Source: Trichosporon coremiiforme
Taxonomy: Eukaryota; Basidiomycota; Tremellomycetes; Trichosporonales; Trichosporonaceae
Length of the DNA: 64,000 bases
Direction: 5' to 3'
Assembly: GCA_039545355.1 (NCBI GenBank)
Contig: BCJJ01000010.1
Location: forward strand, 1,290,889 to 1,354,888
Below are positions 1-64,000 of the stretch, piece after piece. The notes below the pieces were generated by a model, which saw only the letters and a list, made by a program, of their open reading frames with translations, ran no database searches and was not told where the DNA came from. Position 1 is the stretch's first letter; the number at the start of each line of letters is the position of its first letter. The translations under genes were made by a program, and so were the position numbers.

Positions 1-1147
1 TGTTAACATCGGGGACAAGAGGGTACACCCAGCGGCGCAGGATGTCCTGCGTAATCTCGCCGTACGTCCTCGTGTCGCGCACGCGCTCGACGTACCGTCC
101 GCCCTTGCCGGCGGCGTCCGCCTTCTCTTCCACCTTCTCCTCGCCGACAAGGTGCACATTGATGTTCTTGCCGAGCAGCTCAGAAGTGAGAACACCATTC
201 ACAAAGTGTCTCCTCAGATCGTGGTAGTCGAAGTTCTCCGTGCACAGCGCCGGGACATCCGCCTCGCACACATCGATCCCGACGTCACGGTATCCGCCAC
301 GGTGCGACGCCGCACTCGTGCCCGACCAGATCTCGTACTCGTCGATCGAAGCCGGCCACGGATCCAGGAACAGGTTCGCGGGGAAGTCGACGCGCTGCTT
401 GCGCGGCGAGAGGGGGTTCAGGCTGTAGTGCAGCAGTCGCGACGACTTGGGGTGGACGAGCATGACCGGCGACTCAGGATGCTGGCGTCCGCCACGAGCA
501 ACGCCCATCGTCATGATAACGTTCTTGTCGACCTCACGGCGCTTCTTGTGCGCCTCAACCATGTGCGAGATGTCGTAGTTCGACACGATCGGGTTATGCA
601 CGAGAATGAACGGGTTCTCCGGGTTAAGCAGCTGACTGTCAGTTCCATGTTCGGACTAACACGAACTCACGCTCATGGCGTCGAGCTCACGGAGAGCGTC
701 ACCTGCCGTCCTGGCCGTCGTAGAAGACAGACACTGAATGTCGAGCAGGTGCTGGAACGGCGACTCCCTGTTGGTCAGCTATGCCATCAATGCGGCCGGC
801 CTACGTACTCGACGAAAGCACGGATCTTGTCCGCGTGCACACCACAGAAGATGAACACCTGCTTGACCTTGGAGTGGCTAAGGCTCTCGAGCGTCCACAT
901 GAGCAGCGGGACACTGCAGAGGGGCAGCAGAATTCGGGGCTGGTCAAGACACAGCACCTCGAAGCGGCGGTTGAACGAGTCGGCCAGGATGACGGCCTGC
1001 AGCGGCGCCTCGTCGACATTGTCGCCGCGCTGGGTGTCAGCTGACCGCATAGAGGATACACAGCTGAGCGCGGGACCACACAGCCCTTAATGCGGGGATA
1101 CTTACTGACTTTTGCTCGGCCTTCGGGGCCTGCTTCTTGGGCGCCAT
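1..1147 (-). CDS. GCD6: eIF2B epsilon subunit, N-terminal part (cut by window edge)
   Basis: Catalytic subunit of the guanine-nucleotide exchange factor eIF2B, which recharges eIF2 with GTP in cytoplasmic translation initiation. The start ATG is at 1147-1145 (MAPKKQAPKAEQK). A first intron with donor GTAAGT follows, ending CTGACACCCAG. The next exon reads LQAVILADSFNRRFEVL then DQPRILLPL, the nucleotidyltransferase-like N-terminal signature of this subunit. A second short intron ends CTGACCAACAG near 770. Further on come HNPIVSNYDI, VIMTMGV and the left-handed beta-helix entry with LLGKNINVHLV and ILRRWVYPLVPD. Only about 300 of an expected 700 or more residues are inside the window; the catalytic HEAT/W2 domain lies beyond the left edge. 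The internal exon borders in 600-780 are approximate. It diverges from NDUFA1 over 258 bp. Confidence 0.9.
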
Positions 1148-1405
1148 TGCTTTCGGTGAGCGGTATGCTTGATCGATCGAGCTCGAGCTTGGTAGAGCGT
1201 CCAAAAGAGCGCGAACATTGTCATTGTGTCCTGACTCGTTCATCGCACGTGGATATCGCGTGGCTGCCACAGGGGGCGAAATGCCGAAAGTCCGCCCAGC
1301 CTGGATGAGCGCCGGTCGCTGGGTGGTGCACCGCAGGTCGACGTTCAGCACGCTCGCTACGTACGTTGACCTCGACGATCACCGCCTAGACACCACTCAG
1401 ACATC
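1148..1405. promoter_or_regulatory. Divergent promoter spacer, GCD6 / NDUFA1
   Basis: These 258 bases separate two divergently transcribed start codons, so they must contain both promoters and both 5' leaders. I see no clear TATA box and no convincing coding sequence. Calling it a bidirectional promoter is inference from gene layout only. Confidence 0.5.
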
Positions 1406-2169
1406 ATGCCCGTTCCCTGGGAGGTGAGTTGCGCGGAGAGCAGGACGGGGCGGAGATGCTGACGGAATCACAGGCCCTTCTTCCTTTCGGTTAGTGACGC
1501 GCGAGCCCGAGTGACGTTTCGGAGCAATTGGATTGGTCGGCATGGACAACGGACAACTAACATGCAGGTCTCGTTACCGTCATGTTCGCCGCGACCGGCA
1601 CGCTCTTCAAGACCGTTAAGGAGTTCGAGAACGACTGGAAGGTGTGTTTGGCACGAGCGGCGCGCGTTTGTTGTTGTGCGATCGGGGATGGAATGTGGGA
1701 GCTGGGACCTGGAATCAACAGACGGGGCAATTCTCCGGCATACGAACCTGAGCCTGGATCGCAAGCTCGCGGCTGCATAGGGGCTGCTAGCAGGACTGGG
1801 AATCACAGAAGTGTGGGGAGGAAGGCAGGGAAGCAGCGGATCAGTGGAGGAACGACAACACGAACGCACGCCTTCAGTTTCAATTGAGTTGACGTTATGC
1901 TAACTCACATCAGCCTCCTCGCTACCACATCGACCCCTGGGAGCAGATGATGATGAACCGCGACAAGCGACTGACGGGATCGTTCCGTGGACAAACTGTG
2001 AGTGGAAACAGTGGTGGGCTGAGCAGCTATTTTGCTCGCAGGCACCGACACCTGCCTCGAGCGCCTCTAGCTTATGTGTTCGGACCACCGAAACTGACCT
2101 CAGACCAACCCGGTAGCCCCGAAGGAGTTCGCGACGAACTCGGAGTGGCAGACGGAGAAGATTATTTAA
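1406..2169 (+). CDS. NDUFA1: NADH:ubiquinone oxidoreductase MWFE-type subunit
   Basis: Small accessory subunit of mitochondrial complex I with one membrane helix in the inner membrane. The 85-residue protein is assembled from five exons that keep phase: 1406-1423, 1474-1489 (a 16-nt microexon), 1568-1641, 1914-1997 and 2104-2169. The product begins MPVPWEALLPFGLVTVMFAA, the family's hallmark N-terminus (MPVPFEALIP in other fungi), and continues with WEQMMMNRDKRLTGSFRG, matching the conserved matrix-side segment with two basic residues. It ends SEWQTEKII. Length agrees with fungal homologues (about 78-90 residues). No exon is long enough to be seen as a gene by ORF length alone, so it is easy to miss. 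Its presence implies a proton-pumping complex I, as expected for an obligately respiring basidiomycete yeast. Confidence 0.9.
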
Positions 2170-2548
2170 ACAACCAACACTGGACACAACCCAAAATGCA
2201 TAGGATTAGAGCCTCTAACAAAACGACAAAGGATGGGCGCGTGGGGTGAGCCGCACTCCGCTGATCTCATCAGCCGCAACACCCATCGACGCGGACGCAA
2301 CAGCAGGTGCCAGGGGAAAGGCATATATGCAGAAACAACAGAGGGTACAGAGAAATACATGTGGGGTCGGTCTGGGTGCGATTGCGGTCTGGAGCTCAGT
2401 CAATGTTGGGCGACGGAGCGAGCGTACCGATGTCGGGTGACGGCGCGAGCCTGGTCGGCGATGAGGAAAAGAGGGGCTCTGTATCCTCAGTAGAGGCGGT
2501 AGGCGAGGAAGAGGCGGGTACAGTTTCAACAGCGTTGGCGATAGCCTC
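2170..2548. other. Convergent intergenic spacer
   Basis: The space between the 3' ends of NDUFA1 and the GATA-factor gene. It should hold both 3' untranslated regions and polyadenylation signals. I see no gene, repeat or structured element in it. Confidence 0.6.
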
Positions 2549-4526
2549 CTAGGCGTTATCGCCCTCGCTCTCGATGACCCTGAGGAGGTCCATGATCGCG
2601 TCCGAGTCCTGCCCCTGTCCGAAGATTTCCATGAGGTCGACGGCTTCGCTGGGCGGACCGTTCGCGTCGTCGTCGAAGCTGAGGAAGAGGGACTCGAGGT
2701 CCGCTCCGTCGGTCGAGGGAGGGAGCGGCTCCAGTCCGAAGGGGAAGTGGAAGTCGAGCGGCTGCACTGTCTCTCCGTTCTCGCCTGGCGTAGGAGAGGT
2801 GCGCCCGTTCTGCTGCTGCGTCGGGTTCGTGTTGCGAGTTGAGCGGCGGGGAGAGGGCGATGGGGGAGGCTGACGCCGTGGGCTGCTCTTGCGTGTACGT
2901 TTCCGCGGGCTCTCGGGCGGAGGCTCCTCGTTGCGCACACGGTTGAGTCGGGGCGATGAGCGGACTGGAGGCGTGGCAGCAGCCGCGGACGATGCCGTGG
3001 CAGGCTTGGCCCACAGCTCGCGCGGACGCATCTTCTTGTGTTTGTTGAAGTACAGTCCACATTCTGTTGTCAGCTGTGTCGCTCGTCGCGGAAGCGGAGG
3101 GGACCTACCATTGCAGACTTGACACACTGGCCCGTCGCGAAGCTTCTTCGTCATCCACTGCTCGCTCTCGGTCGAAGCGCAATTGTAGCACTGCTCCGCT
3201 GGTGTCGGCGTCGGCGCCCAAGGGCTGCCGCTGCTGCTCGCCTGTGCAAGCACGGAGGCCGAAGCCGGTTTGTACTGCTGGGCAACCCGCTCGCTTCGTC
3301 TAGAGGGAGAGGGGGAGAGCATACCGCTGATTCCGTTTGCGCCCTTCGGTGATGGGCGGACGGGGCTCTTGCTCGGAGAGTCGGGCATGGCCTTGAGGAG
3401 CTTGGCGAGGAACGGGTTGTACGCGATCTTGGCCGCCATGTTGGGCGACACACGGCCCTGGTCCTTGAGGATGTTCATGAGCTGCGCTCTAGCAGGTGAT
3501 GGCGGTGGTGGTGTGCGTGGTCCAGCGCGAGGAGGGGTTGTTGTGTCCCGCGTTCTTGAGGGCTCGGGCTTAACAGTCGCGTTGCTGTTTACGCTAGAGA
3601 CGCTGTGTCGACTGGGAGACGACGCCGATCCGCTTGGTCCGCCAGGCGTCGATCGGGGCATTGTGCGCACATGTCGCAAAGGTGACGTGGGCTTCGGAGG
3701 GGGCGGGGGCGGTTTCGCAAACACGCCATTGTTTGCGTTCGAGGGGCGTGCAGGACTGCTCGAGACTGCTATCGGCGCAGAGGCCGTGGACTTTCCGCCG
3801 GCCAGCATCGACTCGAACGCCTGCCGGCCGGAGAATTCGCTCTTGCCTTCGGGGTTCAATTGACGCAGCGTCAGCGTCACCTCAAGCCCCCAGCCCTTGC
3901 CGTCACCCTCAGCCTCGGCGGCCGCAGCAGCAGCCATGAGCCCCTCGAGACCTCCGCCCTCCGAGAAGCACGTCGGCGAGAATTCGTACTCGCGCACGAG
4001 ACGGCCTCGCGCTAACGTGCTCCCACTTCCGCTCTCAGCCAGCGCCCACGAAAGGAAGCCCTTCCCTGCCCAGCTACTCGGGGCAGCGGGTCCTTGGAAA
4101 GTGCTCCGTGCGCCTGCTCGCGATGGGTCGAGGTTGTAGACGGAGAAGTCGAGCGATGAGCGTGTTGGCACGCATTCCGGGCTCATTGTCAGTTGCCAAC
4201 ACAACGGGTAAGCTCACCTGGCAAAGCAGATGCCTCGTGCCAGCGCCTTCAGCGCGCAGCTTCCCATCATGATACCCTGCGATGCGGGGTGCACGTAGAC
4301 ATCCTGCCTCTCCGGTAACACGGCAAGGTACGACTGGGGCGAAGTGTCGATGGTGTATAAGATTTTGACTGATGTTAGCTTCTCCGGGACACTGGAGCTC
4401 GTCGTCGGAGCAGCGGCGTCGGAGGGTGACACCAGCTGATGGTGTTGGTCGCCTCATCTCTGTGCCAGCCACCTCGATGGACTCACCAGGTAGGGCCTGT
4501 ATCTTGCCCGGCGCAGGAGCCGGCAT
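2549..4526 (-). CDS. Ams2/Spt21-like GATA-type zinc-finger transcription factor
   Basis: Predicted nuclear regulator. Exon 1 (4526-4487) encodes MPAPAPGKIQALP. After an intron ending CTAACATCAG at 4369, exon 2 gives VKILYTIDTSPQSYLAVLPE, then a 36-nt intron precedes SLDFSVYNLDPSR. This KVLYT...SPQ...DYSVY.LDP pattern is the N-terminal domain shared by fission-yeast Ams2 and budding-yeast Spt21, which control histone gene expression. A long Ser/Pro-rich middle follows. A GATA-like finger spans the intron at 3064-3108: CYNC at one side, CNECGLYFNKHKKMRPREL after splicing. The finger has SEQW where classic GATA fingers have TPxW, and the Cys-Cys spacing is slightly long. An acidic C-terminus (MEIFGQGQDSDAIMDLLRVI) could be an activation segment. 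The fused layout matches Ams2 better than Spt21, which lacks the finger. The histone-gene role is inferred from the family. Confidence 0.75.
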
Positions 4527-5174
4527 AGTGGGCGGTCCTAGTCGTGCGACTTCCTGTCCGTCGTCTGTTCGTCTGATGTGATAGGAGGCGAGATAGAGTT
4601 TGTCGTCTGGCCGTCGTATTGTTGTGCGGGCGGTCGCTCGGGGGCGAAAACAACAAAGTCATAAACGCAGCCGCGCAGTGGACTGCACGCGTTTGGCTGA
4701 GGCGAGGCGCGTCGCGGAGGCTTTTCGCACGTGGCGACGTCATTAAGGCTGGTTCGAGTGACCCTGCGTCGGCCTGGGTGGCCAATCTCGCGGTGCTTGC
4801 CGCGGCGCCCTTAGCACCGGATGCCGAGGGATGAAATTGCGGTGGTGTTCACATGAAGTGGTAGTGAGCTCAGCCCATAGTGGATAGAGGGGGAGAGAGA
4901 GTTGAAGAAAGAAGAAGAAGGCTCGTATGCATGGAACGCTGTGTGTCTTGGGTGTAATTTGGGCGCAGCGACTGGGCCGCCGGGTGCATCTCGGACCAGC
5001 CCACCGAGAACCGAGCCACCGAGCCAAGCTGGAGCCCCTGCCGCTTGCAATTACCCGATCTCCTCCATGTCCAGTCAGTCGCAGTGATCTATCTCCTCGA
5101 TTCCTCGTCCTTCCCCCTCCTTTCCAACCTTCCTCCATTTTTTTCACCCTCTAACGACACTAACGACCTGCACG
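4527..5174. promoter_or_regulatory. Divergent promoter spacer, GATA factor / PEX7
   Basis: About 650 bases between the start codons of the two divergent genes. The PEX7-proximal part is pyrimidine-rich on the plus strand (5100-5155, ending in a run of T before CACCCTC), typical of promoter and 5' leader sequence in GC-rich yeasts. No other gene is supported. Confidence 0.5.
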
Positions 5175-6398
5175 ATGGCGCTCCCGCACACCGTGCCCCC
5201 GATGGGGCGTGTGCGCACTCCCGGCTTCGCGCACCACTCGCTCGCGTTCTCGCCCTTCTACGACGGCAAGTTTGCCCTCGCGTCCGGCGCCAACTTCGGC
5301 CTCGTCGGGAACGGACGAGTCGAGATCTGCTCTCTCGGAGGACCGGGTGGCGGTATCACGATAGAGCGCGGGTTCGACACGCAGGACTCAGTGTATGACG
5401 TTGCGTGGAACGAGGCGCATGAGTGAGTAGGCTGAGGCTGAGCGCAGTGCAGCGCAGCCCGGCAAGTGAAGATCGGCGTGGACTAGCGCAGCTCTCGCCA
5501 CATCACAGTTTGCAATTCGGCCGCTGTTCGGTCTCCATCATGAATGAAGCTGACCGCAGAAACCAAGTGCTCGCTGCGTGCGGCAACGGCTCGATCCGCC
5601 TGTTCGATATCACGCTGCAGGGCCTGCCGGTGCAAGCCTGGCACGAGCACCACGCCGAGGTCGTGTGCGCCGACTGGAGCAACATTGAGAAGCGCATGTT
5701 TGCGACGGCGAGCTGGGACGGAGTGGCGAAGGTGGTGAGTACGCTGGCGAGCCGCGGGGTGGCTCGAGACTTCCAACTGGGGGGCTGAGAGCTCCTCGGC
5801 GGTGACAAAGCTGCTGCGTTCTCTGGAGAAAGCTGACATGCAGTGGTTGACAGATCGGACGATCGCGCTCGTGACCTTACCCCGTCTCCCGACACAGCTC
5901 TACGCGTCGCTGTGGTCTCCACACTCCAACCAGCTGCTCACAGTCGGCCAAGATCCGACAGTACGCATCTATGACATCCGCTCCCCTCAGCAGGCGGTGC
6001 AGTCCTTCCTCGCATGCCCAGTTCCGGGGGCCGATGTGCTCTCAGCCGACTGGAACAAGTACAAGCCGGGTCTGATCGCGACGGCGGGCAAGGACCGGGT
6101 CGTGCGTGTATGGGATCTGCGGAATACGAACCAGCCCGTCGCCGAACTCGGACGGCATGGCGGGGGACACTCGCTAGCGGTGCGCAAGGTGCAGTGGAGC
6201 CCGCACCATGCCGATGTGCTCGCGAGCTGCGGGTATGACATGAGCACAAGGGTGTGGGACGCGCAGCAGCAGCGCGCCATTGCCACGATGGGAGACCACA
6301 CCGAGTTCTGCATGGCGCTCGGGTGGGCGCTGTTCGAGGAGGGTGTGCTCGCCACAGCGGGTTGGGACCAGTACGTCAACGTGTACAAGCCGCTGTAG
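5175..6398 (+). CDS. PEX7: Peroxin-7, PTS2 import receptor (WD40 protein)
   Basis: Cytosolic receptor that binds PTS2-bearing enzymes and carries them to the peroxisomal docking complex. Three phase-consistent exons, 5175-5422, 5560-5734 and 5844-6398, give 325 residues, the normal length. The start MALPHTVPPMGRVRTPGFAH leads directly into the first blade (SLAFSPFYDGKFALASGANF), as in other PEX7 proteins. WD repeats are visible as SVYDVAWNEAH, VVCADWSNIEKRMFATASWD, ASLWSPHSNQLLTVGQDPTV, VLSADWNKYKPGLIATAGKD with RVWDLRN, VQWSPHHADVLASCGYDMST with RVWDAQ, and a closing GWALFEEGVLATAGWDQYVN. Both introns have CTGAC branch sites next to the acceptor. The 3' end lies only 77 bp from the convergent SHR3 gene. 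Confidence 0.92.
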
Positions 6399-6475
6399 GC
6401 GGCAACAACATAGAGTAGGAAGTACTAGAGAGAAGGATGCATATCTATCAACCCACAGACGACATTACTCGATAC

Positions 6476-7472
6476 CTAGATGTTCTTCTTGTCCTCGATC
6501 TTGAGCTCGGAGGCGGAGCGGGCGGCCTCGTCGATCGCCTTCTGCTCGAGCGCCTCCATGTTGCCGGCGTATTCCTGTCCGATCTGCATGCCGAGCACGC
6601 CGATGAGGAGAATGCCGACGAGGGCGTTGCCTGCGGCAAGGACACGGACGGCCTCGATCTTGTCGTCCTCCGTAATTGGCTCTGTGAGGGGAGGGGGCTG
6701 GGGGAGGAGTGTCCAGGTCGACTTGGCGTCGGGCAGGAAGGTGCGCAGGCTCTGAATGTGGACCGAGAGGTAGAGCACGACGACAGCGAGCTGGAGCGCG
6801 ATGGCGGAGCCGTCGAAGAACTTGGCAGACTCGTTCCACTTGTGCAGCTTGAACAGGAGCGTCAGGAGCGGCAGCGCGAGGACAGCGTGGAAGAGCGCCT
6901 GAATGTCAGTTCAATCCTTCCATGACAAGAACTCACCTTGACGGCACCCGGCGCCTCGTACCACATCTCGTAGAAGGCGTACGCATTGTCGATCGCCTCA
7001 CGCGTCACAGGGATATAGAGGAGGGGGATGTCAACCTGCTGTCAGCTTTACGCCATTGTGGCAAAGTTTGGTCAGGATCAAGGAGAGCCAACCGCGTGCG
7101 CCGGGCTGATAACGATCCGGGATACGAGGAGCCGGCGCGCCCACGCCGCCTGACTGCCTGCAATGCGCTGGACTCCTCAATTTCCGGCCGGCTTTGATGG
7201 TTGACGGAGCGGAGCCATGGACGCGCAGTGACACGCGTCCCGCGTCACAACGAAAACTAGATTTGTTTTCGTGATCTACTCGGGTCCTGTCATCCGCCAT
7301 CCAGCATCCACGTTTTCGCGAAGCTCCAAACAAGTGAGACACAGCGCCCATCGGGGCATCCAGCCTCCAGGCTGCGCCCTATCCCCAACGTCCTACTCAC
7401 GACCTGGCACATGAAGACCATTCCCAGGAGGAAGGCGGTCGAGCCGATGACAATGTTGGAAGCAAAGCCCAT
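6476..7472 (-). CDS. SHR3: SHR3-type ER chaperone for amino-acid permeases
   Basis: ER membrane protein that helps amino-acid permeases fold and leave the ER. Three exons, 7472-7401, 7035-6937 and 6898-6476, keep phase and give 197 residues, the usual size. Exon 1 encodes the first membrane helix (MGFASNIVIGSTAFLLGMVF). Exon 2 holds IDNAYAFYEMWYEAPGAVK, matching the family's ...YY..L..AP... segment. Exon 3 starts with a helix followed by LFKLHKWNESAKFFDGSAI, the highly conserved Shr3 motif, then VLYLSVHIQSLRTF and IEAVRVLAAGNALVGILLIG. The tail is charged (ASELKIEDKKNI). Four membrane segments are evident. The first intron is 365 nt, about eight times the local norm; I find no gene inside it. 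Confidence 0.9.
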
Positions 7473-8944
7473 TGTTGCTGGTGCTGGCCGCTTATCGGTG
7501 GGATCACAGTTACAAAATTAAGATGTCGGTAGGTCGGGCGACTGGCTGTACTGTAAAGTTTGCTGGAGAAGGAGAGACGAGTGAGAGGATTGGAGATGGA
7601 GGAGAGAAAGAAATCCCCAGTGATGGGTAAAGATTGGAGAAGAGAGCGGTATCACTGACGAGCTGACGAGCTGGCAAGATTACAGCGGCCAAGCCGATCT
7701 CACTCGCCCAGCAACAGTAGTGGGCCATTTGCTTCCGCGATCCGATCTGAACATCTCATCTGCCGCGGCGCGTCCTGCTATCCTGCCAACCTGCGTCCTT
7801 GCCGCTGACCCAGCGCAGTAACGCTCACGTCGCTTGCGTCGGCCTGACCTCCTCTCGGAAATCCGACGAGTACAGTGCAGCAACGTGCATCACAACGACG
7901 AGTACCACATGACCCCCCACCTTGCACGCATCGTAGACCAACCGTAAGCCCCGCCGTAGTCGCGATATGGGCGGAATGTGGCTTCGGCGAGAGGGGCCGG
8001 ATGCGCTCGGGACATGGCAGCTTTGGCTGCGCTAAGCGGCCCCCCTCCACCGAAAGGTGAAAGCCAGGTGGAGTGCTGTCCACGGGCAGCCTTGGGCAGT
8101 CCATGAGGGAAAGGAGGGACAGAACAAAGAGGGTCGTGCGCAGAACTGGAGATTGCCGCTTGTATGCTATGCGGAGGAGGATTGAAAGAGGAACTGGCCA
8201 GAGCGCCCGAGTGGGCTTCTGGGTGATCGACGGACAATGAGCAGCTCACCTTAGCTTCCGACGCTCATCGCAGAGAAGGAACATGTCGCGTCAATGCATC
8301 GGAGCCTCCATCACTGTCTAAGTACCACGCCTCCAACACTGAACGCTGTGCAAACTACCCAGCATACCCAACGTGGGAAACAGAGACGACCGGGACATCG
8401 TGCCTAGAATCGACCACCGATCCGGATCCCAGACGAGCAGTTTCTCTCATAGATCACTTCTGGCAGTCGACACCGCACCAAGGACTTTTGGGGGCTCGGC
8501 AGCCTCGGCGCGCGCGGCGGACATGCATAACCTACGGCATAGGGGCATGCTGACAGCTCTAAATGGCCTGACGGCCTGTTCTGGAATCGGAGGGCCAAGC
8601 CTCCAAATAGAAGCCTGAATGCATCAGTAGGAGCGACACGAGCGGGAGAGAGCGCCACCCCCGCCTCACCCCCGGTGCACCCGTCTATAGAGCCATTGCA
8701 AGGGTCCGTCGACGGTCAGTGCGTCTTCGGCGGCGAGCTTGCGCGCTGGGCCAGTAGGCCAAGCATTGTTGCTTGCTAGCGTCTCTCGCATCTCTTGATG
8801 TGCTTGGTCCTATGCATTCAGAATACACACGACGTACTCTTGATACTAACTCTTTGACTCTCGCTTCCGTTGACGACTCCACTTTACGACCTCAGACGAC
8901 GACACTCCTTGAACCCGACACTCATTTGAAACGGCGCGACAACG
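7473..8944. other. Long divergent spacer, SHR3 / CRH gene
   Basis: Nearly 1.5 kb between two divergent start codons. Short overlapping open frames occur on both strands, but none shows conserved motifs or a splice pattern. It probably carries two promoters; the segment just before 8945 is rich in short CTTGAT- and ACGAC-type tracts without an obvious TATA box. Confidence 0.5.
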
Positions 8945-10761
8945 ATGCTCCAAGCCCTCTACGCCCTAGCCGCGCTCACTGCCGCCGTCCTTCCGGCCGC
9001 CGCCGAGACGCTCTGCAACGCGACCAACCTCTGCCCGAAGGCGTATCCCTGTTGCTCCGAGTACGGATACTGCCAGAAGGGCGCCTTCTGTCTCGGAGGA
9101 TGCAACCCGCTCAGTATGTTTGAAGGAAGGGAGGCGGAGCGCCCTCTGCCTGCGCACAACTTTCTCTGTCGACGCACAGTTTGACTGCGGCCGGCGCCGA
9201 CGCTCGCTCGCTAGCACTCATTGCTGACACTCGTTAGACTCCTTCCTCATGGAGAGCTGCATGCCTGCGCCCGTGTGCGAAAGCCACACGAACAACTTTG
9301 CGACCGATCTCAGCCTCGTGCTCCTGAACCACACGCAGTATGACGGTAACGCGACCAAGTGGGACTGGGTCGGTGAGTCTGCCAGCGCCTCGCATGGAGG
9401 AGCTAATTCTCAGTCGACAAGGGCGAGATCGTCCCCAACCCCGAGGGCGACGGTGTCCGCCTCACGCTCACCAAGGACGCGGGCGGTACGCGTATCTCGT
9501 CCACCCGCTATGTGCACTACGGAAAGATGGAGTTCGTGATGAGTGAGTGGCCCCGAGCGAGTAGCGAGCTCCAAGAGGTCTTCTGGCTGTCGCTACCGCC
9601 CTTGCCTTCGGCGAGTCCGGACTGATGGCAGAATCCTCCAAGTGGGGCGGCATCATCACCTCTGCCATCACGATGTCGGACGTGAAGGACGAGATTGACT
9701 GGGAGTGGGTCGGCGCCGCAAACGACGAGGTGCAGAGCAACTACTTCTTCCTCGGCATTGCGGACTATGTCAATACGAAAGGCAAGACGCACAAGGTTGA
9801 GGGTGCCAAGGCGTCCGATGAGTGGCACACGTATACGCTCGACTGGCAGGAGGAGGAGCTCAACTGGCTCATTGACGGCACGGTTGTGCGCACTCTGAAG
9901 AAGAGCGAGACGGCTACCGCCGACGGACAGTTGTGAGTATATGCAGCACAGAGTTTAGAGAGTGGATATCGGAAGTGTGGGGAGAAGCGAACAAGGAGCT
10001 TGCGGGCGAAACCTTGTCCAGCTGGAACGGGTATGTGCCGCCGCCAATCATCTGGTGCCTGTCAAGCGAGGAATGGACCGGAACTCGAGCTCAGCTGTGA
10101 CCCCCGTCCGGCCCTCCGTCACACCCATCAGCGCAGCGCTAACGTCTCAGCCAGTACCCTACCACACCGTCCCGCGTACAGCTCGCGATCTGGGCCTCCG
10201 GGATCGAGGGCAGTGCCGAGGGCACAGTCCAGTGGGGCGGTGGCATGGTCGACTGGGAAGCCGAGGATTACACCTCGAATGGCTACTACTGGGCCGAGCT
10301 GAAGACCATCACGCTCGAGTGCGCCGACGAAGGACTCAACACGACGCACGGCTACGTCTACACTGGTATCGACTCGGCCAACATCCCTGTAAGTATGACT
10401 CCAAAATCTTCAATCTCTCCCCCTCGTCTTCTCAGAGCGAGATCGTTTGTGCCAAGCAACAAGCAACGTGCACCGTACCTTCGGGCCCTTGTGGAGCGAG
10501 AGCAGCGGGCGACTCGGATGCCGCCGCTTCCATGATGAAGACGCAGAAGCCTCCGTGATGAAGGGTCCGTCAAGGAACCGCTTCCGTTTCTTTCAGCCGT
10601 GGACAGAGGTGATGTAACATCAGTGCTGACGGCAGGTCGTCTCCGTTTCGAACAACCGTTCGACCGTCCTCGGCGCGGCAACCATGACGGGCGCGTCGAT
10701 GAGCATGCTTGGCGTGGCTGTCGCTGTCGGTCTTCTCCCGCTCGCCTTCGCTGTTCTCTAA
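8945..10761 (+). CDS. GH16 CRH-type chitin-glucan transglycosylase, GPI-anchored
   Basis: Cell-wall enzyme of the CRH family that links chitin to beta-glucan. Six exons keep phase: 8945-9113, 9238-9372, 9414-9542, 9632-9932, 10151-10388 and 10636-10761, giving 365 residues. Residues 1-20 form a signal peptide (MLQALYALAALTAAVLPAAA). A cysteine-rich segment follows (CCSEYGYCQKGAFCLGGC), resembling the N-terminal chitin-binding-like region of Crh1. The catalytic motif DEIDWEWVG is intact, carrying the nucleophile and acid/base glutamates. Substrate-cleft features include YNYFF-like NYFFLGIADY, DWQEEELNWLIDG and the Trp-rich QWGGGMVDWE. A hydrophobic C-terminus (MLGVAVAVGLLPLAFAVL) after small residues fits a GPI-attachment signal. 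The last intron (10389-10635) is long; a short extra exon inside it cannot be excluded, so the Ser/Thr stalk length is uncertain. Confidence 0.9.
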
Positions 10762-11831
10762 GCTTGCACACGCCGTAAGCTGTCGCTATCGCAACTTGTT
10801 GCGATACGCTGCGTCAAGCTCTACCGCCAGGTCGCGAACGCCCCTTTCAACGCACCCGGCTATTAAGGCCCCGCCGCTGCCGTACGCTCGTCGATGATAA
10901 CCGATCCCCCCTCAACTGTTTCACGATTGTGCTATTCAGAGCCTCGTATACTCGTAGCTTTCGAGCCGGGCACTCGTAGCTTTGTCTTGTTGCCTAGACC
11001 TAGACATCTCTCTTTCTTGCTTCAACTGTGACACTTCTCCTGATTTCATGATATGACCCCGTAGCCTTCCTCCCGCCGCGACTGCCGCGCCCGCAGCGCC
11101 TGCAGCGCCTCCCGTACCCCGTGTCACCCGAGTGGCCCTCTTGCACCTCGTAAGTTTTATGCATTCACTTGTTATGATCGGGACGAGTCGCACGCCTGGC
11201 CGCACAAGTTGTCACTTCAACGTGCTCGCCGCACGCCGCAACGCGAGACACGAAGACATGCATCGCTCAACCTGTGTGCGCCAGGAACTCGCCGCATACC
11301 TGGGTGAACCAAGGGTGAATTAGGGAAGGAGGGAATAGGGCCCAGGTCGAGGATATCGCGTGCCTCGATTGAGGGCGTGCCTGGCTATCTGTCGTCAATG
11401 GCGCGTCAGTGCGCCTGAGCGCTATGTAGGTGGACGAGCGCGGCGCCCCTCGTTCCTCTGGTTCCTGTCGTTCCTCGATCATCGCCAGACCTCGCCTGGG
11501 CTCGCCCGACATAGCGTGGGAAGCAGATGAGGAACCGGTCTCTTACTTTGGAACCGGCTGCTTCAGCAGGAGAGCCGCTGCTCGTGCAGCTCCGCGGCTC
11601 TGCGGTTCTGCGCATCTCCCATTGCCTGTGCGTCACGCCTGCAACCAGGACTGACCAGGCTAGGGCATGCGGCAGTGGCGACGCATCGCACCCGCAGCAG
11701 ACTATTTGTTCCAGCCGCCAGACGCTTGATAACTCGACATTCACATCACCTCTCTGCACTTGTCACTCGTCACTCGCCACTAGTCATTCCAACACTCCTC
11801 CTGCTCTCTGAGCATCTCGAGTATAAGCAGC
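10762..11831. other. Intergenic spacer
   Basis: About 1.07 kb between two same-strand genes. It contains an alanine/proline-codon-like CGC-rich patch near 11070-11130 and scattered short frames that lack motifs. It should include the terminator of the CRH gene and the promoter of the hydrolase-like gene; nothing else is supported. Confidence 0.5.
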
Positions 11832-14041
11832 ATGGCCGCTCTGTACCTTGCGCTGACGGCGTGCGGCGCCGTTATCGCCACAGCGTCCGCCGCCAGCTTG
11901 CTCTGGATCGTGCTCTGTCTCGGTGAGTAACTCGATGAGGATGGCCACTCCGTTGCCTGCAAATACCTGTGCTCCTCTTCGACTAGCTTCAGACTATCCC
12001 AAAGTAGCTAACAGGCAGTCCCCATCGTCAACGTCGTCGCTATCCCGAGCTTGATAGGTAGCCTGCTTCGTGAGTCAGCGCCAGCCGGCGAAGCTGGAAG
12101 CCACTCCGCGAACCCACACTGACATCGTGCTTCTGCAACTGCGCCCCCGTATGGCAATCTCCGAACGCACTTCCGTCCTTGCACCCATACGTCCTGCTCG
12201 CTGCTCGCTGTTCGTTCATACGTCACGCCTACTGTTCTCACCGCCGGCTGCGTTCTCTAATCGGCCTGCATGCTCAATTCGCTCTTCTAAACCCACCCTC
12301 CTCCCACGCACAACTTATCCGGACAAATAGTCCTCGCACACGCCCTGCCCTTCGCGGCTTATCTCCTGCTCGCTCAGACCGATGCGCCCAAGCACTCGGG
12401 CAGCATTTTTCTGCCCTTTTCCCCCGGTGAGTGAGGGATCCTCTGAGAACAGAGCTACGGCAAACTCGGGCTGCTCTCGGGCTGCTCGGATGTTGGGGCT
12501 GCACCCGGTTGCACGATCCGGGTTGCGGACCCTCGTAAGCCGCGTACCTGTCACCTGATCACGCACCTGAACTATCTTGAGTCCGTGGCTGCAGCAGACC
12601 GAATTGCGCGCGCCGTGGGTAGAACTGAAAGTGAAACTGACCAAGACAGCGAGGCACCTCGGACTCCTGGTTGCGGTAGTCAACTACGTCTGGTTCGTCG
12701 CCATCACGGCGCCGCGCTTCATGCTCGCGTCTGTGCAGACTGCGATTGCACTTTGGCGCGCGTCGTCCAAGACATACCCGCCCGCCGCTGTGCTCGAGAA
12801 CATACGGTAGGTGTTTAGGAGGCTAGCCCCTCTGAGACAGCTGCAGCTAACGAATCAGTCGCAACATCCCATACCACCACAAGCTGCGGTGCAAGCTCGA
12901 TGTCTTTCTTGCCCACGCGCGGCCGGTACCTAGTCCGAAGCCACAGAGCAGCCCACCCATCTCACGCGTCTCGTCCGTCACAACGCTCCCCGACGTCGAC
13001 GTCGGTAGTCAGGTCGACGGCGAGTTCCCGCCGGGCACGTGGGATGACCTCGCCCCTGGCTCACCGATCAATGGAGACCCGAACCTGAGACCCGTTGTCA
13101 TGCTCGTGTACGATGTTGGCACTATGGGCCCAATCAAACCGCAGAAGTGGATGTTCTGGCTGCTGGGGAACAAGCTCGCCGAGCAGGGCTATGGTAAGCT
13201 GGCCTGCAACCAAGGAAGCTGATATCAGTCTGCGTCATTCCCGACATCACGACGTACCCCGATGGCACGGTCGAGGACATGGTCGGCGACGTGCGACACG
13301 CTCTGTCGTGGGTGCGCAAGGAGATTGCGAATTACGGTGGTGACCCGGCCAACATTCACTTGATGGGTCACGGGCTCGGGGCGCACCTGGCGCTGTACAC
13401 GATTTCGCAGGCTGCCGTCGTGCACTCGCGCGATAGGCTCGAGATACTGAACGCGGCGAACCAGTGGAGCCACTTTGCGGGGCAGCAGCGCGAGATCCCA
13501 AACGGCTTGAAGAGCCTGCGCGTGTACTCACCTGAGGCGGACCTGCCGCCTATCCGAGGTGTGATCATGCTCTCGCCCATCGCCGACATCATCAAGCAGG
13601 TCCGTCACGAAAGCAAGTGCTGGGTTGAGCATGTGTCTCCGCTGCGGCGCGCGCTCGGCTCGTCCCAGACGCGCTGCATGAAGCACTCGCTCGGCCACAT
13701 TCTCTTCGCAGCGCGGCACATCGTTGAGGCGGACTGCCTGCCAGAGAAGGCTCTCATCGTCCATGGGTAAGCTTCTTCGAGTGGTCTGTGGTCTGTAAGC
13801 TGACTCCAGTGTTAACGACACGATCGTGCCGGTGTGGCAGGGCATCTGGCTCGCGGACCTGTTGAACGGACTCGACATATGCGTGACCATCAAACAGTAC
13901 AAACTCGCCCATTTCGACGTTGTGACCAGCATGATGACGGGGTTCCACGGCAAGAGCACAGATTGGCTTCTGCACGATAGTAAGCTACCTTGATAGCTGC
14001 CGAGCTAACACACAGCGCGAACCTTCATCGACAGCAAATAG
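11832..14041 (+). CDS. Membrane-anchored alpha/beta-hydrolase-fold protein, nucleophile Ser replaced
   Basis: Unnamed member of the alpha/beta-hydrolase superfamily, nearest in layout to isoprenylcysteine methylesterase-like and BD-FAE-type proteins. Exons: 11832-11922, 12019-12057, 12331-12426, an uncertain piece, about 12578-12806, 12859-13193, 13229-13766, 13810-13979 and 14016-14041. The first exons and 12630-12760 encode several membrane helices (ALPFAAYLLLAQ, HLGLLVAVVNYVWFVAITAP). The catalytic domain starts at VVMLVYDVGTMGPIKPQKW. The elbow reads HLMGHGLGAHLALYT: the expected G-x-S-x-G serine is Gly. VNDTIVPVWQG supplies the Asp loop and KLAHFDVV the His. The 12426 to 12578 junction does not keep phase with a single ordinary intron. 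It does if a 26-nt intron and a further exon ending at 12536 are allowed. Function unknown; possibly a pseudoenzyme. Confidence 0.7.
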
Positions 14042-14366
14042 ACTCTCGTTTCGATACTCTTCGTATAATAGAAGCCCATAGAGGCATAGTTGTACGTTCA
14101 TATTTATACAATAAGACAGAATAAGGAAAACGCATGTGACGTCCTGTGATATTACCCATGAGATGAGCAGTCCGGGCTTCGCAGCTCGCGGCTCGCGGAA
14201 GGGATGCGGCAAGCGTAGTCATCTGTCGCACTTTGTGACGGGGCGCACGATCAGCAGGCACTCACAGCAGCACGCGGCACATGGTTGACTCACCCTCCTT
14301 TCGACTGGCACCTCGCTTTCTCGTCTGCTTCATCATTTCTCTTCACCGCCACCAGAAGTGTACAAG
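14042..14366. other. Intergenic spacer
   Basis: About 325 bases upstream of the decayed gene at 14367. It includes an AT-richer stretch (14050-14110) unlike its surroundings. No gene is visible. Confidence 0.5.
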
Positions 14367-15205
14367 ATGGCCCTCCCCGGGTTCTTCGACACGATTTACC
14401 GCATCAAGGTCAAATCGGTGTACGTCCCCGCGACTGCGGGCGGGGACATCGCTCTGTCGGAGCGCCTTGGCGTCAAGAAACCTCAGTGGGAGCAGAAGGA
14501 CAAGAGCCTGAACGGCAAGATCTCTGGGGCCTGTTCCCCGTCGAGAAGGGGTGGGAGGAGCTGGACGAGACTTCAGCGAAGGCGTTCAAGGACGGCGAAT
14601 CGTGAGTCTTCCCCATTACCACAGTACCATCAACGTGGACACCGTGGAAAGCTTCAGGCAGCCCAGTCTAAAGCCAACTCCAGCCTCCTCGGCAAGGGCG
14701 TCGGCGCCTATCCCCTCGGCGTCTCGCAGCTGCAAGCTAGCAAAACGTCCATGCAGCTGACACCCAGCGAGGAAGTCCTCTGGTCTAACGCCGCAGCCAT
14801 GTGCATTCGGATTGGCAACGGAAGCCTGGTGTGGCGCTGATGCCGTGCCCCATGCGCGCTATACGAGCCACAAGCTGCTCAGCAAGTGCTACTACCGTGA
14901 GTTCCCCCTCCACCTCACCTACTCTTTGCTGGCCAGTCTTCCATGCGAAGCAGACTTGAGCACACCGAGCTCGCACTCAGGTTACATGGACGCCTATGTC
15001 ATTTTCCAAGACTATCAGGTCTGGAAGCGCCCTCGCGCCGAGGACCTTCCTTCTCCCTGCGACGCGCTCACCATGCCCAACTCGAGCCAGAGCTTTGTCA
15101 AGGACGTCGATCCCAAGCTGTTTGAGGCGATGAGGGAGAGGATCAAGAAGGGAGAGTTTAATGGGTCAAGGTCAAGGGCAAGGAGAAGGCGGCAGAGCAG
15201 GAGTG
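14367..15205 (+). pseudogene. Decayed gene of unknown family, copy 1
   Basis: Starts MALPGFFDTIYRIKVKSVYV and reads protein-like to SLNGK near 14518. There the sensible frame shifts by one base: the next frame gives LWGLFPVEKGWEELDETSAK. A normal intron (donor GTGAGT near 14602, acceptor GCTGACACCCAG near 14768) joins in phase to EEVLWSNAAAMCIRIGN, after which the frame breaks again before AWCGADAVPHARYTSHKLL. A later exon begins YMDAYVIFQDYQVW and near 15160 the frame changes a third time before VKVKGKEKAAEQE. Three breaks in under 900 bases argue for a pseudogene, while nearby conserved genes are intact. I do not recognise the family. The ILWGL.PV motif recurs in the next feature, so the two may be related. 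Confidence 0.5.
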
Positions 15206-15497
15206 ACCTGTGCAGACAGTCAACAAGACAAGCGGAAGAATCGTAGCTGTAGATAGGGTCATGCCAGTCCATGCTGTGAAGGCTGCCCAATGTTGAAAGC
15301 CTAGACGTCAAGTGAAAGGCGTGGAGAGAATGAAGGAGCCAGTGTTCGACACGAATCAAACAGAGTGGCGATCGACCGCGACCGAGATGATCAGTGAGCT
15401 GCGGCCAGTCCCCGCGTGGGTCAACAGTCCAGTCATCCTCTCCCCTCTTCAGCTTATCTCTGCCCACTGCACTCTCCTTACCACCCATCTGTCCAGC

Positions 15498-16078
15498 ATG
15501 GTGCTTAGCAACAGCGAGCGCAAGGCTCCGAGCCAGATCCAGGAAGACTGGCCCTGCGCCCCGCAGCCGCTCACCGCGCCCTTCACCGCTGGCAGCGGGT
15601 ACGCCTTCCCAGTCGCCAATGTTACCGACGCGCCTACCAGTAGGAAGACGTCAGCTTGAACGAGATTCTCTGGGGGTTGTGGCCCGTCTTCCCGCCTGAC
15701 GAGTACGAGCGCATGCTGAGGTAGACTGAAGCGAAGCGCGACGAATAAGTCTGACTTTCAGCTAGTATCCTCAGGTAAAGTTAGGCTGATCCCGGACTCC
15801 TTGCGCCGAGCAATGTGCAAAAAGAAAGCAGCTTCGACGTCACCAAGCTCAAGGCTGCTCTGCCTTTCGCCGAACGCGCACGCATTGCCGCGAACCTTCA
15901 TGTCGCGCAGGTGCTGCATACGCGCCTGAATGTCGCTGGGCGGCTCGATTTCGACACGCTCTCCGACGGTCTCTCTCCGATGCACCTTCTCTACACTCGC
16001 CACGTCATGCATGACGTGGCTCCCCTTGCGGCTGCCGTTGAAGCGGCGAAGAGGATTAAGAAGGGAGGTGACATGTGA
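15498..16078 (+). pseudogene. Decayed gene of unknown family, copy 2
   Basis: Begins MVLSNSERKAPSQIQEDW and stays protein-like to VANVTDAPTS near 15645, then shifts one base to SLNEILWGLWPVFPPDEYER, which resembles the LNGK/LWGLFPV segment of the preceding pseudogene. After an apparent intron (donor GTAGAC near 15721, acceptor CTGACTTTCAG near 15763) comes a long hydrophilic segment ending LAAAVEAAKRIKKGGDM with stop at 16076. The pieces cannot be joined in one frame with canonical sites. A tandem duplication followed by decay is the simplest reading. Sequencing errors are possible but would have to be concentrated here. Confidence 0.45.
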
Positions 16079-16184
16079 GCTAGAAGCCTCCAGGAATGCA
16101 GTGGATGCCAGCCTCCTCGCTGAAGCGAGACCGAAGTCCGAGTCCTCCCCTCTTCACCTCTTCTCACGAACTACAATCGTCCAA

Positions 16185-16268
16185 TGCCCTATGGCTCAGT
16201 TGGCTAGCGCGTGGAGCTGTTACTCTTAACATACTCCGAGGTCCACGGTTCGAGCCCGTGTGGGGCAG
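16185..16268 (+). tRNA. tRNA-Asn (anticodon GTT) with 10-nt intron
   Basis: A full cloverleaf can be drawn. The acceptor stem pairs TGCCCTA with TGGGGCA (T1-A72, one G-U). The D arm is GCTC/GCGC around AGTTGGCTA, with one weak pair. The anticodon stem pairs TGGAG (16212-16216) with CTCCG (16234-16238). The T arm is a perfect CACGG/CCGTG around TTCGAGC. The loop reads CT-GTT-A, then a 10-base intron (16223-16232) at the canonical position after base 37. A TTCTTTT run follows as RNA polymerase III terminator. CTT for Lys also occurs in this segment, but only the Asn reading gives good stems. The T1-A72 pair is unusual for tRNA-Asn. Confidence 0.85.
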
Positions 16269-17662
16269 TTCTTTTGCTTCCCAAGCCGTCTAAAGCAGTC
16301 CGAAGCGTCGCGGCGTCGTCGAACGGAGTTGATTTGTCGGGAGAGGGAAGGTTGGAGGGCGGAGGGGGCAGGATCAGGGTCGGTGCGAGCTGCAGAGCCC
16401 GGGGCCTCTGGTTGCCGAGCGGCACGATCTAGCACTTTCCGCCGCGGATCCCGGGGCGAAGACTCCGTTAAGGCGAGCTTGGGGGCGAGCTGCAGAGATA
16501 CGAAGGCCAGGGGAAGGAGTGCGGGGCGCGTCGCGGCCCATGAAGTTGTTGTTTGGAAAGGCACGATAGGCTCGGCAACCTGGGGTGAAGGCCGATCTCG
16601 GTATCTAGGGTGATAAGCGCGTGACGCCTCCACACCGCACTTCACACTGCGCAGTCTGCGCCGAGCTCCACTGACGACCATCTAGCATTCTGAGACGTTC
16701 CAGCAGCACGCCAAGCCCCTCGACGGTGATGCAAAGGTGATGCAGAAGTGATCGGACTTGATCAGTCAGCAATTTTCAGAGTTTCGTCAGCCAAACACGA
16801 CACGTGCTCCGGATCCGCTACTGCGCCACCAGCGCCGCTGACAGAGCCTCCGACGCTGAGCCCGGCGGCACTGTGCGGACCCGTCGGTCGAGTCGAGACC
16901 GTCGGTCACGATTCATATTCTCCTCCACACTTTCTACATCCTCGCCCTCCACGCCTTCCACGGCTCTCATGCCCTCCACCGCCGTTCCCATCAACGCTGT
17001 CGTCGTCACTGCATGTCTCGGTAGCAAAACATGCCTCGGTGACCTCCCCGATACCTCTTTCGGGCAGGATCTGCACCGCAAGCGCATGTTGCCTGGAGCT
17101 ACCAGATCCAAAGTGGACACTTCTGCTGCGCGTATGCGCTGGGGAGCGAAACGGGCTCGGCCTCGGTCCCAAACTTCTACACACTTCCCCTGCAAGCTCC
17201 CACACACCGCATGGCGACCTCCACCCCAACGCCGAGACATGACGCCAGCTTACGCCAGATTGCTCAACTTACTCCAGCCACAAATAACCAACCCTAGATG
17301 GAACCACTAAGCAAAATCATTAACGTGAACGGCTCACCTATGCTCCGCGTCCCAGAATCTAGGGCACCAGGAATATCTGGGGCGATCGGGTCCGGAATGC
17401 TGGATCGAGTTGATGGGTAAGCACTTCGGCTGCTCGAAGTCGATCGCCGAGATTCTGAACATCACTCAACATGCCTGTGTGAGGGTGCACTGTGCGGACC
17501 GTCGCGGGGGTGGCCAGCGGGCATGCCAGACTTGCTTGCATACCCCGGACACTGCCGCGTTCGTCATCCTTGGCCCTCGCCGTCTCTAGCATGTACAAAA
17601 GCGGGCAGCTGCGTGTTGTTCTGCCCCACTCACCCCCACCTGGCTTCCTCACTTTCTCCAGC
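16269..17662. other. Intergenic spacer
   Basis: About 1.4 kb between tRNA-Asn and the MFS transporter. Two overlapping open frames of some 165 codons occur at 16750-17310 but have no start context, motif or splice signals and look like chance frames in GC-rich DNA. The right-hand end should hold the transporter promoter. A possible upstream start for the transporter, ATGTACAAAAGC at 17591, lies here in the same frame. Confidence 0.5.
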
Positions 17663-19386
17663 ATGTCTTCGAACGATCACACTCCAGCGGCACTCTCACC
17701 ACCTGAGCCTGCCACGCTCCGCGGCTCGGTCACTTCCATCGAGAAGGAAGCCATCGTGTCGACCTCGCCCACGGTGGCGGATCTACCTGCGCTCGATGGT
17801 GACAAGAAAAGCATCTCCGATTCTCAAACCACTCACACGCCCGGCGAACAGCAGGACACCAACCTCGAGAAAGGTCTCGAAGGAGCCCAGCCTCTGAAGA
17901 GCAACGTGCTCTCGGAGATGGGCCCGGCGCGCAAGAACGTCCTCCTGTTCGGATTTGTGAGTATCAGCGTTCGCCCGTGAAGCCCCGCTGACCCCAGTGT
18001 CTTGCCATGTTCATTGATGCGGCAGGTGTCAGTGCCACTTTCTTGATGACGGAGCCGATCGCGGTCGACCTCGGCGTCAAGTATGCGGACTACGCCTGGG
18101 TTCTCGGCACGTACTCGCTCGCCTTTGCCGCAACCCTCCTCTTCGCCGGCCGACTCGCAGACCTCTACCCGCCAAACCAGATCTACTCGGTCGGTTTCCT
18201 CGGCATGGGTATCTTCTACCTGATCATCTCGTTCATGGACAACCAGTACGCTTTCTTCGTCCTGCGCGCGATCTCGGCACTGCTCGCGGTCCTCACCATC
18301 CCGAGCGCCATCAACATGATCATCCAGATGTACCCCGACCCACTGGAGCAGGCGAAGAAGATTGCGCTGTTCTCCCTCTCGGCCGCTCTCGCGAACACGA
18401 TTGCGCTCCTCCTCGCCGGCGTGTTCCTCCTCGCCAGCTGGCGGTGGTACTTCCGCTTCATCGCGATCCTCGTCATTCCCTTCTCCATCTTTGCTTGGTT
18501 CCTGATGCCGCACGCGCCTGCTGTCGCTGAGGACCTGGCGATGACCGAGAAGTGGAAGAGGATGGACCTCATCGGAGTCTTCCAGCTGCTCATGATCCTC
18601 GTTCTCTTCATCCTCGCCATGACTCAGGCTGTCGTCGATGGGTGGGGCAGCGCGATCTTCATCGCGCCATTCGTCATCGCGCTCGTCATGCTCCCCATCT
18701 TCCTGTTCTGGGAGCAGCGCCTGCCCCGTGGCTACAGCCTGCTGCCGCACGACCTGTGGCACTTCCCCAACATCTTCCCGCTCATGCTGCTCGCTACCTG
18801 CTGCTTCCTGTGGTTTGCGACGTTCCAACTCCGCGTCGCGACCTGGTTCCAGGAGGCGCTGCACAACAGCGCAATCCTGTCTGCCGTCAAGTTGCTGCCC
18901 ATGGGCATCACAGCACTCATCGTCGGCGGCGTCACGCAGGCTATCCCCTCCCTCTTCCTGCGCCCGCGCTACGTCATCCCAGTGTCCGCTGCGCTTGCCT
19001 TCACTGGCTCCATGCTCCTCGCATTCTCGAAAGGCGGCTTCGGCAAGGACTACTGGCGCTTCATCTTCCCTGGCGAGATCATCGGCACAGCCGGGGCCAT
19101 GATCATCTTCATCTCGGCCAACACGCTCATCATCCAAGCCTTCCCGCTCGAGTTCGCCGGCGTCGGAGGCTCATTCGCCAACGTCGTGTTCCAGATCGGA
19201 GGCGTCGTCGGTATCGCCATCCAGACTGCCCTGCTCGACACCGGCAGCGGACCTCTCGACTGGACAGGAAGCAAGAACGGTTTCCTCTTCACCTCGGCTT
19301 ACACTTTGTTCTGCGGCATCGTGTTTGGATTGTGGTACCGCCAGGAGAAGATGCCCGTCCACGAGGGTCCAGTCGTCGCGGCGTAG
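17663..19386 (+). CDS. MFS multidrug-type transporter, DHA2 (14-helix) family
   Basis: Plasma-membrane drug/proton antiporter type. Two exons, 17663-17956 and 17998-19386, keep phase and give 560 residues. A long hydrophilic N-terminus precedes the first helix at CLAMFIDAAGVSATFLMT. The helix 2-3 loop carries LFAGRLADLYPPNQIYSVGF, the MFS motif A (GxLaDrxGrk) in its DHA2 form. Helix 4-5 has FVLRAISALLAVLTIPSA and the helix-5 motif C-like segment LSAALANTIALLLAGVF. RWYFRFIAILVIPFSIFAWF and about eight further hydrophobic stretches bring the total to 14. The start was chosen at MSSNDHTPAAL; the in-frame ATG 72 bases upstream would add 24 residues. Substrate cannot be told from sequence. Its convergent neighbour is the microexon gene. 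Confidence 0.85.
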
Positions 19387-19721
19387 ATCTTTAAGCGAGG
19401 CGATACTGTATAGTAGCCAGAACACATAGAATCACCCAGAATGAATTATAATCGAGTATCTACAATAGACCCACACTTGCACAAGCGTACGCTCCAGGAC
19501 AGCCATGGTCAATGTGGCGCAGGAAGTTCAGAAATTCAGCAATATTGCCGAACTGAGGAGCCGCAGCACTCCGAAAGGCGTTCGCCTCCGAAGACTTGCA
19601 GGCATGCACTCGCTCGGTGCTGTCCAGCAACAAAAAGTCTCGACGATCGTAGTTGCAAGCCTATGCACGCACGCAAGGCGACAGGAACTTTACCACAGAA
19701 CCGAGCCACCCTGCTTGTCAG
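19387..19721. other. Convergent spacer
   Basis: About 335 bases between the stop codons of the MFS transporter and the minus-strand microexon gene. It should hold both 3' ends. No gene or repeat is seen. Confidence 0.5.
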
Positions 19722-22056
19722 CTAGCGGCAGATCCAGCACAGCTCCCCCTGGTTCTCCCCAAGCTCTCCGTCAGGGTTCAGAGGTGGAAGATGGGGGCGC
19801 GGCTGAGGCTGGAAGTTTGGGAGAGAACCGCCTGGGGTTAGTTGATGCTGGACACAAGGCAACTGACCAGCAGTGGTGGGAAGATCGTCGCAGATGCGGA
19901 GAATGTCGGTGGGCCATTGCGCTGGCGTGAGCTCCTGACCCATCCACCGCCTACCATCTTCGATTGAGAGTGGCAGATGCGTTGCTGGGCTTAGCTTTCG
20001 TACTGCGCTACACATATCTTCGTTCACAGAGAGCAGCGCTGGCGTCAGCTCATCGTACCCTGCTCAGGCAGCGTACCTTCATCTGAGGAGGGTGCTGGGG
20101 GTCAGCCTAAGAACGCTGCACGATTCACGAAGCTTGCCGTTATAGTGGATCCACGAACCGTGCTGCGGTGTGACATCCGTCAGCGCTGGCGGAGGTGGGT
20201 GCACACCGTCCGGCTGACTCCGGATTGGCCGAAAACGTCAGTGTGCCCAGTGCCCGAGGTTAGCTAGCTTTGCTCTGAGCAGCTCACATGTCGTCAGCTC
20301 GAGCACTTCATGTGAGCTTACCAGCTTCGTCCGCATCGTGAAGTTTCCAATCGTGATCGAGCCGTGTCGTCTTGCTCGCAGAACAAACTGCAGTGAGCTC
20401 GAAGATTCCACGCCAGAAAAGCTCTCACCATCATCTGGGGTAGAACGCGTGGAGACTGCATGTCAGCTAGATGAAATGGAACGGGCAGTGTCAGCTTGCC
20501 GCTCAGCGTGTCGAAGCTCTCACCTGCTAACCGTGCCGCCTGGGATCAGCTTCACTTTCAAGGTGGAGGAAGCTCACGCGTCTGGATAGCAGTGGAGACG
20601 GGGTATGAGCTTGCCGACGTCCTGGCATGCCAGCTCTCACCATCGTCCGAGCCTGGGATCAGCTTGAACGACACCATTCAAGCTCTCACCGCTCTCTGCG
20701 CTCCCGGTTGGAGTCAGCTTCCGGCATTTCAATAGCGTACCTTGACCTGGTGTCAGCTAAGGTTACCGCTCATGTAGCGTACCATCTACCCCACCCGTCG
20801 CTGGGGGTCAGCTCGTCTTAGTGTGCCCAGCATACCTGGCGTTAGCTTGAAGAGGGCGATAGGCAGCTTGTCCGCACCATGAAACTCAAAGGCTGGGGTT
20901 AGCTCGACCGATACATTCTCAGCTCTCACCATTTACCCGCGTATCACGCGACGCTGAGGGTCAGCTTTCCGCACTGGGCGTAGCTCCCACCATCCTTTGT
21001 CCTAGCCGAGGCTGGACTCAGCTGTGCCCTCGAATCCGAAAGCCTACCTTCGTCTGGAGTCAGCTCTGGCAATTGATCGTTCAGCGTACCAGGCTCTTCA
21101 CCGGAGCGTGTCGCTGGAGGTCAGCTATATGAGGCACTTGTCTCAGTGTGGCTGGTGGGACGATCTTTGCCTAGCCTACCTGTCTCATCTCCGTTGCCGT
21201 CCCCTCGCCGGTTTCATTCGTGGCGGAGATCGAGGCTGGAGTTGAGCTTCAGGGTTTCCGTGACTAAGCTCACCCGTCTCATCCTTGTGGTCGGGGAGAG
21301 CTGGGGTCAGCTTTTGGTGAAAGGTCCGAACAGCATACTCGTCGCCTCGTCCGAAGCTAAGAGTCAGTTGGAACACTCTCAGCGACTTACCCGTCTCGTC
21401 CCCCTTAGGACCTGGGGTCAGCTTGACCTTGAGCAAGAAAGCTTAATGCTGCAGGTCTTGGTCGAGGCTGGGGTCAGCTTCATCTCCCGCAGTGGTAGCC
21501 TACCAGTCATAGCGCTGGGCGAGGCTGGGGTCAGCTCCTCGAGTAGCGAGCCAGCGTACCCCTCCTCTAGTCTTTTGTCAGCTCGATCAGCAGAAGAACT
21601 AGCTCACCCGTCTTGTCTGGTGGTCAGCTTGAACGAGGCTCAGTACACAGCATACCGCTCGCGACTGGGGGTCAGTTTTTCCGTCACGAGTGGTACAGCT
21701 TACGCCTGGCTCGGGTTGCGGAACTGGGGTCAGTTCTCGACCATAGATACTTCAGCATACTCGTGCTAGGCGGGGCTGGAATCAGCTAGGACCAAAGTCT
21801 GACAGCTCACCAGACGCTGTGGTCAGTTTCAGCAACGCCTAGTACAGCCTACCCGTCAATGACTGGGGTCAGCTCAGAGGACTACCGCGAAGCTGCTCAC
21901 CTTTGTTCGTCAACTCTCGTTACCTCTGGTGCTCGTGGCCGAGGTCGATGATGGACACTGAGGTCGGGTGTCGAGAGGGATGAGGTTGAAAGTAGGGAGT
22001 GAAGGGGGATGAGGAACAATAGTCAGAAGTCAGGATACCAGATATTGCCACGCCAT
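19722..22056 (-). CDS. Hyper-fragmented microexon gene, unknown product
   Basis: On the minus strand about 33 candidate introns follow one another, nearly all 33-45 nt. Donors are GTGAGCT, GTACGCT, GTATGCT, GTAGGCT or GTAAGCT; acceptors are GCTGACCCCAG or close variants. The exons between them are mostly 6-27 nt. The 3' part can be solved in one frame: 20455-20429, 20387-20322, 20213-20138, 20094-20077, 20038-19955, 19921-19868 and 19831-19722. It reads through SPRVLPQMM, FVLRARRHGSITIGNFTM, PPPPALTDVTPQHGSWIHYN, AQWPTDILRICDDL and ends GELCWICR. One intron (20137-20095) uses a GC donor. Upstream exons are clear as splice units but their phase is not fully solved, and the ATG at 22056 (MAWQYL) is a guess. 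No family is recognised. The minus-strand direction is fixed by the splice sites. Confidence 0.65.
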
Positions 22057-22645
22057 GGTCGACGTGGACGTGTACCGGCGAGGCGAGGTGCGTGCGAGGA
22101 GGAGACACACACGTTGTCAGCCTTGTAAGTGCTGGACCCCTAATCTCCCTTCGTGTGACTTGAAAGCTTGGCCAGGCGAGCTGGGTGCGAAGTGCAGCTT
22201 GCTACGCTGGGCAGCACACAGCTGATGCGACTCTGACCGTCGGCGGCAGAAGTGGGTGAGTCAGCTGTGGTCTTGTAAGACTTCGGGCCGACAGGGTCAA
22301 TCAATGTTCATCAGTCTTTGCCTAGCGCTTGACCTGACATGGCCGCCAGCTGCTACCAGGGAATCTCAATGGTGAGTATGTCGGAATCGAGCTGAGGTGG
22401 CAGCGGGCTGGCTCCTACCCCGAAGCGTGGCCGGGCGCAGTCGGAGTGCTCGTCCAAATTCCGCTGCTCGTGTGCTAGCTGCACGCGGGTACCCAGGCCC
22501 CGCGCACATGGCTGGGCACGACAGAGCAGTTTAGATCAGTGACAGTTAGTTGTCTGTCACCCGTTGTTCACCAGTGTTCGCTTTTCGCTTCTGATATACA
22601 TGATGCCTCCCTATATTCTCCCATAGGACCCCCTATCGCGCAGTC
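22057..22645. other. Spacer, possible 5' end of the microexon gene
   Basis: Lies between the 3' end of the phospholipase gene and the putative start of the microexon gene. On the minus strand it has further isolated donor- and acceptor-like sites (for example CAGCTGACTCACC near 22260), so the microexon gene may start farther upstream than annotated. No independent gene is visible. Confidence 0.4.
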
Positions 22646-23080
22646 TTAAGAGCAAGTGCAGTGCTTGGCTGTCCTCTTCATGAAAGCCGAGTCACCTCCG
22701 ACGGCGACGCCGGTGTGGTACGTGGCCGCGCCAGCAAGACACGCCGCCTTGGCGGGGGCCTCGTACCACTTGTCGTAGTTGGTGTTGCACACGTTCTTCA
22801 TGCAGGCGTAGAACGAGTCATCACAGTCGCGCTTCGTGCGGTTACACGTCGAGTAGCAGATGTCGTGCTGGTTGCAGCAGCCCTTGAACTTGCCGTCCGG
22901 CACGCCCGAGCACCCGTTCTGGTCCGGCGCGACGCCCTTCGACTTGGCTGTCTGGCCCGAGGGACAGCGAGAGGGATACCCGCGCGCTTCAAGGTTGGTC
23001 AAGGACAGAGAGCGGTCGGCGGGAGGCAGCGCAAAGGCGACACCGAAGACGGTGATCGGGAGGAGGAGCGAGAGTTTCAT
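22646..23080 (-). CDS. Secreted phospholipase A2-like protein
   Basis: Predicted extracellular calcium-dependent phospholipase A2, releasing the sn-2 fatty acid from phospholipids. Intronless, 144 residues. The start ATG is 23080-23078; residues 1-17 (MKLSLLLPITVFGVAFA) are a signal peptide and the following segment ends in a dibasic-like AR before GYPSRCPSGQTAK, which may be a propeptide junction. The signature GCCNQHDICYSTC contains the paired cysteines and the catalytic His-Asp of secretory PLA2 (CCxxHDxCY), and DGKFKGC may form part of the calcium loop. Downstream CDDSFYACMKNVC matches the second helix with its cysteines and Asp. The C-terminus is AKHCTCS. Many fungi carry such enzymes for nutrition or signalling; its actual role is unknown. 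Confidence 0.85.
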   Translation of the reverse strand: MKLSLLLPITVFGVAFALPPADRSLSLTNLEARGYPSRCPSGQTAKSKGVAPDQNGCSGVPDGKFKGCCNQHDICYSTCNRTKRDCDDSFYACMKNVCNTNYDKWYEAPAKAACLAGAATYHTGVAVGGDSAFMKRTAKHCTCS

Positions 23081-24719
23081 CGTTGGCGGCTGGGGGATGC
23101 GCTTGCCGGATGGGCGCCGAGATGAGATGGCCAAGGTCGTCGAGAGCCAGAGGATACTCCTGTCGTCGTTGTGATTCACCTCAGCTCCATCCGCAGCTTT
23201 ATATCTCTCTCATGTCGGCGAGCAGCCCACTGCATCCTTTGCTTGGCATCCCTTTCGCAAAGTCATGTGCGTGCGGAACATGGTGCACCGCACGGCTCGC
23301 CGTGCATGTCAAGGTCCGGGGCTGTTCATCAGCAGGTAATTCGCCGTACTGAATTGGGAGCGACTGAATTGCACAGAGATGAGCCGAGTGGAGGCGCAAG
23401 CTTGCTTCGGTGCATGCACATGGCTGCGTAACACATGGGTCTCGTAAGTCGCTCACCAGAGTTCTGCTGTGGTGAGCTCGGGGTTCGACAGCGTGACGCA
23501 TCAGCTGACGGCAGGTCCACAGGGAAGCGGAATGGAAGCGAGCAGCGAGCAGCGAGGCAGACCTATGGAGCCCGCCCATGGAGCTTGGAGCGCGCTCGTC
23601 GGAAGGTCGCCGAAGTGGGGCCTCCCTCGTTCGCTAGCTTCGAAGTAGGTCTGTAGGTCGCCGCGTGGTCCGATGGGAAGGCCGAACAAAGTTGGGTAAT
23701 CTTATCAACGTGTGATTCCCATCCGCAGGGCCCCATTGGCGGCCGCTAAACTTCAGAGCACTGGAACTCGATCATAAGACCAGTGTGACAAGGCAGCACA
23801 GACGGAAGAGCGCGGAGTGAGAAGACGAGCGTAACGCTGTGATCACGTTCGCTGAGGTCCCCCCCCCCGGGCGAGTGGAACGAGGTACGCACCATGGTGC
23901 GGAGCACGGGCTTCCTGAAGAACAGAAAGACGGGGGACCTCAACGAAAAGAAGCAAAGGAACGTCCGGGGTACACTCACCGCTCAGCGTTCAGTTACCAA
24001 GGACAATCCAAAACAGGTTCTCACACTTTCCCGCCGCCTATTGCTAACCTCACTCACACCTCAGCGGGCATCAGTAGGACACAAGCGCACGTGCAGAAAG
24101 TCGGGCTTGAAACGTGCTGCATGCTTCCTGCAGCTTACGGGCGATGGACAGAGATCGGTGTGATGGATGGAAGGGAACTCCGGCATCGCGTGGAACAGCC
24201 GGTGGCTCCGTGATGCCGGAATCGCCGGCCGAGCCAAACAACTCCGTACTCCGTCCCTCACGACCGACCACGGATACCCGGCCATTTCAACAACAGCCTT
24301 TGGTAATCATGCTCAAACTCCAACTCTCTCCTCTGCAAGCTATGCATAGAACGCGCTTCGGAAGTAAGCATGCGCATCCGTTGCCTTTGCTTACATGAGG
24401 TCTCCAGGGCAGCTTGGGGCTTGGCTCATGTGCGGTGCGCTGTGATTCGCCCGGTGCCCCGAGAACTCCAATGGGCGCTACGGCCCTAGCTGCCAGCCTT
24501 TGCTGGCATTCGCCTAGCGCCGTGCTACTTGTGTCTAAGCATGTTATTGCTTGCGGAGCGAATTACCTCGCAATTGCTCGCGAATTGCACCGATCAGAAA
24601 GCGCCGAATGAACTCGGCCATGACCAAGTGCTCGTCGGAAAGACCTGTTGAGATCATGGGCGTTCGTCTATTCCTGTCACTCTGCATTCTTTTCGTCCTG
24701 GATCACCCCCCTCTCTCCG

Positions 24720-24767
<48 letters not shown>

Positions 24768-25440
24768 CGTGCCCTAGCCAAGAGGCCGCCAGAAGGCCAC
24801 CAGCGACCTGAACAGACGCCATATGGGCGCCGACGAGATGGCCGGCACCTTCGGCTTGATGGCCAAAGGCCGTGCACCTGCATTCCCGCTTGTTCTGTTG
24901 TCGATTGGTCATAAGTCGCCCTGCACTAAGGCCGCCCTGGCCATCAGCTGTGCGCCGCGCGCGTTTCCTGCTGATCGTGCGCACAGCACTCGATGACGAG
25001 AGGGGGTGGGGAGAATGACAATTCCAGGATGCATTCGACGAATGGGCCAATCAGAGCACGTGGCCAGGGGGGGGGGGCTTGCACGCGCCTGATTTGTTTT
25101 TCGGAGGTGAATTGCACTAGATGGCTGGCAACCTCTTGGAACGGGTGGACGGGTGGTCAGCTGGCGCTTGCTTAGGCACTGGAGCTGAACTGCAAAGGGG
25201 CACTGGGACCAAACAAAGTATGCTTAGGAAACCTCCGAAGACCCAACGTGCCAAGGGCGCACTTTTGGTGCGAGCTCTGCTAGCACCTCGGGTCCTGCGC
25301 ATCCGGACATCTGACTCGAGGGGGGAGGGGGTTTGGTGAGATATAATAACAACAAGGAAGCTGTGCTGTTCTTCTCCCCACACTCCTCTCTCCTCCTTGC
25401 TATTTGCTCTAACTCTTGCAACCCAAAAAACCAGATCATC
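23081..25440. other. Long spacer with homopolymer C tract
   Basis: About 2.4 kb between divergent secreted-protein genes. No open frame shows motifs, and splice-like pairs are scattered without pattern. It contains short C runs near 23860 and the 47-base C run at 24720-24766, plus G-rich patches near 25065 and 25320. The last 60 bases before 25441 (CT-rich, then CAACCCAAAAAACC) look like a yeast core promoter and leader. Confidence 0.5.
24720..24766. repeat. Poly(C) tract, 47 bases
   Basis: An uninterrupted run of 47 C (poly(G) on the other strand), flanked by CTCTCTCCG and GCGTGCCC. True length may differ because such runs are hard to sequence. It could form a G-quadruplex or i-motif in the cell. 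Confidence 0.9.
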
Positions 25441-26321
25441 ATGCACGCTACCGCTGTCCTCTTCGCCGCTGCCGGTCTTGCCGCTTGTGAGTAGACTTCG
25501 GGTTGGTCGGGGAGTCGACTGGGTCGGAGGTCGGGGGTGGGGGCTGTTTACGCAAACGCTGTTTACGCACTCGCACCTGTCTCAGACAGCTCCATTCCAG
25601 TACACTGCTCCATAACCATTCCCGCTCCTCGCTTCGCCCAGAGTTCCATTGCTGACAACAGACGTCGCCGCCGACGACAACTGCAACGACAAGTGCCAGG
25701 GCTACCAGACGTGGATGTCGTCTTGTGCCGGCTACGAGCCCTCGGGCTCTGGATGGAGCGACGAGTGCACCTCGTTCTGCACTGACGTGAGTGCCCCAAG
25801 GCGAGGTGCGCGAGCGCCGAGCCTGTTTCCTATTCAGCTAGTGAAGGGTGGCTTGGGACTGGGATCTGGTCGAGCTCGATCGAGCGTGACATGACGGCTG
25901 GCGATAAGATAGGGCGTGCGCGTGCGTGACGCACAGTTCCCCTCTTACCCTACCTCCCTCCTCCCTCCTCCCTGCTCTCCCTCTCCCTCCCCCACTCCCA
26001 TCATCCCTCACCTTCCCCCCAGTACTTTCCCCATTCCTCGCCGCTCAATATGGAGCCCAGCTGACAGCCCAGTCGAAAAAGTCGGACCAGTACAAGGAGT
26101 GCACGCAGTGTCTCTCGGAGAAGAACGGCCAGGACGCGGCGACGCTGAACGGGTCCCTGAACCGCCTCTGCGCCCAGGTGTCGCAGGTCAAGTCGCTCAG
26201 CGCGTCCGCCAGCAAGACGGGCAAGGACGCCAAGAAGACTGATGACAAGAATGCTGCTGGCCGTATCGGGGCCTCTGTCGGTGTCGTTGCCGCCGCCGGT
26301 GTTCTCGCCTCGCTGTTCTAG
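25441..26321 (+). CDS. Small secreted cysteine protein, probably GPI-anchored
   Basis: Unrecognised fungal surface protein of 139 residues. Three exons, 25441-25486, 25662-25786 and 26073-26321, keep phase; the last acceptor is the typical GCTGACAGCCCAG. The product starts with a signal peptide (MHATAVLFAAAGLAAYVAAD). Cysteines follow in a spaced pattern: CNDKC, SSCAGY, DECTSFC, ECTQCL and LC, eight to nine in all and probably disulfide-bonded. A Ser/Ala/Lys-rich stretch (SLSASASKTGKDAKK) and a C-terminal hydrophobic segment (IGASVGVVAAAGVLASLF) after small residues fit a GPI signal. The long third intron region (25787-26072) is CT-rich. Such proteins are common, fast-evolving cell-wall components in basidiomycete yeasts; function unknown. 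Confidence 0.75.
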
Positions 26322-27146
26322 CTGTTCTGAACACATCTCATCTCTCTTCCTGCCCCAATGCTCCAGTCTCGTATCTGCTCGACAACCCCCCGAAAGGATC
26401 TAGGAATGCGCCGTCTTTGGAGTCTCGGACCGCCGCAGTGATTGAACACTGAGGACGCTTGTACTTTGTTGTTTTGACCATGTATTTTATCACCATTGCT
26501 CTGGCTGCACGCCGACAACATAACCCATATCACAAAGGCTTGTTTGGTTCCTTCCCCTTGTTTCGACTTTACTTGGCACATTCTGCTTTTGCTTCCGCCC
26601 GGCCACCCGATTCGAGGACCTGGCTGCCCTGGCTGGCCACCGAAGCTATCTGTCTCGTAAGCCACGCCCAGCTCCCCGGTTCGCCGGCTCACGGTCAACT
26701 CACAGTCAGCACGCCCCGTCTCCTCCCTACCGATCGCGTACTGCCCGATCATCCTCGCTGCCCGCTTCGTTCTTCTGGTCAGTCTCGACTACCCGGATCT
26801 CAAGCCTCGCTCCGCCCACCTCGGTCCGCCTCCCGCGCACAACTCGCTCTGTTCGTTGTGCTCGTTGCGCTCGTTGTGCGGTACAAGTAACATGGCAATG
26901 TCTGTCGTGGTGCATGAAGGTTTCACGGCGTGAAGGAATGTCGGTGTACTATGGTATACGTCTAGAATGTGTTTGCGTGGCACGGTGGCAGTGTGGGCAG
27001 CGGCTTGCGCTGCCTTGCTGCGTGGAGCAGCGCTTCCGAGGTGCCAGCATACTCGCGCAAGTTCGCAGCGGGCTCCGCGGCGAACTCAGAGCCGCGCGCC
27101 TCGTCACTGCGCCCGACGCACGCGCAGCCTCGCTTCGCTCGGCCAC
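26322..27146. other. Convergent spacer
   Basis: About 825 bases between the 3' ends of the cysteine-protein gene and the S28 peptidase gene. It has an AT-richer patch near 26455-26560 and no supported gene. Open frames seen here on either strand are antisense noise or run into the peptidase gene. Confidence 0.5.
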
Positions 27147-29171
27147 TTAGAGGACACGAATCCTCTGGCGCTTATGGATCGAGCGGCGCCCGGGCTTCTT
27201 CCAATCGTTGAGCCAGGCCTTGACGATGCCCATCTGGAAGTTGTGCGTGTTGCGGATGAGGTCGGGCTCGGGATCGTTTCCGCTGCTGCCGCCGCCAGAA
27301 TCGATGGACGCGTAGCCCTGCGAGTCCCAGCAGTGACCTCCACCGGGAATGAGGTACTGCGCCTGGCTGGTCGTGTTGGGGCGGTTCACGCCCTCGGCGT
27401 TGGGCATGGCGGGGCGCCAGGGGTCCTGCTCGCCGGCGGTGAAGAGGACGCGCTCGACATTGATCTCGCGCCCGCCGTGGCAGTTGACCTTGTCCGTGTC
27501 GGGGCGGTCGGGGATCTGGAACTTGGAGCCAGCGGGGAACGACTGACGGCACACCCGGTGGTGCACGTCGTACGTCAGGTGCTTGGACAGCACGCCGCCC
27601 TCCTTCGCCGGTCCGAAGAAGTAGCCGAACTCGGTGCACTGCTGCCAGATCCACGGGCGCCACGTGTCGCGCAGCGTGTCGGCCTTGCGCTTCTCGGCCG
27701 CGGGGCTGCCGTCAGACGTGTCGTAGCACTCGGCGAGGGTGCTCTCGTTGCGGCCGCACGAGCCCGTGTTGCGGATCCAGACACGCGTCGCGTTGGCATA
27801 GTTGACGACGGCGCCGGGCACCTCGGAGCCGGCGACCTGGATCGGCTTCGTGTCCTGCTGCAGCGTCCTGCAGAACGCGTCGGGGATGGAAGCCGTGCCG
27901 GAGGGAATGGAGCGCTTCTGGAACTGCAGCGGCCAGCGGAGGAAGTAGGCAAAATCGTCGTTCTTGAGGGTGGCAGCACCGAAGAGCGACTTCATGGCGG
28001 GAGCCTTCTTCTCGTCGTCGAGCCACTCGTCGATGACCTTGATCGCGCCCTGGATACCCTTGACGCACTCCTGGTTGTAGTAGTACTTCTGGAACGCGTC
28101 GTAGTACTGCGGGAACTCGTCGATGGCCTGCGTGACGGCGCTGCCGGCGACGGCACCGAAGACGAGGTCAGGGTACTGCTGGCGCATGAACGCGGCCTTG
28201 GCACCGGGGTACGAGCAGCCCTGGTAGATCCATGGGACATTGTTGGGCTTGAACGTATCGGCGTTGGCGCCCTCGACGGTGACGCCCTCGGGCAGCTTGA
28301 AGTTGCGGATGAAGTTGGCCGAGTCTTCGAGCGACTCCTGCAGGGTCAGGAAGCGCATGTTGTCGGTCGAGAACGAGTCGAGCGGCGTCGACTGGCCGTA
28401 ATAGCGGTGCTCGAGGACGATGCCGAGGCCGTGCGTCGCAGCCATGAGGTGGTGCAGCAGACCCTTCTTCATGTAGTACGTCGAGCCCGAGGCCTCCGAC
28501 TCGCCGGCGTCGTGCAGGATGACGGCGCCACCGGCCTTCCACTCCTTGGTCGCGACCCAATAGCGCTGGCAGAAGGTGCCCTTCTCGCTGTCGTCAAAGT
28601 GGGACACCTTCTGGTCGAAGCAGAAGGGGCCCTGAACAGCGTCGGCGTCGTCAGCGGGGCTGTCGGCCGGCTGCTCGTCGAGCGCGTTGATGTACGAGTC
28701 GACCTCGGGGTTGAGCTCGCCGTCGTCAGCCATGTGCTGGTACACGGAGAGGTAGCCGTTGTCGAGGAGCGACTTGCCGAGCTCGGCGTTTGAGCCGAAG
28801 AGTTTGGGGAGCTTCTCGATGTCGTGGAAGAACTGTTGCTGGAGCTTGCGGACGTCCTCGGCAATCTCCTTCAGCGCACCGTCGACGGTGCTCTTAAGCT
28901 GCTCAGTCAGGTTCTTCGTGAGCTCGCCAATGGTCTGGACGTCGACGTGGGACCCGCCGCTCGTCTTGGTCTTGACAGGACCCTTGCCGTCCGTGGACCA
29001 GGTATAGTTGTACGACCAGGACGACGACACGTTGTAGCCCGAGACGCCAGAGCCGTTGTTGTCGATGTGCTTGTACGTCTGAACTGTGTCGGGAAGGGGT
29101 GGGACAGAGGGGGGCGCCGCCTGGGCGGTGGCCGCCGCAACGAGCAGCGGCAGAAGGGTGTTCGCGAGCAT
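27147..29171 (-). CDS. Secreted serine peptidase, family S28 (prolyl carboxypeptidase-like)
   Basis: Secreted peptidase of the S28 family, which cleaves at proline residues and includes lysosomal Pro-X carboxypeptidase and fungal acid prolyl endopeptidases. A single 674-residue exon, longer than the usual 500-560. A signal peptide (MLANTLLPLLVAAATAQAA) precedes a Ser/Tyr-rich stretch and a helical insert (LTEQLKSTVDGALKEIAEDV to HDIEKLPKLFG) of about 100 residues not typical of the family. The peptidase domain starts near FCFDQKVSHFDDSEKGTFCQ, matching the QPLDHF.....TFxQRY pattern, followed by LEHRYYGQSTP. The nucleophile motif is YQGCSYPGAKAA, with Ser kept. FTAGEQDPWRP carries the Asp and IPGGGHCWD the His. 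It ends with a basic tail (KRQRIRVL). The triad looks intact. Start chosen at the first ATG before the signal peptide. Confidence 0.88.
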   Translation of the reverse strand: MLANTLLPLLVAAATAQAAPPSVPPLPDTVQTYKHIDNNGSGVSGYNVSSSWSYNYTWSTDGKGPVKTKTSGGSHVDVQTIGELTKNLTEQLKSTVDGALKEIAEDVRKLQQQFFHDIEKLPKLFGSNAELGKSLLDNGYLSVYQHMADDGELNPEVDSYINALDEQPADSPADDADAVQGPFCFDQKVSHFDDSEKGTFCQRYWVATKEWKAGGAVILHDAGESEASGSTYYMKKGLLHHLMAATHGLGIVLEHRYYGQSTPLDSFSTDNMRFLTLQESLEDSANFIRNFKLPEGVTVEGANADTFKPNNVPWIYQGCSYPGAKAAFMRQQYPDLVFGAVAGSAVTQAIDEFPQYYDAFQKYYYNQECVKGIQGAIKVIDEWLDDEKKAPAMKSLFGAATLKNDDFAYFLRWPLQFQKRSIPSGTASIPDAFCRTLQQDTKPIQVAGSEVPGAVVNYANATRVWIRNTGSCGRNESTLAECYDTSDGSPAAEKRKADTLRDTWRPWIWQQCTEFGYFFGPAKEGGVLSKHLTYDVHHRVCRQSFPAGSKFQIPDRPDTDKVNCHGGREINVERVLFTAGEQDPWRPAMPNAEGVNRPNTTSQAQYLIPGGGHCWDSQGYASIDSGGGSSGNDPEPDLIRNTHNFQMGIVKAWLNDWKKPGRRSIHKRQRIRVL

Positions 29172-29425
29172 TACTGGTGGTGATACAAAAGAATGTCGGC
29201 TGTTGAACAGTGATGAGAGAATCTAGAATCTATAAAGTGTATTGTTATGAGGGGCGTCAGTCGATGGGGCGGGTCGAGTGACGGTCGTACAGGAGAGGTC
29301 GGCGAGGACGAGGCGACTAGACGTCGATGTCGGTCGAATGTCGATCGTGTCTCNNNNNNNNNNNNNNNNNNNNNNNNNNNNNNNNNNNNNNNNNNNNNNN
29401 NNNNNNNNNNNNNNNNNNNNNNNNN

Positions 29426-29457
<32 letters not shown>

Positions 29458-32400
29458 GGAAGTTGTCGAGGTCGGAAGTCGGTGCGTCGGTGGCGGAGTC
29501 GTCGTCGTCGCTCTGCTCGACCGGTCGAAAAGAAGGACAAGGGAAGAAAGGGGAGGGAGAAGGAGAGAAAGATGGGAGAGAGAAGAGAGAAGAGAGAAGG
29601 GCGTAGTGCATCAGTATTAAACACGGGTTGCTGGGTGCTCTCGATCTGCGGAGGCTAGCATCTGTCGTCGCCAAGTGTGTGCGGTGGGTGTGTGCATTGT
29701 GTCTGTGTCCGCGTCTTACGTCGTGCGCTTGATGCTTCCCTTTGCCCCGTTCCCTGACAGTTCCTGAGGAGAACGGCTCATACCCTGCAAGTTCCTCTTA
29801 AGGTTTCCTCCTCCGTTCCTGACAGAGTTTGCGCGCGACCCGTAGCCTGCATAGCCTGCCGCTTTGGAGCAAAGCAGACGTGCAGACTTGCAGACGTGAC
29901 GCGCCAGGTGCTGCTAGCTGCGAAGGAAGAGTGAGTGTCTGACGGTCTCGCGGTCGACCAGCCTGCCACAGTCAGCCAGAACTGGCCACATGGGCAGGGG
30001 CGCAGTGGCGCAGCGCTAAGCAACACATTAGTGTCGCCATACGTTTCCAATGACGCCAGAATGCGCGCCGTGTATGGATGGCAGCTGCGCGAATCCTAGA
30101 TCAACCACCAAAAGCAGGGCCAACAGGGCTAACAGGGATACCGACAACGGGGAAGGAATCGTGAGTAGCGGTGAGTTCCAAGCGTGAGTGATTGCGCGGG
30201 TGCTGGCGGGTGCTGGCGGGCGCAGTAAGAGCAATCAATCGGTGGTAGCGCGAGCTCTGCTCGTGTCCTGGAGCCAGGGAGGACAGGCGGGCGGCGATCG
30301 TCGCCCCCCTCTGCCCCCTCTCTGCCCCTCTCCTGCCCGCAGTCCGAGCGAACACAGCGCCGCAAGCACCAGGTCGGGCGGACGTACGCAGTGTCAGCCT
30401 GTACCGTAGATGCCCGCGCGGTTGAGCGTTCGCTTTCGCGACAGGCTGCAGCTTTGTCTTGAATGGGACCGGGTTCAGCGGGTTCACCGGTTTTTCGCAG
30501 CACTCGGTGCGCTAGTGTGCGTAGCGCTTCTTGGCACTATGCACACTCCCATGCACCCACCCTCACTCTTTCACGCAAGGAAGCAAGGGGGTTAGCCGAA
30601 CCTTGCAGCGTGGCCCGAGTGTGCCGGATAGACTGACGGCATGCACGGTGGGGGTTGTGTGTGCAAGGCAGCCGTGAAGTAGAGGCAATTGAGGCAAGTG
30701 CGTCGGCCGGCCGGTCCCGGAATGCAGGAGGGGTCGCTGGATCCGGAAGGCATCAGACCCAAGGACGCACTCACCACATTCGGACTATGAAACCGTAGTC
30801 AGTCCGCTGGCTGACGTACAGGAAAAGCACAGGACACGGACCCTTCCGCTGCCACCCGGGCCGCCCTGCAATTTGATCATTTCCAGTTCTTAGACACCCC
30901 GTTTGGTGTGTACCACGAGTAGTCACCTCTGCATACGACGAGTTCGGCCGGGTGTTCAACAACCGCTTCGCAGTATGGCGTCTGGCTGAATGAGATGCAT
31001 TAAATGAGCACAGTTTGCACAGTTCGCCAAGCATGCTCGGCCTCAAGCAGTTCTATGTTCCTTCACAGCGCTCAGTACCTCTGACGCGAGGTACGAAGGG
31101 ACGGAGCACCGAGCAAGCCCACCGAGCGTCCACCACGCACTCCTACGGCCCTGTCCTCACCAAACACCAAACACCCAGCAGCCAGCAGCCAGGGCAGAGC
31201 CCACTCTAAGGGAGAGTTAAGGAGCGTTGCAGGTCGAATAAGCGGGACGAGGCAAAACGTAATACCCTCCCCAGGTTCCCCCCCCTGGGCTGCCAGTGTA
31301 CAACTCTAATTGCACCTTGAAAATGAAATGGGGTTGTCGCCAGCCTATGCAGCCCATGCAGCCCATGGCGCCGGCCGGCACTCCGTCCCCATTCGCTGGG
31401 CACTGGCGGCCGGCCTGTCGGGCACTGAGGACGGGGGCGTCAGCGGCGCTCGCTGCGCGGATTGCACGGCGAAACTTGGCCGAACATCAGACGCGTATGC
31501 ATACAGCTCAGGAAGTAAGTAACCAGGCAAGCATACCGATCTCGCTCTGTCCTGTAAAACTCCTGGTATCCTGAGGCGTCTGCCTGGCATTACCAGTTGA
31601 AGAAAAGCTCCGAGCTCGGGCTCTGGCAAAGTTGCTGAACCGTCAGGTCGAGCGACTCGCTGACGGGATATGCAGGTGTACGACCAGTCTCGGTGCTCAA
31701 GCCGAATGGCCACGAGGAACCAACGGACGCACCGGTCGTCTGGCTCGATGTGGCTCACATTAATCGTCGTTTGATGCTGCGCCTGCGCCGAGGAATGGAC
31801 AGCCCGTAATGAACGTGACCCACACCGCGTGGGCTCTACCGACAGACGTTCGGTTTGATCGGCATGGTGATCGGTCAACCACCCCACCCAGCAGACAACC
31901 TCAGGTGGGCGAGTGTCACGTTGTCCCGCGCCCCTTCTCAGTGCGTCAGTTGGGTCGGCGTCGCGCTGCGCGCTGCGCGCTGCTTGCGGTGTTGCATTGC
32001 TGCAGCGCTACAAGGAGCGACAACCAACAGACATCACATGCACCACCGCTGAGCAGCGATCTGTGCGTACGGCTCATTCGGCTCATTCGGCGCAAAGCAC
32101 ATGCTGCACTCCGCATGCTGCACTGCGCCCACTTCGCTCCTCGTGAAGAATGAGGTGAGTGTCCCACCGCCGATTCCAACTCGGTACAGCAAAGGCACAC
32201 CGTGCGGCCAGGTACAGCGAGCTACCACATCCCCGTCTCCTGCATGCTCCTTCCATTAGCACGTCGCGCCTGTGAGCGTGGGGAGATGGGCGTTTGGGAA
32301 CAGCTTGCCATCTTGCGCTGTTATGGCATGGGAGGCGAGAGTGCGATGTCGAACAGGCAACTTCCAAGCAACTAGCTCAAGATGAGGCTATCAGGCACCG

Positions 32401-33793
32401 AGCAGAGAACGAAGCAAGTCACGCTGTGAGAGCTGAACTCTATTCCGAACTCTACCGCCGCTGGAATGCCCGTCTCTAGCACGGGCTGCGGTGTGCTTTC
32501 TGCGCTTCTGCACTGCCAGCCGCGAAGGTCAGCCGTCTTCGAACGAGCAAAACGAGCACACGAACGGTCATCCAAAGGTCGTCGTTCGATCACGCCAGTT
32601 CCGGGCTACTTCCATGCTTTCGAAGGCGTCGCACATGGCGCCGGGGGGCCACTCGGCTGTTGACGGATGATGGTCGTCGAGCTGGACACGAGCCGTGTTG
32701 TCTGTTCGCATGCTGCAGCTCTCACATTCTCACAACCGACGACCTTTGGTCGGACATGCTCTGCGTTCCCCGCCGTCTGGCGGCCAGCGGCCGGTCCGAC
32801 AAGCAGCAGTGCCGCTCCGGGTGACGCCTTAGCACAATGGCTCAGCAGCGGATCGAGGCTGAACTCATGCGGAGCTCCCCCGCTAACAAATATTCCGAGA
32901 CCAGTTTAACTACGTCGAGCCGCCATAGCAGACTGGACTTCGCCTTAGCCTTCTAAGGAGCCCCAAGGGGCATCTCCTCCAACATTGGGCTGACACGCAG
33001 GTCGGGAAGAGGACCACGTCCGGGCGCTCACCCCGGCGAGAGCATCATGTGTGGAATGGTGGAATGACAGTTCGCTTGCTCTTGAGGTGGAGGGGCGCTG
33101 TCGTGAGAAAGGTTGAAACTAGCGAAGACAGTGTCCGACTTCGATTGCCCCCCGAAGAAGAAGAGTTAAACGTAGGGAGAGGCAGTCTCCGACGTCGACT
33201 TATCGCCAAAGACAGAGGAGGTGACTCGCAGCGTGTCAGTGCGTGTGGAGGCGGACCACTTCGGTTCCGCTCAAGTTTAGGATCGAAGTCGGGGGAAGAG
33301 CGAGATGCCTGTTGGGGCGAACGCGATTGTGCCAGTCAGTTGCAGGTTAGAAGTGATATCAGTGTGACGCGGGCGGCCAAGCTTCGGACCTGAAGCGAGA
33401 GTGCGTGCGTGCGCCTGCCTCTCGAACCGCTGATGCTCCTGACATTTCCCGAGCAGGACGACAGCGCCCAGCTGCACTGACTGCCGAGACAAGATGTCTC
33501 GGCGTTCGCATACCTGTGACTTCTGATCCATGCATCTCCAAGAGCCGACCGGAGGCCAGAGCAAAGTCGTGGCGCTGAGCTCTTCGGGGGGACAGGGGAC
33601 CGGCACGAGATTGGCGAGAGTTGGGAGATAGGCGAGCGGCTTGACATCAAAGAGTTTCGAGGAGAGCGCTGATGCATACATCGCATGGGGCACCTGCGTT
33701 CTGCCGTCGTAGCCGGAGTCAAAGGTCAGAGACGGAATCAGCGTCCCTCGATGGAGAGGAGGGAGAGCGAGGGAGAGGACTGTGGCTCGTCGC
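29172..33793. other. Long gene-poor stretch with assembly gap
   Basis: About 4.6 kb without a gene I can support. It starts with the peptidase promoter and a 72-base N gap (29354-29425) followed by a G run. Elsewhere there are only short overlapping frames in both directions, some with direct repeats such as CAGCCTATGCAGCCCATGCAG near 31345 and GCTCATTCGGCTCATTCGG near 32070. None has conserved motifs, phase-consistent exons or terminal repeats that would show a mobile element. Confidence 0.5.
29354..29456. repeat. Assembly gap of 72 N plus poly(G) tract of 31
   Basis: Positions 29354-29425 are N and 29426-29456 are all G. The gap abuts the homopolymer, so the assembler or the reads most likely failed on it. 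On the minus strand this lies upstream of the S28 peptidase start, so the true promoter length is unknown. Confidence 0.9.
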
Positions 33794-34738
33794 CTAGAAC
33801 ATGCCCACGCTGAGCCCGACAGCAATCCTCATCCCGGCCTCCCTGCACTTCTCCTTGTCCTCCTCGTTGATCTCCTTGAGGGCGTACACTCTCTCCTCAG
33901 ACTGGGCCTTGACATTGACGATGACAGTCTCCTCGACCTTCTTCAGCCGCCAACCCGTGGCTATCCGCTCCAGCTGCTTGGCAGCGCCCGCACCGTCGGA
34001 CCCGGCGCAGATCAGAGCCTGGTACGGCCGCCCGTTCAAACGATGCAGCACCGGGTAGAAGCACCGGTCGAAGAAGTCCTTCATTGGTCCACTCATGGCT
34101 GCGAGGTTCTCGGGACAGACGAACAGGTAGCCACTGGCTGTGAGGAGGTCCACGGGGCCGGCGAGCGGTGCGGGCAGTATTCTGATATCGACGTGTCCCT
34201 CGTCTTCAGCTTGGGGATTCTCAGCGGCTGCAGAACTTGTCTCGGAAGACGAGGCGCCCGAGGAGGCTGAAGAGGAAGAGGAAGAGGAAGAGGAAGAGGA
34301 CGGGTCGGAGCCCGCGGGGCCGGAAATCACCCCCGACTTTGATGATGCAGAGATATCCGGACGACTCGCTGATGAGTTGACCGAATCGGGATTCGGTCCT
34401 GTGGACGCCGAGAGCCCTGCGGGGGCGCGGAACTCCGTTGTGCTCCAGCACGCTTGCAGATCTGGGACCTCTTCGGTCGAGCGTTCAAGACCCTCGAGGG
34501 CGCCCCGCACGGCTTCCGCTGCCATCTGCGCTGCTCCGCCTGTTCGTGAGTGGTACACGACGAGCAACGTTCGTCTGTCCCCATGAGCCTTGCTCCAGGC
34601 GTCAACTTGTTCGTCGACGGCCGCCTTGGCTGCGGCCCATTCGCTTGATCGTCTCACTGCATGCCGTATCGGACGACGAGATAGGAGAGTTGGCCGGAGT
34701 CGAGACGGCGAAGACGGCAGAGACGGGAGACGGAACAT
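33794..34738 (-). CDS. Flavodoxin-fold (FMN reductase-like) protein
   Basis: Predicted FMN-binding protein of the flavodoxin / NADPH-dependent FMN reductase superfamily, 314 residues, one exon. The N-terminus (MFRLPSLPSSPSRLRPTLLS with many Arg) looks like a mitochondrial targeting peptide. LLVVYHSRTGGAAQMAAEAV is the first strand and phosphate-binding loop (S-x-T-G-x). After a Ser/Asp-rich low-complexity insert of about 75 residues the fold resumes with ILPAPLAGPVDLLTASGYLF, then CPENLAAMSGPMKDFFDRCF, the P-x-x-x-x-x-x-x-x-K.f.DR.f motif of FMN reductases, and GRPYQALICAGSDGAGAAKQ. The C-terminal helix ends AGMRIAVGLSVGMF. The Ser run is encoded by an imperfect GAAGAG repeat near 34266-34305 (plus strand). 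Physiological substrate unknown. Confidence 0.75.
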   Translation of the reverse strand: MFRLPSLPSSPSRLRPTLLSRRPIRHAVRRSSEWAAAKAAVDEQVDAWSKAHGDRRTLLVVYHSRTGGAAQMAAEAVRGALEGLERSTEEVPDLQACWSTTEFRAPAGLSASTGPNPDSVNSSASRPDISASSKSGVISGPAGSDPSSSSSSSSSSSASSGASSSETSSAAAENPQAEDEGHVDIRILPAPLAGPVDLLTASGYLFVCPENLAAMSGPMKDFFDRCFYPVLHRLNGRPYQALICAGSDGAGAAKQLERIATGWRLKKVEETVIVNVKAQSEERVYALKEINEEDKEKCREAGMRIAVGLSVGMF

Positions 34739-36206
34739 TGTGCCGTGAGTTGTGGGCCGTGTGGGGCGAGGAGGATGGTGCAGATGAGTGAGCGGAAGTG
34801 CGCCTCCGCTAGACGGAGATTCCGGGGAGGACGTCCGCTGACGTATGCATGAGCTTGGCCTGTATGGTGAAAGCTACCCCACACTCGGATCCCTGCGTAA
34901 CGGCGCATAACTCGGCCTCTCGGTAATTTCATCCCACAGTAGTCTGCCATTCCTTGAATTACCCGTGCCCAGGATGTTAAAGGTTGCTCAGGTTGCTCAG
35001 GTAGCTCAGGCCCAGCCATTGTATCTATCTTGTCCGAGCCGTGTCCCGTGCCGTGCGCCTGAGGCGTGCGGTCCAGCCGTGTGTCTGTCTGATTCTATTG
35101 TTTGCTGAATCGGATGCACCCAGAAATCGTTGGCGCGACAGAACTCGAATGCACAGACTGTTGGAACACGACAAGGGGGGGCCGAAAGAAAGAAGCAAGG
35201 TGTGCGTGTACCTTGCCCACACGTTGGGGAGTTTGCGTGGCCCACGGAGGAATGAACATGTGACCACAGTGTTACTTGGGGCAGAGCTGGCCATTACACT
35301 CTCGGCTAATGCCTGGCTAATCGTGCCTTGTACGTTGAAGGGCGCGCGTTATGCTGGGGGGCGGTCTGGGCGTTGTTTCTTGCACCCAGGAACAGCAAGG
35401 GCGTGCACTGTTCGAGGGCAACGGAAGCACGCCGCCATGCATCCGCAGCCACGAGCGACGACGAGTGACTGCGATAGGACGACGAGGGAGCAGGGAGCAC
35501 GCAGACCTAAGAAAGCAAGAGCCGGGGCAATCTCCGTTGAGTCGGAAAACTCCACGGCAGGAGGAATAGCGTCGTGATGGTCCTGATGGGCGCGCCCAGT
35601 GACGGACCGGGCGGATATCGTGGCCCCATCGCTGGTGCTGTCCAATCCCCGCCCACCGATACCAGACACCCAGCGCCCGGACCGCCCACGCGTGATGCGG
35701 GGTACCGCGGGGTAGCGTCAGAAGCGCCTCCTTGCGCCGACAGCTGGCCGCTATCATCCACCGGGCGTCCGTGATATCTTTGCGGGGCAAGGTGTAAGGC
35801 AGCGCTGGGCGGACTGGGCGAGCTCGGCGAGCTGGGCGTCAGATCCAACGCACGCGCACGCACACGGAACAGCGAGTGTCTGCAGGCAGGCGGCCGGCGA
35901 TATAAAGTATAAAGGACGCGCACCGCACGAGTCAAGACGCGCCAGGAATCCCAGAGTTCTCACGCCTGCCCTTCACCCAACTGCGACTGTGACTGCGACT
36001 GCTTGCTCGTTACAGCACTCAGCGGCAATTGCATACCCTTTCCTCCGGTCTTCTGCCCGACGCTTCCCCCACCGCGACGACCCTCAGTTCACCAAGCCGG
36101 CCACCCCTCGATCCTTCCCCTGTATCGACACCCGCTACCTGTATCTTAGCACTTAGACGCTCCTAAACTCACATTCTTCCCCATCCATCCATCCATCCAT
36201 CCCACC
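34739..36206. other. Divergent spacer, flavodoxin-like gene / DIC1
   Basis: About 1.47 kb between divergent start codons. It holds both promoters. The DIC1-proximal 250 bases are CT-rich and contain a TATA-like GATATAAAGTATAAAGG at 35898, and a (CATC)n/(ATCC)n run lies directly before the start codon. No other gene is supported. Confidence 0.5.
36182..36202. repeat. (ATCC)n microsatellite in DIC1 5' leader
   Basis: Five tandem ATCC units immediately upstream of the DIC1 ATG at 36207. Likely transcribed in the 5' leader; no effect can be inferred. Confidence 0.8.
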
Positions 36207-37854
36207 ATGAGCTTAGAGAAGACCGCCGTCGCTGCCGGCATCCCGCCTTCCGCCCCCGTCGTCAAGAAGCCTTACCCCTTCTGGCTCGGAGGTGAGTCAC
36301 CCAACACTCGCGGACACACCGCACGGACGGACTAGAGCTGACAGCAAAGGTGTCGCCGCATCCATTGCCGGTGCCACCACCCACCCCCTCGACCTCACCA
36401 AGGTCCGTCTCCAGGTCACGGGCGAGAAGCACATGATCAATGAGATCAAGAAGACTGTTCAGACTTACGGTGAGTACGCTACTGCGTTGTCGGCCTCCGC
36501 GACGCACGGCTGCGCGGAACGCCGCGCTGCCCACGTCTGCAGACAGACAGGTGGGCGGCCCGGCCGCGTGCCTGCGCTTTCGGCGCTGCATGCGCTGGAC
36601 GCTCGGACTCGCCCACACTGGCTCAGCGAGCGGCCCGGCGACCTCCGTTGCATCCCGAACAGCTCAACCCGTCCCTCCGATTACAGCTGACTTCCAGGCA
36701 TCCGAGGACTCTACGACGGACTGACGGGAACGCTGCTCCGACAGATGACCTACTCGATGATGCGATTCGCGGCGTACGACCAGGTCAAGGGCCTGATGCA
36801 CCAGGGTGAGTCTTTCCCCAGCCTTCTCCGCGATCGCGATCAACACGAGGCGTGCGGCTTCGTGGGCAGCTGTTCGCTTGTAGGCGCTGCCGCTGCCGGT
36901 GCCGCACGCAGCCGCACGCCCTGACCTGAGTCAAATGGATTCAGCAGGGAGACTTGCGGGGCACGCCCACCGCGAGTCTTCGGGTGAAGCCGAGCATCCG
37001 CTGCCGGAGTTCCTTATCGCTCCCTTGCGTGCTTGCCCCTGTTGCGGCACTGCGGCTGCGGCCTGAGCTTCGGCTCTGATCGCCCTCGGCCCTACCTTAC
37101 TGTTGTGTGCTCCCCGCACGGTGCCGGCGGCATTGCGCTCGCCCCACTCCTCCGCTGTTCGACAAGCACCAGTTAACGCGCAGACGCCGGCCCTCCCCCC
37201 GCGTGGAAGATGGGTGTCGCCGGTTCCATCGCCGGAGGTATCGCGGGCACGCTCGGCAACCCTGCCGAGCTCATGATGGTGCGCATGCAGGCCGACCGTG
37301 CCAAGCCGCCAGCTCAGCGCTACAACTACCGCAACTCGGTCCAGGGTCTGTACCGCATGGCCGTTGACGAGGGTATCGCCTCGTGGTTCCGTGGTGTTGG
37401 TCCCAACGCTCTCCGCTCCGTCCTCATGAACGCTTCCCAGCTCGGTGCCTACGATTGGTTCAAGTCCCAGCTCCAGCACTTCATGCAGGACGGCCCCGCT
37501 CTCCACTTCCTCGCCTCGTTCGGTGCCGGTACCTTCGCCACGACTGTCTGCTCGCCCGCCGACGTCCTCAAGTCCCGTATCATGAACGCGTCCAACAATG
37601 AGGGCGTCGCCCAGGTCCTCAAGAACGGTCTCGCCAAGGACGGACCCCTCTTCCTCTTCAAGGGATGGACCCCTGCATGGATTCGTCTTACCCCGACGAC
37701 CATTCTTATCTGTGAGTAAGCGAGCAAGCGACGCGCGCCGCGCGGAGCAGCGCAGCTTCTCAGATTGATGCAAAGCTGACACCCAGTCCTCACCCTCGAG
37801 CAGCTCAAGGCCGGTGTCGACCGCTACCGCAAGGCCGGCGGCACCCTCCTCTAA
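36207..37854 (+). CDS. DIC1: Mitochondrial dicarboxylate carrier
   Basis: Inner-membrane carrier of the SLC25 family exchanging malate or succinate for phosphate. Five exons keep phase: 36207-36291, 36350-36469, 36698-36805, 37184-37711 and 37787-37854, giving 302 residues. The three carrier repeats each carry the PxDxxKxR-type signature: HPLDLTKVRLQV in repeat 1, NPAELMMVRMQADRAKPPAQ in repeat 2 and SPADVLKSRIMNAS in repeat 3. Matching second halves are GIRGLYDGLTGTLLRQMTYS, GIASWFRGVGPNALRSVLMN and GPLFLFKGWTPAWIRLTPTT. NPAELMMVRMQAD and the RQMTYSMMRF contact residues are characteristic of DIC carriers rather than oxoglutarate carriers. The third intron is 378 nt, unusually long here. The last exon ends FLTLEQLKAGVDRYRK. 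Confidence 0.93.
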
Positions 37855-40167
37855 GCGCACCCCCAAGCCGCCTAAGTCGAGGAACTCCCACCCTCACCCT
37901 AAATCTAGCAAACGACCCCGGCGAAACTGTAGAAACGGCCTCATTTGGTTTATGGATGATCCTTATGTGTACGCGGGGCGAGCTGCTAGGTCCGCCTGAT
38001 TACGGCTCGAATAACTGACTTCTGACAGTACTTGGGGAGGGGTTAGCTGACATCGTCGGACTAGGGGCTCGACGAGGGCAGGGGTTAGATGGTCTGACTG
38101 CCGCGCGGAGTGCTCGACCGGCAATCTGATGGAGTATACGCGCCCTGATACTCTCGGTATGCCGGACTCCTCTGCACAAGCTGGCGATATCCCCTCCCCC
38201 AGATCTTACACAGGCTGACGACGTACGCACTGGGCAACAAGCAACGGAACGGATGACGCTCACAATAGCCCGTCGGTGTGCTCTCGATGGGAGCTTCTCA
38301 CAGTCATGCAAGGCGGACTGGCCCTCTTAAGCCGCGCTCTCTCGGACGTCTCACGTCCACCATCTCGCCCTGGCCACTCCTTCGCCGCTGAAAGCTTTGC
38401 AATTCTACGACCCACACTTCGGTGTTCGCAGACAACAGTCTTTCCGCTCGGCTGGGGTACAGCCTGAGAACACGCCCACAGCGACACGACTACCAATTGG
38501 GCGGTGCTCAGACCTCGACCCACCTCTCTAGCCTCTTACGTCTTCTGGTCTCCTCGGGCGCTCGATGGCTCACCGCCTAATCAACCTCCTTCTCGAAAGG
38601 GAGTGGGGAACAGACCCGTTCCTTACACCATCGCATAAGCGACACACTATAAATGAGGATGATTCGGCAGCCTTGGACCATCGGCAGGGAAGGGCGAAGC
38701 TCTGTTAACCAAGCTGGGGAGGCGGCGGGTACGTGCATACGAGTCACCGGGTAGCACATTGAAGGACTGGGGATGTGACTTCCTCCACACGCCTGATACC
38801 TCGTGGTCCACGACCTGATGCACTATGCGACCATGCTGATGCACACATCCAGCACCTCCCACGAGGCTGATGTACTCGCACTCCTCTCGCGCTCTCAGCG
38901 GAACCTTCTCACCTTCCAGCAGCGCCGACCCACCGCTGTACTGACAATAGGCTTCTGACGTTCTTCCATCCACCACTCACCTCAGTCACTCCTTCAAGCT
39001 TCGTCCCCTTCGTGTCCTGGTAAGATAGACGCCTGTGCAAGCTACCTGACCTCAGCACCCTCCCCCTCTTCCTCTGCCGGGTGCGCAGCGCAGGGGTGAT
39101 TCGGCACAATGCGATTTCATCAGCAGACCTTCTAGCCCCGACACTCCTCTGCCCGCCCTGCGCGCCTTGACAGCCACGGGTGCCCACGCCATTGCATCAG
39201 CGGTCATCCAAATGATCCCGGGCTGTCTCCTCTCCCTCCCCGCACGCCCCCACGTTTGCCAGCCAACACCTCCCCCTCCCCTTCGACGCCTCCAGGTCAT
39301 TTACGCCATTGCATGAGCGACACTTTCTTACCTATGATGAACCAGTTGGCAAACTCGGACGTCGAGCTTCGCTGGCGGTACCGGGCATATCCTCATTGCA
39401 TGAACGAATCAGCGCTCTCCCCGGGCTGCCCGCATGCGGGTCTACGTGCGCGTTTGAATCGGCATGACGAGCCGTGCACCCGCACTTCTGGCTGGCTGGC
39501 AGACACGGCACACGACGCAGGACACTTTACACCGACCACCCGATTCTCCTCCCCGCTGCACTCCAGCTTCGACCACAGTCACTCACACTCCTTTTCTCTG
39601 TTCACGTAGGCGGCATTTATCCATTGAATGAGCGTACTGAGCATCCCCGCCGCGTTGTATGCATTATGCTACTTTTCCTACTTGTGCAGGCTGGCATCTA
39701 CTCGAGAGCGTGGGAGGCACTGACGCATGGCTTCGCCAGTCCCAGGCTGTGGTGAGCGATGAGCGAGCAAGCTGTCATCCGGGCTCCTAAACTTCTGCTT
39801 GACAGATAGCCAGGCGTACGCTTGCAGAGTGTGAGACAGAGCGCGACTCCGAGTCGCTGATTGACAACGGAGATCTGAGCGGCGTGTGGCACACACGGTG
39901 CGGGGGGTGCGGCGGAATCTCGCTCCCCCATCAGGCTGGCGAGTCAATCTAGTCCAGCCACCGTCAACTCCATCCGCTGTGGATGCAAGTTATCTCGGCG
40001 GGGTGGCGAAGCTTCCCGTCACCTGGTGAACACCTCTGTCTTCCTCTGGTCCATCATCCATCACCAGCAGGCCGTGCTCACCTGACCACTGCGTCATCAA
40101 CACATCCCCCACCTCCTATTAGCTCACCACCAACCCATCTCTGTTGAAACCAACCCCAACAACCATC
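37855..40167. other. Intergenic stretch with a degenerate 20-25 bp repeated motif
   Basis: About 2.3 kb. No gene is supported on either strand. Between 38620 and 39640 a motif close to ACGCCATTGCATGAGCGACAC recurs five times in the same orientation (near 38625, 39186, 39302, 39389 and 39617), imperfectly and at irregular spacing. The final 60 bases before 40168 (CT- and AAC-rich) look like a leader. It may be an old duplicated region or the remains of a gene. Confidence 0.45.
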
Positions 40168-41283
40168 ATGGACAGCCCCGTCTGCATCCTGCAGCCAGGC
40201 GCTCTAGACGCCCAGCAGCCCCCCGCCGCTCCTCACGGTAACAACGCCCGCGCCGCTCCTCGTGGTGGCATTGTCCCGGCCGTTCCTCGCCCCGGATCCC
40301 AGGACAACAACGGTGCCCGTATTGGAAATGACGGCGCGCCCCATGTTCTCTTCACGAACCCGCACGCCAACCCGCACGGTGCCCATGCCGCTGCCCGAAT
40401 CCGTCTCGCCGCTCGTGCCGCGCCCGGCTTGATGTAATCCGTTGCGGGCAACCCCGTCGCGGTTCTCATCGGCCCCATCCTCGCTGGTATGCTCACCCCC
40501 ACCACAGCGCTGATTTCAGCTCTTCTCTGCTGCGCCCATCTCCTACTCGACGACGCCGAGGTCTCAAGTGACGCCCACGTCGCTCTCTACCTTCGCGTTC
40601 TCTGCACCGCAACCTCGCTTCTGGAGAGCGCGCGCGGTTGGTATCTCATCTCCCTGCTTTTCCTGGCTACCCGCTGTTCCGCCCTTCTTGCCTCGGCTTT
40701 TGCTCGCCCCTCACCCAATGACAAACAGACGGCGCTCGGTACCTTCGAGACAGTTTACAACTTGCTCCTGTTCGATCCCTTCTGGCAAGCCAACCTCTGT
40801 CTCCTCGAGCACAGTGGCATGCCGAGGCCAGCATTGTTGCGCACCCCCTCGATCGTCTATAAACTTCTCTCGACTGTAATGGCTTTGACCGCCCTCACGT
40901 TCGCCATCCACCCCCCTGCCGAGAAGTACCCCGCCATGCTTGTTCCCAAGGTCATCTCTGCTTTGCGCCATGTCGGGATCCTCCTCTCCGTCGCCTTCTT
41001 CCCGCTGTTCGTCGCCGCTTCTTTCCTGGTAGTGGTGGTTCTTCTCGTGCGGGTGTACTGCCTAATGCTTATTAATGAGGATTTGGAACTCCGCATCGTG
41101 CAACAGCAGGCTGAGCAGCGTCGCGCTGAGCGTCGTCTGCGGGAGGCCGAGCGGCGCCAGACTGAGCGTCAGCTTCAGGAGGAGGCGCGCTGGGCGGAAC
41201 TCATGGAGTGCGAGGAGGCCGATCTCGCCTGGAGCTGGATCATGATTCAAGACGAGCACGGGGAGGTTGACTGGGTGCGGTAA
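40168..41283 (+). pseudogene. Unrecognised membrane protein with in-frame stop (cluster gene A)
   Basis: One frame runs from MDSPVCILQPGALDAQQPPA (40168) to a stop at 41281-41283 but is broken by a single TAA at 40435-40437. Before the stop is a Pro/Ala/Asn/His-rich segment (NPHANPHGAHAAARIRLAAR). After it the same frame continues at once with VAGNPVAVLIGPILAGML, a membrane helix with coding-like base use, then several helices (WYLISLLFLATRC, ILLSVAFFPLFVAASFLVVV) and a charged coiled coil (AEQRRAERRLREAERRQTER). No GT-AG intron removes the stop in phase. Either a recent nonsense mutation, stop-codon readthrough, or two separate genes (89 codons, and 264 codons from 40489). Family unknown. 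First of five same-strand genes of similar build. Confidence 0.55.
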
Positions 41284-41747
41284 CAGGGTTCTGTACTCGA
41301 TCCCAGAGACGCCGGAGTGAGTGAAACCGCTGGCCCTGTAAGCGAGCGTGGCAGTGCCTAAGGATAATTCGAAGAAATACTTATAACTCATATCTACCGC
41401 AGAGACTTTGGACCTTATGCATGAACAGTGACTCTACTACGCGCTTTCATCACGCAGAGAGAACAACAGAGCGGGTGATAGGAGGGGAGGTTGCATGGGT
41501 GATGCGAAAGGTGGAGTTGTGTGCATGGCTGACTGGGTGACTGGATGGGATGAATGCTTCAGCCTTCAGCATCTGTCCATCACCCACCCTGACTTGCGCT
41601 TCGACGCCTTTCACCCTTCGCCTCGGCTTTATTGGACTGCAGCTTGTACATCACAGCACGCCCCCCAGCCGCCGCCCCCCTCCCAGCTACCACCTTCCAC
41701 TTGGCATCAGCACTTATCTCCGGCCAGTGAACCGTCACTTACGCGGT
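41284..41747. other. Intergenic spacer
   Basis: About 460 bases between cluster genes A and B. Short frames only; a pyrimidine-rich stretch near 41640-41700 may be promoter or leader of gene B. Confidence 0.45.
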
Positions 41748-42320
41748 ATGGCTTATTCCTTGCTGGCTAGGGCTCCCCGCGAGCTGCAGCTTACGTTTCC
41801 TCTCAGCTTCACTGACCCCAGCCGTCCCCGGCTAGAAATCTCGCTCCCGGTCGCCCCAGCCGCTTGATTTGGGCGAAAGCTGTCTGGCATGATGTCACCA
41901 GTGAGTCAATACTATCAGGGCCGCTGAACGCAGATCTACGCTGGTGCCGCGAAAACGTGGGAGCGTGTTGGTCCTTCCTCGGCCTGAGTATGCGACGTCA
42001 TTGCGCAGTCCTGACCTCAGTTCCTCTCCCAACTCGCGTTGCGCGCTGGCTCAAGCTCGCGATCACCCCAATCTGGGCTCTCACCTGCGGCGCGCTTCTT
42101 TTAATCCGTTTGCACAGCACCCGGTTTGTTCCTTACCCCCCTTGGTGCGCTCGTCTACCGCAATCTGCTCTTTGTGACTGTCTTCGCGGTAATGTTCAAA
42201 GGCTGGGGGGCTGCAGCCTGGCCCCTCGCCGAGCAACTTACGTTTGTCTGGACGCTGGACGACCGGTATGGCACGGCCTGGATGCCGCAGCTTGCGTTCG
42301 GCATTGCCATGATTAGGTAG
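41748..42320 (+). pseudogene. Disrupted membrane-protein gene (cluster gene B)
   Basis: Protein-like pieces lie in three different frames. MAYSLLARAPRELQLTF opens at 41748. A second frame gives LIWAKAVWHDVTN across a well-formed intron (donor GTGAGT at 41892, acceptor GCTGAACGCAG near 41930), then LRWCRENVGACWSFLGLSMR and a helix (LKLAITPIWALTCGALLLIR). Near the CCCCCC run at about 42136 the sense passes to a third frame: LGALVYRNLLFVTVFAVMFK and LAEQLTFVWTLDDRYGTAWM, ending at the TAG at 42318. The shift at a homopolymer could be a sequencing error, but the first shift (near 41865) has no such excuse. I do not recognise the family; helix content resembles the cluster neighbours. Confidence 0.45.
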
Positions 42321-42786
42321 CCTTCGACCATACATTGCCTTCCCTCTGAATTCGGTTTGACCTGGACATTAACGATGCATCTTGTATGCTGCTGCTCGAC
42401 CTTACCATGTATGATACCCAGCCCTGTCAACGCTCACTCGCCTCTAAGTGCTTGGCTTTTGACTGTCGCCTGATCCGAGAGCACCCCTGCATAGCCTGAT
42501 GGGTGATCAGTTTGCGGACATGACCTTGGCCCAGCCAGAATCTAGTCTGTCTGTCGCTCGGGCTGTGACGCTCAATGCAGCTTCCTACCTTGTCCAACGT
42601 CACAAGGCGATGTGTGGCCAAGGAAAGACTCGCCCTTCGCACTCTGCGCACACTCGGCATCCCCACAACTTGGAGCGGACAGTCCATCACGAGCCTTTGC
42701 GCTGACCACTGCGTTCTGTCACCGTCACCTCACTCTCCATCATCTCAGCCCATCCGAGCTCTATCCATTACCTAACACAAATCACC
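42321..42786. other. Intergenic spacer
   Basis: About 465 bases between cluster genes B and C. The last 70 bases before 42787 (ACTCTCCATCATCTCAG to CTAACACAAATCACC) look like a leader. Nothing else is supported. Confidence 0.45.
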
Positions 42787-43352
42787 ATGAACGTCATCAT
42801 CTGCCTCATTATCCCGGTCATCTGGTACTGGGTCCTGATGCTCTTGATCATGGGGCCCTTTCTCTGGGCCTTCCGCAACTTGAGCATCAGGGCAGTCCTG
42901 CTCCGCATTAGGCTGGCAGTCATTCTGGCTGTCCAACCCATCGAAGCGGCTCTGTACGATCGTCTCGGCGGTAAGTTAGCTTGAGCCTCCCCAGTTGACA
43001 CCAGACCCGGCGAACTGGACTGCCTGGAACATCTTGCAGGTGTTCATTGCTCCCAAGCTCGTCGCGGGCCTGAACAAGATGGGCGAGATCGCGTATCAAA
43101 TTGAGCACACACATCGGTGGCCTCAAATGACAAGACGCTGACACGCAAGTTTCGCGCTTCCTCGCCAAGTCCGTAGTCATCAGCATTCAACTGCTGTGCT
43201 GCGCCGCTATTTCCTTCTTCGCCCTTCGATTCTGCATCCGAGAGCTTCGGAGGATGCGCCAACAGGTGTTCGGCAACGGCCAAGGTCACCGCTTGCACCA
43301 GCCCCATGGCCTAATCGTCGGCCTCCAGCAGTGGTGCTTCGCTTTTCTGTAG
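42787..43352 (+). CDS. Unrecognised small membrane protein (cluster gene C)
   Basis: Exon 1 (42787-42971) encodes two close helices (MNVIICLIIPVIWYWVLMLL and a second near AVLLRIRLAVILAVQP). It ends LYDRLGG, and a 38-nt intron with acceptor GTTGACACCAG joins in phase to DPANWTAWNILQVFIAPKLV. The third coding piece starts after GCTGACACGCAAG near 43149, with SRFLAKSVVISIQLLCCAAI and a charged tail (RELRRMRQQVFGNGQ), stopping at 43350-43352. The junction between pieces two and three does not keep phase with the only visible donor (GTGGCC near 43110), so either the intron is non-canonical or the gene is damaged. No known family. Build (helices then basic tail) matches the other cluster genes. 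Confidence 0.5.
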
Positions 43353-44166
43353 CTCTTCATTATTGTAGTTAGAGATGAACTTCCATTCACATTCATGAAG
43401 CTCGGCACAGTCAGGATTCGGATGGTGGCCGGCAATCAATTCACGGACCGGCCCACCTCGTCGCATGCCTGTTCAGCTCGACTCTTGAATTCTGATTCGG
43501 ATGTGTAGGCAATCCTGTCGGACGATCCACTTGTGTGTAGTGGAGGGAGGTTGAGAGGTTGACGAGGAGAGACCGGGGTGGAGTGGCTGTCCATCATCAC
43601 ACCCAATTTCGCCGCCACACTCATCCACCAGTGTGCCCTCGTTGTTGAGCTCCAGGCATGCACGATCATTCGACTCCAGAGGACCTACTTAGAATGTCCC
43701 ATGCATTAGGAAGAGGCTCCACTGTTGATTTGGGTGATGCGCTGATGCACATGCCATCTAACAGACCGTCATTCCTCACACCCGCGCAGCCAGCCGCTCT
43801 CTTGGGCCCCACCCATAGGTGCAGCAACACTTAGCCGGCACAATAAAGGTATAAATGGAGGCGGCGAGGCGCGGCGAGGCGGGGTGAGCAGATCTATATG
43901 GGGAGGCGCGTGTGGTCAGCCTGTGTGTGCGGGTGGACAAGACGTGACGGAAGAAAACGGTGGCCACAGGTGTCCGCTGAAGGCGCGTGAGCCCATCGAG
44001 TGCGCAGTCCCTGTTGTGTGTCGCTCCCAGCACCTCGAGGTACTTCAGCGAACGCATTGTCATCCTTCTTCTCTTCTTCATCCCACTCGCCACCGCTACA
44101 TCTTCAACACCCCCCTACCACCCACGTCCGAACTCCGCATCCACCATCAAGACGTCCAACGGCACA
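43353..44166. other. Intergenic spacer
   Basis: About 810 bases between cluster genes C and D. A GGCGAGGCGCGGCGAGGC direct repeat occurs near 43863. The right end, CT- and CAC-rich, is a likely promoter and leader. No gene is supported. Confidence 0.45.
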
Positions 44167-45222
44167 ATGATGACCAACAAGTTCGCCCATGCAGCCCTCG
44201 GCGCGCTATTCAACGGACTCAAGGCCTTCTTCGCCCCCATGTGGGAGAGTGAGTAGCTCCCTCTAGTGACCAGTGGCAAGCTAAAAACAGACCCCGTTAT
44301 GTTCCACATTGGCGCGGTCCTTATCGCCCTGCTCTTCCACTGGGCGGTTGGCGCGAACTACATCATTCTGTACCCTGACCAGCGTCAGGAGCAGATCAAC
44401 AAGTTCATCGGCTTCGTGCCTCTCTTCTTCGTCCTGGAAGGTATCGTTATCATCAGCATCAAGTGCGGCCTCGCGCACCGCAAGAAGCGCGCAGCCCTCA
44501 AGGCGCACAAGGACCTCGAGGCCGCTACCGGCGACTCCAAGGCGAACGCTGGTGCCACTTCATCTTGCACCCAGCCCTCCATCTTCAACGAGATTGTTGC
44601 TGGCACCCTGAGCCTGGCCGAGCGCCTCGCCAACCCCGCCCTCCTCGCCCGCGCCATCCGTCTTGAGCGTGACAACCTCAACGCGCTCTACCAGAACGAG
44701 CACCGTCAGGAGCAGGGGCGCACCGAGGACCAGCTGAGCACCGAGGACCAGCTGAGCACCGAGGACCAGCTGAGCACCGAGGACCAGCTGAGCACCGAGG
44801 ACCAGCTGAGCACCNNNNNNNNNNNNNNNNNNNNNNNNNACCAGCTGAGCACCGAGGACCAGCTGAGCACCGAGGACCAGCTGAGCACCGAGGACCAGCT
44901 GAGCACCGAGGACCAGCTGAGCACCGAGGACCAGATCGCCAGGGCTGAGCTGGAGATGCAGATCGCGGACCAGGTCGCCCTCGTCGCGCAGCTGCTCACC
45001 ATCGAGTCGTCCGCCCAGGAGGCTGCCTCTGAGCTCGAGGCCGAGCAGCGCCGCGCCGCCCGCCGCGAGCGCGAGCGCCTCGAGCTGCAGGAGCTCTACG
45101 ACAAGTGCGCCAACTGCCGCGCGGCCATTGACCACGGCGCCAGGACCCGCCGCGAGATCCGCTGGTGGATCCGCGCCAGCAAGAAGCACCCCGAGACCGA
45201 GATCTTCTTCGTTAGCAGCTAA
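44167..45222 (+). CDS. Unrecognised membrane protein with (TEDQLS)n repeat (cluster gene D)
   Basis: Exon 1 (44167-44248) encodes MMTNKFAHAALGALFNGLKA. A 42-nt intron ending CTAAAAACAG joins in phase at 44291. Two membrane helices follow: VMFHIGAVLIALLFHWAVGA and GFVPLFFVLEGIVIISIKCG. A basic stretch (HRKKRAALKAHKDLE) suggests the cytosolic side. Then comes a six-residue tandem repeat TEDQLS, interrupted by a 25-base N gap (44815-44839), so the true repeat number and the reading frame across the gap are unknown; both sides are in the same frame if the gap length is right. After the repeat is a long coiled coil (SELEAEQRRAARRERERLEL) with a CANC pair and the tail HPETEIFFVSS. Stop at 45220-45222. 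Family unknown. Confidence 0.7.
44722..44940 (+). repeat. 18-bp tandem repeat coding TEDQLS, with gap
   Basis: Unit ACCGAGGACCAGCTGAGC. Five perfect copies lie before the N gap and four perfect copies plus a partial one after it; a final diverged unit reads TEDQIA. The perfect identity means recent expansion or ongoing homogenisation. Real copy number cannot be read because of the gap. Confidence 0.9.
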
Positions 45223-46254
45223 GCACTCGCTCGCGCAACTGCTCGCCTTCCATACCGTAGCCACCAAGTCCCTGCTCACACTTCGAACCCCCACTTTTTA
45301 CATTACTTTCCCCATCCCCCTCCCTCCCACCGAACTTCCGCAAAGTGGACCACCGTCCTTCGCCTCCACCGCCTTTCGTTTCGTAAAACCTGTAAATGCT
45401 TTATCAATTCAGCATGCATGCGCCAAGCACAGTGAGTAGTAATAAGCATCTGAAGCACCTCTCTGATGCATGCATTGTGCACCCAATGAGGGGCCAGGGA
45501 GTGGTGGGAGCGTGTGAGCGGTGAGCAGAGGTGGAGAGATCTCTGATGAACAACGGCGTGGTCATGAGCGCAGTCTGGCACGTCGTGGGTAGGTCGTAGT
45601 CAGTGCTACCCGGCAGTAAGGGGTCTGGAGCGTCTGCTCACGCTCAATTCGGAGGTGGATAGGCGTGCAACAAAAGAGCGAGTCTGTCCAGTGAAGTTGG
45701 CTTGCCTCGGCCAACTCGATCGGGAGTGATCGAGCAGCAGCGCCAGCGACAGCTCGCCAAGGCTCACCACACATTTTGCCCGCACTAACAAACGTCCACC
45801 GATCTCAGCGCAGTCCGGAACATGCTCGCGCTTCTCGCCTATCTTGTCTTGGGCACAGCTGAGCAGCTGTCAAGCCCCGGTCCGGTCTTAGGACTGCGAC
45901 TCAGACAGCCGAGTGAGACATTGACACTCGTACCTGGTGTGGCACGGAGGGAGCGAGCGACTCCCAACGATTCACCGTCGTCCAACGAGCGAGAGGGCGA
46001 CGATCCTGGAGTGAGGTGGCCAGGCTCGGGAGACGGCGTCAGCTCTTACGGACTGTGTGGGGATCGAGGCTGGCGAGGGTGGTGCTGTGCGTGAGTGCGG
46101 TAGTGCGAGAACGCGAAGACAGGAGGGCGGCTAGTCGGCGGTGAGCGCTTGGGATGGGGGTGTACTCGGTGTCGCCTGTCCTTGACGCCTCTTCACAGCA
46201 TCCTTCCTATTCCTCACAACTCCCCATCTCTCCTCCTCTCAACTTCTCACCACT
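45223..46254. other. Intergenic spacer
   Basis: About 1 kb between cluster gene D and the intron-dense leader of gene E. One 90-codon open frame at 45822 (MLALLAYLVLGTAEQLS) has no support beyond its length. The region near 46190-46250 is CT-rich and probably the promoter of gene E. Confidence 0.4.
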
Positions 46255-47099
46255 TCAGTCTCGACGACCAATTCGTGACGGCCTCAGTCCCACGATCAAC
46301 CTGGTGAGCTGTCGGAGTTGGTCGAAGCTGGCATCAGAATCCACTCTGAACTTCGACGACCATCCTCGAATCATCGCCAACAACGTCCACAAGTGTTCAA
46401 TCGCCTTGGTAAGCTGCCATCTTCTTTGACCTAGCTGACTCCAGACTCCCTCGCCACCTCCCAATCGTCACTCGCTGACCACACAGCCAGGGCAAATCGA
46501 CGAGGTGCCATTTCGATCCTGCAGTGAGTTGATGTACCGCCTGGACCCAACTGACAGCGCAGTCCTCCTGGTGAGCTGGTCGAAGATGTCGTCAAGCTGA
46601 CTTGCAGCCTCTCATACTACACGCAGTTCGAAACCGGCAAGGAGCACACACGCGACAGCAAGGTAGGCACTGCATGAAACGTGACCCATAAGCTTAGCCA
46701 GCTCGTTCAATCTCTACCCCACCGCGCTCGTTGAGCACCCTCCGGAGAGCATAAGTGAGCTTGACGCTCGTCGCTGATAGATGACGACCAGGTCTACGGA
46801 CAGGTTCTCGCCCCCGTGAGCTGGTCACAGATAAGCTGGAGGAAAGTCCCAGTGGCTGACGACCAGTCCCGCACACAGCCTGCGATACCTGTCGTGAGCT
46901 TCTTCCGCTACGGCACTCAAGCTGACTCGCAGTCCCAGGTGCCAACACCCGCAGTGCCTCACCTCCGCATCTCGTGAGCCGTGAACACATTGCTGGCAAG
47001 CTGACATCCAGTCTCCCCCCTCCCCCTTAAGCCCCATTCTCGGACGAGTACCGAGAGACAAGCAGTGAGCTACCACGAGCTGCGGAGCTGACCCAGACC
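46255..47099 (+). other. Intron-dense leader: ten tiny introns before gene E
   Basis: Ten candidate introns in under 800 bases: 46304-46337, 46409-46444, 46524-46562, 46571-46607, 46663-46701, 46755-46780, 46816-46846, 46894-46932, 46974-47011 and 47065-47096, lengths 26-39 nt. Most start GTGAGCT, GTAAGCT or GTAGGC and end in an AGCTGAC-type branch plus AG. Exons are 8-79 nt. From 46338 to gene E one frame stays open through nine joins (FNLYPTALVEHPPESINDDQ is typical), but no ATG lies in it and the first join would create TGA. So it is either a spliced 5' leader or an N-terminal extension whose start I cannot find. The grammar matches the minus-strand gene at 19.7-22.1 kb. Confidence 0.6.
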
Positions 47100-48523
47100 A
47101 TGTCGAGTTATACCCAGGGCTCGGGCTCTGACGCCGACACGGAATATTCTGCGGGGTACGGCTCGAGCGACAGTTCCGAGTGTGCGTGGGGCGACTTTTA
47201 CGGCAACCTCGACTCGGGCGAGTTGTACTCTGGCAGGTCCAGCGATTCGTACACCGACTCAGGCTCAGACGGCCACACTGCCGAGAGTGACGGGCACACC
47301 GGGATCAACGGACACATCGACAGCAACGGACACACCGAGATTAACGGACACGCCGAGATCAATGGGCACGCCGAGATCAACGGGCCCGAGAGCGACGGTC
47401 ACGCCCAGAGCGATGGGCAGGATGCCGACTACTCAGACAACGAACACGGCTCTGCGTACCTGCCTGCCGCGTACGGGCACATGCACATCAATGGCGCGCT
47501 GCCCGCTCTCACCCACGACAGCGACAGCGCGACGACCGACAGCCTCGCGACGATCCTGGCCGATGCGGAGCAGGAGGGAGAGGAGCTGATTGTTGTTGTG
47601 ATCCAGATGCCCACGTACGGCTCCATTGACGAGTGGATTGCTTCGGCTGTCGAGGGCGTCGAGGGTCTTCCTGCTTACGACGAGAACACGCCTCCCGTCT
47701 ACGACTTCAATGAGGCCGCGCCCGCGCAGACCAGGACTCATCCCGGGATCCAGGCGACCCAGCCCACTCAGCCCGCGGCCCAGCCCGGTCCCACCATTCC
47801 GACGAGCACGCACGGCCCCTCGTGTTCCTGCGGGGTGTGTGCAATGGTTTACTCTCCCACGCCGATTTTGACGACCACGGCGCCCCTGCCGTCGGCGGCC
47901 GAGCTGAACGTCGAGCGCCAGGCGCGTCTGGAGCGCTGGCGCGTCGCAACCTACGACAGCACCACCTACGACAGCAGCGATGTGGACGAGTTCACGCCCC
48001 TCAGCGACACCGCCGACCAGTACTGGGGCTACGCGGCTGTCGCCGCCATGAGCCACGAGGAGAACGAGCGTCGCCGCAGGCGCCGCGCCCGCCGTCGCCG
48101 CCAGGAGCCGGGCTACGAGCCCGCCACGATTGAGCGCGCGCTTGAGATCGCCCGCCGCGTTCGCGAGCTCAGCGACACGCTCGGGCCGCGCCGCACGACC
48201 TATTTCCTCCACCTCTGTTGTGAGTCCCCGCAAGCTGGCTGATGGTATTGACACTCGCAGACCTGGACGTTGTCATCGAGGGCTTCCTCATCTACCAGCT
48301 GCATATCCTGGCTGCTCTCGCCGTGCTGGCCGTCCTGGCCGGCTGTGGTCCCCGCGGCATTCTGAAGGTGGGGGTCGGGGCTTGGTGCGTCGGGGGATTC
48401 CTGCTGTGGTGCCGCGATTATTCGGAGTGGACGGGCCAGGAACAGATCGCCCGCCACGTTCAGCGTTGGGCGGTGTACTTGGACGAGCTCCGGCAGCGCG
48501 AGGCCGCCAGCAATGCCGTTTAG
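47100..48523 (+). CDS. Unrecognised repeat-rich protein with C-terminal membrane segment (cluster gene E)
   Basis: Two exons, 47100-48219 and 48261-48523, keep phase and give 460 residues from MSSYTQGSGSDADTEYSAGY. The N-terminal third is Ser/Asp/Gly-rich with a tandem repeat of about seven residues (NGHAEI, variants NGHTEI and SDGHAQ). A middle part is acidic and Pro-rich (EQEGEELIVVVIQMPTYGSI; PTQPAAQPGPTIPTSTHGPS) with one SCSCGVC motif. An Arg run (ENERRRRRRARRRRQEPGYE) precedes an amphipathic stretch and the second exon, which holds two hydrophobic segments (HILAALAVLAVLAGCG and VGVGAWCVGGFLLWC). It ends QREAASNAV. The start could be farther 5' through the intron-dense leader. No family recognised. 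An acidic tail, an Arg patch and membrane helices suggest a membrane-associated adaptor, which is only a guess. Confidence 0.7.
47287..47415 (+). repeat. 21-bp imperfect tandem repeat (NGHAEI units)
   Basis: About six to seven units of the type AACGGACACGCCGAGATCAA, differing at a few third positions. The two central copies are nearly identical, so the array is probably still expanding or contracting. Confidence 0.8.
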
Positions 48524-48748
48524 TCACTCGTCAGTGGGGCAGTCCCAAGGGCGACGAAGGTCAATACGAACCAAGCGAATGTCGAAAAGTGCGGGAAAGC
48601 GTCAAATGAAGGGCAAGTTGTACATATCATCAGCAAGAAATGTAATAAGCCAATAGTCAGTGTAATGTGAATAGTAGTTAACACCCAGTCGCCGAGCCTG
48701 CACCCCATCCGGGCTTCTGATCCACATACTGACCTGATACAACAGTGC

Positions 48749-49778
48749 TCACCGCAACCAGTCCCCCAGCGCGCTCTCGTCCTCGATGACCTCTCCGCCC
48801 TTCTCCCTCAGCTTGGCCCAGCACTCGCCCGCCTTCTCGTCGCTGATGCTCCGCGTTCCAGACAGAAGCACAGCCGTCTTAAACCCGTGCTCCGCCGCCG
48901 ATACAGCAGACGCTGAGACGCAGTAGTCGCCTGCGAGACCGACTACGAGCACCCTCTCAACGCCGCGCGCACGCAGGAAGGAGGCGAGTTCGGACGAGTC
49001 CGGGGCGGGAAGCGTCGGCGGCGGGTCGGAGGGAGAGCCCGAGGGCGTCACGTAGCCCGCAAAGGCGGAGTAAGCCTCGACCTCGGGGTGCCAGCCCTGC
49101 TGTCAACTCGCTGTTACCAAACTGGAAGTTGGATGCGTCATGCCGCCTGCCAGGGCTCGTCGTCGGGTTCCTGGAAGACTGCCAGAGACACCTGAACGAA
49201 GAGGGTACCCTTGTTGTCCAGAGCAAGTGGAAATGGTAAAGTACTCACCTTCCTGACCAGGACGCAGCCATCGCCCAACTGCTCCAGCTCTAGCCGCAGC
49301 TCAGCGTCGATCTCGATGCCCTCCGTGCCCATGACGCAGTGCGCGGGCCACAGCGTCTGCGTATACGTGTTGCCGTACGCGTTCGTCTTCTGTACCTGAG
49401 CGAACACCTCGCCGCCGGGGTGGTTCGACGCGAACGAGATGTGGTCTGGCGGATGGAAGTCCTGTCATCAGCTTTCGGATGCTCAGCGATCTAGTTGGAT
49501 GTCCTCGAGGGCCGCGTAGTGAGCTCGCGGCAGACAACAGCGGGACAGTGTATCCTTGACATGCACACCGCGAAGATGGGGAAGCGGCAAAGGGAAGAAA
49601 GGAGGACAAAGGGATGCAAAACACTTACCTGCGAAGCAACGACGACGTCCCAGTTCCGCTTCAGCAACCTCTGGATGACAGGAATCACTTCCTGTCCATG
49701 GGGGACAGCCAGCGACCCGCTGGGCGGGAGAAAGTCGTTCTGTAGGTCGACAACGATGAGTGCGGTCTTGTCTCCCAT
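48749..49778 (-). CDS. PNC1: Nicotinamidase
   Basis: Converts nicotinamide to nicotinic acid in NAD salvage and, in yeasts, relieves sirtuins from nicotinamide inhibition. Three exons, 49778-49629, 49461-49249 and 49096-48749, keep phase and give 236 residues. The start MGDKTALIVVDLQNDFLPPS carries the catalytic Asp in VVDLQNDF. Metal-site residues sit in ASQDFHPPDHISF (D-x-H...H). LWPAHCVMGTEG is the conserved WPxHC loop. The catalytic Lys is in VLVRK, at the exon 2-3 join, followed by GWHPEVEAYSAFAG. The catalytic Cys is in VVGLAGDYCVSASAVSAAEH; most homologues have GLATDYCV, so Thr is replaced by Gly. Exon 3 contains a Pro/Ser-rich loop of about 15 residues (SGSPSDPPPTLPAPDSS), common in fungal enzymes. 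Confidence 0.92.
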
Positions 49779-51336
49779 TTTGCTTAGGCTGCTGTGCTGC
49801 TCGGCAGATTCGAGACTTGCTGTTGGATGTTGGAGGGTCCGCTGGAAGCGTCGATCGCGCGGAGTAGCTCAGCCTGAACCAAGGGCAAGGGGACCGTCCA
49901 CTGCCGGCGGTCCCAACTTCCCAACTTGCTGAGCACAGGGAGAGCGGGAGCAGATGGATAGCCGGCAGGCATCTGGGTCAGGTGACCCCCACCTGGCCCG
50001 CCTGGCTGACCTGGGCGTGGCCCTTGAATGCCGCGCGCGACGCCGCGTTCAGAAAGCCGCACTTCGAAAGCCGGACTGGACCTTAGCTACAATTGCGGCG
50101 TTGCAGCCGCCGCCCGCGACTTTTTGATCAGAGAGCCGAGACGTCGAGACCGATATGTACCGATAACGACCGATCGTGACCGATTGGTATGTGGAGCGGA
50201 GGACGATCCTGCCAAGTGACAGGATGTTGCCCCTCAACTGCTCATGGGGACGCTAGGGACGAGGAACATGGGGTGGGGTAGCGCATGTTACGCTCGTCTG
50301 TCCCGCATCTCAGACAGACTGCAGAGACCGCCGCCACCTGTAACGGCATGGCGTGAGCCACCCTTCAATGGGACCCGCTGGTGGCTAAGAACCCGTGCGA
50401 TGGTTTCCGACGAGCTGATGGGGGAGAACGTCAGCCTCGGTCATCGGCGAGGCGTCAAAAAGCGTGAAGGTAGAGCTGCGCCTGTGCCATAGCTTGTGCC
50501 GGGGAAGAGGGGTGCCCCTGTGGCTTTGTGTCACTCGAAACGCTGTCAGACGTGCAACGGCATATGCCGTAGGGGATGCGTCTCCTCGATTGTCAGCGGT
50601 GGTCACCAACACCGTGGTCAGCGATGGACTGATAGCTGTTGTAGCTAGCGCTGCGAGCCCAGCTAGTCTGAACGGTCTGGGAGAGGGCGGCGATGGTCTG
50701 CCGGATCGTTGGTGCCCCAGGATCGCCGGTCTCAGATTAGCTGCGGGGGGTCTGGGTGCGGGGTCTGGCCAGCGTGCTGATAGCGGTAGCTTGTCGCTAC
50801 GCCCCTCCGACTAGTGCGCCCTTTCGAGTGCGCCCTCCGAGCAAGCGACGAGTGTGGCTTTCGTCAGCCGTTTGTCGCTTCACAGTTGTCGTCGAGCATG
50901 TGCAGCAGCCCAGCTTCCATCGATTTCAACTGCTCGGTGACTGCTCGCTGGCCGTGGTTAGAGTGTCGCCGCTCGCGTCGGTCCGTTCGCTTGGTGTTCG
51001 CTTGGTGTTCGCTTGGTGGTCTCTGCTCGCTGCGGCTGCGCTCGCGCGCTAGTTTAAACCATGACTGCATACAAACAAAACCAAATATTCCGCCACCATA
51101 CCTGGTGGCCGCACGTACTTCTGTACTCTTCTTCCGACTACTTGACTTAGGATGATACACACTGAAAATATGAATCATTTTTGCGCGTTGCTTTGCCGCT
51201 TGCGAGCCCCGCATGTCTGCACTATGCACAGAGATAGATACACACAGACTGGGTGCGGGTCGCTTGCCTACCATGTCTCATGGGGAGAACAGTTCGGCTG
51301 GCTGCGCTCGCCGCGCACGCGGCTCGCCTCGGCCGC
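49779..51336. other. Intergenic stretch between PNC1 and ACS
   Basis: About 1.56 kb, upstream of PNC1 and downstream of the acetyl-CoA synthetase gene (both minus strand). Direct repeats include CGCTTGGTGTTCGCTTGGTG near 50990. No frame shows motifs. The 250 bases next to 49778 should be the PNC1 promoter. Confidence 0.5.
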
Positions 51337-52323
51337 TTACCAGCCCATGGCCGAGTAGACCAGCTTGGTGAGGCCCTCGACGACGGTGGGGTCCTCGACG
51401 GTCGAGAGGTCGCCGATCGAGTCGGCCTCCTTGGTGACGAGCTTGCGGAGGATACGACGGACGAGCTTGCCGGAGCGGGTCTTGGGGAGAGCCTCAACAA
51501 GGAAAATCTTCTTCGGGCTAGCAAAAGGTCCAATGACCTTGCGAACCTGGATAGAGAGCTCCTTGGTGACGGCCTCGGCGCCGGCGCCGCTGGTCTCGAA
51601 CTCGGGCTTCATGGTGACGAAGGCGTACACAGCCTGACCGGTGATCTCGTCGTTTGCGCCCACGACGGCAGACTCCGAAACACCAGGGTGCAGGATCAGC
51701 GCAGACTCGACCTCAGCGGTAGAGAGACGGTGACCTGAAACGTTGATTACGTCATCAACACGACCCTTGATCCAGTAGTAACCATCCTCGTCCTTTCCTG
51801 TAAAAAGTCAGCAAAACCACCTCTTCTTCTCGATCTCTCTCGGAAAAAGAACGAACCTGCGGCGTCGCCGAAGAAGAAGTAGCCAGGGTAGGGACGCATG
51901 TACGTGTCGAGGTAGCGCTTGTGGTCCTTGTAGACGGTACGGGCGATAGAAGGCCAGGGCTTCTTGGCGGCGAGGACACCCTCGACGTCCTCACCCTCCT
52001 TCCAGGGCACCTCCTTGCCGGTAGTGGGGTCGAGGATAGTGAGGTCCATGCCGAAGAAGGGGAAGGTAGCCGAACCAGGCTTGGTGCTGGTGCAGCCGGG
52101 AAGAGGAGTGATGACGTGAGATCCAGTCTCAGTCATCCAGTAGGTGTCGACGATAGCGCACTCCTTCTTGCCGGCCCAGTCGTTGTACCAGTGCCAGGCC
52201 TCGGGGTTAATGGGCTCACCGACCGAGCCGAGGACACGGAGCGAGGAGAGGTCGTAGTTCTTGACCCAGTCCTCACCCATGCGGCGGAGGAGACGGATGG
52301 CGGTGGGGGCGGTGTAGAGCTGG

Positions 52324-52355
<32 letters not shown>

Positions 52356-53909
52356 GCGCGAGGCGTTGGGGTAGACGGGGGTCGACTCGAAGACGGTGGT
52401 GGTGGCGCCGAGGGCGAGGGGACCGTAGACGATGTAGGTGTGGCCGGTGATCCATCCGACATCGGCCATGCACGCGAAGCGGTCGTTCTCGTGAACGTCA
52501 AAGACGTACTTGACGGTGAGGTAGGCACCAAGGAGGTAGCCAGCGGTCGAGTGGACGACACCCTTGGGCTTGCCGGTCGAACCAGAGGTGTAGAGGATGA
52601 AGAGCGGGTCCTCGGCGTTCATGTGCTCGGCAGGCGAGTAGGCGGGGACCTTGGCGACCTCCTCGTCCCAGTACTTGTCACGGCCCTCAGTCATGGGGAC
52701 GTTGTTGCCGGTGCGGCGGAGAACGAGAACGTGCTCAACGAGAGGGCACTCGGCAAGGGCGGCGTCGACGATGGCCTTGGTAGCGATCGACTTGCCACCA
52801 CGGCGACCCTCGTCGGTGGTGATGAGGACCTTGCACTCGCAGTCCTGGACACGGTCGCGGAGCGACTCGGCGGAGAAACCGGCGAAGACGGCAGAGTGGA
52901 CGGCACCGATACGCGCGCACGCGAGGAACGCGGCAACGGCCTGCCAGGTCATGGGAAGGTAGACCGAGACGGCATCGCCCTTCTTGACACCGTACTCGCG
53001 GAGGACATTGGCGAGACGGCAGGTCTCGTTGAAGAGCTCGCGGTAGGTGACCTCACGGGCGTCCGAGGGCTCGTCAGCCTCGTAGATGATAGCCGCCTTG
53101 TCGGGGTTGGCGTAGAAGTGACGGTCGAGACAGTTATAGGCGGCGTTGAGGGTGCCCTCGGGGCTGTAAACGGTTAGCGACTCGGCGTACGTCACGCGGT
53201 AAAACAGTAAAACACATCATGTGACGCCACCCATGCATCAGAGTGACTAGCCCACACAGAGACCACACCGATCCGCCGGGCCCCTTCATGTGTGTAAGAC
53301 TGGCAGGGGAGACTGTCGGACTGTCTGTCCGCGAACGGACGAGATCACGAGTGCCCATGCCTCCACGCTGGATCTGACGATCGCAGCGAGCAGGCTGCGC
53401 TTACCGCGTACGAGCCCCCAAAAGTGTGGGAGACGTCGCGGAAGCTCGCGCGAGCGCTGGCAGCATGCACGGCGCACTCAGAGGCGGGCCGATGGCACAG
53501 GAACGCGGCCTGCTACTGGCTATCTAACTCAGGAGAGCGCGCATGGCAAGGTGCGGTAGTGCGAGGGGGTATTTCATGGGGCAGTCGGTGATTTGTCGGT
53601 GTCGCAAATGTGGGGCGGAAAAGAGGCAAATACTCACAACCACTGGATGTCGCCCTCCTCGAAGCCGCCGGCACGGACGGTCTTGAAGTCGGAGAACCAC
53701 GAGAGCGACTCGCGGGCCTTCTCGGCCCACCACTTGTCGCTGTCGGGGCCGATGGACTTGTCGTACTCGGTCTTGTAGGCGTTGAAGTCGGGGCCGAGCC
53801 AAGGCTTAGGACGGCCGTCCTTGCCCTGGACACGGGAGGGAGGGGGGTAGACCTTGCGGTGGTCAGCGCCGTCGGCGAGCTCGGCGTGGTGCTTCTCCTC
53901 GGTCGTCAT
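51337..53909 (-). CDS. ACS: Acetyl-CoA synthetase
   Basis: AMP-forming acetate:CoA ligase supplying cytosolic and nuclear acetyl-CoA. Three exons, 53909-53638, 53163-51857 and 51797-51337, keep phase and give 679 residues, the usual size. The N-terminus ([14 protein letters not shown]) leads into YPPPSRVQ and [13 protein letters not shown], matching the ACS N-domain. The acyl-adenylate core motif is [54 protein letters not shown] and [18 protein letters not shown] are the A4-A5 motifs with the acetate pocket. [20 protein letters not shown] and [20 protein letters not shown] form the A7-A8 hinge. The acetylated Lys sits in [16 protein letters not shown]. The first intron is 474 nt. The third exon acceptor follows TTGCTGACTTTTTACAG. 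Confidence 0.95.
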
Positions 53910-56900
53910 GATGTCTGGATGTGTATGGGGAAAGGAGGGGACGGGGTCGGTAGGGGCGCGAGGATTATATATCACGGGTGCAGCAGTGAGAGCGGCAGAA
54001 CGGGCTCGGTAGTTAGGGTGTGCGGCCCCTCAGCGAGTAGTAACAGGTGAGATGCAATGACGGTCAATTTAGGCTTAGGCGATTGTCCGGAGGCACGAGA
54101 GCAGAGGAACGTCTGTCTCGCCGGCCAGCTGCTACGTTTCCTGGGTCATCCTGGGTCCTGTCCTGGGACTGTGGCCGAGGGCGCGGGTCAAGGGGGAGGA
54201 CAGACGTCGGAGGCACAGGGACGAGGCAGCTGTCACCTAGCACGGCTTTGCGCCTGCTCGCTGGCTACTGGTATCCTCGATTGAGCTCTGGAGCCTGGAC
54301 GCGCGCTGATCAGGACTATGACACGAAAACCGAGCGCCAGGTCACAGGACGCTGGGCTTTGGGCGGGGAACGGGCAAGACGAGGAGGGGGAGGGGTTGAG
54401 AAGGGGTGAGGGCACGGCAGCAGGCGAGAGGTGACAGGGCAGGCGGTCCGAGGCAGAGTGCTGACCAAGGAGTGTGGTGTTCGCTTGGTGGCTCTCACTG
54501 TACCGTGCCGTCGAGTCGCGATCAATCGACCATAGAGAGGACGTATGATGGCCCAGGCACAGGTATGCAGTGACGCTGATTCGTTATCGCGCCCTGGGGC
54601 CGGCTGGCCTCCCAACCCCAGCAACCCCAGCATTTCTGGCATGCCAGATGACACCTGACGCATGACGCCTCAGCCTGACGCCTGACGCAGGCTCTCGTTG
54701 ACTGCCCTATCAGGCAAGAACCTCCCGCAACTGGCCGACCGGTAAGGGTCGTTACCGGCTAAGCCTCGTCTAATACGCACCGCCCGCCCAAGTCGCCCTT
54801 CGTCCCTGGCCCCGTAGACGCCCCGAACGCCTGTTCCCCTCACTCTGGCACCAACTGCCGCCAACCCGCCAGCCAACCTGCCAACCGTGCAGTCGTGGCC
54901 GCCGCTAGATCCCCCACCTGCACCTACCTGTCTGCCGAGCCCCCAAGCTCGCCCGCTGCCCGCCAGCCAGCTGCTCAGCTGCCCAGCTTGCCAGATGTCC
55001 CGACGGACTTACTCCGGTACTTACCCTGATATTATCGATTATTACAACAAGCTTCAATGATGATGGCAGTTCTCAGAATGCCATATACCAGATCTGTAGC
55101 TATTCCTCCGCCCTTCCATCAGCGAACGTCGTCGACTGCGACGGCCTTCACCCGGTCAACGTCCCCCCCCCCCCCCCGGAACAAGGCGCTGCCGGGCCTC
55201 CACCACTACACTCCGGACCATCGATCCATCTATCCATCCATCCCATCACACCAACCTCAACGGCGTATTATCCCCTGGAATTCACCGAAGACCACTAACT
55301 AATCGGTCACGGCAGTGTCAGGTCCACCCGTACCTTGTCCGCCGTCCTGAATTGAATTCTAGCGCTCTCTGCCCCCCTTGCCCCGCTCTTGACCCCAGCA
55401 TCGCGAGTAGTTTTCCGCTGCGGGGCACAGGGGGGCCCTCCCACCCACCCCCGTTTGCATGTTGAGACATGACCCCTTCCATCGCCATCCGCTGCGCGCG
55501 CCGTTACATCGCTTGCAGGCTATAACGGCTGTGCCAAGACTTTCGCCATCGTCAAAATGAACTCGGATACCCCGCCCAATGCTAGGCGTGGCGTCTTACC
55601 AATCACGAGTTGCCCCTCACGCCGCGCATGTGGGGTGGCAATAGTCAGTACTTAGATCGTCTCCTCTTCCACTTCTACTCATCCGATCGTTGCACCCGAA
55701 CAAACCCGCACCTTGGCCAAGTTCGATTCCTGCTTGAAGCCGCATTCCTCTAGCTACCCCGCAAACTGAAGCCACGCGTAGATTCAATGTCTGCACAAAC
55801 CTTGGTTCACTCTAGACGTTGCTTCAAGATTACGTGCTGAATGTGACCTATTGTTGGGCCGTGCAGATAGGCACACGTCTGTGCCAGGTTGTGCCCGGGC
55901 ATGCCGAGCGGGCGCTGAGTCCGCATAACGCCAAGAAGGTTCCTGTGAAATTCATCAGCTGTTACGATGTTGTGATGTCCATCGTCGGCTTGTCGGACGA
56001 GAACAAGGGCATGCAGGAGCAGCAGTTGACGACGGGCACGGCCAGAGCCGCACCGAAACATTCAGGCGACCAGGGTGGGGGACGGCTAGGAACGAGGTGG
56101 GGGTTTGGGGCACCGGCCAGAGTGCGTGACCCCACACGCGGGCGCGCAGACGACTCGCGACTCCTGGGATCCAGGGGATCGGGAACGAAAGTCGGCTTCG
56201 TCTAAATCTCAGATTGTCGCTTATCCGTGTAATCTGCTTCCGACCGACTCGATGGCCGGTCCGGCGATGTTGCACTTCCAGACGTTAAAGAAAGTCGAGC
56301 GCCAGAAGTCAGGCGGATGCACACCCACCCCGACATGCGTCCTTGCTCCCTCTGAAACTTACTCAAGCCGTTCAGACCAGCGTTGACGCCGTGCAGACAG
56401 GGAACTTCGTCTCCGTCGATCGACTCATCCGTTCAGGCGAGGGCAAACGCGTTCTCGTCATTAGCCGGACCACGGCGAAATTTCAGCCGTTCCTTGCGAT
56501 CGCGTGGTTGCGGTGGTTGCGGCTGGCGGCGTCGATCATCCGATACTCGTCACTGACCTACGTTCCTACGCTCCCTGGCAGGTCGAACGCCGCCATGCAT
56601 GGCCGGCAAAGCTTACCGCATGGCACGGACCTGCATAGGTCGGCGGGCGCTGGTGGAGGCCGGTGGAGGCTAAACCCAGTGTCGGAGATTCGGCGTCTTT
56701 ATGATCTCACCATATCGTGAGCACCACCTGCAGTGAGAAAGCCCGTTTTCGAATCATGATAAGGGAGAAACTGCTGTATGTGAGACGGATTTTCGAATCG
56801 CGGAGCTTCGCTAGCCAATGGGTTCTAACGCTGTGACGCTCATTTGCTGGTAGCTGCCACATCGAGAGCCGTTCACATAGTCGGTCCGCCTGATCGCCAG

Positions 56901-58158
56901 CATGGGGCATGGCTCCATTAGGCCCATGGTAGCGAGCAAATGTCCGATGGCGAACTACATCTGTGCGCGATCCCGAAATCCGTCCTTCCTGTCGATGCTT
57001 GAACGGTCTTCGATGGCCGTGCCACGCATCGGGGTACTCACCTCCTGGCGCACATTCCGCATACTCCTGGCCTCTCCCTCGTATGACAGACGGCTGATCC
57101 ACAACATGAGCCTTCAGCTATGCCTCTTCAACGTCAACTTGCATCATGAAGGTGACGCCTTCGCTTCGAACTTTGAATTCAGGCAAGTTGAGAATACGGT
57201 GGAGCAGTGGTGACGCATCGAGCACCGACAATACCCGCCAACGATCAGCCTCCACCGGCATTCAGCACCCGGTGATCATCAGCGGCGAGCTCATCACACA
57301 ACCGCCGCTCCGACATTCGGGCATCAGGCTAGGCGCATCATTACGGGCGGCCGGGTAGTTCGGAGCGTAGCAAGCGCGGGCGCGATGCCTCGCGGGCCGC
57401 TGGGGAGGTCTTGGTTTACTAGTTGGGCATCGGTGGTGCAGCACGAGCAGGTGAAGGTCGGTCGGGGAAGGCAGGTACCGGCACGTCAAGAGGGAAGGCG
57501 GAGCTACCACGCCATCGCAAGAGTCCACTTACCGCAGCTTAGCAGCGACGCTCACGGCTGTCTCTGGTCACGCGCGCCCGCGCGGGTGTCATCACGTCTG
57601 TGGTGTCAGCCTTACACACAGTGTCTTCCTCGATTCCGGGCGGCGGTCAAAGGTCACTCACGAGCAGATAACTTGCGGTATGAGCTGCACCACGACCGTT
57701 CGCTGGGGAGTGCTCCGGTCTGTTGATTCCCACTAGCACTTCACGGCTACGGTGCGGGTGCGGCGTCTTCCTCCTGAGTGACTCGGTTGGCTCCGGCAGG
57801 AGCGCCAGTGGGGACCGTTGGCGGCACCGGTGTACTCATCGGGAGGTCGAGGTAGGCGTCGATTGGAGAGGGGCAGGGAAAGCCGTTAACAGGAGAGGCG
57901 ATCAAGAGCGTGATCTGGAGATGGAGAACCGGCTGCTGACAGTACGATGGCGATATGGCAAACACACAGATCCCCCTGGTCTGGACGAGGAAGATGTGGA
58001 GAAGACTGCTTAGCGCACGGCGCGCACTAAGGTCCCAGACACCATGTGGTCGGTGCGCCCCTCAGCGGTCTCCGACTGTCTCGCACTCTCCCCATACTTC
58101 ATACACGTGCACACTTAATCATCTCCAAGCACGCCAATCACTCGTCTCTAATGCTTAG
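53910..58158. other. Long gene-poor stretch
   Basis: About 4.2 kb with no gene I can name. It begins with the ACS promoter and is GC-poorer in parts than the left half of the window. Features seen: a 15-base C run (55163-55177); a minus-strand pair of exon-like pieces at 56720-57250, including LHRILNLPEFKVRSEGVTFM and a 126-codon frame with LCERLSMWQLPANERHSVRT, joined by canonical-looking splice sites; and a minus-strand Pro-rich frame ending at 57747 (PTVPTGAPAGANRVTQEEDA). These may be exons of diverged genes or gene relics, but none can be extended into a full coding sequence by eye. Confidence 0.45.
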
Positions 58159-58403
58159 ATGCGGGCGGCAGGGCTCCCCCTTCGCCTCATCAAGTGTCCG
58201 CTCCGGCCTCATCCTGTGATACGAGCTCGCTGGAGTCATCCGAAGATACTGACCGCTCGATCATTGACGAAGAGCCGTCCGACATGTTTGCTATTCCGGG
58301 GTACTTGCGCCGTCACGACAGCTATCGGCCCTCCACACCGGGTATAACCGACGGCTCGCAACTCGCCACCGTCGATTGCACAATCATCAGAGGAGAACAA
58401 TAA
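58159..58403 (+). CDS. Possible terminal exon of an unknown gene
   Basis: An open segment begins after an acceptor-like CTCTAATGCTTAG and ends with TAA at 58401-58403. It reads SAPASSCDTSSLESSEDTDR, then DEEPSDMFAIPGYLRRHDSY, a phospho-acceptor-like acidic Ser segment followed by a basic one. No start codon in the right frame lies before the acidic stretch, so an upstream exon would be needed; I could not find it. It could equally be a gene remnant. Confidence 0.3.
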
Positions 58404-58580
58404 CATCAACAACGCATGTGACTGGCCCGGCTTCCCCGCTACATAAGGATATGGCTGTGATGCTCATCTGCAGTGTAACCTTGCGTTCGCCACCCGTAAC
58501 AGCAGCAGCAACTTGCGAGAGAAGCATCAACTTGGCATCACTCTGACATCCCGCCTCAACACCAGCTTTAACCCTTCGCC

Positions 58581-59028
58581 ATGCTCAGGAACAACCCAGT
58601 GGTGAGCTGTGGGGCCCTCAACAAGAGCTGACAATAGACGCTCAACCTCCTCGACAAGCTTCCAGGACGCAAGTCTTCCCTTCCTAATGCTGCCGCCGGG
58701 GGCGGCGCCGCGTCAAGCTCAGGAGGTGGGGGCGCCAACGGGGAAAAATCTCTTGCTACCATCGAGGAGAACAAGGCGGCCGAAGCGCAGTGCAAGAAAG
58801 AGGAGAAGCGGAAGAGCGAGGAGCAGAAGGCAGAGGAGAGAGGTCGGCAGGAGCTCGGTTTGCCTGAGGGTTCCAGTGTGCCGATCTTGGACGCTGAACG
58901 GAAGAACAGGCTTTCCTGGAGTGGTGAGTGCTACTGTCCTTGACCTAACCCGGATGCCAAAGCAAGTCAGGGAATGGCGCTGACACGCAGGTCTGAAGAG
59001 CATGGGGAAGAGTATCCTCAAGAAGTAG
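58581..59028 (+). CDS. Small charged protein, unknown
   Basis: Three exons, 58581-58601 (21 nt), 58638-58923 and 58991-59028, keep phase and give 114 residues. Both introns are canonical, with GCTGACAATAG (36 nt long) and GCTGACACGCAG ends. The product starts MLRNNPVTLNLLDKLPGRKS, has a Gly/Ser-rich linker, a strongly charged helix (CKKEEKRKSEEQKAEERGRQ) and ends SGLKSMGKSILKK. There is no signal peptide or membrane helix. The well-placed introns and clean phase argue for a real gene. I do not recognise a family; a coiled-coil regulator is conceivable. Confidence 0.6.
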
Positions 59029-59259
59029 CCCGATCTTCTATGTCCCAAGTGCTCAGGGAGGGCGAATCCGTCGCAGTGCATTGATGTGCAGGAAACCCAA
59101 CTCAGAGGCGCGGTCGAGGAGGCCAGCTCATGACAGGAAGAAGGCAACCCAACCTCGCAGCGAGGCGACGATCCTCCGTGCTCAAAATGCAAAAATGCAA
59201 CGATTACGTAGTAAAAACTAAATACACAGATACACATAATTAGAGACTGTTGGTAGGAT

Positions 59260-59863
59260 CTAGATCTTCTTCTCGTCACTCGCGATGCTAGCGTCGCTTG
59301 ATGAGGTTGTGCTGGCGTGCTCGGTTTCGATGAGCTTGCTCTGCTTCTTCGCCTTGCGGCGCTGGCGCAGGCTGTCAAGATACCTGAGAACTGCAAGCAC
59401 GGGGCCAAAAGCGAGGATCGCAATGGCGATGCTAAAGCCACGGCGGTACTTTGGCTTATCGTCAGGGCGAAAGATCTGCACGCCGTAGATGCCTGCCGTG
59501 TTCGCACCCATGATGACCATGGCCATTGCCAGCGCTCTCTCCTCGGTGTCCCGCGCTGTCAGGGACATCCACACGATGTTGAGCGGGTTTGAGAACGTGC
59601 CGAATGTCTGTGTTCACATGACGCCGGAGTACTTAACCCCCCGTTGCCGCTGAACTCGGTGAACGCGCGGTTGAAAATGTATCCTGTCATGTGGCAGGCC
59701 AGGCCGGCGACGACCGTCTCGCCGCACTGGTTGAAGTGGTCGCTGACCCCCGCTCCTCTGCTTCGGTCCAGTCCTTCACGAGGGTGAGCCCCTCAGTCTC
59801 GCTGGACGGAGGAGGAAAGTGCTCCGGGTCGTGTTCCTGGTAGAGGACCTCCTGCTTCGTCAT
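59260..59863 (-). pseudogene. Relic of an MFS permease, nicotinate/allantoate type
   Basis: The ends of a 12-helix anion:cation symporter (ACS family, Dal5/Tna1-like) without the middle. MTKQEVLYQEHDPEHFPPPS and LTLVKDWTEAEER form the hydrophilic N-terminus. Directly after it the sequence jumps to the last third: VSDHFNQCGETVVAGLACHM and YIFNRAFTEFSGNGG. Then the frame slips at a run of six G, and an in-frame TGA follows VKYSGVM. The final part is clean: TFGTFSNPLNIVWMSLTARD, NTAGIYGVQIFRPDD (conserved in nicotinate permeases) and the tail ASIASDEKKI. About 300 residues (helices 1-8 or so) are missing. Deletion plus frameshift plus stop makes this a clear pseudogene. Confidence 0.75.
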
Positions 59864-61286
59864 TGCTGTGTTCGGAATGATCTGGGTACAGATTCGGAAC
59901 ATGTGCATGTCTTTCGTATTTAAACAGCACTGCCAGCAGTGGTGCCGATCAAAGATCTGCACCAAGTGCATCAAGCAGAGTTATGTATATTGCGACAGAG
60001 CGCAGTTCGACGGCGACATTCTGCTGCTCTGCTCATGCACATCGATCATTTGTCGGTGAGAGAGTATGGGAGGCCTTGGGAGGTGCAGATATTTGCAGCA
60101 GAAGTGATGGCGACATGGGCGGGGGGCTTGGTATAAAGCTGGGTGGTGGCTCAGACGAGCCCACGGGATGCCCAGACCTTCTTGAGCCCGAGGTCACTAA
60201 GCTCGCTTCGGCACCTGCCGCTGGGCGTGGGCAGGCTTAGAGATCCGTCACGCATGGTCAGAGTGCATGCATACCTACTTATGCCAGATATGATGGAAGA
60301 CAGAGCTGAGAGTGCACCATTCCGCACAAGACGAGACATTCGATCCAGCGACTGATAAGACGATCCGCAGCTTGATAGCCACGTGCGGGGTGAACTGGCC
60401 AATCACAGACCTGGATCTTGGCGTCCTCACATCCACTCCCGACCCGGATCGTGTAAGGCTGGGGAACGCTGCGCACTTCACATCGTCCGGACGTGTCGGA
60501 GAGTTCAGGTTCCCATCAAATCTTGACATCATCGTTCATGACCTTGCGTGACGGACCTTCGGTGACACCGTGCAGTAGAGTCTTAGCGATACCCACGACC
60601 AATTGCTGATTGCGGACAAGTGTTGTCGTGTCCAAGCGCCCGGTAAGCGAAAAATAACACCCGACACACCAGAGCGCCCAGGTCTCGGGAAGCTCTAGCG
60701 TCGAACACTCAGCTTCTTCAGTGCCTGACGCGTTCCAACGCATTGTCCAGACTCGGAAGGCGATCGCTCCGCTGGACATTCACGTCACCCCTATCTGCCA
60801 GATTGGTTGGTCTCCATCCAAGACCACACCAGCCACTGCGGAGATGCCAGTCTACGTTTGGCACGGTGAGAATTCCCATATGCAGAAGATGATACCGCAA
60901 CTGCGTCACATACTTCGGAAGGATAGAGACGATTACTTCAGTGTTCCATCCTGCAAGACCTCACGGGTCGACAAGAATGGTAGGACGAGGATGACTTCTT
61001 CTTTCCCGTTCTCAGTGATCGGAAAAAAAGCCGCCAGAACATATTATAAACGAGATTAAACACTGGTAAGATGCGCTCGCAGCAATGTTGGATCGTTCTT
61101 CCACAGGTGCGCACTTGAACACTGAAATTCGGATCACGTCGATCTCTCTCCTTCCTGAGAAGCCACCGCCACCCCATCATCCCGTTCTCTCCGCCTCCAT
61201 ACTCCTCCATCCTCACCCTCCGGAGCCCCCACACCTCCCTCCGCTCTCTAAAAAGCCAAAAGCAGACACCGTTTGGCTTCACTGTG
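59864..61286. other. Intergenic stretch
   Basis: About 1.4 kb between the permease relic and tRNA-Asp. Two plus-strand frames at 60340-60551 (TCGVNWPITDLDLGVLTSTP) and 60721-61059 (PVYVWHGENSHMQKMIPQLR) look somewhat protein-like but cannot be connected, and antisense frames compete with them. A run of CCACC/CATCC units lies at 61165-61245. No gene is called. Confidence 0.4.
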
Positions 61287-61372
61287 CTTCCCGTCGGAGA
61301 GTCGAACTCCGATCTCCCGCGCTCGTGTTACGTAATGACATGCGAGCATACTAGCCGATATATGAACGGGAA
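61287..61372 (-). tRNA. tRNA-Asp (anticodon GTC) with 14-nt intron
   Basis: Cloverleaf on the minus strand. Acceptor TTCCCGT pairs with ACGGGAA over seven pairs, discriminator G. D arm ATAT/GTAT around ATCGGCTA. Anticodon stem CTCGC pairs with GCGGG (one G-U). T arm CGGAG/CTCCG around TTCGACT. Variable loop AGAT, typical of tRNA-Asp. The loop reads AT-GTC-A, followed by a 14-base intron (TTACGTAACACGAG) at the canonical site after base 37. A TTTT follows downstream as terminator. Confidence 0.87.
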
Positions 61373-61962
61373 GGCGCACATGCATGCTCTGCGGGGCGGC
61401 GTCGCGAGCGGCGGCGGCGGCGGAGCGGACGCTATGGCGGAGAAGAGACTGAGAGGGAGGTGGTGTGACGGCGGGGTGGTGGATGGTTAGAGAGGGCGGT
61501 GAAAGGGGGTGGAAGGAGTGAAGAGGCGGACAACTAAAACTGGGCAGAGGGGTGCTCGGCGGCAGAGTGACTGTGACCCGCAGATCTACGCCCTGCTGTG
61601 ATTGACCACTATGAGGCGCATTGCTACTTGCTTCGGCGTCAAGTTGCACGAACAACCGACGGGAAGCGCCTCCGGGTGCATGAGACCGATTAGATATCAG
61701 CACATAATGGCTGTTACGGCCGAGCGCGCCGTGGTTTGGGCAGTCGGCCATGTCCGCCTCGATAGCCGGCTAAAGAGTGGGCCTCCATACCCGCGCATCC
61801 TGTGTTCGAGTTTCGGGAAACTACTCTGCTCCATCCTCGTCTTCAGACTACCTCATCGTCTCCCTCGCACTTAGATACATAGACTCTTAGACTATCACCC
61901 TCCTCCCCATCGTCCACCGAACGAACGACCCAACAGCAGATCCGACCAGCAGATCGAACACC
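61373..61962. other. Intergenic spacer, tRNA-Asp / hydratase gene
   Basis: About 590 bases with promoter of the hydratase gene at its right end (CACTTAGATACATAGACTC region). A GGCGGCGGCGGCGGAG run lies at 61408-61424. No gene is seen. Confidence 0.5.
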
Positions 61963-62924
61963 ATGCCGTTCCAGACACAGCCGCCCCCAACCCCGCCCGA
62001 CGCGCACATTGTGGTGTCCTTCCCCGCCGAGCACATCCTGCACGTCGCCCTGAACAGGCCGCGGCAGTGGAACGCGCTGAACAGAGTCACGAACGAGGCC
62101 CTCGACAAGCTGTGGGACTGGTACGAGGCCGAGCCGAGAATGCGGTGCGCGATCATGGGCACGACAACGGAGAGGGCGTTCTGTGCCGGTGGTGACTTGA
62201 TCGAGATAGTGAGTTGCATTGCCTCTCCACCTTCCTCCCCTCTGGCTGCTTCCCCCTCGAAGGCTCGACGCTAGCTGGCGATTGACGTCTCGCTGGCACC
62301 TCGCTGACACCCAGGGCAAGGGCATTTCCCCGATGCCGAAGAGCGGTACTGGGCTCGCCGGGCTCGCGCGGAGAAAGGTTAAGAAGCCGATCATCGCCGC
62401 TCTCCGCGGCATCATTGTCGGAGGAGCCGTCGAGATGCTGACGAACCTCGACGTTGTTGTCGCCGGAGAAAGCGCAGTCCTGAGTCTGCCAGAGGCGAAG
62501 AGGGGCGTGCCTGCTGGCGGCGGCGGTCTGCCACGGTTGGTCTACCTCGTTGGACGTCAGAAGAGTGAGTCTCTCCACCCGGCGCGAGCTGACCGCAGCC
62601 GCCGAGTGGCTCATGACCGGCCGCGACATTCCCGCGCGCGAGGCCGAGCGCTGCGGACTCGTGAACTGCGTCGTGCCCGATGACGAGGTCGAGTCCACCG
62701 CTCTGGACATTGCGAAACAGACCGTCGCCAACTCGCCCGACTCGGTACTGCTGCACTCCTGGGGTCTGCGGCTCGTCGAGGAGGAAATGGGCTTCGAACG
62801 ACACATGGAGCGCTTCACCACGTCTGACAAGTACAAGATGGTGACGAGCGGGGAGAATTGGCGGGAGGGTATGAGCGCGTTCGCGGAGAAGAGGGCGCCG
62901 AGGTGGGTCGACTCGAAGCTCTAG
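61963..62924 (+). CDS. Enoyl-CoA hydratase/isomerase family protein
   Basis: Crotonase-fold enzyme acting on acyl-CoA thioesters. Three exons, 61963-62208, 62315-62564 and 62599-62924, keep phase and give 273 residues. HILHVALNRPRQWNALNRVT is the family's first strand and helix. The first oxyanion-hole segment is ERAFCAGGDLIEI. The second is GIIVGGAVEMLTNLDVVVAG, and a catalytic Glu is likely in LPEAKRGVPAGGGGLPRLVY. GRQKTAEWLMTGRDIPAREA and CGLVNCVVPDDEVESTALDI complete the core, and RFTTSDKYKMVTSGENWREG with FAEKRAPRW is the usual C-terminus. No mitochondrial presequence or C-terminal SKL: it ends DSKL, which is close to a peroxisomal PTS1 (the last three residues SKL fit it exactly), so a peroxisomal location is likely. 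Confidence 0.9.
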
Positions 62925-62999
62925 CCGCAGGCGGTCGTTCGGCAGGTTGTGGCTTGTGCTAGCGCACGACATAGAGACAATGCATAGATTTTGGGCTAC

Positions 63000-63675
63000 T
63001 CAGCCAGAACACGACAGGAACATGAACTTGTCGCGCATGATGCACGTCCCGCACCCTTGCGAACTGCAGTCGCTGTCGCGCGTGCAAGGCGTGTTCAGGC
63101 ACCACATCTGCACCGGCTGGCGCACCTGGGCAGGCACCGAGGGCTTCACCTGTTCTTTACTCTCCTTGCGCTCATCCTTGCTGTCCTCCTCATCCTCACT
63201 CTCCTTTGTGGCAGGGCTCTGGTTCCTACACTCAAAGGGCACCTTGGGCCACGCCTCCTCTCCCTGTTCGCGCTTCTCGCTCCTCGCCCTCTCGATGCGC
63301 TCATGCACGTCCTCGGTCAAGTTCCTCCCACAGATCTCACCCAGGTGCCCCGTCTTCGCGAACGAGTCCCAGTGCCCGAGAGACTCGAAGTAGGCCACTG
63401 TCGCTGGCCAGGTCACGACGGCGTGCTGGATCGCGTATCCTGCACTGTCGTAGCTGGTGAGCACGCCCCAGTCGTCAAAGTGCGCGAAACCGTGTCCGTC
63501 CGTGGCGCGCTTGATCGCGGCAGAGGCAGATTCGAGGGACGAGAAGCAGCTGGAGGATGCAAGGTTCGGAGAGTAGTCTGGGGTTAGCGCAGAAGAGAGA
63601 GGCAGATTTACCGATGGGCGTCGGGTGCGCCGAGACGGCGGCCGTGGCGAGGGCAAGGAGGACAGCGGCTTTCAT
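63000..63675 (-). CDS. Secreted cysteine-containing protein, unknown
   Basis: Two exons, 63675-63612 and 63577-63000, joined in phase across a 34-nt intron ending GCGCTAACCCCAG, give 213 residues. A signal peptide (MKAAVLLALATAAVSAHPTP) starts the product. The mature part has ASSSCFSSLESASAAIKRAT and a central domain (SAGYAIQHAVVTWPATVAYF; GHLGEICGRNLTEDVHERIE). A highly charged Lys/Glu stretch (SEDEEDSKDERKESKEQVKP) leads to a compact cysteine-rich C-terminus (CLNTPCTRDSDCSSQGCGTC). That end pattern resembles small knottin-like or EGF-like cysteine motifs, but no family is certain. No GPI signal or membrane helix is present. Its gene is convergent with the hydratase gene, 75 bp apart. Confidence 0.75.
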
Positions 63676-64000
63676 TGCTGGAGTTGGGGCTAGTTGGCTA
63701 GTTGGCTAGTTCGCTGAAGACTGCGGGGGTTCTTATACACCTTCGGTCAGTGAGCACTCGTTTGCGGGCAGCGTGTGTTCTTCGGGAAATACATCGCGCA
63801 TGTGATCTGCCTCGCCGTCTCCATGACTACGTGTGGAATCCAATCTTGTCTCGGGCGATCTGAGAAGTGGAGAGTCATCCTGGTCAGACAGCATAGAACA
63901 TAGGTCACTCAGTGTTCACCAGGATAGCAACTCAGCACCCAGGCACGCTCCCGCCGACCCCACAGAAGCATCTACTTGCTTCCTGGCGTGAGAGAGAAGC
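63676..64000. other. Promoter side of the secreted-protein gene
   Basis: The last 325 bases, upstream of the minus-strand secreted-protein start. A GTTGGCTAGTTGGCTAGTTC direct repeat lies at 63690-63712, in the likely 5' leader. No gene start is visible before the right edge. Confidence 0.5.

Follow-up and report, generated by a model that had tools for sequence, protein, structure and literature searches.

A candidate microexon gene with ultra-short introns in the yeast Trichosporon coremiiforme

The window analysed here is a stretch of 64,000 nucleotides on contig C10 of T. coremiiforme. On its minus strand, from 21900 to 19711, inspection of the sequence found splice donors in alternation with branch and acceptor motifs. 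What kind of locus is divided into such small pieces, and do the pieces make a protein? On balance we favour a protein-coding gene on the minus strand. Its front would consist of about 25-30 microexons, mostly multiples of three in length and mostly separated by phase-1 introns, and it would close with a conserved C-terminal end.

Splice signals of the array

A hand-made splice scorer chained 33 introns over 21900-19711, in line with the figure of about 33 in a first-pass annotation of this DNA. Thirty of them are 33-44 nt long, and the median intron of the array is 37 nt. Internal exons of 30 nt or less make up 25/32, one of them having a length of zero. Because this scorer had been tuned while viewing the array itself, a weight matrix was built from 341 other introns, which the hand scorer had first picked in 12 further arrays and in ten sampled 5-kb stretches, with none from the window array. 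At thresholds of 8, 10, 12 and 14 the matrix found 27, 27, 25 and 22 introns in the array, compared with means of 5.2, 2.8, 1.8 and 0.8 (maxima 10, 5, 5 and 4) in 20 Markov simulations, and 18, 8, 5 and 2 on the opposite strand of the array. With 27 introns against a simulated mean of 2.8 and a maximum of 5, a chance origin of the signals is ruled out, and the alternation of donors and acceptors reported earlier is confirmed over the whole interval. That a matrix trained elsewhere recovers 27 introns also supports the earlier view that these are introns of spliceosomal type lying between microexons. Across the whole window, 27 minus-strand introns have a hand score above 5.5, and 21 of these are inside the array; three Markov versions of one window strand gave 1-3 introns above that score.

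The microexon array at 20322-21900 (minus strand) has 25 introns of 34-68 nt. Of the 24 exons between them, 18 are a multiple of three (one of length zero) and 20 measure 6-27 nt, the size range first proposed for most exons. In the hand-scorer chain the first bases of these introns are 21900, 21852, 21810, 21760, 21703, 21655, 21607, 21559, 21503, 21390, 21338, 21273, 21179, 21089, 21047, 20990, 20929, 20877, 20835, 20782, 20740, 20689, 20577, 20523 and 20428. Two introns of the chain, 20877-20836 and 20835-20801, abut, with an exon of length zero between them (AG, then directly GT). Other zero-length exons are located at 5237-5170 in locus L011, the copy of this gene on contig C9 (junction 5204/5203), and at one place each in L015, L019 and L020. 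They could be recursive splice sites. Beyond the array the chain has an 18-nt exon, 20094-20077, and an intron, 20076-20039. Two adjacent similar exons by pairwise alignment, 20038-20014 and 19984-19955, come next; the former is read longer here than in the chain, where it has 11 nt. The conserved C-terminal coding part (19722-19921) comprises exon 19921-19868, intron 19867-19832 and the last exon, which starts at 19831 and ends with the TAG at 19724-19722. Several junctions of the array do not have a GT-AG pair.

The introns appear to be of a type ordinary for this genome. The array and introns from other parts of the genome share a donor, a CTRAY branch and an AG at short distance. Across the 42.0-Mb genome the pattern GTRNGCT-N10-36-AGCTGACNNCAG occurs 1619 times and its reversed form 4 times; a tandem pattern of acceptor, exon of 30 nt or less, donor and branch has 94 matches compared with 0. 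A carrier-like gene adjoining the C9 copy has, by eye, introns with the same branch/acceptor motif. The array introns look like the genome's own short spliceosomal introns. Their donors have a base other than A at +4 in 15/29 cases. At the same threshold the share is 10-27% in eight other arrays; background introns give 7/52, though that count used a stricter cut-off and a scorer in which A at +4 raises the score. A non-A at this position could mean weaker, regulated sites.

Coding signature and the copy on C9

From the lengths, phase and GC content of its exons and from its alignment with the C9 copy, the array looks protein-coding in origin. In the hand-scorer chain, 19/23 exons of 60 nt or less are a multiple of three (p 1.7e-6), one of them having zero length, compared with 67/249 in the 12 other arrays by the same method. 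The matrix gave 16/20, 16/20, 14/17 and 13/16 at its four thresholds (p 2.5e-5 to 1.2e-4), and 73/251 in the other arrays compared with 16/20 here. Intron lengths displayed no clear bias to multiples of three (13/29). Stops counted by incoming phase 0, 1 and 2 number 7, 4 and 16. Phase 1 is thus the poorest in stops and, given the exon lengths, most exons fit a start at codon position 2. Exon GC is 0.592 and intron GC 0.522, and ordinary loci have 0.603 and 0.540 (28 exons). A purine excess at codon position 1 (0.67-0.70) was discounted as coding evidence, since the G at exon ends occupies that position. When translated in phase 1, the front of the array is of low complexity and rich in Thr, Ala, Ser and Asp.

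The last seven exons had been read as one open frame. This reading holds for the last three, from 19984 to the TAG, and fails for the seven, because the exon starting at 20038 changes the frame with the donors found. In the 3' part, 34 codons aligned to the C9 copy (a small sample, with the letters around the frame break of that copy left out) have a dN of 0.19 and a dS of 0.82, and the differences fall 6/6/14 on the three codon positions. The conserved C-terminal segments of this alignment are WxxDILRIC..LP and SLPxFQPQPRxxLPPL. Our guess for the conserved segment is a docking motif that terminates a disordered tail.

A DNA search of the genome with the array gene returned, beside the window itself, only C9:1376986-1377134, a 71% match to the 3' part; at the sensitivity of the DNA searches used, this C9 copy is the only paralogue. 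It is much poorer in introns, with 8 in a free chain and 9 in a frame-constrained model over about 0.9 kb. One of its acceptors has no AG, and its frame shifts before the last exon. By eye it has an ATG followed by a hydrophobic stretch, which is not common to the window copy. The two copies align as DNA with a score of 253, compared with 72-109 in 20 base shuffles, which also destroy the shared splice motifs. The last part aligns locally as protein with a score of 140, for which the phase-1 reading was chosen first, breaks were given as X and no shuffle baseline exists.

The surroundings are partly shared. A block at 22058-22123 (minus strand), a putative conserved promoter or leader, is common to the C9 copy at L011 5762-5827. 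BLASTN matches the two at 76% across 67 columns (E 8e-5), and the global alignment has 86% across 21 nt. An MFS transporter gene at 18007-19386 on the plus strand (Pfam PF07690, E 4e-29) is common to the C9 locus, with 91% DNA identity over 346 bases in L011. The upstream neighbour, outside the array gene, is a group XII secretory phospholipase A2-like gene at 22646-23080 on the minus strand (a longer frame, 22646-23179, matches Pfam PF06951 at E 2e-12), and upstream of it the plus strand has a run of 47 C at 24720-24766. On C9 the upstream neighbour differs, since the L011 region matches window 34388-37971 at 82.6%. This block (L011 6361-9901) has a carrier-like gene, by eye, and is 83% identical between C10 and C9. 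It is located 12 kb from the array gene on C10 and directly adjoins it on C9, which by sequence position is a rearrangement. A hybrid genome is our inference, with the duplicated region among its grounds. Flanking or duplicated blocks of C10 and C9 are 83-91% identical at the DNA level, and the array gene has BLASTN islands of 71-76% alone; it therefore evolves much faster.

These observations suggest how such a gene would work. Ultra-short introns with the genome's normal branch/acceptor signal would separate the microexons, and in the frame with the fewest stops the microexons would mostly be entered at codon position 2, through phase-1 introns. Because most exons are frame-neutral, duplication, loss or skipping of an exon-intron unit would leave the C-terminal segment undisturbed, and the front could therefore evolve fast as a tail of low complexity in which Thr, Ala, Ser and Asp abound. 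The last exons would be held by purifying selection while this tail, probably disordered, varies. That variable exon use makes many protein variants, as proposed in the first-pass annotation, is at this point a hypothesis only. Growth of the array by unit duplication may have left one trace: exons 20038-20014 and 19984-19955 align with a score of 3.0, reached by 0.4% of 5000 shuffles in a single post hoc test, and are a possible tandem duplication of an exon-intron unit that is single in the C9 copy. The introns retain no such trace: two cores from the array resemble each other no more than cores of different arrays or shuffled ones do.

A reading that overlaps with this one accepts the coding gene and differs only on exon skipping and its use. 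Splicing would be constitutive, the isoforms would have no function, and the intron density would be a neutral build-up in an intron-rich lineage. We consider this plausible, although we lean against it. It agrees with the 1619 genome-wide matches to the intron pattern and with Cryptococcus neoformans, which is called the most intron-rich fungus with reliable annotation and averages 5.7 introns per gene (PMC5851062). The same review gives an average intron of 65 nt for Cryptococcus, with introns also in transcripts of no obvious coding potential. Like the genes of that genus, the array gene has short introns and many of them, but about 30 of median 37 nt are packed here into 2.2 kb. Mostly symmetric exons of a single phase would be unexpected from random gain, and the non-A donors, if they do mark regulated sites, would also speak against it.

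Frame breaks and other intron arrays

Does the gene still work? The spliced chain has no exceptional open frame. Its longest frame, 104 codons, is reached by 71.5% of exon-order shuffles and 58.5% of base shuffles. In exons that are a multiple of three, codon position 3 is not GC-rich (0.62-0.63 compared with 0.81-0.91 in four reference frames of the window). GC by codon position was obtained for six reference frames; the two outside these four, 26967+ and 51921+, share sequence with quoted frames on the opposite strand and have their GC maximum at position 1. Of the four stops remaining in phase 1, one is avoidable by means of a nearby acceptor, one is located in a stretch dependent on a weak GC donor, and 20282-20138 holds the other two. 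The phase-1 frame is broken by a 56-nt exon at 21180-21235 (chain, frame model and stop count) and, further along the window copy, by an acceptor reading CAA, by a 16-nt exon and by the stretch 20321-20095. In this last stretch acceptors are lost or weak, a 76-nt exon has a stop in all three phases, and neither the chain nor the frame model found a clean splice solution. Its first part was aligned, by eye, to two abutting introns of the C9 copy.

The start is affected too. A leader, 21901-22056, is located upstream of the first intron, and the ATG at 22056 taken earlier as the start opens only 8 codons before a stop and does not lead into the array; a model from this ATG needs an extra intron of 81 nt, with a score of -1.3, to stay open. 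Read by eye, the phase-1 frame has its first ATG in exon 21524-21504, so the microexons upstream of it could be untranslated.

With frame and acceptor breaks in both copies, one or both may be losing function, and the array gene may be decaying. The full form of this explanation is a pseudogene in progress. An ancestral microexon gene would have become redundant after hybridisation or duplication, acceptors and frame would have been lost in both copies, and no protein would be made now. Besides the breaks, the missing AGs in both copies, the unexceptional frame and the low GC at codon position 3 speak for it, and loss of genes following hybridisation is on record for Trichosporon hybrids, two of which, with three relatives, have RNA-seq (PMC6642101). 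Most junctions, however, keep strong signals (the 21 array introns above 5.5), 19/23 exons are still a multiple of three, and the last 34 codons are under constraint, though constraint reflects the past. Partial decay is the strongest rival to a coding microexon gene; that the gene makes no protein now we regard as unlikely.

The array is not unique in the genome. Twelve other regions, L012-L023 (L012 at 1247-5092), picked from the 94 tandem-pattern matches, have 10-39 such introns on one strand, counted above a score of 5.5. They are distributed over contigs C1, C5, C7, C9, C12, C14, C17, C29, C31 and C37, with introns of about 36 nt, tiny exons and no bias to multiples of three. As background, the 20 strands of the ten sampled 5-kb stretches have at most 6 introns per 2.3 kb. 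In 9/12 other arrays the GC of exons and introns differs by less than 0.03; the outliers, as exon minus intron GC, are L018 (-0.094), L020 (+0.035) and L023 (+0.038). Their spliced chains contained no exceptional open frame, the nearest being that of L018, reached by 7% of exon-order shuffles. They are possibly non-coding transcripts. The window itself has, at 46154-48242 on the plus strand, an intron-dense gene model with 9 introns in about 0.7 kb, followed by a long exon with a His/Asn/Gly-rich repeat.

Two of these regions, L014 and L018, adjoin the same gene (cofilin-like by eye), and their flanks are 81% identical over 655 columns. Their arrays have 26 and 12 introns and align with a best local score of 60, compared with a maximum of 30 in 30 shuffles; this weak alignment is partly owed to shared splice motifs. 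DNA searches with the arrays of L012, L014 and L019 for homeologs returned self matches only, and L018 emerged as the partner of L014 through the flanking sequence.

The window array could accordingly be one more non-coding, intron-dense transcript with a short coding or formerly coding 3' end. The 12 other loci have introns of the same type at high density, no bias to multiples of three (67/249) and, in nine cases, a gap of less than 0.03 between exon and intron GC. The exon-length test and the exon versus intron GC set the window array apart from them, and we hold this explanation to be improbable. The window array thus has several counterparts, but among the 13 arrays it alone bears a coding signature. 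That nothing is spliced, and that recurring GTNNGCT and AGCTGAC (AGCT being palindromic) are protein-binding or structural DNA motifs mimicking splice sites, is hardly credible, since the acceptor/branch motif equals that of introns in the neighbouring carrier-like gene (by eye) and the exon lengths fit splicing of a coding gene.

Known systems and wider reading

Tandem Repeats Finder placed no array between 19722 and 22056, so a tandem satellite was rejected. Among 20 of 30 families, a repeat search gave short repeats of splice motifs and longer stretches matching a reference copy at about 60-84%. Pfam searches with four pieces of the two copies, including the conserved C-terminal segment, had no match up to E 1, and the antisense frame of 207 aa at 21146-21769 had no Pfam match. 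Known RNA families, searched in 14 sequence sources at gathering score, gave one tRNA at 16185-16268 and nothing else. No protein homologue of the array gene was among 308 candidates; this negative is weak because the same database yielded only 3 relatives of the neighbouring phospholipase A2 at E 1e-10 or better. Introner-like elements are many near-identical introns, and the array introns, with cores unrelated to each other, are neither introners nor intron copies. Intron multiplication by introner-like elements of fungi is described as one route to intron-dense genes (PMC4457414).

The likeness to schistosome microexon genes (MEGs) and aphid bicycle genes suggested by the first-pass annotation is real for the exon layout alone, that is, exons mostly a multiple of three and mostly of one phase. 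MEGs are described as having many consecutive microexons of 6-81 bp, mostly multiples of three, with few conserved motifs, introns of 0.1-5 kb and proteins that carry a signal peptide (PMC10526429). Like MEGs, the array gene has its coding sequence mainly in microexons that are mostly a multiple of three. Unlike them, it has introns of median 37 nt; the MEG signal peptide is N-terminal, and in the window copy no start codon is established. It also belongs to a different kingdom, and the likeness is one of layout, with no sequence kinship apparent. The family motif of bicycle genes is a paired Cys-Tyr-Cys, and there is no CYC in the phase-1 translations of the array. Bicycle genes form a large family, whereas one gene and one homeolog were found here, with no secretion signal established. 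In bicycle genes the many small internal exons almost all start at codon position 2 (PMC9168663). The prevailing exon phase of the array is the same, with several breaks.

Among fungi, Xlr2 of Trichoderma virens, a transcription factor, has a microexon switch; the 2024 paper on it states that functional microexons were previously undescribed in filamentous fungi and that fungal experimental tests existed only in Schizosaccharomyces pombe (PMC11121469). Xlr2 is a fungal case of a functional microexon, but of a single switch-like one and not of an array. In literature on microexon genes in fungi or Trichosporon, with most subscription journals outside the search, no such yeast gene was found.

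A wider reading would place the gene in a genome-wide class of microexon-array loci, with introns of about 36 nt and exons of about 10-30 nt over kilobases, most of them non-coding. From one homeologous contig to the other such arrays would stay at the same place while little of their sequence is conserved, as in the L014/L018 pair. The window gene would be the coding member, in which selection has turned the units frame-neutral and made the array an in-frame generator of a protein tail. This reading is tentative, and we would call it rather doubtful.

If spliced as read, the locus would give fungi a counterpart to the single-phase microexon genes of flatworms and aphids, with very short introns. 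With two homeologs so unequal in intron number within one genome, intron gain and loss, and how far splicing can go with exons of zero to nine bases, could then be put to a direct test in a fungus.
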